Shown piece after piece: positions 1-64,000 of a DNA stretch of 64,000 nucleotides. A model generated the notes under the pieces. It was not told where the DNA came from. It did no database searches and saw nothing but the letters and a program-made list of their open reading frames with translations. The stretch is taken from the NCBI RefSeq assembly GCF_030341905.1, contig NZ_JATAAF010000004.1:67001-131000 (forward strand), read 5' to 3'. The stretch's first letter is position 1. Every line of letters begins with the position of its first letter. Source of the stretch: Porticoccus sp. W117 (GTDB lineage Bacteria > Pseudomonadota > Gammaproteobacteria > Pseudomonadales > Porticoccaceae). The position numbers and the translations under genes were made by a program.

Positions 1-909
1 AATGTTGCAACATTTGCGAGTGTGGCCAACGATTTTATTGGGTGGGACGGAAACTGCCATGATAAAAACAATAGCATCCTGAATGGTATTCGACACTGTA
101 CAGCAGGCGACCCATATGTCAGCGATAATATCATGGTTGTTTGGGGTGACTCTCATGCTGCTGCACTGCAAAGAGGACTGGTTTCTGCCATAGAGGAGCA
201 AGGTGTAAACGCAGTTATATTGTGGGAAGCTGGCTGCCCACCGGTATTTGGCGTGTTGAAGGAGGAAAACTCTTATGGGTTTTCTGATACCGAAAACTGC
301 CGTAAACATATAGAGAGTGTTAAGGAATACCTGAGTAATAATAAACACCGGATATCAAGCTTTATGTGGATTGCCAGATGGAGTTATTACTTCTCTGGAG
401 AGGGCTATGGCATAGATAGAAAAAATACGATACAGGTTTGGCCTGAAGATGGAAGCTATGATAGAGAGCCCCAGAGTATAGTGCTTAGAAACGCTATGCT
501 TGATACAGCGAAATTCTTAAAAGAGCTGAGTGTGCCCATTTATCTTCTGGAGCAATTTCCAGAGTATAAAAATTACCATTCGAAAAGAGCTGCCATATCT
601 CTGCTCAATAATCAGAGAGAGTTGTTAGAGATAGAGAGTAATGAATCTATAGAAGACTATCGGGATGTTGAACTGCGCCAACGTTTTGTTCAGGATTCTT
701 TCGAATCGCTATTAGATCATGATGACTTTCGTATTCTAAAAACTCACACCATCTTTTGCGATACAAAAAATTGTTCGGCGTTTTATCGTGGAGTTCCTGC
801 TTATGCCGACAATAATCATTTGTCGACTGAAGCATCCAAAAAAGTGAGCTTTGTATTTCAACCAGCGATAGACGCAGCCAAGCATCATAGAGCGGTAAGT
901 CAAGAATGA
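1..909 (+). CDS. SGNH-domain acyltransferase C-terminal part (5' truncated)
   Basis: The frame is open to the left edge, so the true start lies outside the window; the GTG at 22 is only the first possible start inside. The visible part of about 300 residues carries a block I motif GDSHAAAL and near its end DNNHLS, which fits the Asp-x-x-His block V of SGNH hydrolases. This pattern is typical of the C-terminal SGNH domain that follows an integral-membrane acyltransferase-3 domain in OafA-type polysaccharide O-acyltransferases. The membrane half would then be upstream (inference). Its stop overlaps the next gene's ATG (ATGA at 906-909), so the two are probably translationally coupled. A free-standing SGNH esterase is the alternative. 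Confidence 0.72.
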   Translation, partial: NVATFASVANDFIGWDGNCHDKNNSILNGIRHCTAGDPYVSDNIMVVWGDSHAAALQRGLVSAIEEQGVNAVILWEAGCPPVFGVLKEENSYGFSDTENCRKHIESVKEYLSNNKHRISSFMWIARWSYYFSGEGYGIDRKNTIQVWPEDGSYDREPQSIVLRNAMLDTAKFLKELSVPIYLLEQFPEYKNYHSKRAAISLLNNQRELLEIESNESIEDYRDVELRQRFVQDSFESLLDHDDFRILKTHTIFCDTKNCSAFYRGVPAYADNNHLSTEASKKVSFVFQPAIDAAKHHRAVSQE

Positions 910-2477
910 ATCATGTTGATGCGAAGATCGTTACTCTTGATGAGTGTGTAGAGAAACAATGGGATTTTGTGATAGCCGGCTCTGGTATAGGGGGTGGGGC
1001 AGCAGCCTATGCGTTAACGAAAAAAGGTTTTCGTGTGCTTATGCTGGAAAAGGGGTGCTTTAACTTATTAAGCGGCGATGTCTCAAAAGAGCAAGAGAGT
1101 CCCAACGAAAGGGTCAAGCATGGAAAATGGCCTTATCAAATCAAGAGTATTATTGATGGTTCAGAAAGCCATACTTGGCCGCCGCTAGGATGTGGAGTCG
1201 GAGGAACAAGTCAGCTATATGCGGCTGCTTTGCAGCGATTTGAAGCGGTTGATTTTAAACAAACTTGCCGTGACGGAAAGGCATTATTATGGCCCTTTGG
1301 GTATTCAGATATAGAGCCTTATTACCAGCAGGCTGAAGCTCTTTTCTCCGTTAGTGGTACCAAAAACCCCCTCAGTCCTGATGAATCTTATGATCTTAAT
1401 GACCCTCAAGCTATGTCTGAGGTAGATAGTTGCTTTTTCCAGATGTTCAGGGAAAAAGGATTAAACCCTTACAGACTGCATGTTGGGATTGATTATAAAG
1501 ATCAGTGCTTCGAATGTGGTGGAAAAGTTTGTTTAAAAGACTGCAAGAAAAATTCATACAATAGTTGTATAGAGCCTGCGATGAATACCGGCAACCTATG
1601 GTTGGCGACAGAGTGTGAAGTGTCTACTGTTTCCGCAAATGCAAAGTCTGCCGAGAGTCTTGATGTTGTTCAGAATGGAAAATTATTTAAGATTCATTCG
1701 AAAAATATAATTCTATCCTGTGGGGCCTACATGTCACCGGTCATTCTGAGGCGCTCCAAAAATAAAAGCTGGCCCAGTGGTATTGGGAATGATCATGATC
1801 TGGTTGGTCGAAATTTAATGTTTCACGTTTCTGATTTTATTGCTATTTGGAGCGGGTCGAAAAAATCGAAAAGCGGTGCGAGAAAAACAATCGCTATTAG
1901 AGACTTCTATCAGCATGGCGATCTTAAACTTGGTGAACTTCAATCTTCAGGCTTGGATGCAGATTATGGAAATATCTTGTATTCACTCATAATGAAATTT
2001 GAGCAAAGCAAATTTTCAAAAATAAAGCTATTCAAACAGTTGCTTAGAATTCCCGCGTATCTTGGCTCAAAATTGTTTGGTGGCGCTACGGTTTTTGCAA
2101 CCATTCTTGAGGACTTTCCTTATAAAGAGAACAGAGTGGTGGACTGCAAGGAGGAAAAATCAGGATTTTTTGTTGAGTACTCTATTCACGATGAGTTGAA
2201 GCATAGACTCAAATATATGAGAGAGAAAGTCAGGCATTCAGTCGGTGTCAAAAGAAGCATGGTACTTAGCTCGGGTGTTCCCCTGAATTTTGGACATCCA
2301 TGTGGCACCTGCCGAATGGGTTCTGATCCCAGCTCTAGCGTTCTCGATGAAGATTGCAGGGTACATGGGCTGAATAACCTTTATGTTCTAGATGCTTCTT
2401 TTATGCCTACTAGTGGTGGAACAAACCCAAGTCTGACCATTGCTGCTAATGCCCTGAGGGTGGCGAGCAAGTTGTAA
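906..2477 (+). CDS. GMC-family FAD-dependent oxidoreductase
   Basis: A 523-residue protein with an N-terminal Rossmann FAD motif (AGSGIGGGAAAYAL, about residues 20-35, then LMLEKG) and the C-terminal GMC signature (GHPCGTCRMG, then VLDASFMPTSGGTNPS). The histidine in NFGHP is where the family's catalytic His lies. The family oxidises alcohols or sugar hydroxyls with FAD. A cysteine cluster around residues 200-222 (C-x2-C-x4-C-x3-C, then a further Cys) could bind metal or Fe-S, as in some membrane-associated sugar dehydrogenases; this is inference. No signal peptide is visible. It is coupled by a 4-bp overlap to the SGNH gene upstream and followed after 46 bp by an SDR, so the pair may oxidise and then reduce the same sugar or lipid. 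The substrate is unknown. Confidence 0.85.
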   Translation: MNHVDAKIVTLDECVEKQWDFVIAGSGIGGGAAAYALTKKGFRVLMLEKGCFNLLSGDVSKEQESPNERVKHGKWPYQIKSIIDGSESHTWPPLGCGVGGTSQLYAAALQRFEAVDFKQTCRDGKALLWPFGYSDIEPYYQQAEALFSVSGTKNPLSPDESYDLNDPQAMSEVDSCFFQMFREKGLNPYRLHVGIDYKDQCFECGGKVCLKDCKKNSYNSCIEPAMNTGNLWLATECEVSTVSANAKSAESLDVVQNGKLFKIHSKNIILSCGAYMSPVILRRSKNKSWPSGIGNDHDLVGRNLMFHVSDFIAIWSGSKKSKSGARKTIAIRDFYQHGDLKLGELQSSGLDADYGNILYSLIMKFEQSKFSKIKLFKQLLRIPAYLGSKLFGGATVFATILEDFPYKENRVVDCKEEKSGFFVEYSIHDELKHRLKYMREKVRHSVGVKRSMVLSSGVPLNFGHPCGTCRMGSDPSSSVLDEDCRVHGLNNLYVLDASFMPTSGGTNPSLTIAANALRVASKL

Positions 2478-2523
2478 TAACCAATGATGATCGTATAAAT
2501 GATGAATTTAAAGAGGTTTTGTT

Positions 2524-3264
2524 ATGGCTAATAGCAAAGTTGTTGTTATCACAGGTGCTGCTAGGGGCCTTGGGAAAGAGCTGGTTCAAGAATTTTCTGC
2601 TAACGGCTATTCAGTTGCAGCTGTCGTTCGAACCTCGGAATCACAGGAAGCGTTAAGTGACCTGATGAACTCTAACAAGTCAATAACTTGTCATGTGGCA
2701 GATGTTTCTCGTGCGGAGCAGGTAGAGCATGCTTTTGAAGAAATTTTGTCGGTTCATAAGCACGTTGACGTGCTATTCAATAGCGCAGCGGTATATCCAA
2801 AGATAAATTTTTTAGATGAAAGTAGTAACGATTGGGCCGAAGCTCTTGCGGTAAATGTGAATGGCGTTGTCAATTGCTGTAAAACTGTATTGCCATCTAT
2901 GTTGGAAAGAAATTATGGGCGCATATTTAATGTTGGTAGTTGGGCTCACATGGGGCCAATAGAAAACAGTGCCGTCTACTCTGCATCGAAGGGTTGTGTA
3001 AGGGCGCTCACAAAGGCCATAGGTGTGGATATTTTAACTCGAGGTAAAGATGTTCAGGTTCATGAATGGATACCTGGGCACTTGAACACAAGAATGAGCG
3101 ATTTCACCGGTATAGACCCAAGAGAGTCGGCACGTTGGGCTGTGAACATGGTAGAAAATCACAGCACACAATCAGAAAGTTCCATATTCGATGGGGCTGA
3201 ACTCTGGGTGCCCCCAAAGTCGTTAAAACGACGCGTGCTAGATAAACTGCTTTTTTGGAAGTAA
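2524..3264 (+). CDS. Short-chain dehydrogenase/reductase
   Basis: A 246-residue classical SDR. The cofactor motif TGAARGLG is at residues 10-17, a variant NNAG-type motif reads FNSAA near residue 87, the catalytic Ser lies in NVGSW, and YSASKG supplies the Tyr-x-x-x-Lys. The length is normal for the family. It would use NAD(P)H to reduce a ketone or oxidise an alcohol in the cytoplasm. An RBS-like AGAGG lies just upstream of ATG 2524. Its position behind the GMC oxidoreductase suggests a two-step redox inversion of a hydroxyl on a surface-glycan precursor (inference); the substrate cannot be read from sequence. Confidence 0.88.
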   Translation: MANSKVVVITGAARGLGKELVQEFSANGYSVAAVVRTSESQEALSDLMNSNKSITCHVADVSRAEQVEHAFEEILSVHKHVDVLFNSAAVYPKINFLDESSNDWAEALAVNVNGVVNCCKTVLPSMLERNYGRIFNVGSWAHMGPIENSAVYSASKGCVRALTKAIGVDILTRGKDVQVHEWIPGHLNTRMSDFTGIDPRESARWAVNMVENHSTQSESSIFDGAELWVPPKSLKRRVLDKLLFWK

Positions 3265-3282
3265 AAAAATCAGGAAGTATCT

Positions 3283-3321
3283 ATGTGTGATTGCACTTCA
3301 AATTGCTGGTTCGCTTTGTGA
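3283..3321 (+). CDS. Possible 12-codon cysteine-rich leader ORF before the flippase
   Basis: ATG 3283 follows AGGAAG (3272-3277) at 5-nt spacing and opens a 12-codon frame encoding MCDCTSNCWFAL. Its TGA (3319-3321) overlaps an in-frame GTG (3318) of the flippase. This is the arrangement expected for a coupled leader peptide. It is too short to be supported by coding statistics and may be chance. Confidence 0.25.
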   Translation: MCDCTSNCWFAL

Positions 3322-4700
3322 AAGATGTCTTGAATACAAATAGAAGAGCTCTTTCCGATATTTATCGAAGAGCATCTTCTCTTGCCTCAACTTCTTTAGC
3401 AAATAGTGCTTTTTGGGTGTTTGTAGGAAGCGGGGGCTATCAGGTAATACGCTTGCTGGGCAATCTTGTTCTTACACGATTACTTTTCCCTGAAGTTTTT
3501 GGTGTTATGGCTATCGTTACTGCGGTGATGATTGGCTTAGGGCAGTTGTCGGATGTCGGGCTTCGTCAGGGGGTTGTAAACAGTGATCGCGTTAATGACC
3601 CTCGTTTCATGCAGACCGCATGGACCCTACAAATTGTAAGGGCTGGGTTTATTGGTTTGCTGGGTATTGCTATCGCGTACCCAATAGCAAGTTTTTATGA
3701 CGCATCAATAATTGCTCCGGTACTAATCTGGATTGCACTTTCTGCATTGATTACGGGCTTTAAATCGATTGCGCCATTGGCCTACGACAAAAGATTGGAT
3801 TTAAAAACCCAGATGTTAGTAGATTTGGGGATTCAGGTTTTAGGTTTAGCGGTAGTTATCGTCTGGGCGTACATTTCTCCAACGCTTTGGGCCCTGGTCG
3901 CGGGGCAAGTAGTTTCATCCGTTCTTGAAGTTATAACCAGTTACTATTTGTTTTCTGGGCATCACAGTCGCTTCGCCTGGGATAAAGAAGTTGTTAAAAA
4001 ATTATTTAATTTCGGGAAATGGATATTATTGTCGTCGATTATTTCGTACTTGGCTGTGCAAGGTGATCGATTGATTCTAGGTGCCTTCTTGTCTATGGGA
4101 GAGCTTGGTAAATATTCGGTTGCAGCAACTTGGGCGGCTATTACATCGTTATTCTCTGTGAATATCTCAACAAGAGTGTTGCACCCCTATTTCAAAAAAG
4201 CTATTGATAACCATTCTGACTATGGGAAAATTTACAGGGTTCGCAATTTACTGAATGTTCTTTATGTCGGTATCTGTATTGTTTTGGCAGCCGTCGGGGA
4301 TCATTTAATTTACTTTTTGTACGATGATCGGTACAGCGATGCAGGTTGGATGTTGCAAATATTAGCTGTTGGCCAAGTAGGCAGAGCGTTAACAGGAACT
4401 TTGATGCCTTTTATGATTGCCAGTGGCGATTCTTTTAGCCAAATGAAATTTAGTACAGCAAATGCGGTAATTCTTATCGCCTCACTTCTTCTGGGTGGGT
4501 ATCTTGCGGGTACGGTAGGTATTGTGGTTGCAATTACAATATCTTCGCTGCTTGCTCATCCTGTCATGATCGCTTATGCAAACCGCCATGGCTATCGGTG
4601 CTTTTTGTCAGATATGTCATTAATTGTCTTTTCAGTCTTGATCTGTATTGCGCTATGGTGGCTCATGGATTCAAGCGTTATTAATGTTTTGTTTAAATAG
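3291..4700 (+). CDS. Wzx-type polysaccharide flippase
   Basis: About 460 residues with 12 or more hydrophobic segments spread over the whole length, typical of the MOP/PST export family that flips lipid-linked oligosaccharides across the inner membrane. The N-terminal region with RLLGNLVLTRLLFPEVFGVM and LGQLSDVGLRQGVV matches the lipopolysaccharide-export subgroup. The start is uncertain: TTG 3291 gives the longest form, but GTG 3318 overlaps the stop of a 12-codon ORF that has a good Shine-Dalgarno sequence (AGGAAG at 3272-3277). It lies between the SDR and a GT4 transferase in one plus-strand run, implying a Wzy-type assembly pathway; no polymerase is recognised in the window. Confidence 0.88.
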   Translation: MHFKLLVRFVKDVLNTNRRALSDIYRRASSLASTSLANSAFWVFVGSGGYQVIRLLGNLVLTRLLFPEVFGVMAIVTAVMIGLGQLSDVGLRQGVVNSDRVNDPRFMQTAWTLQIVRAGFIGLLGIAIAYPIASFYDASIIAPVLIWIALSALITGFKSIAPLAYDKRLDLKTQMLVDLGIQVLGLAVVIVWAYISPTLWALVAGQVVSSVLEVITSYYLFSGHHSRFAWDKEVVKKLFNFGKWILLSSIISYLAVQGDRLILGAFLSMGELGKYSVAATWAAITSLFSVNISTRVLHPYFKKAIDNHSDYGKIYRVRNLLNVLYVGICIVLAAVGDHLIYFLYDDRYSDAGWMLQILAVGQVGRALTGTLMPFMIASGDSFSQMKFSTANAVILIASLLLGGYLAGTVGIVVAITISSLLAHPVMIAYANRHGYRCFLSDMSLIVFSVLICIALWWLMDSSVINVLFK

Positions 4701-4706
4701 AAGCAT

Positions 4707-5870
4707 ATGGATGAGAGACGTTTAAAAGTTGCCTATTTGTGTGAGACTGATCCTGTACATGCCTGGGCGCATTCCGGTGGCAATCAGCGCTTGTTTCGGA
4801 CGATAGATAAACACCTTGGTGATACAACCTACATCGAATATCACTGGGGGTTCTTTCAGTGGGCTAAGGTTTTAATAGATAAGCTACCTCTGAAAATATC
4901 TATGAGGCTTCGATTTCGAGTGCATTTATTATTGTCTCGGTTTATTTCTCGAAGAACAGCGTCAGAATTACGAAAAGGTAATTATGATGTCGTATTTTGT
5001 ACGTACAGTTTTTATTGTCTTGCAAACTTGAGGCTTCCACACTCTTCGCTTCTGGTTTTTTCATCTGACGCAACATATACAGTATATAAAAACTCGGAGA
5101 TTGGTGCTGTTTTTGGATCGTATCTTTCATTATCGCGTAAGTTCGATTCTTATATATACAAGTTGGAGAAGAGGGTATATCAAAATGTGGATTTGGCACT
5201 TTGGCCATCTGCATGGCTAAAGAATAACGCAGATAAATTGTATGGCCTTTCGAATAGTCACTCTTATATGCTGCCTTGGGGAGCAAATGTTGAGGATCCT
5301 GGTCAGCCAGTATTTCCAGAGGCGGCTGACATCAGCGAGCAGGTCAATCTACTATTTGTTGGCAGGGACTGGTTTCATAAAGGTGGCCCCCTTGTGATTG
5401 AGGTGTTGAATTTACTGCTCGAAAGAGAGCACGACGCTCATTTAACAATTGTGGGCTGCAACCCTCCGGAACTACTTAATCATGAAAATGTAACAATCCA
5501 CCCATACCTTGATAAGACTGCCCCTGAGCAATTAGCGATTTTTCAACGTTTGTTTTCCAGGTCTCACTTTTTCGTGATGCCTTCCTATGAGTCCTACGGT
5601 TTTGCTTTTTGCGAAGCCAGTGCTTACGGGTTGCCGATTTTGTGCATAGATGTTGGGGGAGTACCCGTCGAGCAGGGCGTCAATGGGTTTCGTTTGCCTA
5701 TTGATGCAGGGAGTGAGAGCTTTGTCGATAAAGTGCTTTATTACAAGAACAATATCGATGACTACCTAAAGTTAAGGCAGGCATCCAGAGAGTATTACAA
5801 GGATTTTCTTAACTGGGATGCTTGGGGCTCGCGAATGCGAGCCTTAGTTCTAGAACGCTTAAAAAGCTAA
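4707..5870 (+). CDS. GT4-family glycosyltransferase
   Basis: 387 residues with the two-lobed GT-B layout of family 1/GT4. The C-terminal lobe has LLFVGRDWFHKGG (about residue 215), HLTIVGCNP, and a catalytic E-x7-E run inside PSYESYGFAFCEASAYGLP. These enzymes move a sugar from a nucleotide donor to a lipid-linked acceptor with retention, on the cytoplasmic face. It follows the flippase by 6 bp and ends the plus-strand run before a convergent lipoprotein gene. Donor and linkage are unknown. Confidence 0.88.
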   Translation: MDERRLKVAYLCETDPVHAWAHSGGNQRLFRTIDKHLGDTTYIEYHWGFFQWAKVLIDKLPLKISMRLRFRVHLLLSRFISRRTASELRKGNYDVVFCTYSFYCLANLRLPHSSLLVFSSDATYTVYKNSEIGAVFGSYLSLSRKFDSYIYKLEKRVYQNVDLALWPSAWLKNNADKLYGLSNSHSYMLPWGANVEDPGQPVFPEAADISEQVNLLFVGRDWFHKGGPLVIEVLNLLLEREHDAHLTIVGCNPPELLNHENVTIHPYLDKTAPEQLAIFQRLFSRSHFFVMPSYESYGFAFCEASAYGLPILCIDVGGVPVEQGVNGFRLPIDAGSESFVDKVLYYKNNIDDYLKLRQASREYYKDFLNWDAWGSRMRALVLERLKS

Positions 5871-5889
5871 CGCATCTTCTGTTGATATA

Positions 5890-5910
5890 GCCCCTGACTT
5901 CAGGAGCTTT
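5890..5910. terminator. Likely bidirectional terminator between convergent genes
   Basis: An inverted repeat GCCCCTGA (5890-5897) / TCAGGAGC (5900-5907) with one mismatch and a 2-nt loop is followed by TTTTC, in the 48-bp gap between the GT4 gene and the convergent lipoprotein gene. The hairpin is modest. Confidence 0.45.
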
Positions 5911-5918
5911 TCGGGGGG

Positions 5919-6989
5919 TTACTTCTCTTCAAACCAGACTCGGCTCTGACCATCCTTGAAGGTGTATAGAGACAGCTGGTTCCATATGTGTTGAGATATG
6001 TTCTGGTAATGCTCTTTTACAAGTGGGTGTATGCTCGAAGGAATCTTCAGGTTGTCAGGGCTTTGTTCCCCATAGATTCCCATGTAAGTGACCAAGGCGG
6101 CAAGAAAATAAATAGTCGGTTTGCCATGAGGGGCATCATCCTCATATAACTCGGTGGCAGGTATCGTATTCAAAGGATCTAGCTGAAGTACGCTGGCTAT
6201 AACTGGCCCAACTGGTAACATTTTTACCTGTTTCTGGGGTCGAGCTTCGCGAATCTGATCTTGATACTGAATCCACCACTCATGGAATTCACCAAGCGTT
6301 TTGGCGTGATATCGCGAGAATTCCCGCTTAGAAGGCGGAAAGCTCGAGATGTACTGAGCCATATCTGGCCAATTTTCGTAGATATAAATATCGCTCGATG
6401 GGGAGTGGAGGCTTATCCAGTCAATGATCTCCAGTGTCGACGTTAAGGGGGTGCTTCTTGTTGGATTATCGCCATCAAAGGGGGTATTTGGTGACTGGTA
6501 TTGAATAAAGTTGGCTGCTGTCAGTATAACGCTCGTAAAGCCTACATCAGAGAAGCTTTCTCCATTCAAGTCAGGGTCCCAAGCAGTAGGAACTTCGCTG
6601 AACCCCCACTGAGATTTTGGTGGTAACTCAGCATGGTTTCGTAAAAAACCGTATTGGCCGGCAGTGTAATATTTGTTCCCTGCTGCCTTGGCGAGTTTTT
6701 GTAACCAATGTGGTACAGATGTTTCGTTGTTCCCGGCGGGTGCTTCAGGGGAAACATGGTTAATTAAACTGTGCCCGAACAAATAGTTCTTGATACTAGA
6801 TTGACGTTTAATTTTTAGAGTGGGTGTATTTGACGATGTTTCGCCTCCATCAAGCTCAGGTTGGCTATCTACTGAGTTGACTGTTGCTTCGTGGTCTTTT
6901 GATATGGCGCCAGTTGAGTCCGCTTTGCAGGATACTAGGCATAAAAAGCTGCATATAAGAGGAATGAGGAAGGTCTTTTGAGATTTCAT
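5919..6989 (-). CDS. Lipoprotein with GHS-type SGNH-like domain
   Basis: The start is set at ATG 6989 because it gives a lipoprotein signal peptide (MKSQKTFLIPLICSFLCLVSC, Cys21 in an LVSC lipobox); longer forms add an implausible N-terminus. The mature 336 residues begin with a Ser/Thr/Glu-rich linker, then a domain starting at residue about 67 with FGHSLI (His73, Ser74), GQYGFLR, TAWDPD, an AANFIQ segment, IYIYENWPDM and YEDDAPHGKPTIYF. The Ser block and the Asp...His block resemble SGNH hydrolase blocks I and V, with GHS in place of GDS. It is a close paralogue of the C-terminal half of the lipoprotein at 14621-16225. A surface esterase or deacylase is a reasonable guess, but the function is not established. 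Confidence 0.62.
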   Translation of the reverse strand: MKSQKTFLIPLICSFLCLVSCKADSTGAISKDHEATVNSVDSQPELDGGETSSNTPTLKIKRQSSIKNYLFGHSLINHVSPEAPAGNNETSVPHWLQKLAKAAGNKYYTAGQYGFLRNHAELPPKSQWGFSEVPTAWDPDLNGESFSDVGFTSVILTAANFIQYQSPNTPFDGDNPTRSTPLTSTLEIIDWISLHSPSSDIYIYENWPDMAQYISSFPPSKREFSRYHAKTLGEFHEWWIQYQDQIREARPQKQVKMLPVGPVIASVLQLDPLNTIPATELYEDDAPHGKPTIYFLAALVTYMGIYGEQSPDNLKIPSSIHPLVKEHYQNISQHIWNQLSLYTFKDGQSRVWFEEK

Positions 6990-7222
6990 GGCGAATGATT
7001 TCCGTTGTTTATAAAGTAAAGCTCTGGACTCAGGGATTAGAGGATTATACATTTGCTGCTTCAGATATATACCACACATACATAGGATTATTCCCTTTAG
7101 GCGAAAATGCATGCTTATGTGGAAACACAGAGTCTACTATGTAGACTTTATGCGTTCGTAGCAATCTATGCTACGGGTATCTTGGGCGAGTTCACCGTAT
7201 AACTAATAATTGTGAAGCAAAT

Positions 7223-8464
7223 ATGACGTCTATTGGTTTCCTTATTCCAGAGTTTCCAGGCCAAACCCATGCATTCTTTATGAGAGAGCGTGCAGAATTG
7301 GCCAATCTGGGTGTTCATACAGAATTGATCTCTACTCAGAGGCCTGTGGAAGGAGAGGGGATGGCTCAGCACTCTTGGGCAAGTGAGGCAGCAAAGGATA
7401 CACACTATTTGTTTCCAATAGGCGTTAAAAGTATTGCAAAGGCGTTTTTCTATATTCTGATGTCTGGCCCAGCTGCTTGGTGGCGGTCGGTAAAGTCAAT
7501 TTTATCGAGTTCAGAGTTGACCTTTAAGGAGCGTTTACAGCTCCCAGGCTTACTGCTCATCGGAAGCAATTTAAAACAGTGGGCACAGAGAACAGGTGTA
7601 GAGCATATCCATGTCCACAGTTGTGCTAATTCGGCCCATGTCGCTATGTTTGCTCGTTTGTTGGGTGGGCCGTCTTACAGCATAACTCTGCATGGCCCCA
7701 TGCAAGATTATGGTGGTAATCAGGCTGAAAAGTGGCGCCATGCGAGTTTTGCTATCATCATTACTAAGGAGCTTGTTGGAGAGGTCAAAAATAAGTTGCC
7801 AGCCTGCTCACTTCCCCCTATACATCTGGCTCCCATGGGCGTGAATACAGACTCATTTCGACGCTCTTCAACATACCTTCCCCCTCAGCGGGATCAACAA
7901 GTCCATTTGGTGTCCTGCGGCCGTTTAAATTTTGTGAAAGCTCATGACGATTTAGTGCGCGTTGTTGCTCTTTTGCGTGACAAGGGTGTCAAGGCGCACC
8001 TGAGAATATGTGGTGCTGCTGACTCTCAAAGTGCTACAGATGGAACTGGCTATGTAGATAGCCTCGAATCGTTAATTGCTGAGCTTGGTGTAGAGTGTTC
8101 CGTAGATTTGTTAGGGTCTATTTCTGAAGAACGAGTAAAAGAAGAGTTGGAAAACGCACACTTCTTCTGTCTTGCAAGTTTGAAAGAGCCTTTGGGTGTG
8201 GCAACTATGGAAGCCATGGCTATGGAAATGCCCGTTATCGTTACTCGAAGCCCTGGAGTGTTGGACCTGATAGAGAGTGGCAAAAATGGGGTTTTGGTTG
8301 AGCCTCGTTCCCCTACTGAATTTGCAGAAACAATAGAAAACTTGCTAGAGGCCCCTGATGCTATTGAGAGTCTCGGCAAACAAGGGCGTTTGACTGTCTT
8401 GCAGCGCTTTAGCTCAAAGGTTAGTGCAAAAGCAATATTTGATGGCGTTCGTCAAACTAGCTAA
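7223..8464 (+). CDS. GT4-family glycosyltransferase
   Basis: 413 residues. The N-terminal lobe has IGFLIPEFPGQTHAFFMRE, a form common in exopolysaccharide (colanic-acid type) transferases, and HIHVHSCANSAHVAMFA. The C-terminal lobe has LVSCGRLNFVKAHDDLV and the E-x7-E run in KEPLGVATMEAMAMEMPV. It acts on the cytoplasmic side with a nucleotide sugar. Upstream is 233 bp separating it from the divergent lipoprotein, long enough for its own promoter. The end overlaps the possible start of the acyltransferase gene, so the two are cotranscribed. Confidence 0.87.
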   Translation: MTSIGFLIPEFPGQTHAFFMRERAELANLGVHTELISTQRPVEGEGMAQHSWASEAAKDTHYLFPIGVKSIAKAFFYILMSGPAAWWRSVKSILSSSELTFKERLQLPGLLLIGSNLKQWAQRTGVEHIHVHSCANSAHVAMFARLLGGPSYSITLHGPMQDYGGNQAEKWRHASFAIIITKELVGEVKNKLPACSLPPIHLAPMGVNTDSFRRSSTYLPPQRDQQVHLVSCGRLNFVKAHDDLVRVVALLRDKGVKAHLRICGAADSQSATDGTGYVDSLESLIAELGVECSVDLLGSISEERVKEELENAHFFCLASLKEPLGVATMEAMAMEMPVIVTRSPGVLDLIESGKNGVLVEPRSPTEFAETIENLLEAPDAIESLGKQGRLTVLQRFSSKVSAKAIFDGVRQTS

Positions 8465-9530
8465 TGGGGAGCATAGATGGGCCGTGTGTGCGCAACTTAA
8501 TAACGAATTACAAGAGAATACAGAACGGCAAAATTGGGTAGATTATGCCAAAGGCATAGGGATCATCTTGGTTGTTTATGGCCATGTTGTGCGAGGTTTA
8601 TATAGTGCTGGAATCCCTATTTCAGAACGCTTCTACCAAATATCTGATAGCGTTATATATAGTTTCCATATGCCGCTGTTCTTTTTTCTATCCGGGCTTT
8701 TCTTCCTAAGTACTTACAATAAATACAAAGCAGGCAGAAGCGTTTTAAAAAAAGTGGATGTTATTGTATATCCCTATATTATCTGGTCTTTGCTTCAAGG
8801 CTTTATAGAGGTTTTTTTAGCTCAATACACTAACGGTGATGTTAGTGCTTCGGAGGTTTTGCGGCTTTGGGATCCGAGAGCGCACTTTTGGTTTTTGTAT
8901 GCGTTGTTTTTAATTTTTTCCTTATGTTGCGTAATATTCTGGGCTTTTAAAGGGGCTGCTATATACGTTGCCTTGCTATCGTCTTTGGTTATTTATTTAT
9001 GGCCGTCAATATTGCCTGAATCAACAGCATCCATTCATATTTCGCAGAATCTTGTATTTTTTATAGCTGGCATCGCTTTTTCTCGCTTCAGTTGCCACGA
9101 TTTTTGGCGCAAGAAGTGGCTGCTTTATATTTCAATAGTCGGTTTTTCTCTTAGTCAGTATGTATTTCATATAACTTGGGGAGGGCACTACGGCGACCGG
9201 GGTGTCAACACGTTGTTGCTGGCCCTAGTCTCTATTACTCTGATTGTTTCGCTTTGTCATAGGTTGCCAGATAAGGGGTTGGCATGGCTCCTTACACTGG
9301 GTGTTTCTTCAATGGCGATTTATCTTATTCACATTTTATCTGGAAGTGGTGTAAGAATTTTATTGCAGTCATTGCTTTCCATAAACAATTTTTGGGTTCA
9401 CCTTGCCTTAGGAATGGTTTTCGGGTTGCTGCTGCCTATAGTGTTTTCTGCAGTAGTGAAAAAGATAGGATTTAAATATATTTTCTCTGCGCCGATTAGC
9501 CGATGGGTTCAAAGGTTTGGGAAGAAATAG
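8424..9530 (+). CDS. Membrane acyltransferase (acyltransferase-3 family)
   Basis: About 350-368 residues with about ten hydrophobic segments. The family signature NWVDYAKGIGIILVVYGHV at residue about 37 carries the conserved His of O-acetyltransferases of the fucose-4-O-acetylase/OafA type. It would acylate a sugar of the surface glycan using an acyl-CoA or similar donor. The start is unclear: ATG 8424 overlaps the GT4 gene by 41 bp, ATG 8442 by 23 bp, and GTG 8484 follows a GGGGAG sequence at 8466-8471. It converges with the GT4 gene on the other strand with only 2 bp between the stop codons. Confidence 0.84.
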   Translation: MQKQYLMAFVKLANGEHRWAVCAQLNNELQENTERQNWVDYAKGIGIILVVYGHVVRGLYSAGIPISERFYQISDSVIYSFHMPLFFFLSGLFFLSTYNKYKAGRSVLKKVDVIVYPYIIWSLLQGFIEVFLAQYTNGDVSASEVLRLWDPRAHFWFLYALFLIFSLCCVIFWAFKGAAIYVALLSSLVIYLWPSILPESTASIHISQNLVFFIAGIAFSRFSCHDFWRKKWLLYISIVGFSLSQYVFHITWGGHYGDRGVNTLLLALVSITLIVSLCHRLPDKGLAWLLTLGVSSMAIYLIHILSGSGVRILLQSLLSINNFWVHLALGMVFGLLLPIVFSAVVKKIGFKYIFSAPISRWVQRFGKK

Positions 9531-9532
9531 AA

Positions 9533-10708
9533 CTATGCCAAACAAGATTCGTAGATAGAGCTCAATTTTTCAGATGCAAATTTTGTGGAGTAACGTTCTT
9601 CCATGCGGAGTTTTGCTGCTTTGCCCAATTTCTGGCAGTAGTCAGGCTCGTTTAAAAGTTTTTCAAGGGAGTTACTTAATTGTTCTGCAAGGTTGTATTG
9701 CATTGGCATAAATAGCGAGTTCATATCAGGGCGATTTATTCCTTCCCAGCGATTTGTGTTGGAGTTTAATGGAACGTTTAATAGTAAGCCTGATTGTTCA
9801 TGTTCGATAGATTCAGGTATGGCGAAAATATCCGTACAAACGCTGGCAGTTCCTTCCATGCCCGCTTCTATGGGAACCCAACCTAAAGATTCATCCAGAG
9901 TGGGGAAAAGCAGCATATCTGTACTTTTCATGAATTCTTTCACAGTAGCATTGGGTTGAGCCCCAAGTAACTTTATCCAAGGATTACTCTGGGCGCGCTG
10001 CATGATTTTTTTCGACTCTTCCGACTCCTCGCCACAGTATGTGTGCTTATCCAAGCTGGAAATGACAGATAACTCGATATCTGCCCCTTTTTCCTGTAAA
10101 TTTTCCACGGCTAGTATACAAGCCAATAATCCTTTCCGAAGGTAATCATTGCCAACAAAAAGCAGCTGCAGTGGCCTATTTGAAACAGGTGGCTTTGGTG
10201 GGGTATCAATTATTGTTGAGCTGCTGATGCCTCCTCGAAAAACACGTATCTTCTTTGCAATTTCATATTCACCTGCTGCCTCAAAACCTTGAATGGCAAG
10301 CTTTGCGGCACTGTCTGATAAGCCCAATAATGCTGTACAGCGATCAGAGCGCAATGCCTTTCTGGTCAATTCGGTTTGCCAGTTTTTTACTGGGCCAAAA
10401 TGCCGGGGAAACTCAAGCTCAAATGAGACGACAAAGGGTGGCCCATTCATCGGAACCTTGTTAAAAGTGTGGATAAGGTCAGTTCTGGTTGGAAGTAAAA
10501 TGCGGTTGTTTTCATAAAAATTATGGCGGGATGAGATCCCTTCCCAGGGTACTGTTCTCAGCTTATAAAAATTATAGTTATCTGGTTTCAGCGCATAGCT
10601 AACTTTTTCGAGTCCATAACAAGGGCTGACTATTCCGATGTTGATGCCACCTGGGGCAAGGTTGATAGGTTCTCTATCAGGTATTTTAATGGCATTTAAC
10701 GAAGTCAT
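9533..10708 (-). CDS. GT4-family glycosyltransferase
   Basis: 391 residues, GT-B type. The C-lobe shows LQLLFVGNDYLRKGL (about residue 180), a disordered insert with KHTYCGEESEESKK, and the E-x7-E run in DESLGWVPIEAGMEG. It is the last gene of the minus-strand run, and its ATG overlaps the stop of the GT39-type gene (ATGA at 10705-10708). The N-terminal lobe lacks an obvious donor signature. It probably adds a sugar to the same glycan as its operon partners. Confidence 0.84.
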   Translation of the reverse strand: MTSLNAIKIPDREPINLAPGGINIGIVSPCYGLEKVSYALKPDNYNFYKLRTVPWEGISSRHNFYENNRILLPTRTDLIHTFNKVPMNGPPFVVSFELEFPRHFGPVKNWQTELTRKALRSDRCTALLGLSDSAAKLAIQGFEAAGEYEIAKKIRVFRGGISSSTIIDTPPKPPVSNRPLQLLFVGNDYLRKGLLACILAVENLQEKGADIELSVISSLDKHTYCGEESEESKKIMQRAQSNPWIKLLGAQPNATVKEFMKSTDMLLFPTLDESLGWVPIEAGMEGTASVCTDIFAIPESIEHEQSGLLLNVPLNSNTNRWEGINRPDMNSLFMPMQYNLAEQLSNSLEKLLNEPDYCQKLGKAAKLRMEERYSTKFASEKLSSIYESCLA

Positions 10709-12471
10709 TTTTGGCCTTCTTTCAGCACTGAAAGGTCTGTGCGGTCCGTGCAGTCAAATACAGTAACGTTAGGCTCTAGAAAGAACGGCTTTCTGGCATC
10801 GAATGATACTGCTTTGGAGCAGCTTTTTTCCAGTTCGCTGTAAAAGTTAAAAAACTGTGGTACACCACTCTCATTCAAAAAATACTCATAATTTGATACG
10901 ACCAAGATGCTGAACCCTTTCGATGTCCAGTACTCTAAATGCCACTCTTCATCCTGAAGGGGCCATGCGAAAGGTTTTGCTGCGCCTTCCAGGCTGTCGT
11001 CGTCCGCCTTTTCCAAGCCAAACATTACTCCAGGCAACCCATAATAATAAACCGCATCGGGGTCAGACGATTCGATTAAGCGCTCTTGAGCTTGTTCGGG
11101 TAGCGTGATGCCATATTTGTCGGCAAGGTTTTGATGTCTCCTTCGCTCATCGGTTTGCGCTATTTTTTGCTTGGGCAAGCGGATTTCAAATGAAGTTAAA
11201 ATTTTTCTATCTTTATAGTTAGCATTAATGAAATCTGCTACTTCATCAGCGATCGGCTTTGCAAGTGCTTGTCGCCATATCTCTAGTGAGCCAAGTAAAG
11301 AAACAGACAAAAAAGCCGCTAATGTCAAACCGCATGCCAGCTTTGTTCGCTTGGGCCGATCTTTGTGAAATATCGCATCTGTAATCACTAGAGCAGCAAA
11401 AAGCTGCATACACGTGAAGTAAGGTATCCAAAGGCCTGAGTGTTGTCGCGATCCAGAAATCACAATAACAACAATCATCGAGATAAATGTGGCCGTCCAA
11501 AATAAATTAATTAAGCTCTTCGAACCTATCGCGCAATACTTTGAGTTTATATAAAAAGGTGTAATCAGGAACAGGGCTGTAGCTATCCAATTGATGCCAT
11601 AGGATGGGTGTCCGGCCCAGTATGCCCATGCGGAAAAGCTGCTTACTAGCCCTTCCTCACTTCTGACGGACATTTGCGCTTGAATTTTTTGATAGTCAAT
11701 AAAATTTTGTATGTCTAATAAAATTCCGATATTTAACACGCACCATATTGGTAGCATGAATGCGGACGAAATAAGAATTGTTTTAATGCCCAGCTGAGCA
11801 CCATATCGGAGAGAGAAGAGTATTAAATGGCCAAGCATAAGTGGTGCGGCCATAATAACGTAAGAATGTTTAAAGCTAACTGCTAGGGCGATGCTTACAC
11901 CCAGGAAGAAGTCATATTTTAGGCTATGAGGATTATCGTTTTTTTTCAGAATGGCAATGAAAACCAGCACTGAGCAAACGGATAAAGGAATGTCGCTCTT
12001 GGATATATGACATAGAAATATCATTGCTGGAATTAGCAATCCGAGAATTCCGATAGTAAGACAGCTCTTTGAAGGTAATCGTAACGACTTCGCGAAAATA
12101 TAAAACAAAGGAGCGATAATTGCCCCCATGGCAGCAGTAACTGTGCGAGCTGTTAAATAAAAGGCTGTTGGGTCCGAAAAGTATTGTGCGCGAAATTCTG
12201 CGGTGCTGTGCCAAATAGGGATGATTCGGCCAATAGCATAAAGAATGCCAAGAAAAACTGCATTTATGTAGTTTAGTAAAGGAGGGTAAAAGTGCTGACC
12301 AGGTATCAGCTGCCCAGTTAGAACCTTTGCTGCTTCATTGACTCGCTCGTCCCCGTGCCAGTAACCGTAGTTCACTCCGATAAGACGAAGCGCAAAGGCC
12401 AGTATAAAGAGGAATAAGAAGATTCTTTTTGGTGGCGCGTCGGCAATGTGTTGGAAATAACGACTGAGCAT
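10705..12471 (-). CDS. GT39/ArnT-like polyprenyl-phosphate-sugar glycosyltransferase
   Basis: 588 residues. The N-terminal two thirds hold many hydrophobic segments, and the first periplasmic loop has GYWHGDERVNEAA. The Asp-Glu there corresponds to the catalytic acidic pair of GT-C enzymes of the PMT/ArnT family, which use a polyprenyl-phosphate sugar outside the inner membrane. The C-terminal 180 residues are a soluble periplasmic domain (DAVYYYGLPGVMFGL and others). It lies in one operon with a UbiA-type prenyltransferase and a small EamA carrier, which could make and flip its donor. The acceptor is unknown. Confidence 0.78.
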   Translation of the reverse strand: MLSRYFQHIADAPPKRIFLFLFILAFALRLIGVNYGYWHGDERVNEAAKVLTGQLIPGQHFYPPLLNYINAVFLGILYAIGRIIPIWHSTAEFRAQYFSDPTAFYLTARTVTAAMGAIIAPLFYIFAKSLRLPSKSCLTIGILGLLIPAMIFLCHISKSDIPLSVCSVLVFIAILKKNDNPHSLKYDFFLGVSIALAVSFKHSYVIMAAPLMLGHLILFSLRYGAQLGIKTILISSAFMLPIWCVLNIGILLDIQNFIDYQKIQAQMSVRSEEGLVSSFSAWAYWAGHPSYGINWIATALFLITPFYINSKYCAIGSKSLINLFWTATFISMIVVIVISGSRQHSGLWIPYFTCMQLFAALVITDAIFHKDRPKRTKLACGLTLAAFLSVSLLGSLEIWRQALAKPIADEVADFINANYKDRKILTSFEIRLPKQKIAQTDERRRHQNLADKYGITLPEQAQERLIESSDPDAVYYYGLPGVMFGLEKADDDSLEGAAKPFAWPLQDEEWHLEYWTSKGFSILVVSNYEYFLNESGVPQFFNFYSELEKSCSKAVSFDARKPFFLEPNVTVFDCTDRTDLSVLKEGQK

Positions 12472-12500
12472 TCGCTTTTTCTCTTAGATATGCGGTGTTT

Positions 12501-12863
12501 TTAGCGTGTCAGCAGAAATAGCCCGGCAACAATGATAAGGGTTCCTGCTATCTTGTTGACGCTCACTGTTTCGCCAAGTAATCCAACGCCTATAAAAAGA
12601 ACCATAATAAAGCTGATTCCGACAAATGGGTAAGCGAGGGATAGTTCTGTATTTTTTAAGGCAAAAAGCCATAACACAGTTCCTACTCCATACAATGCAA
12701 GACCAATTAGAACGAATGGAGAGGTCAATAGGTGGAAGGCGCGAACAATAGTACTGTCATCGTGCATATGAGTTATGGTAGATACACCATACTTAAAAGA
12801 AACCTGTGCGATGGCAGACAAAGTGACGCTGCTAAGAATGACCCATAAATTGCTCATACTCAT
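12501..12863 (-). CDS. Small EamA/SMR-like four-helix membrane protein
   Basis: 120 residues with four hydrophobic helices and PFVGISFIMVLFIGVGLLGE near the third, the pattern of half-size DMT-superfamily proteins such as ArnE/ArnF and SMR transporters. Such proteins act as dimers. In polyprenyl-phosphate-sugar pathways they have been proposed to flip the lipid-linked sugar. It sits 3 bp after the HAD-UbiA gene and 29 bp before the GT39-type gene, which favours a flipping role over drug efflux (inference). The start is ATG 12863 or 12857; no strong RBS is visible, consistent with coupling. Confidence 0.72.
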   Translation of the reverse strand: MSMSNLWVILSSVTLSAIAQVSFKYGVSTITHMHDDSTIVRAFHLLTSPFVLIGLALYGVGTVLWLFALKNTELSLAYPFVGISFIMVLFIGVGLLGETVSVNKIAGTLIIVAGLFLLTR

Positions 12864-12866
12864 AAT

Positions 12867-14309
12867 TTAAAAACTCACGGGGATCAATTTGGCGGTAATT
12901 ACAGCGATACCCGCTAACAGTACAGATACCAAGCTGATTTTATCTTTCAGGGCGAAAACCACGGGGTCCATGCTTATTTTTCCGCGCTTTGCCCATAACC
13001 AAGCTCGATATATCCAGAATAGAAGGAGTGGGCAAATTAGCCATAAAATTTGAGGCGACGCATAGGACTCCACTACATACTCACTGTTTAGGTAAAGGCT
13101 TAATGTCAACGTTGCCAAGCCGCCATTGACAATGCCTGTTGTCATAATTACGTCAATCTCATCTTTCTTGTAATTGCGGCCATTCACCTTTTCTTGGTCG
13201 GACAGTGAAGATACTTCTATGTAGCGCTTCATGTAGGCAAGGCTAAGGAAGAAGAAAACCGAGAAGTTGAGCAGCCAAAGAGATAGGGGGGCTGCTATGA
13301 CGGTGCTTCCAGCAACAATGCGGATGGTGTACAGGCAAGTTAACGAAATGACATCAATGGTTGAATAGTGCTTTAAGTAGAACGAATAAAGGTTCGTAAT
13401 TAAAAAGTAAATTGAAAGTACAACGATAGTTTTTGTGTTCAGCAGTAGGCCGCACGCTACGAAGGCAAATACAATCAGAGCAGCACTGCTAACGAGGCCA
13501 GCTCTGATCGAAAGGTTGCCCGAAGCGAAAGGCCTGTTTTTCTTTTCCGGGTGTGTTCTATCAGACTCAATATCGAGAAGGTCATTTACGATATAGATTC
13601 CAGATGCACAAAAAGAGAACGCGAAGAAAGCGACAACAGAAAGGCCGACAGAGGCAATATCCGAATATTGGTGGGAGAAAATAAGCGGAACGAATATTAG
13701 ACAATTTTTGGCCCATTGGTGAGGCCTGGCTGCTTTGCAAATTATTTTTAGCAAAGGGGGTTTGTTTCTAACGTCAACAGTTGTTTTGCTCTGATCTTGC
13801 GTAAGCTGGCTAATGTTGGCTGACAGGTTAACAAACCCACGGTAACTGGCGGCTTCCCATATTGGGAGGTCGGCTTTGGAGTCCCCAATGTACTCAAATT
13901 CTCCCACCCCTGCCATTTCCTGAATTTTTGCTAGTTTGGCACCACCTTTTAGGTTTTGCCCGGGAGAAGATGCAATCACTGCATCGAAAATGCCTAAGTG
14001 GTTGGCAACCTGTTCTGCAATGGTTTCATCCGATGCTGTTGCCAGAATAACCTTTCTCCCCAAAGCCTTTTGTGTCTTTAGGTATTCCACAACCTCCGAG
14101 TTATAAGGGAGGTGCTTGGCTGAAAAGGTGTAATGGTCGGCTAGGTATCTCTTGAAGTCCGAGCGTCCTTTGAATAAGGCCTTCAGCAGTGCGGCAAACC
14201 GGTTTAAATGTTTCAAGCTGCGCGCAGCCAACTCCAGAGCAATATCGCCCTTTATAAGTGTGCCATCCATATCAACGAATATGGGGGCTGAGGTCTGTGA
14301 GTGTGACAT
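12867..14309 (-). CDS. HAD phosphatase-UbiA prenyltransferase fusion (DPPR-synthase-like)
   Basis: 480 residues with two domains. Residues about 10-170 are a HAD hydrolase: FVDMDGTLIKGD (nucleophile Asp and DxT/V pair), a Thr-containing motif in VILATASDE, and GDSKADLPIW as motif IV. Residues about 190-480 are a UbiA-type membrane prenyltransferase with NDLLDIESDRTHPEKKNRP as the first Asp-rich motif and about eight helices. UbiA proteins of this subgroup move phosphoribose from PRPP to polyprenyl phosphate. The HAD part could remove the 5-phosphate afterwards (inference). It heads a four-gene minus-strand run with the small carrier, the GT39-type transferase and a GT4. The fused architecture is known from other bacteria. 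Confidence 0.82.
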   Translation of the reverse strand: MSHSQTSAPIFVDMDGTLIKGDIALELAARSLKHLNRFAALLKALFKGRSDFKRYLADHYTFSAKHLPYNSEVVEYLKTQKALGRKVILATASDETIAEQVANHLGIFDAVIASSPGQNLKGGAKLAKIQEMAGVGEFEYIGDSKADLPIWEAASYRGFVNLSANISQLTQDQSKTTVDVRNKPPLLKIICKAARPHQWAKNCLIFVPLIFSHQYSDIASVGLSVVAFFAFSFCASGIYIVNDLLDIESDRTHPEKKNRPFASGNLSIRAGLVSSAALIVFAFVACGLLLNTKTIVVLSIYFLITNLYSFYLKHYSTIDVISLTCLYTIRIVAGSTVIAAPLSLWLLNFSVFFFLSLAYMKRYIEVSSLSDQEKVNGRNYKKDEIDVIMTTGIVNGGLATLTLSLYLNSEYVVESYASPQILWLICPLLLFWIYRAWLWAKRGKISMDPVVFALKDKISLVSVLLAGIAVITAKLIPVSF

Positions 14310-14620
14310 GTTTGTTTGGTCAGTGGCTCAATATTTAGGCATTTAAGGGCGAGCGCTTTGCGCTGTTGAATTGTACCAGTGGCTCGAGAAGTGTGACACC
14401 GAGTTACTGCGCAGAAGAGTTAGTGGTCGATATGGCGGATTAATTATGCGAGTGCCGCTCTAAATTGAAGATGATTAAGATGTAAGTGCCAATATCAAGG
14501 CTTGTGTTGCAGTTCTCATTCTGTGAGTGTGCTGGGCAGTTGGCGACTTGTGGCACTGACAAGATTGGTGCGTATTCTCTATAATCGCGCAGACTTTGTG
14601 ACATATCTTCAGGATGTAAA
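14310..14620. other. 311-bp divergent intergenic region
   Basis: This lies between the minus-strand HAD-UbiA gene and the plus-strand Gly-rich lipoprotein. It should hold both promoters; only the plus-strand one (14556-14585) is recognisable. No RNA gene, repeat or conserved ORF was seen. Confidence 0.6.
14556..14585 (+). promoter_or_regulatory. Sigma-70 promoter for the Gly-rich lipoprotein gene
   Basis: CTGACA at 14556-14561, an 18-bp spacer and a perfect TATAAT at 14580-14585, placed 35 bp before ATG 14621. The leader is short, with AGGA about 7 nt before the ATG as the ribosome site. Confidence 0.6.
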
Positions 14621-16225
<1,605 letters not shown>

Positions 16226-16613
16226 TCCTTCTGTAGCTATTTGATTTCAAAGGGTATTTGGTTAAAAGGCGCAGGCGCTGCTATATGCTTGCGCCTTTTT
16301 GTTTGGCTTGATCTCATTTTTGGCGGGAATTTTGCATTTGGGGGTTTTAAGGGGTTGCAGTGCCAATTTTGTGGCGTTGTTTGAAGGCCTCTAAGTATGT
16401 GAAGCTCTTGGGTTTTGTGAGGCGGTTCAAATTATTCTCCCGTGAACGATACAGTCGTCACAACAATGTAGTTCCTTCGTGGTATTTCACTATTTGATAG
16501 ATAACAATTCCGCCTAGCTACTGGGTAGTAAAGTTCTACCGTTTGGCAGCGAATTGCAGAGCTTGGCTGTGCCCAGGTTTCTTGATAAGAGCGAACTGAC
16601 TTCTAGACATCTT
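16226..16613. other. 388-bp intergenic region
   Basis: It contains the terminator of the lipoprotein gene (16264-16300) and, further on, presumably the promoter of the large dihaem protein. I checked for riboswitch-like structure and RNA genes and saw none I could support. Confidence 0.6.
16264..16300 (+). terminator. Rho-independent terminator
   Basis: AAAAGGCGCA (16264-16273) pairs with TGCGCCTTTT (16290-16299), followed by more T. It lies 38 bp after the lipoprotein stop. Confidence 0.85.
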
Positions 16614-19600
16614 ATGAACGTTAAACATTTTTCAGCACTTAAGTATTCAGCTTTTTTGGCAACCATTTTTGTGGGTGCTTCGTTTGCTGATGTTCCTAAT
16701 GTGCAGCAGGGGCAGCCTGGAACTTTCTTGGCTGGCCCGAGCACTCATCCTGAGCTGTCCCAGCAGGGGCGTTTAGCCATTATGGAGTCTTTGGGAGGCT
16801 ATATCGTATCGATTCCTGAAGGTCCGGGCAGTAGTGCTGGCAGTAATCTTAGAAATCAGGTGTGGGATTTTTCTAATTTGTCGAACCCTGTTTTGATTGA
16901 GGCTGACTTTGGCCAGACCTCAATGCCATATCAAGCGCATGGCACAGTAAAAAGGTACGATTTGTCGACAGGGCAGGTTCAGGTAGATCTGGGCAATCAG
17001 GTTGGTGCAACCCTGGGAACAGACGGGCAGCTGAGCACTAGTGTATGGCGTGGCCCAAGTACTGGCCCTCAAGGTGCAAATAAGTCGGCACTCCACTATC
17101 CATGGACAGCGACCACTTGGGGTTTTTATGAACCCATCCAAAGTCTTGGTGAGCTCTATTTTGAGGGTCAGCGCACGGCTACCTGGGATCACTGGGGTAT
17201 AACGGGCAACTTGATTGGTATGCCTAACTTCATGGGCAACCTGATGATTTATGTGAGTGATCAGGCGAACCGAGGTGTGGCAGCTTACGATGTCTCTGAT
17301 CCATCAAACCCTGTTCTGCTTGACCTCTTGCAAGATAATGTTGGTGTTATCAATCCGAATAATTCTGAGGGTGCTACTAACGTTGGTACTGTTGTTACTG
17401 CTCAGAACCAAGGTCAAATTACACGCTCTCGCCCCATCGGCGGGTACTGGCAAGAAGTGCACGGTCACCATGTGGTTATTGCGTCACGTGCTAATGATGT
17501 CAGCGTGCTGCGTGGCGGTATTATTGTTGTGGACTTTTCGGATCCAACTAACCTGGAAGTGTCTTGTTACATCGAGCTGGATAACGACCCAATGTACGTC
17601 AACTTTCAGGATGAATACGCTTTTGTTGATCGTTACAAGGTGAATATTGAAACCTGTGAGGTGGCTGTTGAGTTTGATGAGGGTGCTCATGATGCTGAGA
17701 TGAGTCAGTTTGCCTTGCCGTTAGGTAATATACTGATTGCCGGAGGCATCACCCGTGATACCTCTAATGAGAGTGTCGATGAGCAAGGTATGTCTGTGTG
17801 GGTTCACCAGTCGGCACCAGATACTCGCCCGCCATCTGTAGCTTACCATGTGCCAAGGGATGGACAAACCAACTACCCTACTTTTGCGCCGATCAGCGTT
17901 TCAATTCCAGAGACATTGCGTGGCCGCACTCTGGTTCCAGGGCAAAATATCATTATTCGCCAAGTAGATTCCCAGGGTAATCTTGGGCAGCCTCTTGGGC
18001 TTGATTACCGCCTCAGTCACGCTGGGATGTTAACCATTGACCCAGACGGTGAACTGACGGCGAATACTACCTATCAAGTGACTTTGGTGGGCATCGAAGA
18101 CTATATGGGCAATGCAATGCCTTCATACAGCTTTGCGTTCTCCACGGGCAGTGGTGTTGTTGATCCTGGCCCCAATCCTGATCCAGAGCCAACAAATCGT
18201 CCGCCGGTTATTGATGGTGTTAGCCTGTCACCGGGAAGCAGCGTCGATGTTGGTGAGACTGTGGTATTGACTGTAAGTGCCGCGGATCCTGATGGTGACT
18301 CACTTACCTATCGCTTTACGTCTGGTGACGGCTCTTATACTTCTGGCTGGATTGGTTCCAGTAGCCATGGAATATCTTATTCGGCTGCGGGAAACTACAC
18401 CGCTCGAGTAGAAGTCCGTGATGACTCCGGTAGCATTGTGAGCACAAGCCGTGTGATATCCGTGGCTAATGTTTCCCCTCCTCCAAGTGATGGCGTTGAT
18501 TTTGCTAATGCCAGTTCTCCACTACACTGCTCTGTGGAAGATCAACTAATTTGGGTTGTAAATCCAGATAACGACTCGGTAGTAAGTCTTTCGGCGCAGG
18601 GTGGTGGCATTATCGATACTATCTCGGGTGTTGATGATCCTAGAAGTGTATATCAGGGTGCTGATGGTACTGTTTGGGTGGCGTCAAAAGGCTCTGACAG
18701 TGTTCGTGCATACAGTAGCAATGGTGGGCTGATTGCAACAATTAATACTGGCTATGGCTCCGCGCCATCCGGTTTGGTGGCAAGTCATAACGGTGCCGAT
18801 ATATATGTTGCTCTTTATGGTAGCGGCGAAATAGCGAGAATTAATGTTGCCACTCGTGCGGTTGCTGACCGGATTGCCGTTGGGCCGACACCGAAGGCAA
18901 TGGCCATTACAAGAGACGATCGTCGTTTGTATGTGACCCGCTTTATATCACCAGAAAACTGGGGTGAAATTTGGGAAATTGACCTGGCAACGTTCAGCCT
19001 TCGCAATACCATTCGCCTGGTTAAAAGTGATGAGCCAGATACCATTATCAATGGCCTTGGTGTGCCAAATTACCTGTCGTCTATTGTTATTGCACCTTCT
19101 GGTGATTACGCCTACTACACAGGTAAAAAAGATAATACGGATAGAGGGCTGCTAACTGGTACCTCTGATCTGGATGATGACAACAGTGTCCGCCCTCTGA
19201 TTGGCAAGATTAACCTGGTGTCTTCGAGTGAAGAATACGACAGCAGGGTAGACCTAGATAACCGTGAGGCTCCTTTCGCTTTAACGTTTTCTGCGGATGA
19301 GCGCTATCTGTTTGCTGCTTTGCAGGGAAACAATGAGGTGATGGCCTTAGAGTTGAATGGTCAGGGCAATGTGGCTGAATTTACCGGTTTCTTTGCTGTT
19401 GGATCTGCGCCTCAAGGCTTGTGCATGGATGCGACAAATAACGCGCTATATGTGAAAAACTTCCTAAGTCGCGATGTATCGAAAGTTGACTTAACTGCCT
19501 TTCTTTCTCAGGGAACCTTAAATCCACCTATTGAAGTGTTCTCTACTGTGACTAATGAGGCGCTGACCCCAGAGGTATTGGCCGGTAAGCAAATTTTTTA

Positions 19601-20993
19601 TCACGCTAGCGATGATCGCATGAGTGCAGAGGGCTATATTAGCTGTGCGTCTTGCCACGCCGATGGTGGCCATGACGGTCGCACTTGGGACTTTACTGGC
19701 CGTGGTGAGGGCTTGCGCAATACAACTTCTCTGGTGGGCAGGGGTGGTGCCCGTTTTGGCCGGATTCATTGGTCTGGAAATTTTGACGAGGTCCAGGACT
19801 TCGAGCACGACATAAGGAATGCTTTTAGAGGCCGTGGCTTTATGTCAGATGGTGACTTCGATCAAGCTGATACGCCTCTTGGGCCCACCAAGGCGGGAAG
19901 TAGTCAGGATTTGGATAACCTTGCTGCTTACGTTTCCTCTTTAGGACAAGATTCTTTGCCTCGCAGCCCACATCGGAACAGTAATGGTTCTATGACTGCT
20001 GCTGGGGAGCGTGGCAGGAATGTATTTAGCCAGTTAGGTTGTGCCCAGTGCCACGCTGATAGGGCATTTACTGATGGTGTTTCTCATGATGTGGGTAGCC
20101 TCAGGAGTTATTCTGGTCGGCGCCTCGGTGGTGAGCTAACTGAAATCCGTACCCCCTCGTTGCTGGGTGCTTTTGCATCCGCTCCTTATCTTCACGATGG
20201 GCGTGCGGCAACGTTAGAAGATGTATTTGAGCTTTCAGGCGGTGTGGTGTATCAGGCGGAAGATGCTGTAGATGCGGGTCTGGTGGTGAATAATGGTGTT
20301 TATTCGAACCTGAGAGGCGAAAGGGCTGCTCGTCTGGCAAGCCAGTCAGATCAGATTGTTCTTAACGATGTAGATGGTGGTGCGGCCGGAGGTCAAGGTC
20401 TTTTGTACTTGCGAGCAATGGCTGAGTCCACTGGTAGCTCTTTAGGTGTGTCAGTGAATGGTACGAATATCGGTGCGGTTGATACTCCTGCGGCAGCATT
20501 GATTAATGGAGGGCAGGCGGCAATGGCTGAGTCCGCTGTTCTTGAAATTCCGCTAAATGCAGGTACTGGAAATACGGTTGTCATTACTCTTCGGTCTGGC
20601 GCGTCGGTTATGGTGGATGACATCACGGTTAGTAGCTTTGATGCTGTTGAAGCGGCATCTGCTCATACGGTTGCTCGTACGGTGTCTAGTGCAGAGTTTG
20701 CGGATTTGATGGCTTATATTCGCCAGATTGATCGTCAAGAGGCGCCGGCAGACAGTGATGTAATCGTTATAGGTGAGCGTGAGCCTGTTGTTACACCTAC
20801 ACCTACACCTACACCTACACCTACACCTACACCTACACCTACACCTACACCTGAGCCGCCTGTAACTACGGTGCCGGCACCTCAGCCAGAGTCTGGTAGC
20901 TCTGGGGGTGGTGGTAATGTAGGGAGTATCTTGCTATTTGTGCTTGGAGTTTTATGTCTGGCTCGGAGGTGGTTGCTTGCAGTGACTCGATGA
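16614..20993 (+). CDS. Giant secreted multidomain dihaem protein with CBM-like insert and GlyGly-CTERM-like tail
   Basis: The start is ATG 16614, which gives a clean signal peptide (cleavage about GASFA/DVPN); 1459 residues. In order: LVIVD-type repeats (about 60-390, e.g. AYDVSDPSNPVLL), a Big_5/SbsA-like Ig domain (about 404-520), a PKD domain (about 528-615), a YVTN-like beta-propeller (about 640-980), and a cytochrome-peroxidase/MauG-like region with haem sites CASCH (1011-1015) and CAQCH (1143-1147). A beta-sandwich resembling CBM6/35 (VVYQAEDAVDAG to VMVDDITVSS, about 1211-1340) appears inserted between APYLHDGRAATLEDVF and AEFADLMAYIRQID, which are normally close in that family. A Thr-Pro tract (1394-1413) and a Gly-rich segment plus helix and Arg end the protein, resembling a GlyGly-CTERM sorting signal. 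Surface redox enzymology on a glycan is plausible; the substrate is unknown. Confidence 0.8.
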   Translation: MNVKHFSALKYSAFLATIFVGASFADVPNVQQGQPGTFLAGPSTHPELSQQGRLAIMESLGGYIVSIPEGPGSSAGSNLRNQVWDFSNLSNPVLIEADFGQTSMPYQAHGTVKRYDLSTGQVQVDLGNQVGATLGTDGQLSTSVWRGPSTGPQGANKSALHYPWTATTWGFYEPIQSLGELYFEGQRTATWDHWGITGNLIGMPNFMGNLMIYVSDQANRGVAAYDVSDPSNPVLLDLLQDNVGVINPNNSEGATNVGTVVTAQNQGQITRSRPIGGYWQEVHGHHVVIASRANDVSVLRGGIIVVDFSDPTNLEVSCYIELDNDPMYVNFQDEYAFVDRYKVNIETCEVAVEFDEGAHDAEMSQFALPLGNILIAGGITRDTSNESVDEQGMSVWVHQSAPDTRPPSVAYHVPRDGQTNYPTFAPISVSIPETLRGRTLVPGQNIIIRQVDSQGNLGQPLGLDYRLSHAGMLTIDPDGELTANTTYQVTLVGIEDYMGNAMPSYSFAFSTGSGVVDPGPNPDPEPTNRPPVIDGVSLSPGSSVDVGETVVLTVSAADPDGDSLTYRFTSGDGSYTSGWIGSSSHGISYSAAGNYTARVEVRDDSGSIVSTSRVISVANVSPPPSDGVDFANASSPLHCSVEDQLIWVVNPDNDSVVSLSAQGGGIIDTISGVDDPRSVYQGADGTVWVASKGSDSVRAYSSNGGLIATINTGYGSAPSGLVASHNGADIYVALYGSGEIARINVATRAVADRIAVGPTPKAMAITRDDRRLYVTRFISPENWGEIWEIDLATFSLRNTIRLVKSDEPDTIINGLGVPNYLSSIVIAPSGDYAYYTGKKDNTDRGLLTGTSDLDDDNSVRPLIGKINLVSSSEEYDSRVDLDNREAPFALTFSADERYLFAALQGNNEVMALELNGQGNVAEFTGFFAVGSAPQGLCMDATNNALYVKNFLSRDVSKVDLTAFLSQGTLNPPIEVFSTVTNEALTPEVLAGKQIFYHASDDRMSAEGYISCASCHADGGHDGRTWDFTGRGEGLRNTTSLVGRGGARFGRIHWSGNFDEVQDFEHDIRNAFRGRGFMSDGDFDQADTPLGPTKAGSSQDLDNLAAYVSSLGQDSLPRSPHRNSNGSMTAAGERGRNVFSQLGCAQCHADRAFTDGVSHDVGSLRSYSGRRLGGELTEIRTPSLLGAFASAPYLHDGRAATLEDVFELSGGVVYQAEDAVDAGLVVNNGVYSNLRGERAARLASQSDQIVLNDVDGGAAGGQGLLYLRAMAESTGSSLGVSVNGTNIGAVDTPAAALINGGQAAMAESAVLEIPLNAGTGNTVVITLRSGASVMVDDITVSSFDAVEAASAHTVARTVSSAEFADLMAYIRQIDRQEAPADSDVIVIGEREPVVTPTPTPTPTPTPTPTPTPTPEPPVTTVPAPQPESGSSGGGGNVGSILLFVLGVLCLARRWLLAVTR
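20793..20852 (+). repeat. ACACCT hexamer tract (10 copies, Thr-Pro spacer)
   Basis: Ten perfect copies of ACACCT encode ten Thr-Pro units, a stiff linker between the enzymatic part and the C-terminal sorting signal. Length changes by slippage would keep the frame. Confidence 0.95.
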
Positions 20994-21007
20994 GATTTAA
21001 GAGTGAC

Positions 21008-21041
21008 AAAATATAGCCACACATTGTGTGGCTATATTTTT
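21008..21041 (+). terminator. Rho-independent terminator
   Basis: A 15-bp perfect stem (21008-21022 with 21026-21040) and 3-nt loop ending in a run of T, 14 bp after the stop of the dihaem protein gene. The A-rich 5' arm could allow it to work in both directions. Confidence 0.9.
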
Positions 21042-21115
21042 ATGTAGGTCTTGTGGAGCTTGCCGGGCATGATCTATTGTGTTGTAAATCGTTATTTTCA
21101 GGATAAGACTTTGAA

Positions 21116-21868
21116 ATGAACTTTATTAAAAAGTTAATAAGAAAGCTGATTCTTCTTTCTACGTGTAACCGAATTCCTCTTAAGCCACCTGCAAAAAGAG
21201 TTGCGACAAAAATTCCTCAACGTGCCCATTTCATTTTTGGGTTGTGGAGTGACGACCCATTGCCGCCGGAGTTTCAGCAAACAATTGACCGGTGGCAGCG
21301 GCAGGGTTGGGAGGCCAAGCTGTGGGGGCGCAGTGAGGTTGAGGCGTTGATTGCCAAGTACCCAGAAGTGGAGGCCGTATATAGACAGGTGCCAAGGGAT
21401 GTTCAGCGAGCAGATATAGCCAGGTATCTCATTGTGTGGGAGCACGGAGGTTTCTATATGGACTGTGATGCAGGGCCTATTCATTTCTCTTTGTTGAATT
21501 TTTTGCAGAAGAAGAAAGAAGCAGAAGCTGTGTACTTTATTGAAGAAGTGTTGGCGCAAAAGTGGATTGATTGGCGCAGTCAGCACCATATGCGGCAGCA
21601 AATACCTGAAAAGCACCCGGAAAAAATATGCAACTATCTATTTGGCTCTGTGTCAGGGCATGCTGTTATTCGGGCATGTCTGGATGAGGCATTAAGGCGT
21701 TGTAATCTCTTTGCTGGTCAAGATATAGACGATTTGGGTGTGTTGACTACCACTGGCCCTGAAGTCACAACCGATGTTGTGCAGTCCAGAAGGGGGGAGG
21801 TGGTAGTTAGGCATAGCAAGTATTTTTGCGATCACGGGCGTACAGGAACGTGGCGAAATGAGCCGTGA
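21116..21868 (+). CDS. GT32-like (DXD sugar-binding) glycosyltransferase
   Basis: 250 residues. After a basic, hydrophobic N-terminus, IPQRAHFIFG starts a GT-A fold; QRADIARYLIVWEHGG then FYMDCDAGP contains the Asp-x-Asp metal and donor site of the Gly_transf_sug/GT32 family. The C-terminal part (TTGPEVTTD) matches the family's TGP segment. It would transfer a hexose to a surface glycan. AGGATAAG stands about 9 nt before the ATG. It is transcribed alone behind a terminator and is the last gene before the ribosomal cluster. Confidence 0.82.
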   Translation: MNFIKKLIRKLILLSTCNRIPLKPPAKRVATKIPQRAHFIFGLWSDDPLPPEFQQTIDRWQRQGWEAKLWGRSEVEALIAKYPEVEAVYRQVPRDVQRADIARYLIVWEHGGFYMDCDAGPIHFSLLNFLQKKKEAEAVYFIEEVLAQKWIDWRSQHHMRQQIPEKHPEKICNYLFGSVSGHAVIRACLDEALRRCNLFAGQDIDDLGVLTTTGPEVTTDVVQSRRGEVVVRHSKYFCDHGRTGTWRNEP

Positions 21869-21968
21869 TTTGGTGGTGTGCTTGAGGTCTAGGTTGTTGC
21901 GCTACGCTTGTGTGGGTCCAGGTCAAATGTATGCTCCACGCCCTAAATATTTTTGATCGTTCGTATGC

Positions 21969-21997
21969 TTGACATAGTCCTTCTACATCACTACCAT
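21969..21997 (+). promoter_or_regulatory. rrn-like promoter for the S10 operon
   Basis: TTGACA at 21969-21974, a 17-bp spacer, and TACCAT at 21992-21997, followed directly by a GC-rich discriminator TGCGCCTCC. This arrangement is like stringently controlled rRNA and r-protein promoters. It gives a leader of about 130 nt before rpsJ. Confidence 0.65.
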
Positions 21998-22003
21998 TGC
22001 GCC

Positions 22004-22057
22004 TCCATTTTTCCCGGTGGGGCTCCTTGTGTGCCTAAATCGCCTAAAAAAAATGGA
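22004..22057 (+). promoter_or_regulatory. Hairpin in the rpsJ leader
   Basis: TCCATTTTT (22004-22012) can pair with AAAAATGGA (22049-22057) around a 36-nt loop, just after the expected transcription start. It could be an r-protein or antitermination structure, but no known leader was recognised. Confidence 0.35.
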
Positions 22058-22131
22058 AGCAGTAGATAGTTTCGGAAGTCTCAAGCAGGCTTCTTGGGTT
22101 CTTTATTCTTTATATACAGGATTTTGATTCC

Positions 22132-22440
22132 ATGAATCAACGAATTCGAATTCGTCTCAAGGCGTTTGATCACAAGCTGATTGACGCTTCGACGCAAGAG
22201 ATTGTCGAGACGGCCAAGCGCACCGGTGCCCAAATCCGTGGTCCCATCCCGCTGCCGACTCGCAAAGAGCGCTACACGGTTCTGATCTCGCCTCACGTGA
22301 ACAAAGACGCGCGTGACCAGTACGAAATCCGCACGCACAAGCGTCTGCTGGATATCGTGGAGCCCACCGACAAGACTGTCGACGCTCTGATGAAGTTGGA
22401 CCTGGCCGCTGGTGTAGAAGTACAAATCAGCCTGGGTTAA
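22132..22440 (+). CDS. rpsJ: Ribosomal protein S10
   Basis: 102 residues, full length ([20 protein letters not shown]). It is part of the 30S head and, with NusB, of transcription antitermination. First gene of the S10-spc-alpha cluster. The GC-rich codon use contrasts with the polysaccharide genes just upstream. The usual upstream neighbour tuf is absent: a GT32-like gene is there instead. Confidence 0.98.
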
Positions 22441-22491
22441 TAAGTAGTAAAACGTAAGTTAAACCGAAACGCCCTTATGGGCTGTGTAACA

Positions 22492-22538
22492 CTCTGAAAT
22501 GGGTGGCCGTAGCGGGTAATAGCCCCGTACACAAGAGG
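22492..22538 (+). promoter_or_regulatory. 23S rRNA-like segment before rplC, putative L4 (or L24) autoregulatory site
   Basis: The 105-bp rpsJ-rplC spacer contains GGTAATAGCCCCGTACACAA (22515-22534). From memory, E. coli 23S rRNA domain I reads GGTGACAGCCCCGTACACAA at about nt 310-330, so 18 of 20 bases agree, and the match continues more weakly upstream (CTCTGAAA against GTCTGGAAA). L4 and L24 bind this part of 23S. The Shine-Dalgarno AGAGG (22534-22538) borders the segment, so protein binding could block rplC translation. The mimicry is seen; the regulation is inferred. Confidence 0.6.
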
Positions 22539-22545
22539 TTATAAA

Positions 22546-23178
22546 ATGACTATAGGTATTGTCGGCCGCAAATGCGGCATGACCCGCGTATTCACTGAAA
22601 ACGGCGAGTCCGTTCCAGTGACCGTGGTTGAGGTAGAGCCCAACCGCATTACGCAGGTCAAATCTGACGACGTCGACGGATACACTGCCGTTCAGGTAAC
22701 TACCGGTACCCGTCGCAAATCCCGAGTAAGCAAGTCTCAAGCGGGCCACCTGGCTAAAGCGGGCGTTGAAGCCGGCCGCGGTCTGTGGGAATTCCGTGTG
22801 GACGAAGCAGGCGAGTTGAAAGCCGGTGATTCCATCACCGTTGAAGGCTTTGAAGCTGGCCAAAAAGTTGATGTTACCGGCACCTCCAAAGGTAAAGGCT
22901 TCCAGGGCGGCGTTAAGCGCTGGAACTTCCGCATGCAGGATGCCACTCACGGTAACTCCATTTCTCACCGTGCTCCCGGTTCTATCGGTCAGTGCCAGAC
23001 TCCCGGTCGTGTCTTTAAAGGCAAGAAGATGGCGGGTCATATGGGTGCTGAGCGTGTCACCGTGCAGAGCCTGGAAGTGGTTCGTGTCGACGCCGAGCGC
23101 AATTTGCTGCTCATCAAGGGTGCCGTACCTGGCGCTCCCGGTGGCGACGTGATTGTTCGTCCTGCAGTGAAGGCTTGA
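22546..23178 (+). CDS. rplC: Ribosomal protein L3
   Basis: 210 residues (starts [16 protein letters not shown]), with the basic loop [32 protein letters not shown] that reaches the peptidyl-transferase centre; its Gln in IGQCQ is the site methylated by PrmB in relatives. An early 50S assembly protein. It is preceded by the rRNA-like segment and followed after 11 bp by rplD. Confidence 0.98.
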
Positions 23179-23189
23179 GGGGAACGTCC

Positions 23190-23807
23190 ATGGAATTGAA
23201 TATTGCATCTGCTGAAGGCAAGGCTGCGGGCACTGTGAAAGTGTCTGAGCAAGCGTTCGGCAACGAATACAACCAGGATCTGGTGCACCAGGCGGTAACT
23301 GCTTACTTGGCAGGCGCCCGTCAAGGCACCCGCGCCCAGAAGAACCGTTCTGCGGTTTCTGGCGGCGGCAAGAAGCCCTGGCGTCAAAAAGGCACTGGCC
23401 GCGCCCGTGCTGGTACCATTCGCAGCCCGCTGTGGCGTACTGGTGGCGTAACTTTCGCCGCTCAGCCTCAGGATCACAGCCAAAAGCTGAACCGCAAGAT
23501 GTATCGCGGTGCGCTGCGTTCCATCCTGTCTGAGCTGGCTCGCCAGGAGCGTCTGGTGGTGGTTGAGTCTTTTGACCTCGACGCCCCCAAGACCAAAGGT
23601 CTGGTGGCCAAGCTGTCTGGCCTGGGCCTGCAGGAAGCGCTGATCGTGTCTGACGAGGTGAATGAAAACCTCTACCTGGCGTCTCGCAACCTGCACAAGG
23701 TTGATGTTCGCGACACCAGTGCACTTGACCCGGTTAGCCTGATCAAGTTCGACAAAGTGGTTGTCACAGTGTCTGCGCTGAAAAAGATTGAGGAGATGCT
23801 GGGATGA
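23190..23807 (+). CDS. rplD: Ribosomal protein L4
   Basis: 205 residues. The start is ATG 23190 behind GAGGGGAA, because the family begins MELNIA; an upstream in-frame start at 23175 lies inside rplC. The long loop with [17 protein letters not shown] lines the exit tunnel. In enteric bacteria L4 is the repressor of its own operon, which makes the 23S-like spacer upstream of rplC relevant. Its stop overlaps the rplW ATG. Confidence 0.98.
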
Positions 23808-24100
23808 ATCAGGAAATTGTCTTTAAGACCCTGCTTGGGCCTCACGTTTCTGAGAAAGCCGCCGTTGTTGCCGAAGGCAGCAATCAGGTGATCTTCAAGG
23901 TTGCCAAAACGGCCACCAAGCGCGAAGTGAAAGCCGCTGTTGAGCAGCTTTTCAAAGTAGACGTGCTGGATGTTCGCACTGTAGTCACCAAGGGCAAAGC
24001 CAAGCGTACCCGTTACGGTATGGGCAAGCGCTCTGACTGGAAAAAAGCGTACGTTCGGCTGGCCGAAGGTCAAGAAATTGACTTTGCGGTAGCGGAATAA
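23804..24100 (+). CDS. rplW: Ribosomal protein L23
   Basis: 98 residues ([15 protein letters not shown]). It sits at the tunnel exit, where trigger factor and SRP dock. ATGA overlap (23804-23807) with rplD indicates coupled translation. Confidence 0.98.
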
Positions 24101-24113
24101 GGGGATTGTTGCG

Positions 24114-24938
24114 ATGCCAGTAATCAAGAGAAAACCGACATCTCCGGGTCGCCGCCACGTTGTTAGCGTGGTTAACCCGGATCTGCACAAAGGTGCCCCT
24201 TACGCGCCTTTGTTGGAGAAGAAGTCCAAAAGCGGTGGCCGTAACAATGCCGGTCGTATCACCACCCGTCACATCGGTGGTGGTCACAAGCAGCACTACC
24301 GCATCATCGACTTCAAGCGCAATAAAGATGGCATTCCAGCCCGCGTAGAGCGCCTGGAATACGATCCCAACCGCACAGCCTATATTGCATTGGTGTGCTA
24401 CAACGACGGTGAGCGCCGCTACATCATCGCCCCCAAAGGCCTTAAGGCTGGGGACGTGATCAGCTCTGGTGCCGACGCCGACATCGCTGTGGGCAACACC
24501 TTGCCGCTGCGTAATGTGCCTGTAGGTAGCACCGTTCACTGTGTGGAACTGAAGCCTGGCAAAGGCGCGCAAATCGCTCGCTCCGCTGGTGCATCTGCTC
24601 AGCTGGTTGCCCGCGAAGGCAAGCACGCCACCCTGCGTCTGCGCAGCGGTGAAATGCGCAAGGTGCTGGTTGAGTGCCGCGCTACTTTGGGTGAAGTGTC
24701 CAACAGTGAGCACAACCTGCGCTCCCTGGGTAAGGCTGGTGCCTCCCGCTGGCGCGGTGTTCGTCCGACCGTTCGTGGTGTTGCCATGAACCCGGTAGAT
24801 CACCCGCACGGTGGTGGTGAAGGTCGTACCTCTGGTGGTCGTCACCCGGTATCACCCTGGGGTACACCGGCCAAAGGTTACAAGACCCGCAAGAACAAGC
24901 GTACCGATAAGCTCATCGTACGTCGTCGCGGCAAATAA
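24114..24938 (+). CDS. rplB: Ribosomal protein L2
   Basis: 274 residues, normal length. The conserved C-terminal segment [19 protein letters not shown] holds the His needed for peptidyl transfer. It binds 23S domain IV and bridges the subunits. 13 bp after rplW. Confidence 0.99.
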
Positions 24939-24964
24939 TCCACACTGATTGAGAGGAAATAACA

Positions 24965-25240
24965 GTGCCACGTTCTTTAAGAAAAGGCCCGTTTATCGAT
25001 CTTCACCTGCTCAACAAGGTGGAGAAGGCCGTAGAGAGCAAAGACCGTCGTCCCATCAAGACCTGGTCTCGTCGCTCTATGATCCTGCCTGAAATGGTTG
25101 GTCTGACCATCGCCGTTCACAACGGCCGCCAGCACGTACCGGTGGTTGTGAGTGAAGAGATGGTTGGTCACAAGCTGGGCGAATTCGCACCAACACGTAC
25201 CTATCGCGGGCACGTGGTGGACAAGAAAGCCAAGCGCTAA
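24965..25240 (+). CDS. rpsS: Ribosomal protein S19
   Basis: 91 residues ([15 protein letters not shown]). The start is GTG 24965, behind GAGAGGAAA. It forms the S13-S19 pair in the 30S head. Confidence 0.98.
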
Positions 25241-25255
25241 GAGAGGAAAGTTACT

Positions 25256-25585
25256 GTGGAAACTACAGCAAAACTGCGCGGCGCAAGGCTTTCTGCCCAG
25301 AAAGCACGTCTTGTAGCTGACCAGATTCGCGGTAAGTCCGTTGAAGACGCTCTGGATATCCTGAAGTTCAGCCCTAAAAAAGGCGCTGACCTGATCCAAA
25401 AAGTGTTGGAGTCTGCGATTGCAAACGCCGAACACAACGATGGGGCGGATATCGACGAGCTGAAGGTGTCTACCATCTTCGTCGACGAAGGCATGACCAT
25501 GAAGCGCATCATGCCGCGCGCCAAGGGCCGTGCTGACCGCATCCTGAAGCGCACTTGCCACATCACCGTCAAAGTAGCGGTTTAG
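25256..25585 (+). CDS. rplV: Ribosomal protein L22
   Basis: 109 residues. The start is GTG 25256 after GAGAGGAAAG. The beta-hairpin segment with [18 protein letters not shown], where macrolide-resistance changes occur in other species, is intact. It lines the exit tunnel with L4. Confidence 0.98.
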
Positions 25586-25595
25586 GAGACGAATA

Positions 25596-26291
25596 ATGGG
25601 TCAGAAAGTACATCCCGTCGGCATTCGTTTGGGTGTTGTTAAAAAGCACAATTCGGTTTGGTACGCCAACTCCAAGAATTATGCAGACAACCTCAACAGC
25701 GATCTGAAAGTGCGCGAATACATCGAGAAAAAACTCGATAACGCCTCTGTCAGCAAAGTAGAAATTGAGCGTCCGGCGCAAACTGCACGCATCACCATTC
25801 ACACCGCACGCCCTGGCGTGGTTATCGGTAAGAAAGGTGAAGACGTAGAAAAACTGCGCAACGAAGTGGCTCGCATGATGGATGTGCCTGTGCACATCAA
25901 CATCGAAGAGATCCGCAAGCCAGACCTGGACGCCAAACTGGTTGCCCAGAGCGTTGCCCAGCAGCTGGAGCGTCGCGTTATGTTCCGTCGCGCCATGAAA
26001 CGCGCTGTGCAAAACGCCATGCGCCAAGGCGCCAAGGGCATCAAGATTCAAGTGGGCGGCCGTCTTGGCGGCGCTGAAATCGCTCGCTCTGAATGGTACC
26101 GCGAAGGTCGCGTGCCGCTGCACACCCTGCGTGCGGACATCGACTACGCAACTTACGAAGCCTCCACCACTTACGGCATCATTGGCGTAAAAGTGTGGAT
26201 TTTCAAAGGCGAAATTCTGGGCGGCGAAGAGCAGGTGGAAGCACCGGCTCCGAAAAAGACCAGAAAGCCTAAGAAAGCAGCGGATAAATAA
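25596..26291 (+). CDS. rpsC: Ribosomal protein S3
   Basis: 231 residues with a KH domain ([16 protein letters not shown]) near residue 75 and a basic tail ([12 protein letters not shown]). It is part of the mRNA entry channel and helicase activity of the 30S subunit. Confidence 0.98.
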
Positions 26292-26303
26292 GGAGTACGC
26301 ACA

Positions 26304-26717
26304 ATGTTACAGCCCAAGCGTACCAAGTTCCGGAAAATGATGAAGGGTCGCAACCGCGGCCTGGCACTGCGCGGCAGCAAAGTGAGCTTCGGTGAATTCG
26401 GCCTCAAGGCCACTGGCCGCGGTCGTATCACCGCTCGCCAGATCGAAGCCGCCCGTCGTGCCATGACTCGTCACGTTAAGCGTGGCGGTAAAATCTGGAT
26501 CCGTGTATTCCCGGACAAGCCGATTACCAACAAACCCCTGGAAGTTCGTATGGGTAAAGGTAAGGGTAACGTTGAATACTGGGTAGCCCAGATCCAGCCG
26601 GGCAAGGTTCTCTATGAAATGGAAGGTGTGTCGGAAGAGCTGGCGCGTGAGGCATTTGCCCTTGCTGCTGCCAAACTGCCGGTGCAAACCGCCTTTGTGA
26701 AACGGTCGGTGATGTGA
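26304..26717 (+). CDS. rplP: Ribosomal protein L16
   Basis: 137 residues ([19 protein letters not shown]). It organises the A-site tRNA region of the 50S subunit. Its TGA overlaps the rpmC ATG at 26717. Confidence 0.98.
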
Positions 26718-26908
26718 TGAAAGCTAACGAACTTCGTGAAAAGTCTGTTGACGAGCTGAACACTGAGCTCAACGCTCAGTTGGAAGCCCAGTTCAAGCTG
26801 CGTATGCAGCACTCTACTGGCCAGCTTCAACAGAGCCACAAACTGAAAGAAGTGCGTCGCGATATCGCGCGCATTAAGACTCTGTTAACAGAGAAAGCAG
26901 GTAACTGA
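26717..26908 (+). CDS. rpmC: Ribosomal protein L29
   Basis: 63 residues ([14 protein letters not shown]). The ATG at 26717 is chosen over GTG 26714 because it gives the family's normal N-terminus and a 1-nt stop/start overlap with rplP. Located at the tunnel exit beside L23. Confidence 0.97.
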
Positions 26909-26910
26909 TA

Positions 26911-27174
26911 ATGGCCCAGACAGAAAAAGCACGCACTCTGGCAGGTAAAGTTGTCAGTGACAAAATGGACAAAACCATCACGGTTCTGATCGAACGTCGC
27001 GTAAAACACGGGATGTACGGCAAGATCGTGAGCAAGTCCAGCAAGATCAAGGCACACGACGAAAACAACGAGTGCAAAATCGGTGATGTTGTAGAAATCG
27101 CCGAAACTCGTCCCTTGGCCAAGTCCAAATCCTGGAAACTGGTCGAAATTGTGGAGCGCGCTACCGAAGTGTAA
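26911..27174 (+). CDS. rpsQ: Ribosomal protein S17
   Basis: 87 residues ([27 protein letters not shown]), a primary 16S-binding OB-fold protein. It starts 2 bp after the rpmC stop and ends the S10 part of the cluster. Confidence 0.98.
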
Positions 27175-27204
27175 CTTCGCGGCCGTTCATGCTGGAGCAA
27201 TAAC

Positions 27205-27573
27205 ATGATTCAAACACAAAGCTACCTGGATGTTGCCGATAACTCCGGTGCCCGTCGCGTGATGTGCATCAAGGTGTTGGGCGGTTCCCACCGTCGCTAC
27301 GCCGGCGTTGGCGACATCATCAAGGTGACCGTGAAGGAAGCCATTCCCCGCGGCAAGGTGAAGAAAGGCCAGGTGCTCGACGCCGTGGTTGTACGCACCA
27401 AAAAAGGTGTTCGTCGTCAGGATGGCAGCCTGATCAAGTTCGACGACAACGCTGCAGTAATGCTGAACGCATCTCACGCCCCCATCGGCACCCGTATTTT
27501 TGGGCCGGTAACTCGCGAGCTGCGCAGCGAAAAATTTATGAAAATTGTCTCTCTGGCTCCAGAAGTACTGTAA
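27205..27573 (+). CDS. rplN: Ribosomal protein L14
   Basis: 122 residues ([21 protein letters not shown]). First gene of the spc part. It forms intersubunit bridges and is the docking site of the silencing factor RsfS. The 30-bp gap from rpsQ shows no promoter I can defend. Confidence 0.98.
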
Positions 27574-27632
27574 CGCTGAGTTTAGCTTAGTTTAGTTTAC
27601 GGGAAACTGGAAAGCGGAAAGCAAAGAGGAAA

Positions 27633-27953
27633 ATGGCTATGCGTAAGATCAAGCGTGATGACGAAGTAATCGTGATCGCCGGGCGCGACAAAGGCAAGCG
27701 CGGCAAAGTGCTGCGTGTGCTGGACGAGCAGCGCCTGATCGTCAGCGGTGTGCAACTGGTGAAAAAGCACCAGAAGCCCAACCCGCAACAGGGTATTGCC
27801 GGTGGTATCGTGGAAAAAGAAGCCCCTATTCAGGTTTCCAACGTCGCGATTTTCAATGGCGCAACCAACAAAGCTGATCGTGTGGGATTCAAGGTAGAGG
27901 GCGATAAAAAAGTCCGTATCTTCAAATCCACCGGCGAAGCTGTTGACGCCTAA
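27633..27953 (+). CDS. rplX: Ribosomal protein L24
   Basis: 104-106 residues with the KOW motif ([21 protein letters not shown]). The start is ATG 27633 or ATG 27639; both follow AGAGGAAA. It initiates 50S assembly by binding 23S domain I, next to the L4 site. Confidence 0.97.
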
Positions 27954-27968
27954 CCGGAGAGTATCGAG

Positions 27969-28508
27969 ATGGCAAAGTTGAAAGAAATTTACAAAAACGA
28001 ACTCGCCCCCAAGCTGAAAGAAGAGCTGGGTTTGGCGAATGTAATGGAAGTACCTCGCATCAGCAAAATCACCCTGAACATGGGTGTTGGTGAAGCTCTG
28101 GGTGACAAGAAGATCCTGGAAAACGCCGTTGCTGATCTGGAGAAGATCTCCGGTCAAAAGGTCGTGGTAACCCGTGCACGCAAATCCATCGCCGGCTTTA
28201 AAGTCCGCGAAGGTTGGCCGATCGGCTGTAAGGTAACTCTGCGTTCAGATCGCATGTATGAGTTCCTGGAGCGCCTGATCAGCATTGCGATTCCCCGTAT
28301 TCGCGACTTCCGTGGCATCAGCCCCAAGTCGTTCGACGGTCGTGGGAACTTTGCCATGGGTGTATCCGAGCAGATCATTTTCCCGGAAATCGATTACGAC
28401 AAGGTCGACACGCTGCGTGGGCTGGATATCACCATCACCACCACTGCTCGCACCAACGATGAAGGCCGCGCTCTGCTGCGCGCATTCAACTTCCCGCTGA
28501 AGAACTGA
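27969..28508 (+). CDS. rplE: Ribosomal protein L5
   Basis: 179 residues, full length, with the family signature around [15 protein letters not shown]. It binds 5S rRNA in the central protuberance. Confidence 0.98.
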
Positions 28509-28519
28509 GGGCAGGTTAG

Positions 28520-28825
28520 ATGGCTAAGAAATCCATGATTGCGCGCGAAACCAAACGCGCCAAGATCGTTGCTCAGTACGCCGCCAAGCGCGCCGAACTG
28601 AAAGCGATCATTAAAAACGCCAACTCTTCCGACGAAGAGATTTGGGATGCGCAACAGCAGCTGCAAAAACTGCCTCGCGATGCCAGCCCGGCTCGCCAGC
28701 AACGCCGCTGCCGTGTTACCGGTCGCCCGCACGCGGTGTACCGCAAGTTTGGCCTGTGCCGCAACAAGCTGCGTGAAGCAGCCATGCGCGGCGATGTGCC
28801 GGGCCTTGTTAAAGCCAGTTGGTAA
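28520..28825 (+). CDS. rpsN: Ribosomal protein S14 (zinc-free form)
   Basis: 101 residues, the long form without the CxxC zinc ribbon (C-terminal [19 protein letters not shown]). A 30S head protein. Confidence 0.98.
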
Positions 28826-28837
28826 GGAGCGAATACG

Positions 28838-29230
28838 ATGAGTATGCAAGATCCATTGTCAGACATGCTGACTCGCATTCGCAACGCCCACCAGCGTAGC
28901 AAGATTGCAGTAAGCATGCCCTGTTCCAAGCTCAAGGTCTCTGTGGCCAAGGTATTGGAAAGTGAAGGTTACATCACGGGTTACAGCGTGAGTGAAGGTA
29001 CCAAGCCTGAGCTGACCGTTGACCTGAAATATTTTGAAGGCAAGCCGGTAATCGAAGAGATTGCCCGTATCAGCCGTCCCGGCCTGCGTAAATACGCCGG
29101 TTCCGGTGAGCTGCCCAAAGTTCGCGGTGGCCTGGGTGTCGCTATCATCTCCACCTCCAAAGGTGTTATGAGCGACCGCGCAGCGCGCGAAGCGGGCATC
29201 GGCGGCGAAGTGCTCTGCACGGTTTTCTAA
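28838..29230 (+). CDS. rpsH: Ribosomal protein S8
   Basis: 130 residues ([17 protein letters not shown]), with the C-terminal [23 protein letters not shown]-binding loop. In enteric bacteria S8 represses the spc operon at rplE; no clear S8 site was recognised in the 15-nt rplX-rplE gap here. Confidence 0.98.
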
Positions 29231-29242
29231 GGAGTTGCCGAC

Positions 29243-29776
29243 ATGTCACGTATAGCAAAAGCCCCGATTGAAATCCCTGGCGGCGTTACCGTTACCCTGA
29301 AAGACGGCGCAATTTCCGTCAAGGGTGGCAAAGGCGAGCTGAGCCACAATATCCACGGCGACGTGGAAGTGAAGCAGGACGACAACGTGCTGACTTTCGC
29401 CCCCAAAAGTGGCGGTAAATCAGCCAACGCTCTGGCTGGCACCACCCGCGCCCTGGTGAACAATATGGTCACCGGCGTCAGCAATGGCTTTGAGAAAAAG
29501 CTGCAGCTGCAAGGCGTTGGTTATCGTGCTGCCCTGCAAGGCAAGAAGCTCAACCTGACCCTGGGTTTTTCCCACCCGGTTGAGTACGAACTGCCGGAAG
29601 GTGTGAAAGCTGAGTGCACCAGCCAGACCGATATTGTGCTGAGCTCTGCCAACAAGCAGCTGCTGGGCCAAGTTGCCGCAGAGATTCGCGCATACCGTCC
29701 GCCAGAGCCCTACAAGGGCAAAGGTGTTCGTTACGCCGATGAGCATGTGCGCCGTAAAGAAGCGAAGAAGAAATAG
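29243..29776 (+). CDS. rplF: Ribosomal protein L6
   Basis: 177 residues ([19 protein letters not shown]) with two similar alpha/beta domains and the signature [14 protein letters not shown]. It sits near the sarcin-ricin loop. Confidence 0.98.
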
Positions 29777-29784
29777 GTTTGATT

Positions 29785-30135
29785 ATGAGCGACAAAAAAG
29801 ACTCCCGTTTGCGTCGTGCGCGCCGCTCCCGGATGAAAATCCGCGAGCTGGGCGAGAACCGCCTGTGCATTCACCGCACCCCGCGCCACATGTACGCACA
29901 AGTAATCGCGCCGGAAGGCGATCGTGTATTGGCCAGCGCTTCCACGCTGGACAAGGAATTGCGCTCTGGCGCTACTGGCAACATCGAAGCGGCAAGCTCC
30001 GTTGGCAAGCTGGTGGCTGAGCGTGCCAAGGCTGCCGGTGTTACCCGCGTTGCCTTCGATCGTGCCGGATTCAAATACCACGGTCGCGTTAAAGCGCTGG
30101 CAGATGCTGCCCGCGAAGCCGGACTGGAATTCTAA
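29785..30135 (+). CDS. rplR: Ribosomal protein L18
   Basis: 116 residues. ATG 29785 is chosen over TTG 29779. It binds 5S rRNA together with L5; the C-terminal region has [20 protein letters not shown]. Confidence 0.97.
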
Positions 30136-30146
30136 GGGTTATTGAG

Positions 30147-30659
30147 ATGGCTAGAGAACGAGATCAAAAAGGTCAACAGGAAAGCGACGGCCTGCAAGAG
30201 AAGCTGGTTCAGGTTAACCGCGTTGCCAAAACCGTAAAAGGCGGTCGTATCTTTGCCTTTACTGCGCTGACTGTGGTTGGCGACGGCAATGGCAAGGTTG
30301 GCTTCGGTCGCGGCAAGGCCCGCGAAGTGCCCCAGGCAATCCAGAAAGCGATGGAATCCGCGCGCCGCAATATGATTCAGGTTCACCTGGACGGCGACAC
30401 CATTCAGTACCCCACCAAAGCCAACCATGGCGCCTCCAAGGTGTACATGCAGCCGGCTTCTGCGGGTACCGGTGTAATTGCTGGCGGTGCCATGCGCTCC
30501 GTGTTGGAAATCGCTGGTGTACAGAACGTACTGGCCAAGTGTTACGGCTCTACCAACCCGGTAAACGTGGTTCGTGCTACGTTTAAAGCGCTGCAAAACA
30601 TGCGCTCTCCGGACGAAGTGGCGGCCAAGCGCGGCAAAGCGGCTGAAGAGATTGTTTGA
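30147..30659 (+). CDS. rpsE: Ribosomal protein S5
   Basis: 170 residues; double-stranded-RNA-binding N-domain ([19 protein letters not shown]) and S5 C-domain ([20 protein letters not shown]). It acts in decoding fidelity. Its stop codon lies inside the left arm of an inverted-repeat element that fills the gap to rpmD. Confidence 0.98.
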
Positions 30660-30714
30660 TTCTTTGTTGCCCCCGCACAGTCGGGGGTGACGAAATGCAC
30701 AGTGAGAAAGAATC
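30658..30714. repeat. Inverted-repeat element inside the spc operon
   Basis: Outer arms GATTCTTT (30658-30665) / AAAGAATC (30707-30714) and an inner stem CCCCCG (30670-30675) / CGGGGG (30682-30687) fill the rpsE-rpmD gap. The GTCACCCCCGACT-like reading on the minus strand resembles dispersed repeats seen in many proteobacterial genomes. Other r-protein gaps here are mostly 2-30 bp, so this looks like an insertion. Confidence 0.6.
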
Positions 30715-30906
30715 ATGGCTAAAGCAAAGAAAATGATGAAAGTGACCCAGACCAAATCCGTTCACGGACGTCTGGCTGCTCACAAAGCGTGCGTTGCTGG
30801 CCTCGGCCTGCGTCGCATTGGCCACACCGTTGAGGTTGAAGACACTGCGTCTACTCGCGGCATGGTCAACAAAGTGAACTACCTGGTTAAGGTTGAGGGA
30901 GAATAA
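30715..30906 (+). CDS. rpmD: Ribosomal protein L30
   Basis: 63 residues, normal bacterial length, with [14 protein letters not shown]. Its ATG directly follows the AAAGAATC arm of the repeat; the ribosome site would be within GTGAGAAAG. Confidence 0.96.
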
Positions 30907-30908
30907 TC

Positions 30909-31346
30909 GTGCGACTGAATGAATTGAGTCCCGCTCCCGGGCGAGTAAAAGAAGGCAAGCGTGTTGGCCGTGGTATTGGCAGCGGCTTGGGCAAAACCTG
31001 TGGTCGTGGCCACAAGGGTCAAAAGTCCCGTTCTGGCGGTTCTGTGAAGCCCGGCTTCGAGGGCGGTCAAATGCCCCTGCAGAAGCGTTTGCCCAAGTAC
31101 GGTTTTACCTCGCGTATCTCTCGCGTTAGCGAAGAGATTCGTCTGGCAGAGCTGAACAAGGTTGATGCTGACGTAATTACCCTGGAAGAGCTGCGCAAAG
31201 CCGGTTTGGTTAACGCCAATATCAAGCGCGCCAAAGTGTTCCTGTCTGGTGAAATCACCAAGGCTGTGACTCTGAAGGGTATTACTGCTACCAAAGGTGC
31301 TATTGCTGCTATTGAAGCGGCTGGTGGCAAGGTAGAGGCCGAGTAA
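30909..31346 (+). CDS. rplO: Ribosomal protein L15
   Basis: 145 residues ([23 protein letters not shown]), Gly/Lys-rich N-terminus. GTG start at 30909, 2 bp after rpmD. Late 50S assembly protein. Confidence 0.98.
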
Positions 31347-31389
31347 GAAATTACTCGTCGTTGTGAACGAATTAGGTTAAAGGATAATC

Positions 31390-32706
31390 ATGGCCAAAGC
31401 CGGTAATATGCCGATGGGAAGCCAAAAAGGCATGGGCGAGCTGTTAGCTCGCCTTCGCTTTTTGTTCCTGGCAATTGTGGTTTACCGCATCGGTGTTCAT
31501 ATTCCCGTTCCGGGCATTAACCCGGAAAAGGTTGCCGAATTCTTCAACAGCAACCAGGGCACCATCCTCGACGTGTTCAACATGTTCTCCGGTGGCGCAC
31601 TGGCGAATATGAGTATTCTCACGCTCAACGTGATGCCTTATATCTCGGCGTCGATCATCATGCAGCTGATGGCTGCGGTGGTGCCGAGCCTGGAGCAGCT
31701 GAAGAAAGAGGGCGATTCCGGACGCCGTAAGATCAATCAGTACACTCGCTACGGCACGGTGTTGCTGGCGTTGGTACAGGGTACCGGTATTGCGGTTGGC
31801 CTTGGCAGTCAGGGCTTTGCCCTGGATCCCGGCCCGGTGTTTTACACCGGCGCGGTGGTGTCTCTGGTAACCGGCGCTGTATTTATGATGTGGCTGGGTG
31901 AGCAGATCACCGAGCGCGGCGTGGGTAACGGCATTTCCATGTTGATCTTCGCCGGTATTGTGGCGGGTTTGCCCAGTGCCATTGGCGGCTCCATTGAGAT
32001 GGCGCGTCAGGGCGAGATCCACGGTGTGGCACTGCTGTTTATCCTGATTTTGGCTATCGCGCTGATTTACTTTGTGGTGTTTATGGAGCGCGGCCAACGC
32101 CGCATTACTGTGAACTACGCTCAGCGTCAGCAAGGTCGCAAGGCATACAACGCCCAAACCAGCCATCTGCCGCTGAAGGTGAATATGGCCGGTGTAATCC
32201 CGGCGATTTTTGCCAGCAGTATCCTGCTGTTCCCCAACACCATTACCACCTGGTTTGGTGAGGGCAGCAATGCGCCGGAGTGGGTGAGCCAGGTTGGCCT
32301 GTTGATTGGCCGCGGTCAGCCGTTGTACTACCTGCTGTTTGCCGGTTTGATTATTTTCTTCTGCTTCTTCTACACGGCGTTGATGTACAACACCAAGGAA
32401 ATGGCAGATAACCTGAAGCGCGGTGGCGCCTACTTGCCCGGCATTCGCCCCGGTGAGCAGACGTCCAAGTACATCGACACAGTAATGACCCGCCTGACTG
32501 TGGTTGGCGGTATTTATATGGCCGGTGTGTGTATGTTGCCGGAAGTGCTGCAGGTGCAATTTAATGTGCCGTTTTACCTGGGTGGCACTTCGCTGTTGAT
32601 TGCGGTGGTGGTGACCATGGACTTTATGGCCCAGGTTCAGTCGCATTTGATGTCGTCCCAGTACGACTCGTTGATGAAAAAATCCAATTTGAAGGGCAAG
32701 CGGTAA
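31390..32706 (+). CDS. secY: Protein translocase subunit SecY
   Basis: 438 residues with ten transmembrane helices, starting [21 protein letters not shown]. The plug/lateral-gate region ([21 protein letters not shown]) and cytoplasmic loop ([19 protein letters not shown]) that bind SecA and the ribosome are intact. It forms the inner-membrane channel with SecE and SecG. Confidence 0.98.
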
Positions 32707-32742
32707 TTTCCGCCGTTTGCTGTAGAAACTGAGGTAAGAGTA

Positions 32743-32859
32743 ATGAAAGTTCGTGCATCGGTTAAAAAAATGTGCCGCAACTGCAAAGTGATCCGTCGCA
32801 ATGGTGTTGTGCGGGTAATCTGCAGCGCGGAACCGCGCCATAAGCAACGTCAGGGTTGA
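32743..32859 (+). CDS. rpmJ: Ribosomal protein L36 (zinc form)
   Basis: 38 residues, starting [16 protein letters not shown]. Cys11, Cys14, Cys27 and His32 form the zinc site of the C+ form. GAGGTAAG lies about 7 nt before the ATG. It is the last spc gene; the 152-bp gap that follows carries the alpha-operon promoter. Confidence 0.96.
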
Positions 32860-32882
32860 TTCGTAGCTGAACAGCCAGGCAC

Positions 32883-32911
32883 TTGCTTTTTAGTGCAACC
32901 AAAGCTATCCT
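32883..32911 (+). promoter_or_regulatory. Promoter for the alpha operon (rpsM-rplQ)
   Basis: TTGCTT at 32883-32888, a 17-bp spacer and TATCCT at 32906-32911, followed by TTCGCGCC as a GC-rich discriminator. It lies about 100 bp before rpsM and allows separate expression of rpsM-rpsK-rpsD-rpoA-rplQ. Confidence 0.5.
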
Positions 32912-32929
32912 TTCGCGCCTTTTTTATGG

Positions 32930-32955
32930 CTATCCAGCCAAGGCGTGTTGGATAG
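32930..32955 (+). promoter_or_regulatory. Hairpin in the rpsM leader (possible S4 target)
   Basis: CTATCCA (32930-32936) pairs with TGGATAG (32949-32955) around a 12-nt loop, within the leader made from the promoter at 32883. In E. coli S4 represses this operon through a pseudoknot at rpsM; whether this hairpin serves the same role is inference. Confidence 0.35.
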
Positions 32956-33011
32956 TGCTTTTATTTGTATTTTTTACAACTTTTTATTCGTAAACACTGT
33001 GGAGAAACTCA

Positions 33012-33368
33012 ATGGCCCGTATTTCCGGTGTCAATATCCCCGATAACAAGCATGCGGTGATCTCTCTCACCTATGTATTCGGGATCGGCCGCCCAACCGC
33101 TAAAGCAATCTGCGCTGAAGTCGGTATCGCGGAAGATGTAAAGATAGCTGATCTCTCCGACGCGCAGATGGACACCCTTCGTGAGGCGGTAGCCAAGCAC
33201 ACGGTAGAGGGTGATTTGCGTCGGGAAATCAGTATGAATATCAAACGTTTGATGGACCTTGGTTGCTACCGTGGCCTGCGCCACCGTCGCAGCTTGCCGC
33301 TGCGCGGCCAGCGTACCAAGACCAATGCCCGTACCCGTAAGGGTCCGCGCAAACCCATCAAGCGCTAA
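33012..33368 (+). CDS. rpsM: Ribosomal protein S13
   Basis: 118 residues ([26 protein letters not shown]) with H2TH motif and basic tail ([15 protein letters not shown]). It contacts the P-site tRNA and bridges the subunits. GGAGAAA precedes its ATG. Confidence 0.98.
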
Positions 33369-33388
33369 TTGATAGGACGTAACTGATC

Positions 33389-33781
33389 ATGGCAAAACCT
33401 GGACAAAAGACCGCTCGCAAGAAGGTCAAAAAGACCGTTGTTGACGGCATCGCGCACATTCACGCGTCCTTCAACAACACCATCGTTACTATTACTGACC
33501 GCCAGGGCAACGCCCTGAGCTGGGCCACTGCAGGTGGTTCCGGTTTCCGCGGTTCTCGTAAATCCACTCCCTTCGCCGCTCAGGTTGCTGCCGAGCGCGC
33601 CGGTGTTGCCGCACAAGAATACGGTATGAAAAACCTGGAAGTGGAAGTAAAGGGCCCTGGCCCCGGCCGTGAATCCGCAGTTCGTGCACTGAACAACGCT
33701 GGATTCAAAATCACCAACATCACCGACGTGACGCCGATCCCCCACAACGGGTGCCGTCCGCCGAAGAAACGTCGCGTATAA
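33389..33781 (+). CDS. rpsK: Ribosomal protein S11
   Basis: 130 residues; platform protein with the C-terminal signature [18 protein letters not shown], which in relatives contains an isoaspartyl site at Asn-Gly. Confidence 0.98.
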
Positions 33782-33795
33782 GGCAGGGCTTAATC

Positions 33796-34416
33796 ATGGC
33801 AAGATATATTGGACCGACTTGTAAACTGTCCCGCCGCGAAGGAACCGACCTGTTCCTGAAAAGTGGCGTTCGTCCCCTGGACTCCAAATGTCGCGCAGAG
33901 AGCGCCCCTGGCCAGCATGGTCAGCGTCGTGGCCGTCTGTCTGACTACGGTGTTCAGCTGCGTGAAAAGCAAAAAGTTCGTCGCACTTATGGCGTTCTGG
34001 AAAAGCAATTCCGCAACTACTACAAAGAAGCTGCCCGTCTGCGCGGTGCAACCGGTGAAAACTTGTTGACCCTGCTGGAACAGCGTCTGGATAACGTGGT
34101 TTATCGCATGGGCTTTGGTGCCACCCGTGCCGAATCCCGTCAGCTGGTATCTCACAACTCCATTCTGGTGAATGGCAAGAAAGTGAACATCGCTTCTTAC
34201 CAAGTACAGGCTGGCGACGAAGTGAGCATCCGTGAGAAGTCCAAAACTCAGCTGCGTATTTCCAGCGCTCTGGCACTGGCTGCCCAGCGTGGTGAAATTG
34301 AGTGGATTGAAGTAGACGCCAACAAAATGGCCGGTACTTTCAAGCGCGTTCCTGATCGCAGTGAACTGCCTTCCGACATCAACGAAAACCTGATTGTTGA
34401 GCTGTACTCCAAATAA
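33796..34416 (+). CDS. rpsD: Ribosomal protein S4
   Basis: 206 residues. ATG 33796 is chosen since the family begins MARYIGP; the in-frame upstream start at 33751 lies within rpsK. The S4 RNA-binding domain is at residues about 95-160 ([14 protein letters not shown], then [14 protein letters not shown]). It nucleates 30S assembly. Confidence 0.98.
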
Positions 34417-34473
34417 TTAATTTGGAGTAAATGAACACACATCTGGTTTAACTGAATACTGACAGGTACGGAT

Positions 34474-35466
34474 ATGCAAACATCTGCGACAGAACTTCTG
34501 ACTCCGCGCACCATCGACGTTACCGAGCTGGGCCCAACCCACGCCAAAGTGGTTCTTGAGCCTCTGGAGCGCGGCTTTGGCCATACTCTGGGTAACGCCC
34601 TGCGCCGCATTCTGCTTTCCTCCATGCCCGGCTGCGCCGTGGTTGAGGTAGAGATCGACGGCGTACTGCACGAATACAGCAGCATCGAAGGCGTGCAGGA
34701 AGACGTGATCGAAATCCTGCTCAACCTGAAAGAGGTTGCCGTGGTTCTGCACGGTAAAGACGAAGTTGAGCTGACCCTGAGTAAGAAAGGCAAGGGTGCT
34801 GTGACTGCTGGCGACATTCAAGTGGACAGCAACGTCGAAATCATGAACCCGGATCTGGTGATTGCCAACATCACCGGCAACACTGAGCTGAGCATGCGCC
34901 TGCGTGTACAGCGCGGTCGTGGCTACCAGCCCGCCGACGCTCGCAACAGCGATCAGGAAGAAACCCGCGCCATTGGCCGCCTGCAACTGGACGCATCCTA
35001 CAGCCCGGTTCGCCGTGTTGCCTACGTAGTAGACAGCGCCCGTGTTGAGCAACGCACAGACCTGGACAAGCTGATTATCGATCTGGAGACCAACGGTACT
35101 CTGGATCCGGAAGAGGCCATCCGTCGCGCTGCCACCATCCTGCAACAGCAGCTGGCAGTATTTGTTGACCTGGAGAGTGAAGCCCAATCCGAGCCGGAAG
35201 AGAAGGAAGAGGAAATCGATCCGATTCTGCTGCGTCCGGTAGATGATCTGGAACTGACTGTTCGCTCGGCCAACTGCCTGAAAGCGGAAAGCATCTACTA
35301 CATTGGTGATCTGATTCAGCGCACCGAAGTAGAGTTGCTGAAAACCCCGAACCTGGGCAAGAAATCTCTTACCGAAATCAAAGACGTTCTCGCCTCCCGC
35401 GGCCTGTCCCTGGGAATGCGCCTTGAAAACTGGCCGCCTGCCAGCATCAAGCAAGAAGAACTCTAA
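34474..35466 (+). CDS. rpoA: RNA polymerase alpha subunit
   Basis: 330 residues. The N-terminal dimerisation domain ([23 protein letters not shown]) and the C-terminal DNA-binding domain ([18 protein letters not shown] then [16 protein letters not shown], with the UP-element Arg) are joined by an acidic linker ([12 protein letters not shown]). Confidence 0.99.
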
Positions 35467-35519
35467 TTGTAATTGGCCGCTGCTCGCTGAGCGGTGGCCC
35501 AATTTAAGGAATACTAACC

Positions 35520-35918
35520 ATGCGTCATCGTCAAAGTGGCCGCCAACTGAACCGCAACAGCTCGCATCGCCGGGCCATGTTTCGCAACATGACTGCGTCG
35601 TTGGTCGAGCATGAACTGATTAAAACCACTCTGCCCAAAGCCAAAGAACTGCGTCGCTACGCCGAGCCGTTGATCACTCTGGCCAAGCAAGACAGCGTTG
35701 CCAACCGTCGCCTGGCGTTCGACCGCCTGCGCAATAAAGAAACTGTTGGCAAGCTGTTCGGCGAACTGGGCCCGCGCTACGAAGAGCGCCCCGGCGGCTA
35801 TATCCGCATCCTCAAGTGCGGCTTCCGCCCCGGTGACAATGCGCCTATGGCGTATGTTGAACTGGTGGATCGTCCGCAAGTGGAAGTGGTTGAAGAAGTT
35901 GAGGGCGACGAAGAGTAA
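35520..35918 (+). CDS. rplQ: Ribosomal protein L17
   Basis: 132 residues ([21 protein letters not shown]) with a short acidic tail ([11 protein letters not shown]). Last gene of the ribosomal cluster, followed after 29 bp by a strong terminator. Confidence 0.98.
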
Positions 35919-35947
35919 TAGTGTTCTAGCCTTTGGCTTTGTACACT

Positions 35948-35983
35948 AAAAAAAGCCCCGGCCGGTTGGTCGGGGCTTTTTTT
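35948..35983 (+). terminator. Strong rho-independent terminator of the ribosomal cluster
   Basis: AAAAAAAGCCCCG (35948-35960) pairs with CGGGGCTTTTTTT (35971-35983) around a 10-nt loop. It is symmetric and may act both ways. Confidence 0.93.
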
Positions 35984-36045
35984 GTGCTTCTGTTGTGTTA
36001 TTTTCCTTAAGTTGCGGTGTTGTTTGCTGGTTGGATTGATTTGCC

Positions 36046-36678
36046 ATGGGTGAGAAAGATATGTCACTTCTGGAAGATGTTTGGAGTGCAATAACCTGGG
36101 AACCAGAGATTGGTGATCCGACTTTAGTAGGCTGGTTAACGGTTTTGGCCTACATCTTCGCCTGCTCTGCTTGTGTGTCGGTATATTGCAAATCTGTTTC
36201 CTCGCCAAAACGTTACCGATATTTTTGGCTGTGCTCTGGAATACTTTTGCTGTTTTTGTCGGTGAATAAGCAACTGGATTTGCAATCATTGCTAACTGAT
36301 ATAGGGCGTCAAATAGTCGTTATAAACGATTGGGTAGATAAAAAGCACTTAATACAAAAGAGCTTTATTGTAGTGATTGCATCGCTGGGTGCTTTGGGGT
36401 TTTTATTAATATTTATGCTGTATAAAAGTTATTTCAGATTCCTGAGTGGTGCATTATTGGGATTTACCTTTTTGCTTGTTTTTATATTAGTGAGAGCGTC
36501 TTCTTTTCATGGAATGGATGTGTTGATATCCAGCTCATGGTATGGAATTAAAGTTAACTGGTTACTGGAGCTGTCCGGTATTATGGCCATTTTTTTGAAT
36601 GCGCTGTATTTGCTTGTTTACGGTATTATGCCTGCAAAGAGTTCGTTGTTCGCAGTCGGGAGAAGCAGTGTTGGATAA
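36046..36678 (+). CDS. Uncharacterised integral membrane protein
   Basis: 210 residues with about six hydrophobic helices and no motif I recognise. ATG 36046 and ATG 36061 (after GTGAGAAAG) are both possible starts. The AT-rich codon use matches the polysaccharide locus, not the ribosomal cluster. Its 3' end overlaps the probable start of the WecG-type gene by 8 bp, so it is cotranscribed with wecG-like and manC genes. A role in polymer assembly is suggested only by position. Confidence 0.6.
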   Translation: MGEKDMSLLEDVWSAITWEPEIGDPTLVGWLTVLAYIFACSACVSVYCKSVSSPKRYRYFWLCSGILLLFLSVNKQLDLQSLLTDIGRQIVVINDWVDKKHLIQKSFIVVIASLGALGFLLIFMLYKSYFRFLSGALLGFTFLLVFILVRASSFHGMDVLISSSWYGIKVNWLLELSGIMAIFLNALYLLVYGIMPAKSSLFAVGRSSVG

Positions 36679-37420
36679 TAAAAGGCGGCATATTTTTAAT
36701 TTCCCCTTCGACCTTTTAACAAAACAGCAGATGCTAATGCGGCTTGAACAATGTTGGTCAGAGAGTACTGGCTTTGAGTATTGCGTCACGCCAAATGTTG
36801 ACCATGTTGTTAGAGGAAATAAGAAGGCCGAGTATCTCTCGTTGTATGAGAATGCATTCATCAGCGTTTGTGACAGTCGGATTTTGCAAAAGCTAGCGCG
36901 GCTTTGTGGTGTTCGTTTTCCAGAAGTTATCCCGGGCAGCGATTTGACCAGCGAGTTATTTTTAGGAAGAGTGCAAAGCGATGATTCAGTGCTAATAATA
37001 GGTGCGAGTGATGAACTAGTCGCGAGGCTTTTATCTGATTTGAATCTGGATAATGTGACTCATTACAATCCACCAATGGGTTTTATGAATAACAGAGATG
37101 AGGTGGAAAAGTGCCTTTTGCTCGCGGAGAGTAAGCCGTTTAAGTATCTGTTTTTTGCAGTAGGCTCTCCTCGACAAGAAATTCTGGCTTATGAGCTGAA
37201 ATCCCGAGGAAAGGCTACAGGTATTGGCTTTTGTATTGGTGCTTCAATCGACTTTTTAGTCGGCACGGAGAGTCGCGCGCCTAAATGGGTTCAGGCATTG
37301 AACTTTGAATGGTTTTATCGGTTTTTGCAAAATCCCAGGCGCTTGTGGCGCCGCTATTTTGTGGATGGATTACGAATATTCCCCATTTTTATAAAGGAGT
37401 TGTCAGAACGTGGAAAATAA
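36671..37420 (+). CDS. WecG/TagA/CpsF-family glycosyltransferase
   Basis: 249 residues from TTG 36671; GTG 36668 is equally possible, both following GGGAGA (36658-36663). Longer forms from 36599 add residues unlike the family. Family marks are the Asn-Val-Asp segment TPNVDHVVRG, SVCDSRILQKLARL, GASDELVARLLSDL, and AVGSPRQEILAYEL. Members add the second sugar (e.g. ManNAc or ManNAcA) to undecaprenyl-linked GlcNAc, or a late sugar in exopolysaccharide. It overlaps the membrane-protein gene upstream and manC by 11 bp downstream. Confidence 0.83.
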   Translation: MDNKRRHIFNFPFDLLTKQQMLMRLEQCWSESTGFEYCVTPNVDHVVRGNKKAEYLSLYENAFISVCDSRILQKLARLCGVRFPEVIPGSDLTSELFLGRVQSDDSVLIIGASDELVARLLSDLNLDNVTHYNPPMGFMNNRDEVEKCLLLAESKPFKYLFFAVGSPRQEILAYELKSRGKATGIGFCIGASIDFLVGTESRAPKWVQALNFEWFYRFLQNPRRLWRRYFVDGLRIFPIFIKELSERGK

Positions 37421-38831
37421 AAAAGTAATTCCAGTAGTTCTTTGTGGAGGCTCCGGTAGCCGATTGTGGCCGTGGTCGCGTGATGGCTACCCAAAACAGT
37501 TTCTGAATTTGCAAGGAAACCATACCATGTTGCAGGAGACCATTCTGCGGTTGGGTGAGCATGTTGATGAGCCAATAATGATTTGTGGTGAAGAACACCG
37601 TTTTTTGGTCGCTGAACAAGTTCGTGCGCTTGGTTCCAGGCACAATGGTATTTTATTGGAACCAGAGGGCCGCAATACTGCTCCAGCCATTGCCCTGGCA
37701 GCACTGCATGCTATCGAGCAAAACGAAGACTCTATGCTTCTGGTGTTGCCAGCAGACCACGTTATTTTGGATAAAGCTGGTTTCCAGGCAGCGATTGAAG
37801 AAGCAACAAATGTAGCCCAAGCAGGCAGCTTGGTTACCTTTGGTATCGTGCCTCAGAGCCCAGAAACAGGTTATGGCTATATTCGTGCAGGCAAGCAAAA
37901 GAACTTGGCTTTTGAAGTATCAAATTTTGTAGAGAAACCAGATCAAAAAACGGCTCAACAGTATCTGGATAGTGGCGATTATTACTGGAATAGCGGCATG
38001 TTCCTGTTTCGGGCAAAGCGGTACCTGGAGGAGCTGCAACAGCATCGCCCAGAGATATATCGTGCTTGTCAGGAGGCTATGGCGAATACGGACAAAGATT
38101 TGGATTTTATACGTGTTGAGCGTAATGCTTTTCTTAGCTCTCCTAGCGACTCTATTGACTATGCAGTGATGGAAAATGCTCAGGATATTCGTATGCTGCC
38201 ATTGGATTGTGGTTGGAGCGATCTGGGTGCCTGGTCGGCACTTTGGGAGATTGCTGATAAAGATTCACAGGGTAACTCATCTTCAGGTAATACTATATTC
38301 CACAACAGCAATAACTGCTTGGTTCGCTCTGCAGATAAACTGGTGGCCACTGTTGGTCTTGATGACGTTATTGTTGTGGATACAGTGGATGCGACTTTGG
38401 TAGCCGCTAAAGATAGCGCTCAGGATGTTAAGGCCGTTGTGCAACAATTGAAGGAGTCAAGCAGTAAACTTTTGCAGAATCATCGTAAGGTTTATCGGCC
38501 TTGGGGTAACTACGATTCGGTAGACGAGGGCGAACGCTTTCAGGTGAAGCGTATTGTCGTGAATCCCGGTGCCGAATTGAGCTTACAGATGCACCACCAC
38601 CGTGCTGAGCACTGGATTGTTGTGCAGGGAACTGCACTGGTGACCAAAGGCGAGGAAGAGTTTTTGGTGACGGAAAACCAGTCCACTTATATCCCACTGG
38701 GTACCAGACACCGGCTGAAAAACCCCGGTGAGATTCCTTTAGAGTTAATTGAGGTGCAGTCGGGCTCTTATCTGGGTGAAGACGATATTGTTCGCTTTGA
38801 AGACCACTACGGCCGTGCTGGTGACGAGTAG
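37410..38831 (+). CDS. manC: Mannose-1-phosphate guanylyltransferase/mannose-6-phosphate isomerase
   Basis: 473 residues, the normal length of the bifunctional type II enzyme. The nucleotidyltransferase part has the GGSGSRLWPWSRDGYPKQF pyrophosphorylase signature and the FVEKP motif; the C-terminal cupin (PWGNYDSVDEGERFQVKRI, then LSLQMHHHRAEHWIVV) is the isomerase with metal-binding His. It makes GDP-mannose for surface polysaccharide. GTG start at 37410 behind AAAGGAG. It ends 6 bp from the convergent epimerase gene. Confidence 0.94.
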   Translation: MENKKVIPVVLCGGSGSRLWPWSRDGYPKQFLNLQGNHTMLQETILRLGEHVDEPIMICGEEHRFLVAEQVRALGSRHNGILLEPEGRNTAPAIALAALHAIEQNEDSMLLVLPADHVILDKAGFQAAIEEATNVAQAGSLVTFGIVPQSPETGYGYIRAGKQKNLAFEVSNFVEKPDQKTAQQYLDSGDYYWNSGMFLFRAKRYLEELQQHRPEIYRACQEAMANTDKDLDFIRVERNAFLSSPSDSIDYAVMENAQDIRMLPLDCGWSDLGAWSALWEIADKDSQGNSSSGNTIFHNSNNCLVRSADKLVATVGLDDVIVVDTVDATLVAAKDSAQDVKAVVQQLKESSSKLLQNHRKVYRPWGNYDSVDEGERFQVKRIVVNPGAELSLQMHHHRAEHWIVVQGTALVTKGEEEFLVTENQSTYIPLGTRHRLKNPGEIPLELIEVQSGSYLGEDDIVRFEDHYGRAGDE

Positions 38832-38837
38832 CTAGAG

Positions 38838-39242
38838 CTATACCTGTTCAAGTTCGATTAACGTTCCGCAAAAATCTTTTGGATGCAGAAATAGTACCGG
38901 CTTGCCATGGGCGCCTTTTTTGGGGTTTCCATCCCCTAAAACGGTGGCGCCTTCGGCCACCAGCTTATCCCGGGATGCCAGTATGTCGTCCACTTCGTAA
39001 CAGAGATGGTGCATCCCTCCCTGGGTATTTTTTTGCAGAAATTTGCTGATGGGCGAGTCGTCTCCCAATGGCGAGATCAGTTCTATTTTGGTGTTAGGCA
39101 GGTTAACAAAAACGGTGGTGACGCCGTGTTCAGGTAATTCCATAGGTTCTGAAATTTGAGCCCCCAAAACATCCCGATAAATGTTACTGGCGGCAGTAAT
39201 GTCGGTGACTGCAATGGCCACATGGTTCAGTTTGCCAATCAT
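38838..39242 (-). CDS. mce: Methylmalonyl-CoA epimerase
   Basis: 134 residues of the VOC superfamily (GKLNHVAIAVTDITAASNIY, then GGMHHLCYEVDDI). His and Glu metal ligands are in place, including the final LIELEQ. It interconverts (S)- and (R)-methylmalonyl-CoA for the mutase. Its ATG overlaps the stop of the MeaB gene by 4 bp, so it is the third gene of the operon. Confidence 0.93.
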   Translation of the reverse strand: MIGKLNHVAIAVTDITAASNIYRDVLGAQISEPMELPEHGVTTVFVNLPNTKIELISPLGDDSPISKFLQKNTQGGMHHLCYEVDDILASRDKLVAEGATVLGDGNPKKGAHGKPVLFLHPKDFCGTLIELEQV

Positions 39243-40219
39243 GGTTTGTTCTCTCTGAAAATACTCAGCAGCTTTTCTGCTGCCATGGTGGGAGGTATAT
39301 CGCTCTGTTTTACGGCTTGCTCAAGCGCTTCGGCAGCAGATTTTACGGCGGAATCAGCGCGCAGTTCAGCCATCAGTCGCTCAGCGGTTTCACTCCACAG
39401 CCATTCGATATTTTGCGTATTGCGTAAATCTGAGATGTTCTTTTCCAGCTTGGAAAAATAACCCTCAACGGTATGCCAAACGCCTTCAATATGCTTGTTG
39501 CTAAAAGCAGATATAGAAGCCACTTGAGGCGCCCAATATTCACTTTTTGGTTGCAATAATCCCAACACAGATTGATAGTCATGGGCAGTTTTCTCCGCCA
39601 ATTTAGCGGATGCGCCGTCTGCCTTGTTTACCAGAATTAAATCCGCCAGCTCTATCACGCCGCGTTTAATGCCTTGTAGATCATCACCGCTTCCCGGCTG
39701 TAGCATCAGTACAAACATATCCGTCATATTGGCGACGGCCACTTCCGACTGACCGACGCCGACGGTTTCAATAAGGATAATATCGAAACCAGCCGCTTCG
39801 CAGAGCAGCAGGCTCTCCCTTGTGCGCCGCGCCACGCCGCCCAGAGTATTGCCGGCTGGCGAGGGGCGGATGTAGGCGTTGGCTTGCAGCGCCAGCTTTT
39901 CCATTCGGGTTTTGTCCCCCAGAATAGAGCCGCCATTGAGGGTGGATGATGGGTCTACCGCCAGAACCGCGACTTTGTGATTATTCTCAACCAGATGATT
40001 GCCAAGGGCTTCGATAAAGGTGGACTTGCCCACGCCGGGGGCGCCGGAAATGCCAATTCGCAGGCTGTTGCCCGTGTGAGGCGTTAAAACTTCCAGCAAT
40101 TCCAGAGCTTGCTGACGATGACTTGCCAGGGTGGATTCCACCAGGGTAATGGCCTGTGCCAAGGCGCGGCGTTCTCCGCTGAGAAGCCGTTGAGCCAATG
40201 TGGCCTGGGCGGCCATCAA
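39239..40219 (-). CDS. meaB: Methylmalonyl-CoA mutase-associated GTPase MeaB
   Basis: 326 residues of the G3E family: Walker [11 protein letters not shown] near residue 60, [18 protein letters not shown] as switch, ETVGVGQSE as Walker B, and NKADG for guanine. It protects and reloads the B12-dependent mutase. 4-bp overlaps with the mutase stop upstream and the epimerase start downstream. Confidence 0.94.
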
Positions 40220-42366
40220 GATGCCTGACGCTTGCTGAGCAGGGCGACGATTTCCTGCGCGGCGGTGGGAATATGAGTGCCGGGGCCGTAGATCGCGGCT
40301 ACCCCATGGCTGCGGAGTTCATCGTGATCTTGCGGGGGAATAACGCCTCCGCAAATGACCACAATATCTTCAGCATCCAACTCTTTAAGGGCGCTAATTA
40401 ACTGCGGCACCAGCGTTTTGTGGCCAGCTGCCTGGGAGGAGATTCCAACGATATGCACATCGTTTTCGATGGCCATGCGTGCGGCTTCTTCCGGGGTTTG
40501 GAATAGCGGGCCGATATCGATATCAAAGCCCATGTCCGCAAAAGCGGTGGCGATAATCTTGGCACCGCGGTCGTGGCCATCCTGCCCCAGTTTGGCCACC
40601 AGCATGCGCGGTCGGCGGCCAGTTTGTGCGGCGAATTTTGCCACCAGTTGTTGTGCTTGATGCACCTCGCTGCCCTCCTGAAAATCGGAGCTGTAAACGC
40701 CACTGATGGATTGTATATCTGCTTTGTGTCTGCCCCATACTTTTTCCAGTGCCAGGGAAACTTCCCCCACGGTTGCCAGGGCGCGCATGGCACCTACCGA
40801 CAGTGCCAGTAAATTGCCGCTGCCACTCTCTGCGGCCTCGGTGAGTTTTTGCAGCGTCTTCTGGCAGGCAGCTTCATCCCGCCACTCGCGGATCTGATTG
40901 AGGCGCGTTATCTGGGATTCCCTCACCGACGTGTTATCAATATCCAGCAAATCTACGTCCGGTTCTTGCTCGAGCTGGTATTTATTGACGCCAATGACCA
41001 CATCGTCGCCACGGTCGATGCGCCCCTGTTTGAGGGCGGCGGCTTGTTCAATACGCAGCTTGGGCATGCCTGACTCAACGGCCTTGGTCATGCCGCCCAA
41101 CTGTTCCACTTCTTCAATGATTGTTAGTGCTTCGCTCACCAGGGAATCGGTCAGCGATTCTACATAGTAAGAGCCTGCCAGCGGATCGACCACGTTAGTC
41201 AAGCCGGTTTCTTCCTGCAGTATTAACTGGGTATTGCGGGCAATACGGGCAGAAAAATCCGTAGGCAGTGCCAGTGCCTCATCAAACGCATTGGTGTGCA
41301 GTGACTGGGTGCCACCGAGCACTGCAGACATGGCTTCTACGGTGGTGCGCACAATATTGTTGTAGGGGTCTTTGCTGGTCAGGCTGACGCCGGATGTCTG
41401 GCAGTGGGTGCGTAGCATCAGCGACTTGGGGTTTTGCGGATTGAAATTTTCCGCCATTAATTTTGACCACAATACCCTGGCGGCGCGTAGCTTGGCCGCT
41501 TCCATAAAGAAGTTCATGCCAATGGCAAAGAAAAACGACAGGCGCGGCGCAAAGCTGTCCACATCCAGGCCACTGTTAACGGCGGTGCGCACGTACTCAA
41601 TACCATCGGCAATGGTAAAGGCCAGCTCCTGAGCCGCAGTCGCGCCTGCTTCGTGCATGTGGTAGCCGGAGATGGAAACCGAATTGAATCTGGGCATCTT
41701 TTCAGCGGTATAGGCGATGATGTCGGAAACGATGCGCATGGAAGGCTGAGGTGGGTAAATATAGGTGTTACGCACCATAAATTCTTTGAGGATGTCGTTT
41801 TGCAGAGTGCCGGAAAGCTGAGCGGCTTCGACACCTTGTTCTTCGGCAGCAACAATATAACTGGCCATAATTGGCAACACCGCGCCATTCATGGTCATGG
41901 ATACCGAGACTTTATCCAGTGGAATATCGTCGAACAGGATCTTCATGTCTTCGACACTGTCGATAGCCACCCCGGCTTTGCCAACATCACCAGTGACTCG
42001 TTCGTGGTCGGAGTCGTAGCCGCGGTGGGTGGGCAGGTCAAAAGCCACCGAAATGCCCTGTTGGCCCGCCGCCAGATTGCGTCGATAGAAGGCGTTGGAT
42101 TCTTCGGCGGTGGAAAACCCGGCGTATTGTCGAATGGTCCAGGGGCGGCCACGGTACATGGTAGCGCGGGGGCCGCGCAGGTAGGGGGGCGAGCCGGGGT
42201 AACTGTCCAGATGTTCAATACCCTGCAAATCAGCGGCGGTGTAGAGCGGCTTTACGGTAATACCTTCCGGGGTAGCTGTTGACTGATCATCCTCAGAATC
42301 GGAGCGCAGCTCTCTTGCGGCCGCCTGTTGCCATTGCTCCTGTTGGGACTTGCTCTGTTCAGTCAT
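40216..42366 (-). CDS. scpA: Methylmalonyl-CoA mutase
   Basis: 716 residues, one-chain type. The catalytic TIM barrel has [20 protein letters not shown] and [13 protein letters not shown]; the C-terminal B12 domain has [10 protein letters not shown] with the cobalt-ligand His, then [10 protein letters not shown]. It interconverts (R)-methylmalonyl-CoA and succinyl-CoA in propionate, branched-chain amino acid and odd-chain fatty acid breakdown. First gene of a three-gene operon with meaB and mce. An adenosylcobalamin supply is required. Confidence 0.95.
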
Positions 42367-42419
42367 TGTAGATTTCCATTACTCTGTGACGACGATTGCC
42401 AATATACCTCCAACACTCC

Positions 42420-43232
42420 TCAGCTGCAGCTTTCGCAGGTCACCTCAAACAGCGCTTCGTCTTCCAACCGCATCATGCGCAATTTGCCTCCCCACACGCA
42501 GCCGGTGTCCAGCGGGTAGAGGTTGGTGCCGCAATCCTGGCCTTCCAGGGCGGCCCAGTGGCCGAAAAGGATTTTATCGTGAGCGGCTTTGCGGTCTTCG
42601 TGGAAGAACCAGGGTGCGTAGCCTTTGGGAGCCTGTTTGGGGCCGAGTTTTTGAGTGAGTTCCAGCTTGCCCTTGGCAGTGCAGAAGCGCATACGAGTCA
42701 GGTAGTTGGTGATAACCCGCAGGCGGTCAGTGCCTTGCAGGTGTTTTGACCATTTATCCGGGGTATTGCCATACATGGCATCAAAATAGGATTTTGGGTT
42801 TGGCCCCCGCAATACAGCTTCTACCTCTGCCGCCAGGCGTTTGGCTTTTTTGATGCTCCACCTGGGGGGGATTCCTGCGTGTACCAGGCAATAGCCTTGG
42901 TCGTGTATCAGCAAAGGTTGTTGCTGCAGCCAGTGTATAAGTTGTTCCCGGTCTGGTGCGTCGAGGATTTCCTGCAGGGTGTCTTTGGGACGCAGGGTGG
43001 CTGCGCCGGATGCCACCGCCAGCAGATGGAGGTCATGGTTACCCAGCACCATGCGAAAGGCGTCGCCCATCTTGTATAAGTAGCGCAGGGTTTTTAACGA
43101 TTTAGGGCCGCGGTTGACCACATCGCCAGCAGACCAGAGCTGGTCATGCTTGGGATCGAAATCGACTTTTTTAAGCAGCTTTTTGAGCGGCTTCAGGCAG
43201 CCTTGGAGGTCGCCGACTACGTAGATGGCCAC
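42420..43232 (-). CDS. apaH: Symmetrical bis(5'-nucleosyl)-tetraphosphatase
   Basis: 270 residues, metallophosphatase fold: VGDLQGCLKPLKKLL (GDxxG), SAGDVVNRGPKSL (GDxxxRG) and GNHDLHLLAVA. It hydrolyses Ap4A and removes Np4 caps from RNA. It is the last gene of the run lptD-surA-pdxA-rsmA-apaG-apaH; its ATG overlaps the apaG stop at 43232. Confidence 0.95.
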   Translation of the reverse strand: MAIYVVGDLQGCLKPLKKLLKKVDFDPKHDQLWSAGDVVNRGPKSLKTLRYLYKMGDAFRMVLGNHDLHLLAVASGAATLRPKDTLQEILDAPDREQLIHWLQQQPLLIHDQGYCLVHAGIPPRWSIKKAKRLAAEVEAVLRGPNPKSYFDAMYGNTPDKWSKHLQGTDRLRVITNYLTRMRFCTAKGKLELTQKLGPKQAPKGYAPWFFHEDRKAAHDKILFGHWAALEGQDCGTNLYPLDTGCVWGGKLRMMRLEDEALFEVTCESCS

Positions 43233-43603
43233 TAGTGCACCGCCCCCGGTGCGGCCAGCACAAACAATGGAATGGCGGCATCAAAGGTGTCTCCGTCCGG
43301 TGAACTCATTTGGTAACTGCCGGCCATGGTGCCCACCGGGGTTTCGAGAATCACGCCGCTGGTGTAGTGGTAACTGGTGGCCGGGCTGATATGAGGTTGT
43401 TCACCCACTACGCCGATTCCCTGAACCTCCTGGCGCTGGTTGTTGCCGTCGGTGATGTGCCAGTGGCGGGATATCAGTTGCACTGTCTGTTCGCCAAGGT
43501 TGGCGATGGTTATGTGATAAGCAAAGGCGTAACGGTTTTGTTCTGGCTGGGATTGGTTGGCCAGGTATTCTGTCTTAACGGTGACTCTAATCGGGCATTC
43601 CAT
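43232..43603 (-). CDS. apaG: ApaG domain protein
   Basis: 123 residues, all-beta fold with IANLGEQTVQLISRHWHITDG and a GVVGEQPHISPATSYHYTSG segment. It is conserved next to rsmA and apaH; the molecular role is unclear, with genetic links to divalent-cation effects in enteric bacteria. It starts 5 bp after the rsmA stop. Confidence 0.95.
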   Translation of the reverse strand: MECPIRVTVKTEYLANQSQPEQNRYAFAYHITIANLGEQTVQLISRHWHITDGNNQRQEVQGIGVVGEQPHISPATSYHYTSGVILETPVGTMAGSYQMSSPDGDTFDAAIPLFVLAAPGAVH

Positions 43604-43608
43604 GGTTT

Positions 43609-44424
43609 TTATAATGGGTGCATTGCCAGTTGGTTACTGAGTTCAACAAAGTCTTTTACCGTCAGCACTTCTGGCCTCAGGCTCAAGTCAATTTCCAGTG
43701 TAGCCAGTTGTTCTGCCGTGGCAAAGTGTTTGAGGCTGTTGCGCAATGTCTTGCGGCGCTGCTGAAAGCAGGCACTGACCAGTTTGTGCAATAGTTTTGG
43801 ATCGGTTGCCGCATAGGGTGGTTGCTTGTAGGGCAGCAGGCGAACAATGGCGGATTGGACTTTCGGGGTCGGATGAAATGAGCCCGGTGGCACAATAAAC
43901 AGTGGTTCCACCTGGCAGTGGTATTGCGCCATCACGGTGAGGCGGCCATAGGTTTTATCGCCGGGGGCGGCGGCCAGGCGATCCACCACTTCCTTTTGCA
44001 GCATAAAGTGCATATCGCTGACGTTCCCAGCGTAATTCAACAGGTGGAAGATAAGTGGCGTGGAGATGTTGTAGGGCAGGTTGCCGACAATACGCAGGGG
44101 CGCTTCACCGCGTTTGAATTGCAGGAAGTCGGTTTTCAGGGCATCGCCCTGATGGAGCTTAAAATCCGCATAGCTGTGAAATTTGTCGGTGAGCAGTGCA
44201 GCCAAATCGCGGTCCAGCTCCACCACTTGCAGTTGTGGACAGTGTTCCAGCAGTGGCCGTGTCAATGCCCCTTGGCCGGGGCCAATTTCGATCAGGTTAT
44301 CGCCGTCTTTGGGGTGAATGGCGGCAACAATTTTGTCGATGATATTATCGTCCACCAGAAAGTTCTGGCCAAAGCGTTTGCGGGCTTTGTGGTCGGTAAG
44401 GTCGGCGTGGCGGGGTTTGGGCAA
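43609..44424 (-). CDS. rsmA: 16S rRNA dimethyladenosine transferase
   Basis: 271 residues. SAM motif IEIGPGQGALT, then VELDRDLAALL, and the catalytic NLPYNIST in place of NPPY. It dimethylates two adjacent adenines near the 3' end of 16S rRNA (m6,2A1518/1519 in E. coli) as an assembly check. A 158-bp gap with a hairpin element separates it from pdxA upstream. Confidence 0.96.
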   Translation of the reverse strand: MPKPRHADLTDHKARKRFGQNFLVDDNIIDKIVAAIHPKDGDNLIEIGPGQGALTRPLLEHCPQLQVVELDRDLAALLTDKFHSYADFKLHQGDALKTDFLQFKRGEAPLRIVGNLPYNISTPLIFHLLNYAGNVSDMHFMLQKEVVDRLAAAPGDKTYGRLTVMAQYHCQVEPLFIVPPGSFHPTPKVQSAIVRLLPYKQPPYAATDPKLLHKLVSACFQQRRKTLRNSLKHFATAEQLATLEIDLSLRPEVLTVKDFVELSNQLAMHPL

Positions 44425-44451
44425 GGGAAGTCCTGTTTTGTGTTGTTTGCT

Positions 44452-44559
44452 GGTTATTGCGGGTACTGTTTTTCAGAACACGCTGCAAGTACGTCCGTGT
44501 AAGCTCGTCGACAGCATCCATGCTGTCGGCGGTTCTGAAAAACAGTACCCGCAATAACC
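44452..44559. repeat. Hairpin element copy A (28-bp perfect arms, 52-nt core)
   Basis: Arms 44452-44479 and 44532-44559 are perfectly complementary over 28 bp. The 52-nt core (44480-44531) begins ACGCTGCAAGTACGTCCGTG and ends with an inner hairpin CGACAGCAT-CC-ATGCTGTCG. It fills most of the pdxA-rsmA gap. Copy B at 49696-49805 has a core of the same length and related but different arms. Confidence 0.9.
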
Positions 44560-44582
44560 TGATATGGCTGCCAAAACTGGAT

Positions 44583-45572
44583 TCAGCCTTGCTGGGTAGG
44601 GGTTGGATTGGCAATCTCTGCTGCATATTCTATCGCAGTCTGCAGGCTGCCGCAGTCGGCCTTGCCTGTGCCTGCCAAGTCCAGGGCAGTGCCATGATCT
44701 ACCGAGGTGCGAATAATCGGCAAGCCCAGGGTGATGTTTACTGCGGCGCCAAAGCCTTTGTATTTCAGTACCGGCAGACCTTGGTCATGGTACATAGCCA
44801 GTACCGCATCGGCGGATTCCAGATATTTGGGGGTGAACAGGGTATCGGCGGGTAGAGGGCCAATCAGGTTCATTCCTTTATGCCTCAGGGCTTCCAAGGC
44901 TGGCTCGATGATTTCTATTTCTTCCCGCCCCAAATGGCCGCCTTCGCCAGCGTGGGGGTTAAGGCCGCATACCAGAATAGTGGGTTCCGCGATGCCGAAT
45001 TTTTGCTGCAAATCTGTGTGCAGAATAGTTATTGCCTGGTCAAGCATCTCGCTGGTAATGGCATTGGAGATGTCTTTCAACGGCAAGTGTGTCGTGGCTA
45101 ACGCCACCCGCAAGCCGTCAGTGGCAAGCATCATCACCACTTTTTCGGTGTTTGTGTGTTTGGCCAAAAATTCTGTGTGGCCGGAGAAGGGGATGCCTGC
45201 GTCGTTAATGACGCCCTTGTGCACAGGGCCGGTAATCAATGCATGGCAGTTACCCTGGCTGCACTGGGTAATTGCCTGTTTTAGGGTGGCAAGCACATAA
45301 GAGGCGTTGGCCGTATTTAGGTGTCCGGGTGTGCAAGGGGCATTTAGCGGCACAGGGGATACTGCCAGCTCGCCAGGCTTCAATGGTTGTGGTTGGCTGC
45401 CGGGCTGCCGCAAAGTCAGTGGTAGGCCCAGAGCTTGGGCCCTTTGCTGTAGAAACTCTGGATCGGCAAAGGCCACCAATTCGTGAGGCGACCCTTGTTG
45501 GGCCAGCTGTATTGCCAGGTCTGGCCCAATCCCGGCGGGTTCGCCGGGGGTTAGTGCCAGGCGAAGCGTCAT
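44583..45572 (-). CDS. pdxA: 4-hydroxythreonine-4-phosphate dehydrogenase
   Basis: 329 residues from ATG 45572, which overlaps the surA stop (ATGA); a longer start at 45617 lies inside surA. Marks: [16 protein letters not shown] at the N-terminus, [12 protein letters not shown]-type metal site (FSGHTEFLA), [13 protein letters not shown], and [18 protein letters not shown]. It oxidises 4-phosphohydroxy-threonine in pyridoxal-phosphate synthesis. Confidence 0.95.
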
Positions 45573-46879
45573 AGTTTTAATTCGATATAGAAATCGCTGC
45601 GCATTTCCTGCAGCCAAATGGCCTTTTCTTCATCGAATTTGCTGTTTTGAATGGCTTCCAAAAAGCGGTTTTGCATGGCCACCTTGCCAAAATCCTTTTC
45701 CCTGCGCTCGGTCACTTCCAGGATATGCCAGCCGAACTCACTGCGGAAAGGGTAGCTCACTTCGTTGAGTTCAACAGATGCCATCATCTGCAGAAATTCT
45801 GGCACCAGCCTGCCTTCTTCGACAGTATTCCAGCCCACATCGCCCCCTTGTTGCTTGGAACCGGGGTCTTCAGAGAACTCTTTAGCCAGGTCGGCGAACG
45901 CTTCTCCATCGGTGACACGTTGGCGCAGTTCATTAAGTTGGTTGTAAGCGGCTTCGTCGTCGCGAATGGCATTGGTTTTGACCAGAATGTGGCGCACTTT
46001 GTGTTGCTGCAACATCATTTTTGGCTCGCCACCTTTGCGATCGTGTACTTTGAGGATGTGCAAGCCGGCATCGCTGCGGATGGGGTCAGAGACACCACCA
46101 ACTTCCATTTCTTTCACCACTGGGCGGAATTTCTCCGGCAGTTGAATCGGCTTTTTCCAGCCCAGGTCACCACCTTTAAGGGCATTGGGGCCCTTGGAAT
46201 AGTTGACAGCAAATTGCTGGAAGTTGCCGCCCTCGCGCAGTTGCCCCACCAGGTTGTTTGCGTTTTCCATGGCTGTGGCCAATTCGTCTTTGCTGGCGGC
46301 TGAAGCCAGTGGCAGCAGAATATGGCCTATTTGATAGCTGGCGGCAGTGGTTGCCTGACCTTCTTCCGATGCCATCAGTTGCTCAATTTCCTGCAGGGAC
46401 ACTGGAATATTGGCTTTGATGGCCTGCTCGTCAATCATCTGGATAACCAGCTGATCGTGAATGTTGCGGCGTAGATCGGCGAGACTGTCGCCGTTTTGGT
46501 GTACCAGCTCCACTAGCTGATCCAGAGTCAGATTCTGACGAGACGCCAGAGTTTGCAAATGCTGGTTGATCTGCTGGTCGCTGATTCGTACACCGCTGCG
46601 CTCAGCGAAGTTGAGAATCAGACGTTCGTCCACCAGTTGCTCCAGCACCTGTTTCTTCAGTTCCGCTTCCGGTGGCAGAGTGATGTTGGGTTGTTGTTGC
46701 AGGCGTTGCATCACGTCTTTAACACGGCTCTCCAACTCGCTTTGCATGACTACGTTGTCGCCAACGATGGCCACGGTGCGATCCAGGAATACCTGCTCGG
46801 CGTTGGCCATAGTCGCTACGCCGAGAGAGGTAGAGAGTGCCAGCGCCTTCAGGGCGTGCTTATTGATCAGAGTTTTCAT
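45569..46879 (-). CDS. surA: Periplasmic chaperone and peptidyl-prolyl isomerase SurA
   Basis: 436 residues with a signal peptide ([14 protein letters not shown]), the SurA N-domain (residues about 30-150), and two parvulin domains (about 170-275 and 285-385; [12 protein letters not shown] in the second). It escorts outer-membrane proteins such as LptD to the BAM complex. 16 bp after lptD. Confidence 0.95.
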
Positions 46880-46895
46880 AGTGGTGTTCTTTCTG

Positions 46896-49649
46896 TCATT
46901 GCTGTTCGGGTTGGTAGCCGTAAATGCCTTCTTCCAGTAGATCGTCCACTTTGGTGCTGGTTCCCGCCAGCCCTTTCAGCTGTATCTGGAAAAAGATGCC
47001 TTCGTCTTCGTCCAGGTTGCTACTGGGCAACAAGCGCAGGTCGTCGCGGCGAATCCAGCGTCGCGCCACGACACTGGTGCGCCAGCAGCAACTGTTGTAT
47101 TCCACTCCGGCGAAGGTTTCAAGGTTGCGGCTGTTGGTAAAGTCATAATTCCAGCGGGCGATCAGACTAAAGTTGCCCCGCAGGGGGTAGATGGTGGAGA
47201 TGTCCCCCTGTTTGATATTCTGGTCTTGCAGGAACGTAAACCCTGGGTCGGTAGGGTTGCGAACCACCCGGGCGGTGTTGCGAGTATAGCGGTAACCGAG
47301 GTTGAAAACCCCGTTGTTGCCGTCGTTAAAGCGCAGGCCAACGCTTCCCCGATCGATGCGATCCAGATCGGTATCCCAGGTGGTGTCACCGAGGAATTGC
47401 CAGCGGTCGCTGATACGCCAGTTGAGTTCGGCGGCAATGGGTGAGCTGTTGCGGGTCAGGTTGTTAAGGTCAACGAGTGTCCGCTCATTAACACGGGCAT
47501 CGCCCTCATCAACCACACCGTTGCCGTTGGTATCCAGCTCTTGCACTGGGTTATCGAGTACCGCGCTGGTCAGCACCGAGTTGAGCGTGGTGCGACGGTC
47601 TTCAAAGTAAAAAATCTTGCCAATACTGGCACTCAGCCATTCTTTTCCATTGTTATCGATAAAGCGGGAGGTCAGGCCAAAGCTCGCTTGTTTGGCGTCC
47701 CCAAGGCGGTCGCCGCCGCTAAAGCGGTCTTTGCGCCACAAGGAGCTAAAGCCGAAGGTTTGTTCACTGGTGTCGAAATTGGGTAACCCGCCTTGGTTTG
47801 GCAACAAGTCCTGGTCTTCTTGCTCGGCGTACAGCAGGAATAGGCGTGGTTCCAGCGTTTGGGTGTAGTCGTTGCTGTTGCGCTCAAAAAACAGGCCAGC
47901 GTTTAAATAGGCGAGGGGAGCTGTTACAGATGGTGATTTGTCCGCCAATGACCCAAGATTTTCATCCAGGTTGTAGCTGATATGGCGGAATTCTACACCG
48001 GGGGTAAAAAAGCCCCACTGCCACTGGTTGGCCCATTCCAGGCCCCAATCCAGGCGAGCGCGGTCGCCGGTCTGGAAGCGGGTTTCATCACTGTGTTCAA
48101 AGGCCACTACGTGCTGCCTCAGAGTAAGGTTGAGGCCACCCCACAGGTTGTAGGTGCCGTTGGCGTCCAGGCGCGGCAGCTGTTTGTAGGGTTCACTCAA
48201 GGGCTGGTTAGGGTCGGTAAAGATGGTTTGGAACTGTTCACTTTTAAAGCTGATCTCCCAGTGATCGGTGTTGTAACCCAGCTCCAGTTTCTGGCGAAGG
48301 TGTGTGGTGCTTTCGTCCTCGTCCAGCGAGTTGATCCCTAAGTCGCGAATGTAGAGGTTGTCGCTGACTTTGGTGTAATCCACTTCGGTGGTAAAGGTGC
48401 CGTCGCCCAATGCGAAGGCGCCGTCATGCTGTAAATTGCGCCACCAACGATTCTCACCAACAACAACGGTTTCCTGGTCGTTAGTCGCTTCGCCGCCTTG
48501 GTCTTCCCCTAGCCAGGAGGCATTGAGTTCGGTGCGCCCCCAACTGGACAGGTGGCGAAATTGCGCTTCAATCATATTGCCGCGCTCCTGGATATAGCGC
48601 GGGGTCAGGGTTAAGTCGTAGTTATCTGCCAGGCTGATGTAGTAGGGCAGGGAGAAGTCCAGCCCATTGCGGCCGCCGACTCCCAGGTTGGGGAACAGCA
48701 CGCCGGTTTGGCTCTCGTCTCCCAGCGGGAAGCGTATCCAGGGCAGGTAAACAATGGGAATGTCTTTGACTTCAATACGCACGTTGCGGGCGGTGGCGGT
48801 ATTTTTTTCGGTATCCACATCCACCGAGCCGGTAACCAGTTGCCAGGCGTTGCTGTCCGGTGGGCAGCTGGTGTAGGTGACGCCTTCAATGCGGAGATCT
48901 TCCTCGGCATCGCGAATCAGTTTGTCGGCGGTGCCTCGCACCTGGGCCTGTGGAAACACGAAAGAGGCGTTATCCACCGTTACCGCGCCGGACTCCAGGT
49001 TGAGTTTGGCGCTATCGCCCATCAGCAACAGGTTGGGTTCGCCGATGCGAATATTGCCGTGGAAATCGGCGGTGTTGTTGGGGGCGTCGATCACGCCATT
49101 GTCGCTGGTCAGATTGCGATTACCCTGGGTAATTTCCACATTGCCTTTCAGGCTGATTAGCTTGTGTGCTTCCTGCTGCCAGTCTGCCTTGACGTTTACC
49201 GGGGCAATCTCAGGGTTCTGGTCGCGCTTTTCCGGATCGCCGGGAGCGACGTACATGCCACAACAACCGGTGGCAACCTCCGCTTTTTGATTTTCGCTGA
49301 GTTGTTCTTTTTCCACCCAGCCCAAGCGCTGGGCCAGTGGGGTTCCTGCGGTGGTTAATGGGGCCAGCCCCGCGGCTACATGGGCTGGCAGTTGGCTGGC
49401 GCCACCTTCTTTGGTGCTTGCTTTTTTGGTGACTTGTTTGCAGTCCCAGCCATCGCCTTTTTCGTTGGGTTGGCAGTCCCATTCCACCGCCTGTTGTGCA
49501 GCCGCTGGCAACGCCATAACGGAAGCCGCCAGCAGGCCTAAACGATAGCGGTTTAATGCAATATGCAGAGGTGTGCGGCGGTGACGTCGAATGCGGGAAT
49601 TGGCTGGGGGCATGGGTGCTATTTTGTTATTGGTACGGCAAACGGTCAT
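46896..49649 (-). CDS. lptD: LPS-assembly outer-membrane protein LptD
   Basis: About 917 residues from ATG 49649; ATG 49613 is also possible, and neither has a clear ribosome site. A signal peptide (LLAASVMALPAAAQQ) is preceded by an Arg-rich stretch. The OstA jellyroll covers about residues 140-280 (LTSDNGVIDAPNNTADFHG), followed by a 26-strand-type barrel with QERGNMIEAQFRHLSSWG. Cys residues near 77 and 845-850 (NSCCW) are the expected disulfide partners. It inserts LPS into the outer leaflet with LptE. Confidence 0.93.
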   Translation of the reverse strand: MTVCRTNNKIAPMPPANSRIRRHRRTPLHIALNRYRLGLLAASVMALPAAAQQAVEWDCQPNEKGDGWDCKQVTKKASTKEGGASQLPAHVAAGLAPLTTAGTPLAQRLGWVEKEQLSENQKAEVATGCCGMYVAPGDPEKRDQNPEIAPVNVKADWQQEAHKLISLKGNVEITQGNRNLTSDNGVIDAPNNTADFHGNIRIGEPNLLLMGDSAKLNLESGAVTVDNASFVFPQAQVRGTADKLIRDAEEDLRIEGVTYTSCPPDSNAWQLVTGSVDVDTEKNTATARNVRIEVKDIPIVYLPWIRFPLGDESQTGVLFPNLGVGGRNGLDFSLPYYISLADNYDLTLTPRYIQERGNMIEAQFRHLSSWGRTELNASWLGEDQGGEATNDQETVVVGENRWWRNLQHDGAFALGDGTFTTEVDYTKVSDNLYIRDLGINSLDEDESTTHLRQKLELGYNTDHWEISFKSEQFQTIFTDPNQPLSEPYKQLPRLDANGTYNLWGGLNLTLRQHVVAFEHSDETRFQTGDRARLDWGLEWANQWQWGFFTPGVEFRHISYNLDENLGSLADKSPSVTAPLAYLNAGLFFERNSNDYTQTLEPRLFLLYAEQEDQDLLPNQGGLPNFDTSEQTFGFSSLWRKDRFSGGDRLGDAKQASFGLTSRFIDNNGKEWLSASIGKIFYFEDRRTTLNSVLTSAVLDNPVQELDTNGNGVVDEGDARVNERTLVDLNNLTRNSSPIAAELNWRISDRWQFLGDTTWDTDLDRIDRGSVGLRFNDGNNGVFNLGYRYTRNTARVVRNPTDPGFTFLQDQNIKQGDISTIYPLRGNFSLIARWNYDFTNSRNLETFAGVEYNSCCWRTSVVARRWIRRDDLRLLPSSNLDEDEGIFFQIQLKGLAGTSTKVDDLLEEGIYGYQPEQQ

Positions 49650-49695
49650 TGTAACGTAACAGGGGGGAGTTAGTAGACAATTTAGTTTGGGTGGC

Positions 49696-49805
49696 GAGCT
49701 GGTTCGGGTGGCGCCTTTCAGGGCACGCCGCAAGTACATCCATGTAGGCTCGGATGCGACATCCCTGTCGCATATGGCCCTGAAAGGCACCACCCGAACC
49801 AGCTC
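49696..49805. repeat. Hairpin element copy B (29-bp arms, 52-nt core)
   Basis: Arms 49696-49724 and 49777-49805 are complementary with one mismatch in 29 bp. The core 49725-49776 starts ACGCCGCAAGTACATCCATG (inner palindrome TACAT-CC-ATGTA) and ends with a second hairpin ATGCGACA-TCCC-TGTCGCAT. It lies in the lptD-amgK divergent region, 47 bp from the chosen lptD start. Confidence 0.9.
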
Positions 49806-49878
49806 TTTACATTTGGGTGTGGTGACTTTTTATCTGTAGAGAGTAGAATCTGTTTCCTTTTGAATACCTGAAGTTTCA

Positions 49879-50910
49879 ATGTCCGAACAACCCGATACAA
49901 AAGCCCTGCAAAGCTGGCTGCTCGATTACCTTCCCGCATCAGTTCTGCTGGAAGGGGAGTTGACCTTGTCGCCCCTCAATGGGGATGCCGGGTTCCGGCG
50001 CTATTTTCGGCTCAATACTCAGCCGTCGTTGATGGCAGTGTGGGCACCACCGCAATGGGAGGACAGCCCGGCGTTTGTCAGCAAGGCGTTGGCGTTTCAG
50101 GATGGCGGCATTCATACGCCGCAGGTATATGCTGTGGATTACCACAACGGTTATTTGCTGATAGAAGATTTTGGCGACCAGCTTTACGCACAGGATTTGA
50201 CCGAATCCCGTTACGCCGCCGCGCTGCAAACTTTGCAGCAGATACAAACGATGACACCCCAAGCGAAGGTATTCCCCAAATACGACAAGCGTTTACTGGC
50301 GGATGAGTTGGGGTTGTTCCCCCAGTGGTTTTTGGGGGAATTGCTGCATCTTGAATTGCGCCCGGATGAGCGGGAGTTGATTCAGCAGGTGGAACAATTG
50401 TTGATTGCCAGCGCTCTTGAACAGCCTCAGGTGGTGGTGCACCGGGATTATCACTGCCGCAACCTGATGATCCTCAATTCTAGTCAGGTTGGCGTCATTG
50501 ATTTTCAGGATGCGGTGATCGGAGCGGTGACCTACGATCTGGTTTCTATTCTCAAGGACTGTTATCAATTGCAGCAGAAGGAGTGGATAGAACAGCAGGC
50601 GTTGGCCTATGCCAGACAGCTTCGCAATCAGGGGCAGTTGCAAGGTGTCAGCGACGAGCAGTTTTTGCGCTGGTTTGATTGGATGGGCCTGCAGCGCCAT
50701 ATTAAAGTGCTGGGCATTTTTTCCCGCCTGTCGTTGCGAGATGGCAAGCACGGTTACCTCAATGATCTGCCATTGGTGATTCGTTACACCCTGGACGTTG
50801 CCGCGCGTTATCCGGAGTTGGCGGGGTTCAACCAGTGGTTCCATGAACGGGTGTTACCAGCACTGCCTCAGCATCCTTGGTACAAGGATTGGCAAACAGC
50901 TGGGGAATAG
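49879..50910 (+). CDS. amgK: N-acetylmuramate/N-acetylglucosamine anomeric kinase
   Basis: 343 residues of the aminoglycoside-phosphotransferase fold: VVHRDYHCRNLMI (catalytic Asp) near residue 190 and GVIDFQDAVIGAVTYDL as the metal motif. With MurU it forms the recycling route that turns MurNAc into UDP-MurNAc, bypassing MurA and fosfomycin, as described in Pseudomonas. murU follows 5 bp later. Confidence 0.9.
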   Translation: MSEQPDTKALQSWLLDYLPASVLLEGELTLSPLNGDAGFRRYFRLNTQPSLMAVWAPPQWEDSPAFVSKALAFQDGGIHTPQVYAVDYHNGYLLIEDFGDQLYAQDLTESRYAAALQTLQQIQTMTPQAKVFPKYDKRLLADELGLFPQWFLGELLHLELRPDERELIQQVEQLLIASALEQPQVVVHRDYHCRNLMILNSSQVGVIDFQDAVIGAVTYDLVSILKDCYQLQQKEWIEQQALAYARQLRNQGQLQGVSDEQFLRWFDWMGLQRHIKVLGIFSRLSLRDGKHGYLNDLPLVIRYTLDVAARYPELAGFNQWFHERVLPALPQHPWYKDWQTAGE

Positions 50911-50915
50911 CGCTT

Positions 50916-51638
50916 ATGAAGGCAATGATTTTGGCGGCAGGCTATGGCAAACGCATGCGGCCGCTCACGGAAACCACCCCTAAACCCCTGTTGTTGGCGG
51001 GTGGCAAGCCGTTGATTGAATATCATATCGAGAGCTTGGCGGCAGCGGGCATTACGGATCTGGTGATCAATACCGCCTGGCTGGGGCAGCAGATTCAGGA
51101 TTATGTGGGTGATGGCAGCCGCTACGGGGTGCAGGTACAGTGGTCGCCAGAGGCGGAACCGCTGGAAACCGGGGGCGGTATCTACGCGGCATTGTCCTTT
51201 CTTTTGGATGATCAACAGGGTGAGCAGCCATTCCTGGTAGTGAATGGCGATATCTGGACAGATTTCCCGTTTCGACAATTGGCAGAACGGGGCTTGGCAG
51301 ACGATGAGCAGGCTCATCTGGTACTGGTGCCTAACCCACCCCAACATCCGCAGGGGGATTTTGTGATGGATAGTCGCCAGCGGATTACCTACCCACAATC
51401 GCTTGGTCAAAGCACATCTACTTTCAGTGGTATTAGCCTGCAGCGGCCACAGAATTTTTCCAATCACAAACCACAACAGGCTGCTTTTCCCCTGTGGGAT
51501 GTGTTGCGCCCGGCCATGACTGTCGGGGCGGTAAGTGGCCAGCAGTACAACGGCCGCTGGTTTGATATTGGTACCGTGGAGCGTTTACAGGTGCTGGACT
51601 CTCAACTCAGCAAAAAGCAGTTCAACAGGGACGCATAA
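50916..51638 (+). CDS. murU: N-acetylmuramate alpha-1-phosphate uridylyltransferase
   Basis: 240 residues from ATG 50916 (a start at 50877 would lie inside amgK). AAGYGKRMRPLTETTPKPLL is the nucleotidyltransferase signature; VNGDIWTDFPF holds the metal Asp. It converts MurNAc-1-P and UTP to UDP-MurNAc, directly after AmgK in the pathway. Confidence 0.92.
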   Translation: MKAMILAAGYGKRMRPLTETTPKPLLLAGGKPLIEYHIESLAAAGITDLVINTAWLGQQIQDYVGDGSRYGVQVQWSPEAEPLETGGGIYAALSFLLDDQQGEQPFLVVNGDIWTDFPFRQLAERGLADDEQAHLVLVPNPPQHPQGDFVMDSRQRITYPQSLGQSTSTFSGISLQRPQNFSNHKPQQAAFPLWDVLRPAMTVGAVSGQQYNGRWFDIGTVERLQVLDSQLSKKQFNRDA

Positions 51639-51643
51639 ACCCA

Positions 51644-52021
51644 GTGAAACGCCTGTTCGCTCCCGGAAGTCTCTTTTGTCGCCTGGTGTTTATAGGCTCA
51701 CTGTTGCTGATTACCGTGCTGTCGCTAATGCCTATGCCCGATGGGCAAACGCTGTTCCCCCATCAGGATAAGGTAAGCCATGGGGTTACCTATGTTTACC
51801 TGTTTGTTGTCGGTTGGTGGGCGTGGTTTTTGGCTCGCTTTCAGTGGCATCTCGCCTTGCTGTTATTGGCGGATGGGATTGCGATTGAGCTGTTGCAGGG
51901 AGTGGGTGGTTACCGATCCATGGAGTGGTTGGATTTGTTGGCCAATATTGCCGGTATTGGCATTGGCTGGCTTTTGGTAATAACGATTAAGGCGCGTATC
52001 CCCCACCCAAAGCCTGAATAG
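51644..52021 (+). CDS. VanZ-like membrane protein
   Basis: 125 residues, with about four hydrophobic segments and the VanZ pattern SLMPMPDGQTLFPHQDKVSHGVTYVYL. The function of these short VanZ-like proteins is unknown. GTG start at 51644, 5 bp after murU. The 3' end overlaps the convergent DUF1223 gene by 35 bp. Confidence 0.75.
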   Translation: MKRLFAPGSLFCRLVFIGSLLLITVLSLMPMPDGQTLFPHQDKVSHGVTYVYLFVVGWWAWFLARFQWHLALLLLADGIAIELLQGVGGYRSMEWLDLLANIAGIGIGWLLVITIKARIPHPKPE

Positions 52022-52700
52022 GTTGCTGAGATTTGCCATCGGTTACCCAGGCGGCAATCCCGTAGCGTTCGCTTTCGTGCATCAGCATCGGCAGCCTGCC
52101 ATGCCATTTTCCCGCGGACATCGGATAGCTGCCAAAACCAATCACCACAAAGTCGTGTTTCAGAGTTTTGTTGCGATTTTCCCCTTTGGTCACCTGGCTG
52201 GTTAGCTCCATTCCCAAGATGGCAATGTGCAATTGCTGGGCTTTTTCACCATTAAAACTGGCTTCAAACTGCTTGCCATCAATTGTCAGCTGCAAATTAC
52301 CTACGTCCCTTTTCAGTGCTTTGGGCAGTGTGCGCTCATGTTGAAAAAAGCCGCGCCATTCGCGGCCGTTGAGTAGAAAGCCCGGTGTGTAAACATTACC
52401 AACGGCTCCGGTGCTGGCGTAAGTGCGCTGGCGTTTGTCGTACTTTTCACTGGCGTAAGGGTCTTGCCAGCCAATCCAGTCCCAATAGGCCACGTGGAAA
52501 GCCACTGGTACAAATTGCTTCCACAGACCAGGGTGTTGCTGCTGGCGGGACAGCCAGTGGTCCGCCGGTGGGCAGCTGCTGCAACCTTCCGAGGTATACA
52601 GTTCCAGCAGTTGTACCTGGTGTTGACCGCTTTGGTAGCTGTCGGCGTGGCTGAGTGTGGTGGCAAGCACCAGGCAGGCAAGGATGGATTTCAAGTGCAT
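51987..52700 (-). CDS. Secreted DUF1223 (thioredoxin-like) protein
   Basis: 237 residues with a signal peptide (LACLVLATTLSHA). LELYTSEGCSSCPPADHWL carries the conserved Cys-x-x-Cys of the family, followed by VAFHVAYWDWIGWQDP and VYTPGFLLNG. The thioredoxin-like fold suggests periplasmic redox chemistry; the substrate is unknown. Confidence 0.82.
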   Translation of the reverse strand: MHLKSILACLVLATTLSHADSYQSGQHQVQLLELYTSEGCSSCPPADHWLSRQQQHPGLWKQFVPVAFHVAYWDWIGWQDPYASEKYDKRQRTYASTGAVGNVYTPGFLLNGREWRGFFQHERTLPKALKRDVGNLQLTIDGKQFEASFNGEKAQQLHIAILGMELTSQVTKGENRNKTLKHDFVVIGFGSYPMSAGKWHGRLPMLMHESERYGIAAWVTDGKSQQPIQALGGGYAP

Positions 52701-52782
52701 TCAGTGTCTCCGGGTAGTGACACCTTAGTACCTGTAAAGCGGTGGGGGTTCCCGACATTACGTCATTCTGAACCGCGCCCGC

Positions 52783-52856
52783 TGTCATTCTGAGCGTAGC
52801 GAAGAATCTCTTTGTAGCATTGAAGTGCGAGATCCTTCGCTGCGCTCAGGATGACA
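52783..52856. repeat. Inverted-repeat element upstream of the DUF1223 gene
   Basis: Left arm 52783-52810 and right arm 52829-52856 are complementary over 28 bp with three mismatches, around an 18-nt loop. The motif TCATTCTGAGCG..AGCGAAGAATCT is a dispersed repeat in many bacteria. A partial extra half (CGTCATTCTGAA) lies just upstream at about 52761. Confidence 0.75.
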
Positions 52857-52863
52857 AAGGTGG

Positions 52864-53907
52864 TTATGGAGTAACCGCTAGTTTGATAGTGGCACCTGTC
52901 AAGGCGGGGGTGCCAGAAAGGTTAAGCACCAGCTCGGTAAGGTTTTGCCAGGGGTCATCGCGGCCTAGCCCTTTGATGGCTTGGTCGGTATTGCGGCACA
53001 GGCGCAGCATGGCACGCAGTTGTGGCCCCTGCAGGCGGCGCAGGGCTTGTTTGTAGAGCGGTTGGCGTTTGTCCCAGACTCCGGCGTTTTTCAGGGCGCG
53101 CTCCAGGGGCTCGCCATTGCGGTGGGCGTCGCTGGCTTTCAGCAGAATGCGGATTTCCCGGCTTAGAGCCCAGAGAATCACCGGTGGCTCAGAGCCTTCC
53201 TCACGCAAACCACGCAGGGTGCGGGCAGTGCTTTGGGCGTCCCCCAGCAGGATTTTGTCCACCAGGGTAAACACGTTGTAGCGGGCGCTGTCCGCCACCA
53301 CAGTGGACATGGTGGTGGCGTCCACTTCGGCATCGCTGACCAGCAGTTTGAGCTTTTCAATTTCCTGCACCGCCGCCAGCAGGTTGCCTTCTACCCGGTC
53401 GGCGAGAATTTCAATGGCCTGGTTGTTGGCTTTGATACCCGCCTGCTGCAGTCGTTGACCAATCCAGCGGGGCAGTTGGTTAGCGGGCACTGGCCAGGTT
53501 TGTACGGCAACGCCGGTGCTTTCCAGCGCTTTGAACCATTTGCCTCGTTGGGTAGCAGCGTCCAGTTTAGGGGCGATCACCAGCAACAAATTATCGGGGC
53601 TGGCGTTTTGGCAGTATTCCTGAATGGCTTTGCTGCCCTTGTCGCCGGGCTTACCGGTGGGGATGCGCAGCTCAAGAATTTTTTTGTCGGCAAATAATGA
53701 CAGGCTGTTGGCTTCGGTGAGCAGCTGGTTCCAGTCGAAACCCGCCTCGCCGTGGAACAATTCGCGCTCGTTAAAACCCTGGGCGCGGGCGGCGGTGCGA
53801 ATGGCGTCGCAGGCTTCTTGCACCAACAGCGGTTCTTCGCCATAAACCAGATACACCGGCGCCAGCTGTTGCAGGTGGCGAGAGAGCTGTTCTGGTTTGA
53901 TTTTCAT
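52864..53907 (-). CDS. holA: DNA polymerase III delta subunit
   Basis: 347 residues from ATG 53907, which starts 1 bp after the lptE stop; an upstream in-frame start at 54081 lies inside lptE. Marks: LAPVYLVYGEEPLLVQEACDAIR at the N-terminus, and the clamp-loader C-domain with LLGDAQSTARTLRGLREEG. It opens the beta clamp in the gamma complex. Confidence 0.94.
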   Translation of the reverse strand: MKIKPEQLSRHLQQLAPVYLVYGEEPLLVQEACDAIRTAARAQGFNERELFHGEAGFDWNQLLTEANSLSLFADKKILELRIPTGKPGDKGSKAIQEYCQNASPDNLLLVIAPKLDAATQRGKWFKALESTGVAVQTWPVPANQLPRWIGQRLQQAGIKANNQAIEILADRVEGNLLAAVQEIEKLKLLVSDAEVDATTMSTVVADSARYNVFTLVDKILLGDAQSTARTLRGLREEGSEPPVILWALSREIRILLKASDAHRNGEPLERALKNAGVWDKRQPLYKQALRRLQGPQLRAMLRLCRNTDQAIKGLGRDDPWQNLTELVLNLSGTPALTGATIKLAVTP

Positions 53908-53908
53908 A

Positions 53909-54406
53909 TTACGGGTTTTTCGACAGCGCTTGCAGGCGTCGGGTGAGTTGGCGCACCAGGTCGGACAGCAGTTCCTGTTGCACCAGCTCCAGCTCGTCTG
54001 CTTTGCCGATAATCTGGTTTTCGTCAAAATCCAGTGAGCGCTCGGCGCGCAATACGGTGTTGTCGAGCAGGGTGTCGCCATTGCGATCCAGTACGGCGAC
54101 GGTAATTTCTTCCACCACTGTTTGCTCTGCTGCCCGTGCGCTGCTGGTAATACTGGCGGTGCGACTGTCGCTGTTCTCGCGGATCACCACAACCTGGTAT
54201 TGGGCATCTTCCGCCTGCTCCGGAATACGAATGCCCTGGCTGGCCAGGTCATTTTTTAGTAGCTTGGCAAAGCCGCTGTGAGGCATGGCGGAACGCACAT
54301 AAATGCTTTCCAGCTCACTGGCGTCCAAGCCGCCGCGCAGGTGCCAGCCGCATGCGGTGGTAGTTAGCAAGATGAGTGTTATTGCGTAATTGAGCAGTTT
54401 CTTCAT
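53909..54406 (-). CDS. lptE: LPS-assembly lipoprotein LptE
   Basis: 165 residues from ATG 54406, giving a lipoprotein signal with lipobox TTAC (Cys19), then GWHLRGG, the family's start. It plugs the LptD barrel in the outer membrane. Located between leuS and holA as in other gammaproteobacteria. Confidence 0.93.
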   Translation of the reverse strand: MKKLLNYAITLILLTTTACGWHLRGGLDASELESIYVRSAMPHSGFAKLLKNDLASQGIRIPEQAEDAQYQVVVIRENSDSRTASITSSARAAEQTVVEEITVAVLDRNGDTLLDNTVLRAERSLDFDENQIIGKADELELVQQELLSDLVRQLTRRLQALSKNP

Positions 54407-54414
54407 TGTTTTTG

Positions 54415-54507
54415 TGAGATGGGAGATGGGAGATGGGAGACGTGTGACTCCGATTGTAAGTGCGGAGTAACTGTCTCTCATCTCTCATCTCCCGTCTCTC
54501 ATCTCCC
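54415..54507. repeat. Purine-rich inverted-repeat element in the leuS-lptE gap
   Basis: (GGGAGAT)-type units (54417-54442) face CTCTCATCTCCC-type units (54473-54507), around an inner hairpin ACTCCG...CGGAGT (54447-54468). The arms pair imperfectly. It fills nearly all of the 102-bp gap between leuS and lptE and could influence read-through into lptE-holA. Confidence 0.7.
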
Positions 54508-54508
54508 G

Positions 54509-57136
<2,628 letters not shown>

Positions 57137-57273
57137 TTAAAAAGTAAGCCGGCAATTATACGGGCAATGGTGGGGGATACATAGGGCTGTTGCAGTGGTG
57201 TTATGTACTGGTGGGTTTGCCTGTTCCAGGTGTTATGTAGTGAACACTCTGAAATACAAACCCGCCCTTACAA

Positions 57274-58620
57274 ATGGTCACTACTATGCGAATAGAACAC
57301 TTTTCCCGAGCAGCGAAATCTTTGTTGTTTATCTGCCTACCTCTGTTTTCCTGCTTCGCTATTGCCCATCAACATACTCAGGAAACCTCTAACTCCACTT
57401 TAGAGCCAGTCCGGGTACTTTACGGCGGATACATTATCGATATGACTGCCGACAAACTGCCAGAGCCCAAAAATCTGGTGATCGAGGGTGGAAAGATTCG
57501 GCGGATTCTTTCGCCGGAATCAGATATTCCCGAAGGTGCTGAGGTTATCGATATCAGCGGCCAGTATGTTATTCCCGGGCTGATTGACAGCCATGTGCAT
57601 TTGGACAGCTTCAAAAATAAACCACGGACTGTTCGCACCCAGCAAACAGAAGATTTTTTGCGCCTGAACCTTTATGGGGGTGTAACCAGCGTGCGGGATA
57701 TGGGGGGTGATTTGCGCCTGGTTATGGAGCTCAAACGAGCGGCAGCGCTGCATGAAATTCCCTCTCCGGATATTTACTATTCATCACTGGTAGCCGGGCC
57801 TCAATATTTTGCTGAAACCCCGGATCGGGTAGAGGGAATGTTTCGCGCCTGGCCTCAGGAAAATTCTCCGTGGCAAACAAAAATTGAAGCGGATACGGAC
57901 TTGGTGCAGGCCATTGCGGAGATAAAGGGGATTGGCTCCAGCGGCATTAAAATGTATGCCGGCCTCGATCGTGAAACAGCGGCCAGGTTGAGTGCAGAGG
58001 CCAAACGGCAAGGGTTGCGGGTGTGGGGCCACGCTGCATTGATGCCTGCCAAGCCAAGCGAACTGGTGGATGCCGGACTGGAGGTTTTTTCGCACATCAA
58101 CCTGCTGGTATGGGAAGCGGCTGATGACTTGAGCGCCAGCTTTCTGGAAAACAATAAAAACTATTCGCTGGAATTTAGAAAGTCAGTTCCTGATATAAGC
58201 GCACTGTTGAAAAAAATGGCTCAAGCGGGGGCTATTATCGATGCTACCGCTGTTATTGCTGAAAATATCAATAATGAAAAACAGGTAATAGCTTTTCTAA
58301 AAATGGCCAAAGCGCACAACGTTAAAGTCTGTTCTGGTACTGATATGCATGGCCTTCTCAATAAAGATTGGCCAGGACTTTTTGATGAAATTTATTTTTT
58401 CGTTGAAAAGGCAGGCTACAGCCCTTGGCAAGCCTTGCAGGCGGCCACCCTAAATGGCGCTGCAGCGACGGGGGTCGACCACGACCGGGGAACGATCGAA
58501 GAAGGCATGCGCGCGGATTTGGTGGTGCTCGCTAACAATCCTTTGGAATCCATTCGCAATCTGGAATCAGTTTTATTGACTCTGAAAAGCGGCGTTGTTT
58601 ATAAACGCGATGATTTATAA
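57274..58620 (+). CDS. Exported amidohydrolase (imidazolonepropionase-like)
   Basis: 448 residues (ATG 57274 or 57286) with an N-terminal signal (LLFICLPLFSCFAIA). The composite amidohydrolase domain has PGLIDSHVHLD (metal His-x-His), GHAAL, SHINLL and CSGTDMHG with the catalytic Asp. Members hydrolyse cyclic amides or dipeptides in the periplasm. Convergent with the TonB receptor gene, which may import the same class of compound (inference). Cys in LFSC could be a weak lipobox. Confidence 0.82.
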   Translation: MVTTMRIEHFSRAAKSLLFICLPLFSCFAIAHQHTQETSNSTLEPVRVLYGGYIIDMTADKLPEPKNLVIEGGKIRRILSPESDIPEGAEVIDISGQYVIPGLIDSHVHLDSFKNKPRTVRTQQTEDFLRLNLYGGVTSVRDMGGDLRLVMELKRAAALHEIPSPDIYYSSLVAGPQYFAETPDRVEGMFRAWPQENSPWQTKIEADTDLVQAIAEIKGIGSSGIKMYAGLDRETAARLSAEAKRQGLRVWGHAALMPAKPSELVDAGLEVFSHINLLVWEAADDLSASFLENNKNYSLEFRKSVPDISALLKKMAQAGAIIDATAVIAENINNEKQVIAFLKMAKAHNVKVCSGTDMHGLLNKDWPGLFDEIYFFVEKAGYSPWQALQAATLNGAAATGVDHDRGTIEEGMRADLVVLANNPLESIRNLESVLLTLKSGVVYKRDDL

Positions 58621-58682
58621 ATCAGCGGATCGTTTCGCTGCCATCCTTTGTCAAATACTTTGTTACTACCACAGGCAAAAAT

Positions 58683-58714
58683 TACCGGCCGATCTGTCAC
58701 CAGATCGGCCGGTA
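58683..58714. terminator. Strong terminator shared by convergent genes
   Basis: TACCGGCCGATCTG (58683-58696) pairs perfectly with CAGATCGGCCGGTA (58701-58714), loop TCAC. On the minus strand it is followed by AATTTTTG, so it best serves the receptor gene. Confidence 0.9.
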
Positions 58715-58732
58715 TTCGAGGGGGTGGTTTAA

Positions 58733-61700
58733 TTAAATATCAAACGTCTTCTTGGCTTCCAGATAGATAACCCGTCCACGTACATCCACCCTTGAGCTGT
58801 CGAAGGGGCGGCCTACATTGGTCAACCTGGGGAAGTGCTGGTTGAGCAGGTTGCGTGCGCCAAAGAGGAAGCGCCAACCATCGTTTTCCATACTGTAGTG
58901 CCCAGTCAGGTCAATGGTGGAGTAGTGTTCCACTTTGGGAAATTCCTGATTGCCAGAGCCCTGCAATAAGTTGAAGAACGAGTTATTGCGGGTATTCAGG
59001 TAACTGCTGCTGTAGTTAACCAGCAAGGAACCACCGTAGTTTTGGCGAGTAAACCCGAACCGCAAGGTACCCACCCACTGGTCAACGCCATTAATGACTC
59101 CGACTTCTTCGATTTCCGGTGATACCGGCAGTGGCTTTTTCACCAGAGTTTTTGCATAAGTGCCGTAAAGCTCTGTATTCCAGGTTGCCCAATCGGTATC
59201 AAATTGATAGCTGATATTAAAGTCCACAGTTTCAGTGGTAAGGCCACCAGTATTTACCGGCGTTCTCTGGATAGACAGGATTGAATTCTCCGCCGAGCTG
59301 ATGCGTTCGAAAGTGCCGTTTATGCCGAACGGATTGTTGGCAGTGTCAGGCACGAATCGGTATATGCCAAACCCTGGTCGGTTACCCCGCACGTAAACGT
59401 CGCCGTTTCGCAGAGTGCTGGCAGCGGGCATAAAGTCATTGCCAATGGTGTCGATTTGGTTTTCCAACTCCGATTTGGTGTAGGTGGCAGATACTGCAAA
59501 CCCTTCCAGGAATGAAGGCGTCCAGTCAAACCCCAAGGTGATCAGGTCGCCGGTTTCTGGCTCCAGGTTGGCGTTGCCGCCAATCACAGAATCAGGGCGG
59601 ACGCTGTTTGGCAGCGGTGTTAACAGTTGAAATGTTGTCGGGTCGAATTCCCGGCGAAAGCTGTCAGCGGTGGATTCGTAATAGACACTTTCAAATGCAT
59701 CGGTTTCCACCAGTTCACCGCTGTTGGGGTCGGTAATCAACTGATCCAGAACCTGGGCGTTTCTCTCGACATTATTGCCTCTCAACAGTTCGGAATAATC
59801 CGGTGCGCGAAAAACATCGGACCAGGTGCCGCGAATTTTCAGGCTTTCTATCGGGTACCAGACAATGCCCGCCTTGGGGGATGTGTTGGAAAAGGTGGCA
59901 CTGTCTGGCAACAAGGGGTCGTTGTTGGTTGGGTTAAGACGATTGGCGTCTACGGTGTATTCATCCCAACGTGCGGACAGTTGCAGCTCCAGGGAGTGAA
60001 CCCCTGGGATTTCCTGATCGTGACTGATTAATGGAATGGATAAATCCGTAAACACCGATTTAATCGTGCGCTCTGGCTCGTTGGTATCGCCGGCAGTATC
60101 GGCGACAAATGGCGAGCTGATGGTGCGCTGAGTGTTGTTGGTGTAGTCCACTTTGTCCTGGCGATATTCCAGTCCTACGGCCGCGCGCACGGTGCCGGCA
60201 GCAAGGTCGAACAATTCACCATCGGAAATGGCTTTGAATGACTGGGTGGTGGATACCGGTGAGCCATTATCTGTTAGCCGAATAAAATCCCTCAGGCGTT
60301 CGCTTTGGGCGCTGCCGTTGCCAAAGGGGTTGAACACCTGATCCACAGGTAGTGCCTGTTGCTCTGCTGCGGTACATGCTATCGAGCCGTCGGCAGCCAC
60401 GGGTACAAATCGTGCGCGAAACAGTTGGAATGATCCACAGGCCGGGGGAAATTGATTGAGCAGCGGGTTTTCCATCATGCGCACACCGCCGACAAACTCG
60501 GCAAATTCCAGTTGATCTTCCAATGAATCGGAAGCCGCCCCAAAACTGGTGATGGCGGATTCACTGGAAGACTCGCTCCAGCTGCCCTCTGTGCGCAGCC
60601 GCCAGCCTTCTGGCAGTTCAAATTCCAAACCGGTAGTCAGGGATTTTTGCGTCTGTGAAGTTTCGTTTTGAGCGCGAGGTGCCAAACCGCTGCTGGTTTC
60701 GTTGATTAACTGATAGCCAACTGCTTGCAGGCGATCCAGCCCATTGAATGGGTGACCAGCCATGGTCGTAACATTGGTGGTTAAAAATTGCCGACTGCTG
60801 TCGGTGTCATTGATCGCGTACTGCAAGTCCGCAAATGCGCTGATGCCGTCGCTGATGTCTTGATTGATGGTCAGGCTGAGGCTTTTATTTTTTGATTCCG
60901 GGGTCAGGAACTCCGGCACACCACTGTCCAGGCTGATATTGCTGTTGGCCAGATCGGCGATTGTCCAGTCCTCGGTGCCATCGAAGCTGTCAGGCAGTGA
61001 TACCGGGGGCAACCCCGGTATTGAAATAATGCCGGGGGAACCGTTACCGGCAAACCGAAAGTCGGTGCCGCCGATGGAGGTTTGATCGATGGTGGTCCAG
61101 CCCGCGTCCTGTGATCTGGTGCGGGTGTTTTGTGTATAACCAATAGACGCTGTCAGATCACCGCTGCCCCAGGACGTGCCGAAGTTCTGGGTCAAAGAAT
61201 AGCTGTGGCCACCATTGTCGGAATTTTCATAACGGGCAGAGGTTTCACTGCCTGTCCAGCCTTTTTTCAAAATAAAGTTGATTACACCGCCCACCGCATC
61301 AGCGCCGTAAATTGAGGAGGCGCCGTCCAACAGAACTTCCACACGCTCAATGGCGCCGAAGGGAATGTTGGACAGGTTGACAAAATTGCCTTCAAAAATT
61401 GGTGAGCCTGCCGTGCGGCGGCCGTTCACCAACACCAGGGTATTTTGCACGCCAATGCCGCGCAGGTTGGCAGCCGCGTTGCCCTGCAAGTCTGAAAATC
61501 CGCCTTCCCGACCTGATGAAAGCAGCGTGTCGGTTAAACTGCTGGACTGATTCAGGCTCGCTTTGTTCTGGGGCAGAGAGCGAATAATGTCTTCGGCGCT
61601 GTTGACGCCCAGGCGTTCAAAATCGGTGCTGTTCAAAGTGATCATCGGCGATGCGGGGTTAACATCGCGCAACAGGGTGCCGGTGATAACTACCTCTTCA

Positions 61701-62095
61701 TCGACTTCTTTTTTTTTGTGATCCACTGGCGCTGTTTCTGGTTCGGCAACTTCTTCTTCCTCTCGCACCACATAAGAACCGCTGGAAGTGAGTTGGAATT
61801 TCAGGCCGGTGTTCTTCAATAATTGGTTGAGGGCTGCTTCGGTGCTGTAAGTGCCTTTCAGGGCGTTGGCGTTAATATCTTTGGCTTCGTCGAAGGAAAA
61901 CATGATCTGGATGTTGGCCTGTTCGGCGAAGGTGTTCAGGGCGCTGGTGGCAGATTGTTGTTGTATGTCGAAGGCAACGGTCTGACTCTCGGCCAGTGCC
62001 AGTGACGCCGATAGGGCCAAAGCGCTGCACAGCCCCCTGGCGAGGCCTGTGGTTTGGAGATGGCGTTGTTGCGCCTTGCTGTTCGTGTTTTTCAC
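58733..62095 (-). CDS. TonB-dependent receptor with STN signalling domain
   Basis: 1120 residues. The start is GTG 62095, placed 8 nt after AGAGGG and giving a normal signal peptide (ALALSASLALA); ATG 62143 upstream is less likely. The STN domain (about residues 40-110: FDIQQQSATSALNTFAEQAN) talks to FecR; the plug has LVLVNGRRT and YGADAVGGVINFI; the rest is the barrel. The STN domain and the fecR and sigma genes upstream indicate substrate-induced transcription. The ligand is unknown; the final residue is Ile, not the usual aromatic residue. Confidence 0.9.
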   Translation of the reverse strand: MKNTNSKAQQRHLQTTGLARGLCSALALSASLALAESQTVAFDIQQQSATSALNTFAEQANIQIMFSFDEAKDINANALKGTYSTEAALNQLLKNTGLKFQLTSSGSYVVREEEEVAEPETAPVDHKKKEVDEEVVITGTLLRDVNPASPMITLNSTDFERLGVNSAEDIIRSLPQNKASLNQSSSLTDTLLSSGREGGFSDLQGNAAANLRGIGVQNTLVLVNGRRTAGSPIFEGNFVNLSNIPFGAIERVEVLLDGASSIYGADAVGGVINFILKKGWTGSETSARYENSDNGGHSYSLTQNFGTSWGSGDLTASIGYTQNTRTRSQDAGWTTIDQTSIGGTDFRFAGNGSPGIISIPGLPPVSLPDSFDGTEDWTIADLANSNISLDSGVPEFLTPESKNKSLSLTINQDISDGISAFADLQYAINDTDSSRQFLTTNVTTMAGHPFNGLDRLQAVGYQLINETSSGLAPRAQNETSQTQKSLTTGLEFELPEGWRLRTEGSWSESSSESAITSFGAASDSLEDQLEFAEFVGGVRMMENPLLNQFPPACGSFQLFRARFVPVAADGSIACTAAEQQALPVDQVFNPFGNGSAQSERLRDFIRLTDNGSPVSTTQSFKAISDGELFDLAAGTVRAAVGLEYRQDKVDYTNNTQRTISSPFVADTAGDTNEPERTIKSVFTDLSIPLISHDQEIPGVHSLELQLSARWDEYTVDANRLNPTNNDPLLPDSATFSNTSPKAGIVWYPIESLKIRGTWSDVFRAPDYSELLRGNNVERNAQVLDQLITDPNSGELVETDAFESVYYESTADSFRREFDPTTFQLLTPLPNSVRPDSVIGGNANLEPETGDLITLGFDWTPSFLEGFAVSATYTKSELENQIDTIGNDFMPAASTLRNGDVYVRGNRPGFGIYRFVPDTANNPFGINGTFERISSAENSILSIQRTPVNTGGLTTETVDFNISYQFDTDWATWNTELYGTYAKTLVKKPLPVSPEIEEVGVINGVDQWVGTLRFGFTRQNYGGSLLVNYSSSYLNTRNNSFFNLLQGSGNQEFPKVEHYSTIDLTGHYSMENDGWRFLFGARNLLNQHFPRLTNVGRPFDSSRVDVRGRVIYLEAKKTFDI

Positions 62096-62232
62096 GTATT
62101 TACCCTCTTGAATGATTTTAGTCTTAACTGGTGATCTGTGCACCGGTTGAGACTAATAACCCGCAGGTGGTGAAAAACCGCTAGTCGTTGCTTGCGAAAA
62201 GTGTTTTTTGAGGAAAATGTTCTTTGAGAAAG

Positions 62233-63258
62233 TTATTTCTTGCTCAGGTAAATCAACTTGGGGCTATGGCGCTGTACTTTGATATCGAAGCCTTCATCCA
62301 GCACCGACAAGAAGCTCTCTATATCATCGGTTTTAAAAACACCGCCAATGCGCAAGGTGCGCAGATCCGGGTCTGACACAACCACGCGAATATCGCTGTA
62401 GCGGCTGAATTCAGAAATCGCATCATCCAGTGTTTCACCCTGAAACCTCAGTAAGCCCTGGCGCCAGGACAGCAGATTTTGCAGTGTTTCTGCTGACGCG
62501 GTGTCTATGGAATGGATGCTTTGATCGTACACCACAATCTGTCCGGCTTCGGCGTAGGCCAGTGGTTTTTCGCTGGAACGGTCAGGCTTGCCAGAAGGAG
62601 ATAATGGAGTGACTTTCACTCTGCCCTCGGTAACCGCAACTTCCACATTGCTTCTGTCCAGCTGAATCACAAAGGCGGTGCCTACGGCTTGCACTTCACC
62701 GCTGCCCGCCCGCACCACAAACGGGCGGCTCTTTTGGTGGGCGACATCGAAGAACACCTCGCCTCGCACCAAGCGCAGTTGGCGGATGTTGTCGTTGTAC
62801 GACACCTCCACAACGCTGTTGGTGTTTAGGGATAACTTGGAACCGTCGCTTAATTCCACATCGGTCTGTTCGCCAATGGCGGTGGCGTACATCTCGGGGG
62901 CGGCTTGGCTTTGCCACAAAGGGTACGCCAAAATGACCGCTGTGATCAGCAAGGTGGCTGCCGCGGCCATGCTGAACCAAGCCCGCTTGCTGGTGCGAGG
63001 TGAAGTTTGTTCCACTGACGGCTGAACACTTTCATCCGGTTCCAGTAGTGGCTGAAATAAAGCCAGAATATCCATTTCACTCCACACACCGCTAAGCTCC
63101 TTGAACACCGAGCGGTGGCGACGGTCTTCCTGCAGCCACTGTTCAAACTCCCGGTGCAGGCTGTGGTTTGTGTCTTCTCCGTCCAGGCGCGCCAACCAGA
63201 GACTGGCCTGTTCGCGAATGCGGTTTTGTTCTGACATGTCGAATACATTGTCAGTCAT
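62233..63258 (-). CDS. FecR-type anti-sigma regulator
   Basis: 341 residues: an N-terminal DUF4880 domain (WLARLDGEDTNHSLHREFEQWL), one transmembrane helix (AAAATLLITAVILAYPL, about residues 96-112), FecR domain (DGSKLSLNTNSVVEV, LVRGEVFFDV, VQAVGTAFVI), and a C-terminal STN-like domain. It passes the signal from the receptor to the ECF sigma factor. It starts 2 bp after the sigma gene. Confidence 0.9.
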   Translation of the reverse strand: MTDNVFDMSEQNRIREQASLWLARLDGEDTNHSLHREFEQWLQEDRRHRSVFKELSGVWSEMDILALFQPLLEPDESVQPSVEQTSPRTSKRAWFSMAAAATLLITAVILAYPLWQSQAAPEMYATAIGEQTDVELSDGSKLSLNTNSVVEVSYNDNIRQLRLVRGEVFFDVAHQKSRPFVVRAGSGEVQAVGTAFVIQLDRSNVEVAVTEGRVKVTPLSPSGKPDRSSEKPLAYAEAGQIVVYDQSIHSIDTASAETLQNLLSWRQGLLRFQGETLDDAISEFSRYSDIRVVVSDPDLRTLRIGGVFKTDDIESFLSVLDEGFDIKVQRHSPKLIYLSKK

Positions 63259-63260
63259 AA

Positions 63261-63866
63261 CTATTTCTTCCTGAATGTGTGCAAGTGAGCCGATGGCTCA
63301 TTTTTACTGTTGATCTTGTTCCGCTCTGCCAGAAAATCTCGGCTAGCCAGCACCCCTTTGGCAATGTGCTTTTCGATGGTGCTGACGGCGATGCCCAGCT
63401 CGCTGGCAATCTCTTTGTGGCTGAGGCCATACACCTTACGCAGCACAAAAACCCGCTTGCATTGAGGCGGCAGTGCATCCACTGCTTCACACAGCAGGGC
63501 AAACTCCTCGCTGGCCATTACCCGTTGTTCCAGAGTGGGCTCATTGTTAGTGACACCCAGGTTGTCAAAGTCCTCCACTAAATCCGTGGCTCGGGTGACC
63601 TTGTTGCGAATGTCGTTAAGCGCCAGATTGTGGGCAGTGCGAAACAGGAAGGCGCCGGGGCTGTCGATAAGCTTGCCTTTGGCGGCGCGAAAGCTCTTGA
63701 AAAACGTGTCCTGGAGGATGTCGTCCACATCGTCCTGATTTTTGAGGAATTTGCCCAGATAGGTCTTAAGGGCGGACTGGTAGCGCAGAAATGCCTCGCT
63801 CAGTCGCTGTTGCGACGAACTGGTAGCGCTGCGTGCACGCTGCTTTTTCGGCGGTAGCAGAGGCAT
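63261..63866 (-). CDS. ECF sigma factor (FecI-like)
   Basis: 201 residues from ATG 63866 (longer starts reach 63941). Region 2 has DDVDDILQDTFFKSFRA; region 4 has LPPQCKRVFVLRKVYGLSHKEIA with the HTH SELGIAVSTIEKHI. It should transcribe the receptor operon when released by FecR. No match to a known ECF promoter could be confirmed in the 137-bp gap before the receptor gene. Confidence 0.9.
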   Translation of the reverse strand: MPLLPPKKQRARSATSSSQQRLSEAFLRYQSALKTYLGKFLKNQDDVDDILQDTFFKSFRAAKGKLIDSPGAFLFRTAHNLALNDIRNKVTRATDLVEDFDNLGVTNNEPTLEQRVMASEEFALLCEAVDALPPQCKRVFVLRKVYGLSHKEIASELGIAVSTIEKHIAKGVLASRDFLAERNKINSKNEPSAHLHTFRKK

Positions 63867-64000
63867 GTCCGGTCGTTGATCTGGCAAAGGGCTAGTACCT
63901 GCAAGTGTAGCTGTTTTGGAACTGCTCCAAACAGATAACACGCCAGATTGGAAAACCCGCTACTACTAGGGCAAAAAAAAACGGTCATCACTAAGATGGC

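Follow-up and report, generated by a model that had tools for sequence, protein, structure and literature searches.

Some polysaccharide gene clusters encode hydrolases that act on their own product: PslG (GH39) and PgaB are a glycanase and/or deacylase encoded within the cluster of the polymer acted on. Ester-cleaving enzymes of glycans are found in the SGNH superfamily, whose acetyl esterases (CE2, CE3, CE12 and the Axe2 type) share with the protein described here the fold and the S-G-N-H order of residues. The SGNH domain that accompanies AT3 acyltransferases (PF19040; OatA/OafB type) likewise combines an SGNH fold with glycan acyl chemistry, and one is encoded in the same cluster as our protein. 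The roles of the SGNH blocks are given in the part of a review of SGNH proteins on which we draw (PMC9487903), together with two departures from the Block V acid, namely CE2 enzymes without the Asp and a DXH motif in AlgX. DUF4886 (PF16227) supplies the closest solved fold, 4i8i, at 13% identity to our protein, and no activity is listed for DUF4886 in that part of the same review.

Here we describe a gene of a 64,000-nucleotide stretch of Porticoccus sp. W117 (hereafter the window), located at 5919-6989, and its product, P0002. Together with a second window protein, P0001, it belongs to a family that differs from each of these systems. Block I reads GHS or GNS where the superfamily has GDS, and the conserved acid lies at H-4. 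Unlike the AT3-associated SGNH domain, P0002 is a separate lipoprotein-like protein that lacks an AT3 membrane domain and a PF19040 match. The five DUF4886 proteins that we read have GNS in Block I, like the sister clade of the P0002 family, but DxxH where the P0002 family has DxxxH. The genomic island around the gene resembles the PslG and PgaB systems in encoding putative hydrolases within the cluster, although folds and families differ, the deacylase-like part of the island being an SGNH protein and the GH-A-like part having no Pfam glycoside hydrolase model. Features of the window are collected in Table 1.

Table 1. Positions in the window of the two SGNH genes, their motifs and the neighbouring genes
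Feature	Position	Strand	Remarks
SGNH domain of the AT3-fused kind	22..909	plus	PF19040, E 1.7e-47
GMC oxidoreductase	906..2477	plus	adjoins SDR and SGNH genes in two Paracoccus plasmids
Short-chain dehydrogenase (SDR)	2524..3264	plus	
Wzx-type flippase	3291..4700	plus	PF13440, E 1.8e-48
Glycosyltransferase	4707..5870	plus	
SGNH-fold lipoprotein gene, product P0002	5919..6989	minus	356 aa
P0002 Block V, DDAPH	6126..6140	minus	Asp284 (H-4) and His288, both invariant
P0002 family signature, IYENWPDM	6360..6383	minus	GNS clade: N206 to Gly, P208 to Ala
P0002 Block III, TAANF	6507..6521	minus	Asn160, proposed oxyanion hole, assigned by position
P0002 Block II, GQYG	6648..6659	minus	Gly111/Gly114, proposed oxyanion hole, assigned by position
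P0002 Block I, GHSL	6765..6776	minus	proposed nucleophile Ser74 (His73), from alignment
P0002 signal peptide	6927..6989	minus	ends in lipobox-like LVSC (Cys21); by eye from translation
Glycosyltransferase	7223..8464	plus	matches in the G744, G135 and G265 clusters
AT3 acyltransferase	8424..9530	plus	PF01757
Stretch between the SGNH genes	10705-14309		HAD-UbiA fusion, small transporter of EamA type, 588-aa protein lacking a Pfam match; perhaps a module for polyprenyl-phosphate sugars
HAD-UbiA fusion	12867..14309	minus	possible polyprenyl-phosphate sugar step
Second SGNH protein, P0001	14621..16225	plus	534 aa; 21 Gly, two He_PIG Ig-like stretches (Pfam), then shared domain
Glycine run of P0001	14684-14746		21 consecutive Gly coded by GGTGGC repeats, directly after the lipobox-like (first) Cys
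P0001 GHSL motif	15377-15388	plus	
Protein after the second SGNH gene	16554-20993		1479 aa; Big_5, PKD and di-haem CCP/MauG cytochrome domains; weak beta-propeller matches

Predicted fold, conserved residues and distribution of the P0002 family

A preliminary description had placed the gene at 5919-6989 and left its strand unstated. The coordinates are correct and the strand is minus, on which the frame is open for 356 aa; the plus frame has many stops. P0002 begins with MKSQKTFLIPLICSFLCLVSC, which by eye is signal-peptide-like and ends in LVSC, a sequence that we take from general knowledge to be lipobox-like. An alternative in-frame ATG at 7112 would lengthen the protein by 41 residues, and the ATG at 6989 is by eye the likelier start because of the signal-peptide-like sequence that follows it and ends in LVSC. 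Inverted repeats flanking 5919-6989 were searched for and none were found.

The AlphaFold model of P0002, built from a 49-row alignment, had a mean pLDDT of 95.1 and a pTM of 0.94. In a Foldseek search with this model GDSL-type chains came first (best E 9.9e-5), and other folds appeared from rank 22 (E 0.02). VIA-align placed 4i8i, the DUF4886 structure, at the top (Z 17.3, rmsd 3.3, 221 residues aligned), followed at Z of 13.3 or less by mostly SGNH/GDSL structures, among them CE2, CE3, Axe2 and rhamnogalacturonan acetylesterase, and by two phage proteins; families beyond this list stay possible as structural relatives. The SGNH-like fold expected from the motifs is borne out by these predictions, and a three-layer SGNH-hydrolase fold is well supported for the modelled P0002.

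The motifs FGHSLI, PTAWDPD, IYIYENWPDM and PHGxPTIYF, picked out beforehand, were found in the translation. G72, S74, G111, G114, N160, D284 and H288 are invariant in 54/54 aligned members, both window domains included, so that Ser74 and the His of APHG (His288) are in place as anticipated; several Trp and Tyr are invariant as well. Read in the order S-G-N-H, the SGNH residues are S74, G111/G114, N160 and H288, with the Gly and Asn blocks assigned by position. Residue 73 is His in 49/54 members and Asn in the 5/54 that make up the GNS sister clade. The proposal that His takes the place of the Block I Asp needs one correction, namely that within the family this His alternates with Asn and not with Asp. 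Block V reads DxxxH instead of DxxH, the usual but non-defining arrangement of the SGNH acid: residue 285 (H-3) is D in 33 members, N in 15 and another residue in 6, and the Asp at H-4 (D284) is present in 54/54.

The domain common to P0002 and P0001 is matched above cut-off by neither a Pfam nor an NCBIfam model, in agreement with the original impression of a family without a name. Lipase_GDSL_2 appeared in 2/49 members with a best E of 0.12, and no Pfam SGNH model reached cut-off. A PDB sequence search with P0002 returned no solved relative, a designed protein at E 0.29 being the one entry of note, and a PDB search with the 49-row profile returned none either. Alignment of the family with five DUF4886 sequences by hhalign was weak (global E 0.0004, probability 15%; local E 0.0064, probability 6%); H288 was aligned with the His of DUF4886, and GHS with GNS, the latter in the global mode alone. 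PF16227 had no match in P0002 or P0001, among the 49 members or in the own genome. Given the weak hhalign support, we do not claim membership of DUF4886 for P0002. Filing under CE2, some members of which lack the Block V Asp, was also rejected, as no test favours CE2 specifically.

Scanning of species-genome contigs yielded 58 relatives of the domain, mostly from Bacteroidota, with two Myxococcota, Catenovulum and two Rhodobacterales genera also represented; scanning of viral contigs yielded no relative. With 58 relatives and six residues invariant in 54/54, conservation of the domain is real and far beyond chance. The 49-row alignment comprises 47 of the 58 loci plus the two window domains. 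Eleven loci were omitted, six as redundant by eye with rows that were kept (L013, L015, L016, L017, L019 and L021) and five as having broken or cut frames (L047, L049, L055, L056 and L057). The family occurs in 3/299 sampled Pseudomonadota genomes and, across 390 genomes of the window's order, in the own genome only; it is absent from the sole congener and from the 16 other listed members of the window's family. Six plasmid records carry the domain, of which three (H1, H2 and H6) were examined.

In a tree of 54 domains, five alphaproteobacterial sequences form a GNS clade, which is split from a GHS clade of 49 rows with support of 100/99. Both window genes fall in the GHS clade, where their placement is left open. 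Their domains are 52% identical over 310 columns, close to the half estimated at the outset. A recent duplication was considered as the origin of the two window genes; with their positions in the tree open, two separate acquisitions are possible.

The island and related clusters in other genomes

In the own genome (G000), a gap of 60.5 kb lies between the end of tuf at C34:29028 and the start of rplC at C34:89546. The corresponding gap is 0.78 kb in the congener G438 and 0.62 kb in G363, and in G388 the contig stops inside tuf. The island therefore splits the str-S10 ribosomal neighbourhood, with window positions 1-22000 lying within G000:C34:29.0-89.5 kb. The GC content of the window is 0.42-0.46 up to 15 kb and 0.49-0.50 at 15-21 kb, where the second SGNH gene and the next gene lie; at 24-36 kb the value is 0.54-0.55. 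Further pieces of the island range from 0.42 to 0.44, the NRPS/PKS piece is at 0.52 and the tuf side at 0.56. This GC-poor island of about 60 kb is most likely DNA acquired from elsewhere. In addition to the genes of Table 1, it carries Wzy, GH-A-like, AT3 and DegT genes, as well as a chain-length-type gene and a tyrosine-kinase-like gene recognised by eye. This gene context supports a role for P0002 in a polysaccharide pathway.

Outside the window, at G000:C34:38647-49912 (L125, L079), an NRPS-like protein is encoded beside a PKS of 2169 aa. The NRPS contains formyltransferase, adenylation, luciferase-like monooxygenase and PP-binding domains. It was sought in 19 genomes, a non-random set made up of carriers of the SGNH domain or of the GH-A-like partner described below, plus the congener G438. 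Full-length-like matches with 46-49% identity were obtained in G265, G135, G115, G083, G067 and G744, and G748 has the NRPS as two pieces of one frame, for a total of 8/19 genomes including the own. Among the matches listed, those of L008, L022, L004, L005, L001, L007, L020, L026, G266, G276 and G438 were partial only. A PKS lies near the NRPS in 7/7 other Pseudomonadota genomes with the NRPS. A GT2 relative (GT_a) occurs in 6/7, with no match in G265, and Wzx likewise in 6/7, none being seen in the G083 regions examined.

Proteins of the P0002 family fused to a GH domain are encoded within the clusters of G744, G135 and G067; the Wzy of G135 scores below its Pfam cut-off. In G115 and G083 a GH-A protein carries a divergent N-terminal GHSL domain and is accompanied by a second divergent GHSL gene. 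G748 has a GHS gene (L056) on the NRPS contig and another (L054, L143) on the GH-A contig, the contigs being paired by length, and in G265 the cluster and the GH-A gene lie on separate contigs. The divergent sequences form a second SGNH-like family, represented by L091:6691-7671 and L091:7671-10226 in G115, by the L092 equivalents in G083 and by L136:7563-8693 in G135. Both G115 sequences have the canonical DxxH, the G115 and G083 copies have no Pfam match, and the G135 gene is 51% identical to a G115 gene.

On a plasmid of Paracoccus liaowanqingii the gene order is PKS, Wzy-like, AT3, GMC, SDR, SGNH, Wzx, GT and NRPS, with the SGNH gene overlapping the SDR gene by 4 bp and the Wzx gene by 4 bp. 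P. marcusii has a similar order in a block without AT3, and in both species the GH-A match sits on another plasmid record. The window retains the order AT3-SGNH, GMC, SDR and Wzx, with its SGNH gene inverted and located one glycosyltransferase further on. Ruegeria conchae has a divergent SGNH gene amid polysaccharide genes, adjoining a UbiA/GtrA/FAD-oxidoreductase/SDR block. By eye, no polysaccharide cluster is visible around Catenovulum L008, which has housekeeping-type genes around it, or around Cognatishimia L048, which lies beside an rpoB-like gene. The PKS/NRPS pair has possibly been noted before as an orphan in roseobacters, for which the portion of PMC4062626 used here names the PKS Inhi_1972 and the NRPS Inhi_1974.

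A GH-A-like partner domain

A second uncatalogued domain is fused to the SGNH domain in L008, L028, L058, L062, L063 and L109, and is encoded by the adjoining gene in L018, L024, L030 and L036. The own genome has a single copy of 545 aa at C34:60357-61994, roughly 11 kb from 5919-6989 and 5 kb beyond the window. Read from its first possible start, the gene shares its initial 4 bp with the end of a Wzy_C gene, and an AT3 acyltransferase gene follows. Enzymes of clan GH-A have two catalytic Glu residues, the first of which is preceded by Asn (NE). The partner alignment has two invariant Glu in 9/9 rows, E274 in YSNE and E415 in YEGG, which are putative catalytic residues of the clan GH-A type.

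The partner model had a mean pLDDT of only 67, with low-confidence stretches. Its best match by VIA-align was a GH51 arabinofuranosidase (Z 19.5), and rows for heparanase, xylanase and GH39 lay within 2 Z units of it, so that no substrate follows. The matched rows include GH51, GH39, GH10, GH5 and GH44 enzymes, heparanase and beta-glucuronidase, all presumably members of clan GH-A. At moderate model confidence, the partner thus appears to resemble a clan GH-A (beta/alpha)8 barrel; searches with the Pfam glycoside hydrolase models gave no match.

The partner occurs in 8 of the 299 Pseudomonadota genomes, comprising 3/3 SGNH carriers and 5/296 others. Chance would produce this co-occurrence about once in 80,000, a figure that is to be read with the three carriers not being independent, since two are fusions from one family. 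In the family to which G672 belongs (Membranihabitans, under Saprospiraceae; Bacteroidota), 28 of 120 genomes have the SGNH domain, 42 the partner and 13 both, where 9.8 would be expected (one-sided Fisher p 0.11), which gives no clear association. The partner was found in 20/50 SGNH-carrying genomes, a search that omitted L038, L041, L044, L047, L049, L053, L055 and L056; seven of the 20 had supplied rows of the partner profile, and the match in G731 covers only 36 profile positions. Around the 58 relatives themselves, the partner lies in the flanks of seven, all of them rows of its profile, and is absent from those of 51, the flanks reaching about 10 kb on both sides for only 34/58. On these counts some Pseudomonadota clusters and some Saprospiraceae show a firm pairing, and many Bacteroidota copies stand alone. 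Of 25 plasmid records with the partner, three (H9, H11 and H23) were examined, and one of these three loci had no surrounding polysaccharide cluster. On plasmid pTB2 of Roseobacter denitrificans (69 kb; L144), the GH-A-like gene adjoins genes for a calcium-binding protein, glycosyltransferases and an acyltransferase.

Proposed function

We somewhat favour the reading that P0002, as an exported and membrane-anchored lipoprotein, and P0001, likewise an extracytoplasmic lipoprotein, are serine O-acyl esterases that edit the polysaccharide of the island beside a glycanase, with the activity and substrate, the location and the direction (removal of acyl groups over transfer) suggested by fold, conserved residues and gene context. 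The glycan would be assembled on a lipid carrier, after which Wzx would flip it and Wzy polymerise it, and it may be decorated by the AT3 acyltransferases and perhaps also by the PKS/NRPS pair. P0002 and P0001 would then remove or edit its acyl groups, and the GH-A-like protein of the island would cut its backbone or side chains. In P0002, Ser74 would attack the ester with His288 as the base, oriented by Asp284, and the oxyanion would be held by Asn160, a Block II Gly and the Ser74 amide.

Several points count against this reading. SGNH folds are found in O-acyltransferases too, and 5919-6989 is opposite in strand to its window neighbours, and therefore outside their operon. Further points are the unclear association with the partner in the 120 genomes, its presence in only 20/50 SGNH-carrying genomes and its absence from the flanks of 51/58 relatives, the settings of L008 and L048, the partner's location on another plasmid in both Paracoccus species, the one plasmid locus of the partner that lies outside a polysaccharide cluster, and the DxxxH of Block V. 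The less likely activity of an O-acyltransferase, which would move an acyl group, supplied for example by AT3, from its donor onto the nascent polysaccharide, has perhaps a limited chance of being correct. The cluster does contain AT3 proteins, and in a Paracoccus plasmid the SGNH gene overlaps that for Wzx. According to the part of PMC9487903 cited above, the SGNH domains that accompany AT3 are transferases. An AT3-type SGNH domain is, however, already encoded in the cluster at 22-909. Moreover, 9/10 scanned Bacteroidota SGNH proteins without a nearby partner end in a T9SS sorting tail, and 56/58 loci have no Wzx or Wzy by profiles of low reach, built from four and three proteobacterial sequences. 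Hydrolysis fits better than transfer, because secreted, T9SS-tailed members stand far from an acyl donor.

Those same T9SS-tailed relatives, several of them from Bacteroidota species with alga-derived names, could instead point to a nutritional carbohydrate esterase for foreign (e.g. algal) polysaccharides that is in the island by chance. The Ig-like stretches of P0001 agree with such an enzyme, as does the position of Catenovulum L008 outside a polysaccharide assembly cluster (by eye), but among Pseudomonadota the gene is located repeatedly in clusters of that kind, and we regard this explanation as rather improbable. It is more improbable still that P0002, though descended from an SGNH enzyme, binds glycans without being catalytic. 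The invariant Trp and Tyr could line a sugar-binding cleft and the Block V acid is displaced, yet Ser, Gly, Asn and His are invariant in 54/54 members from three phyla, which argues for catalysis.

Extending the favoured esterase reading, we tentatively suggest, as an idea that is itself rather unlikely to hold in full, that the island and its alphaproteobacterial relatives produce a hybrid Wzx/Wzy polymer whose decoration, of acyl or aminoacyl type, is made by the PKS and NRPS and edited by the SGNH and GH-A unit. This unit of an esterase and an endo-glycanase would remove or rearrange the decoration outside the cell, and could be a single polypeptide in some cases and carry RTX-type repeats in others. 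A furanose-containing glycan would fit both the UbiA-HAD gene between the SGNH genes and the Ruegeria UbiA/GtrA/FAD-oxidoreductase/SDR block.

No recognisable treatment of a GHS-type SGNH family, or of an SGNH and GH-A pair, was encountered in searches of the open-licence PMC literature. The GHS/GNS SGNH and GH-A-like domains have no Pfam model and, by sequence, no solved relative, yet they recur together in several phyla. Both mark a polysaccharide cluster with PKS and NRPS genes in Roseobacter-type bacteria, on Paracoccus plasmids and in the own genome, and through this cluster a connection of orphan PKS/NRPS genes with surface glycans can be put to the test. If the proposal is true, biofilm research would gain a tool as well, in the form of two enzymes that together edit an acylated exopolysaccharide.
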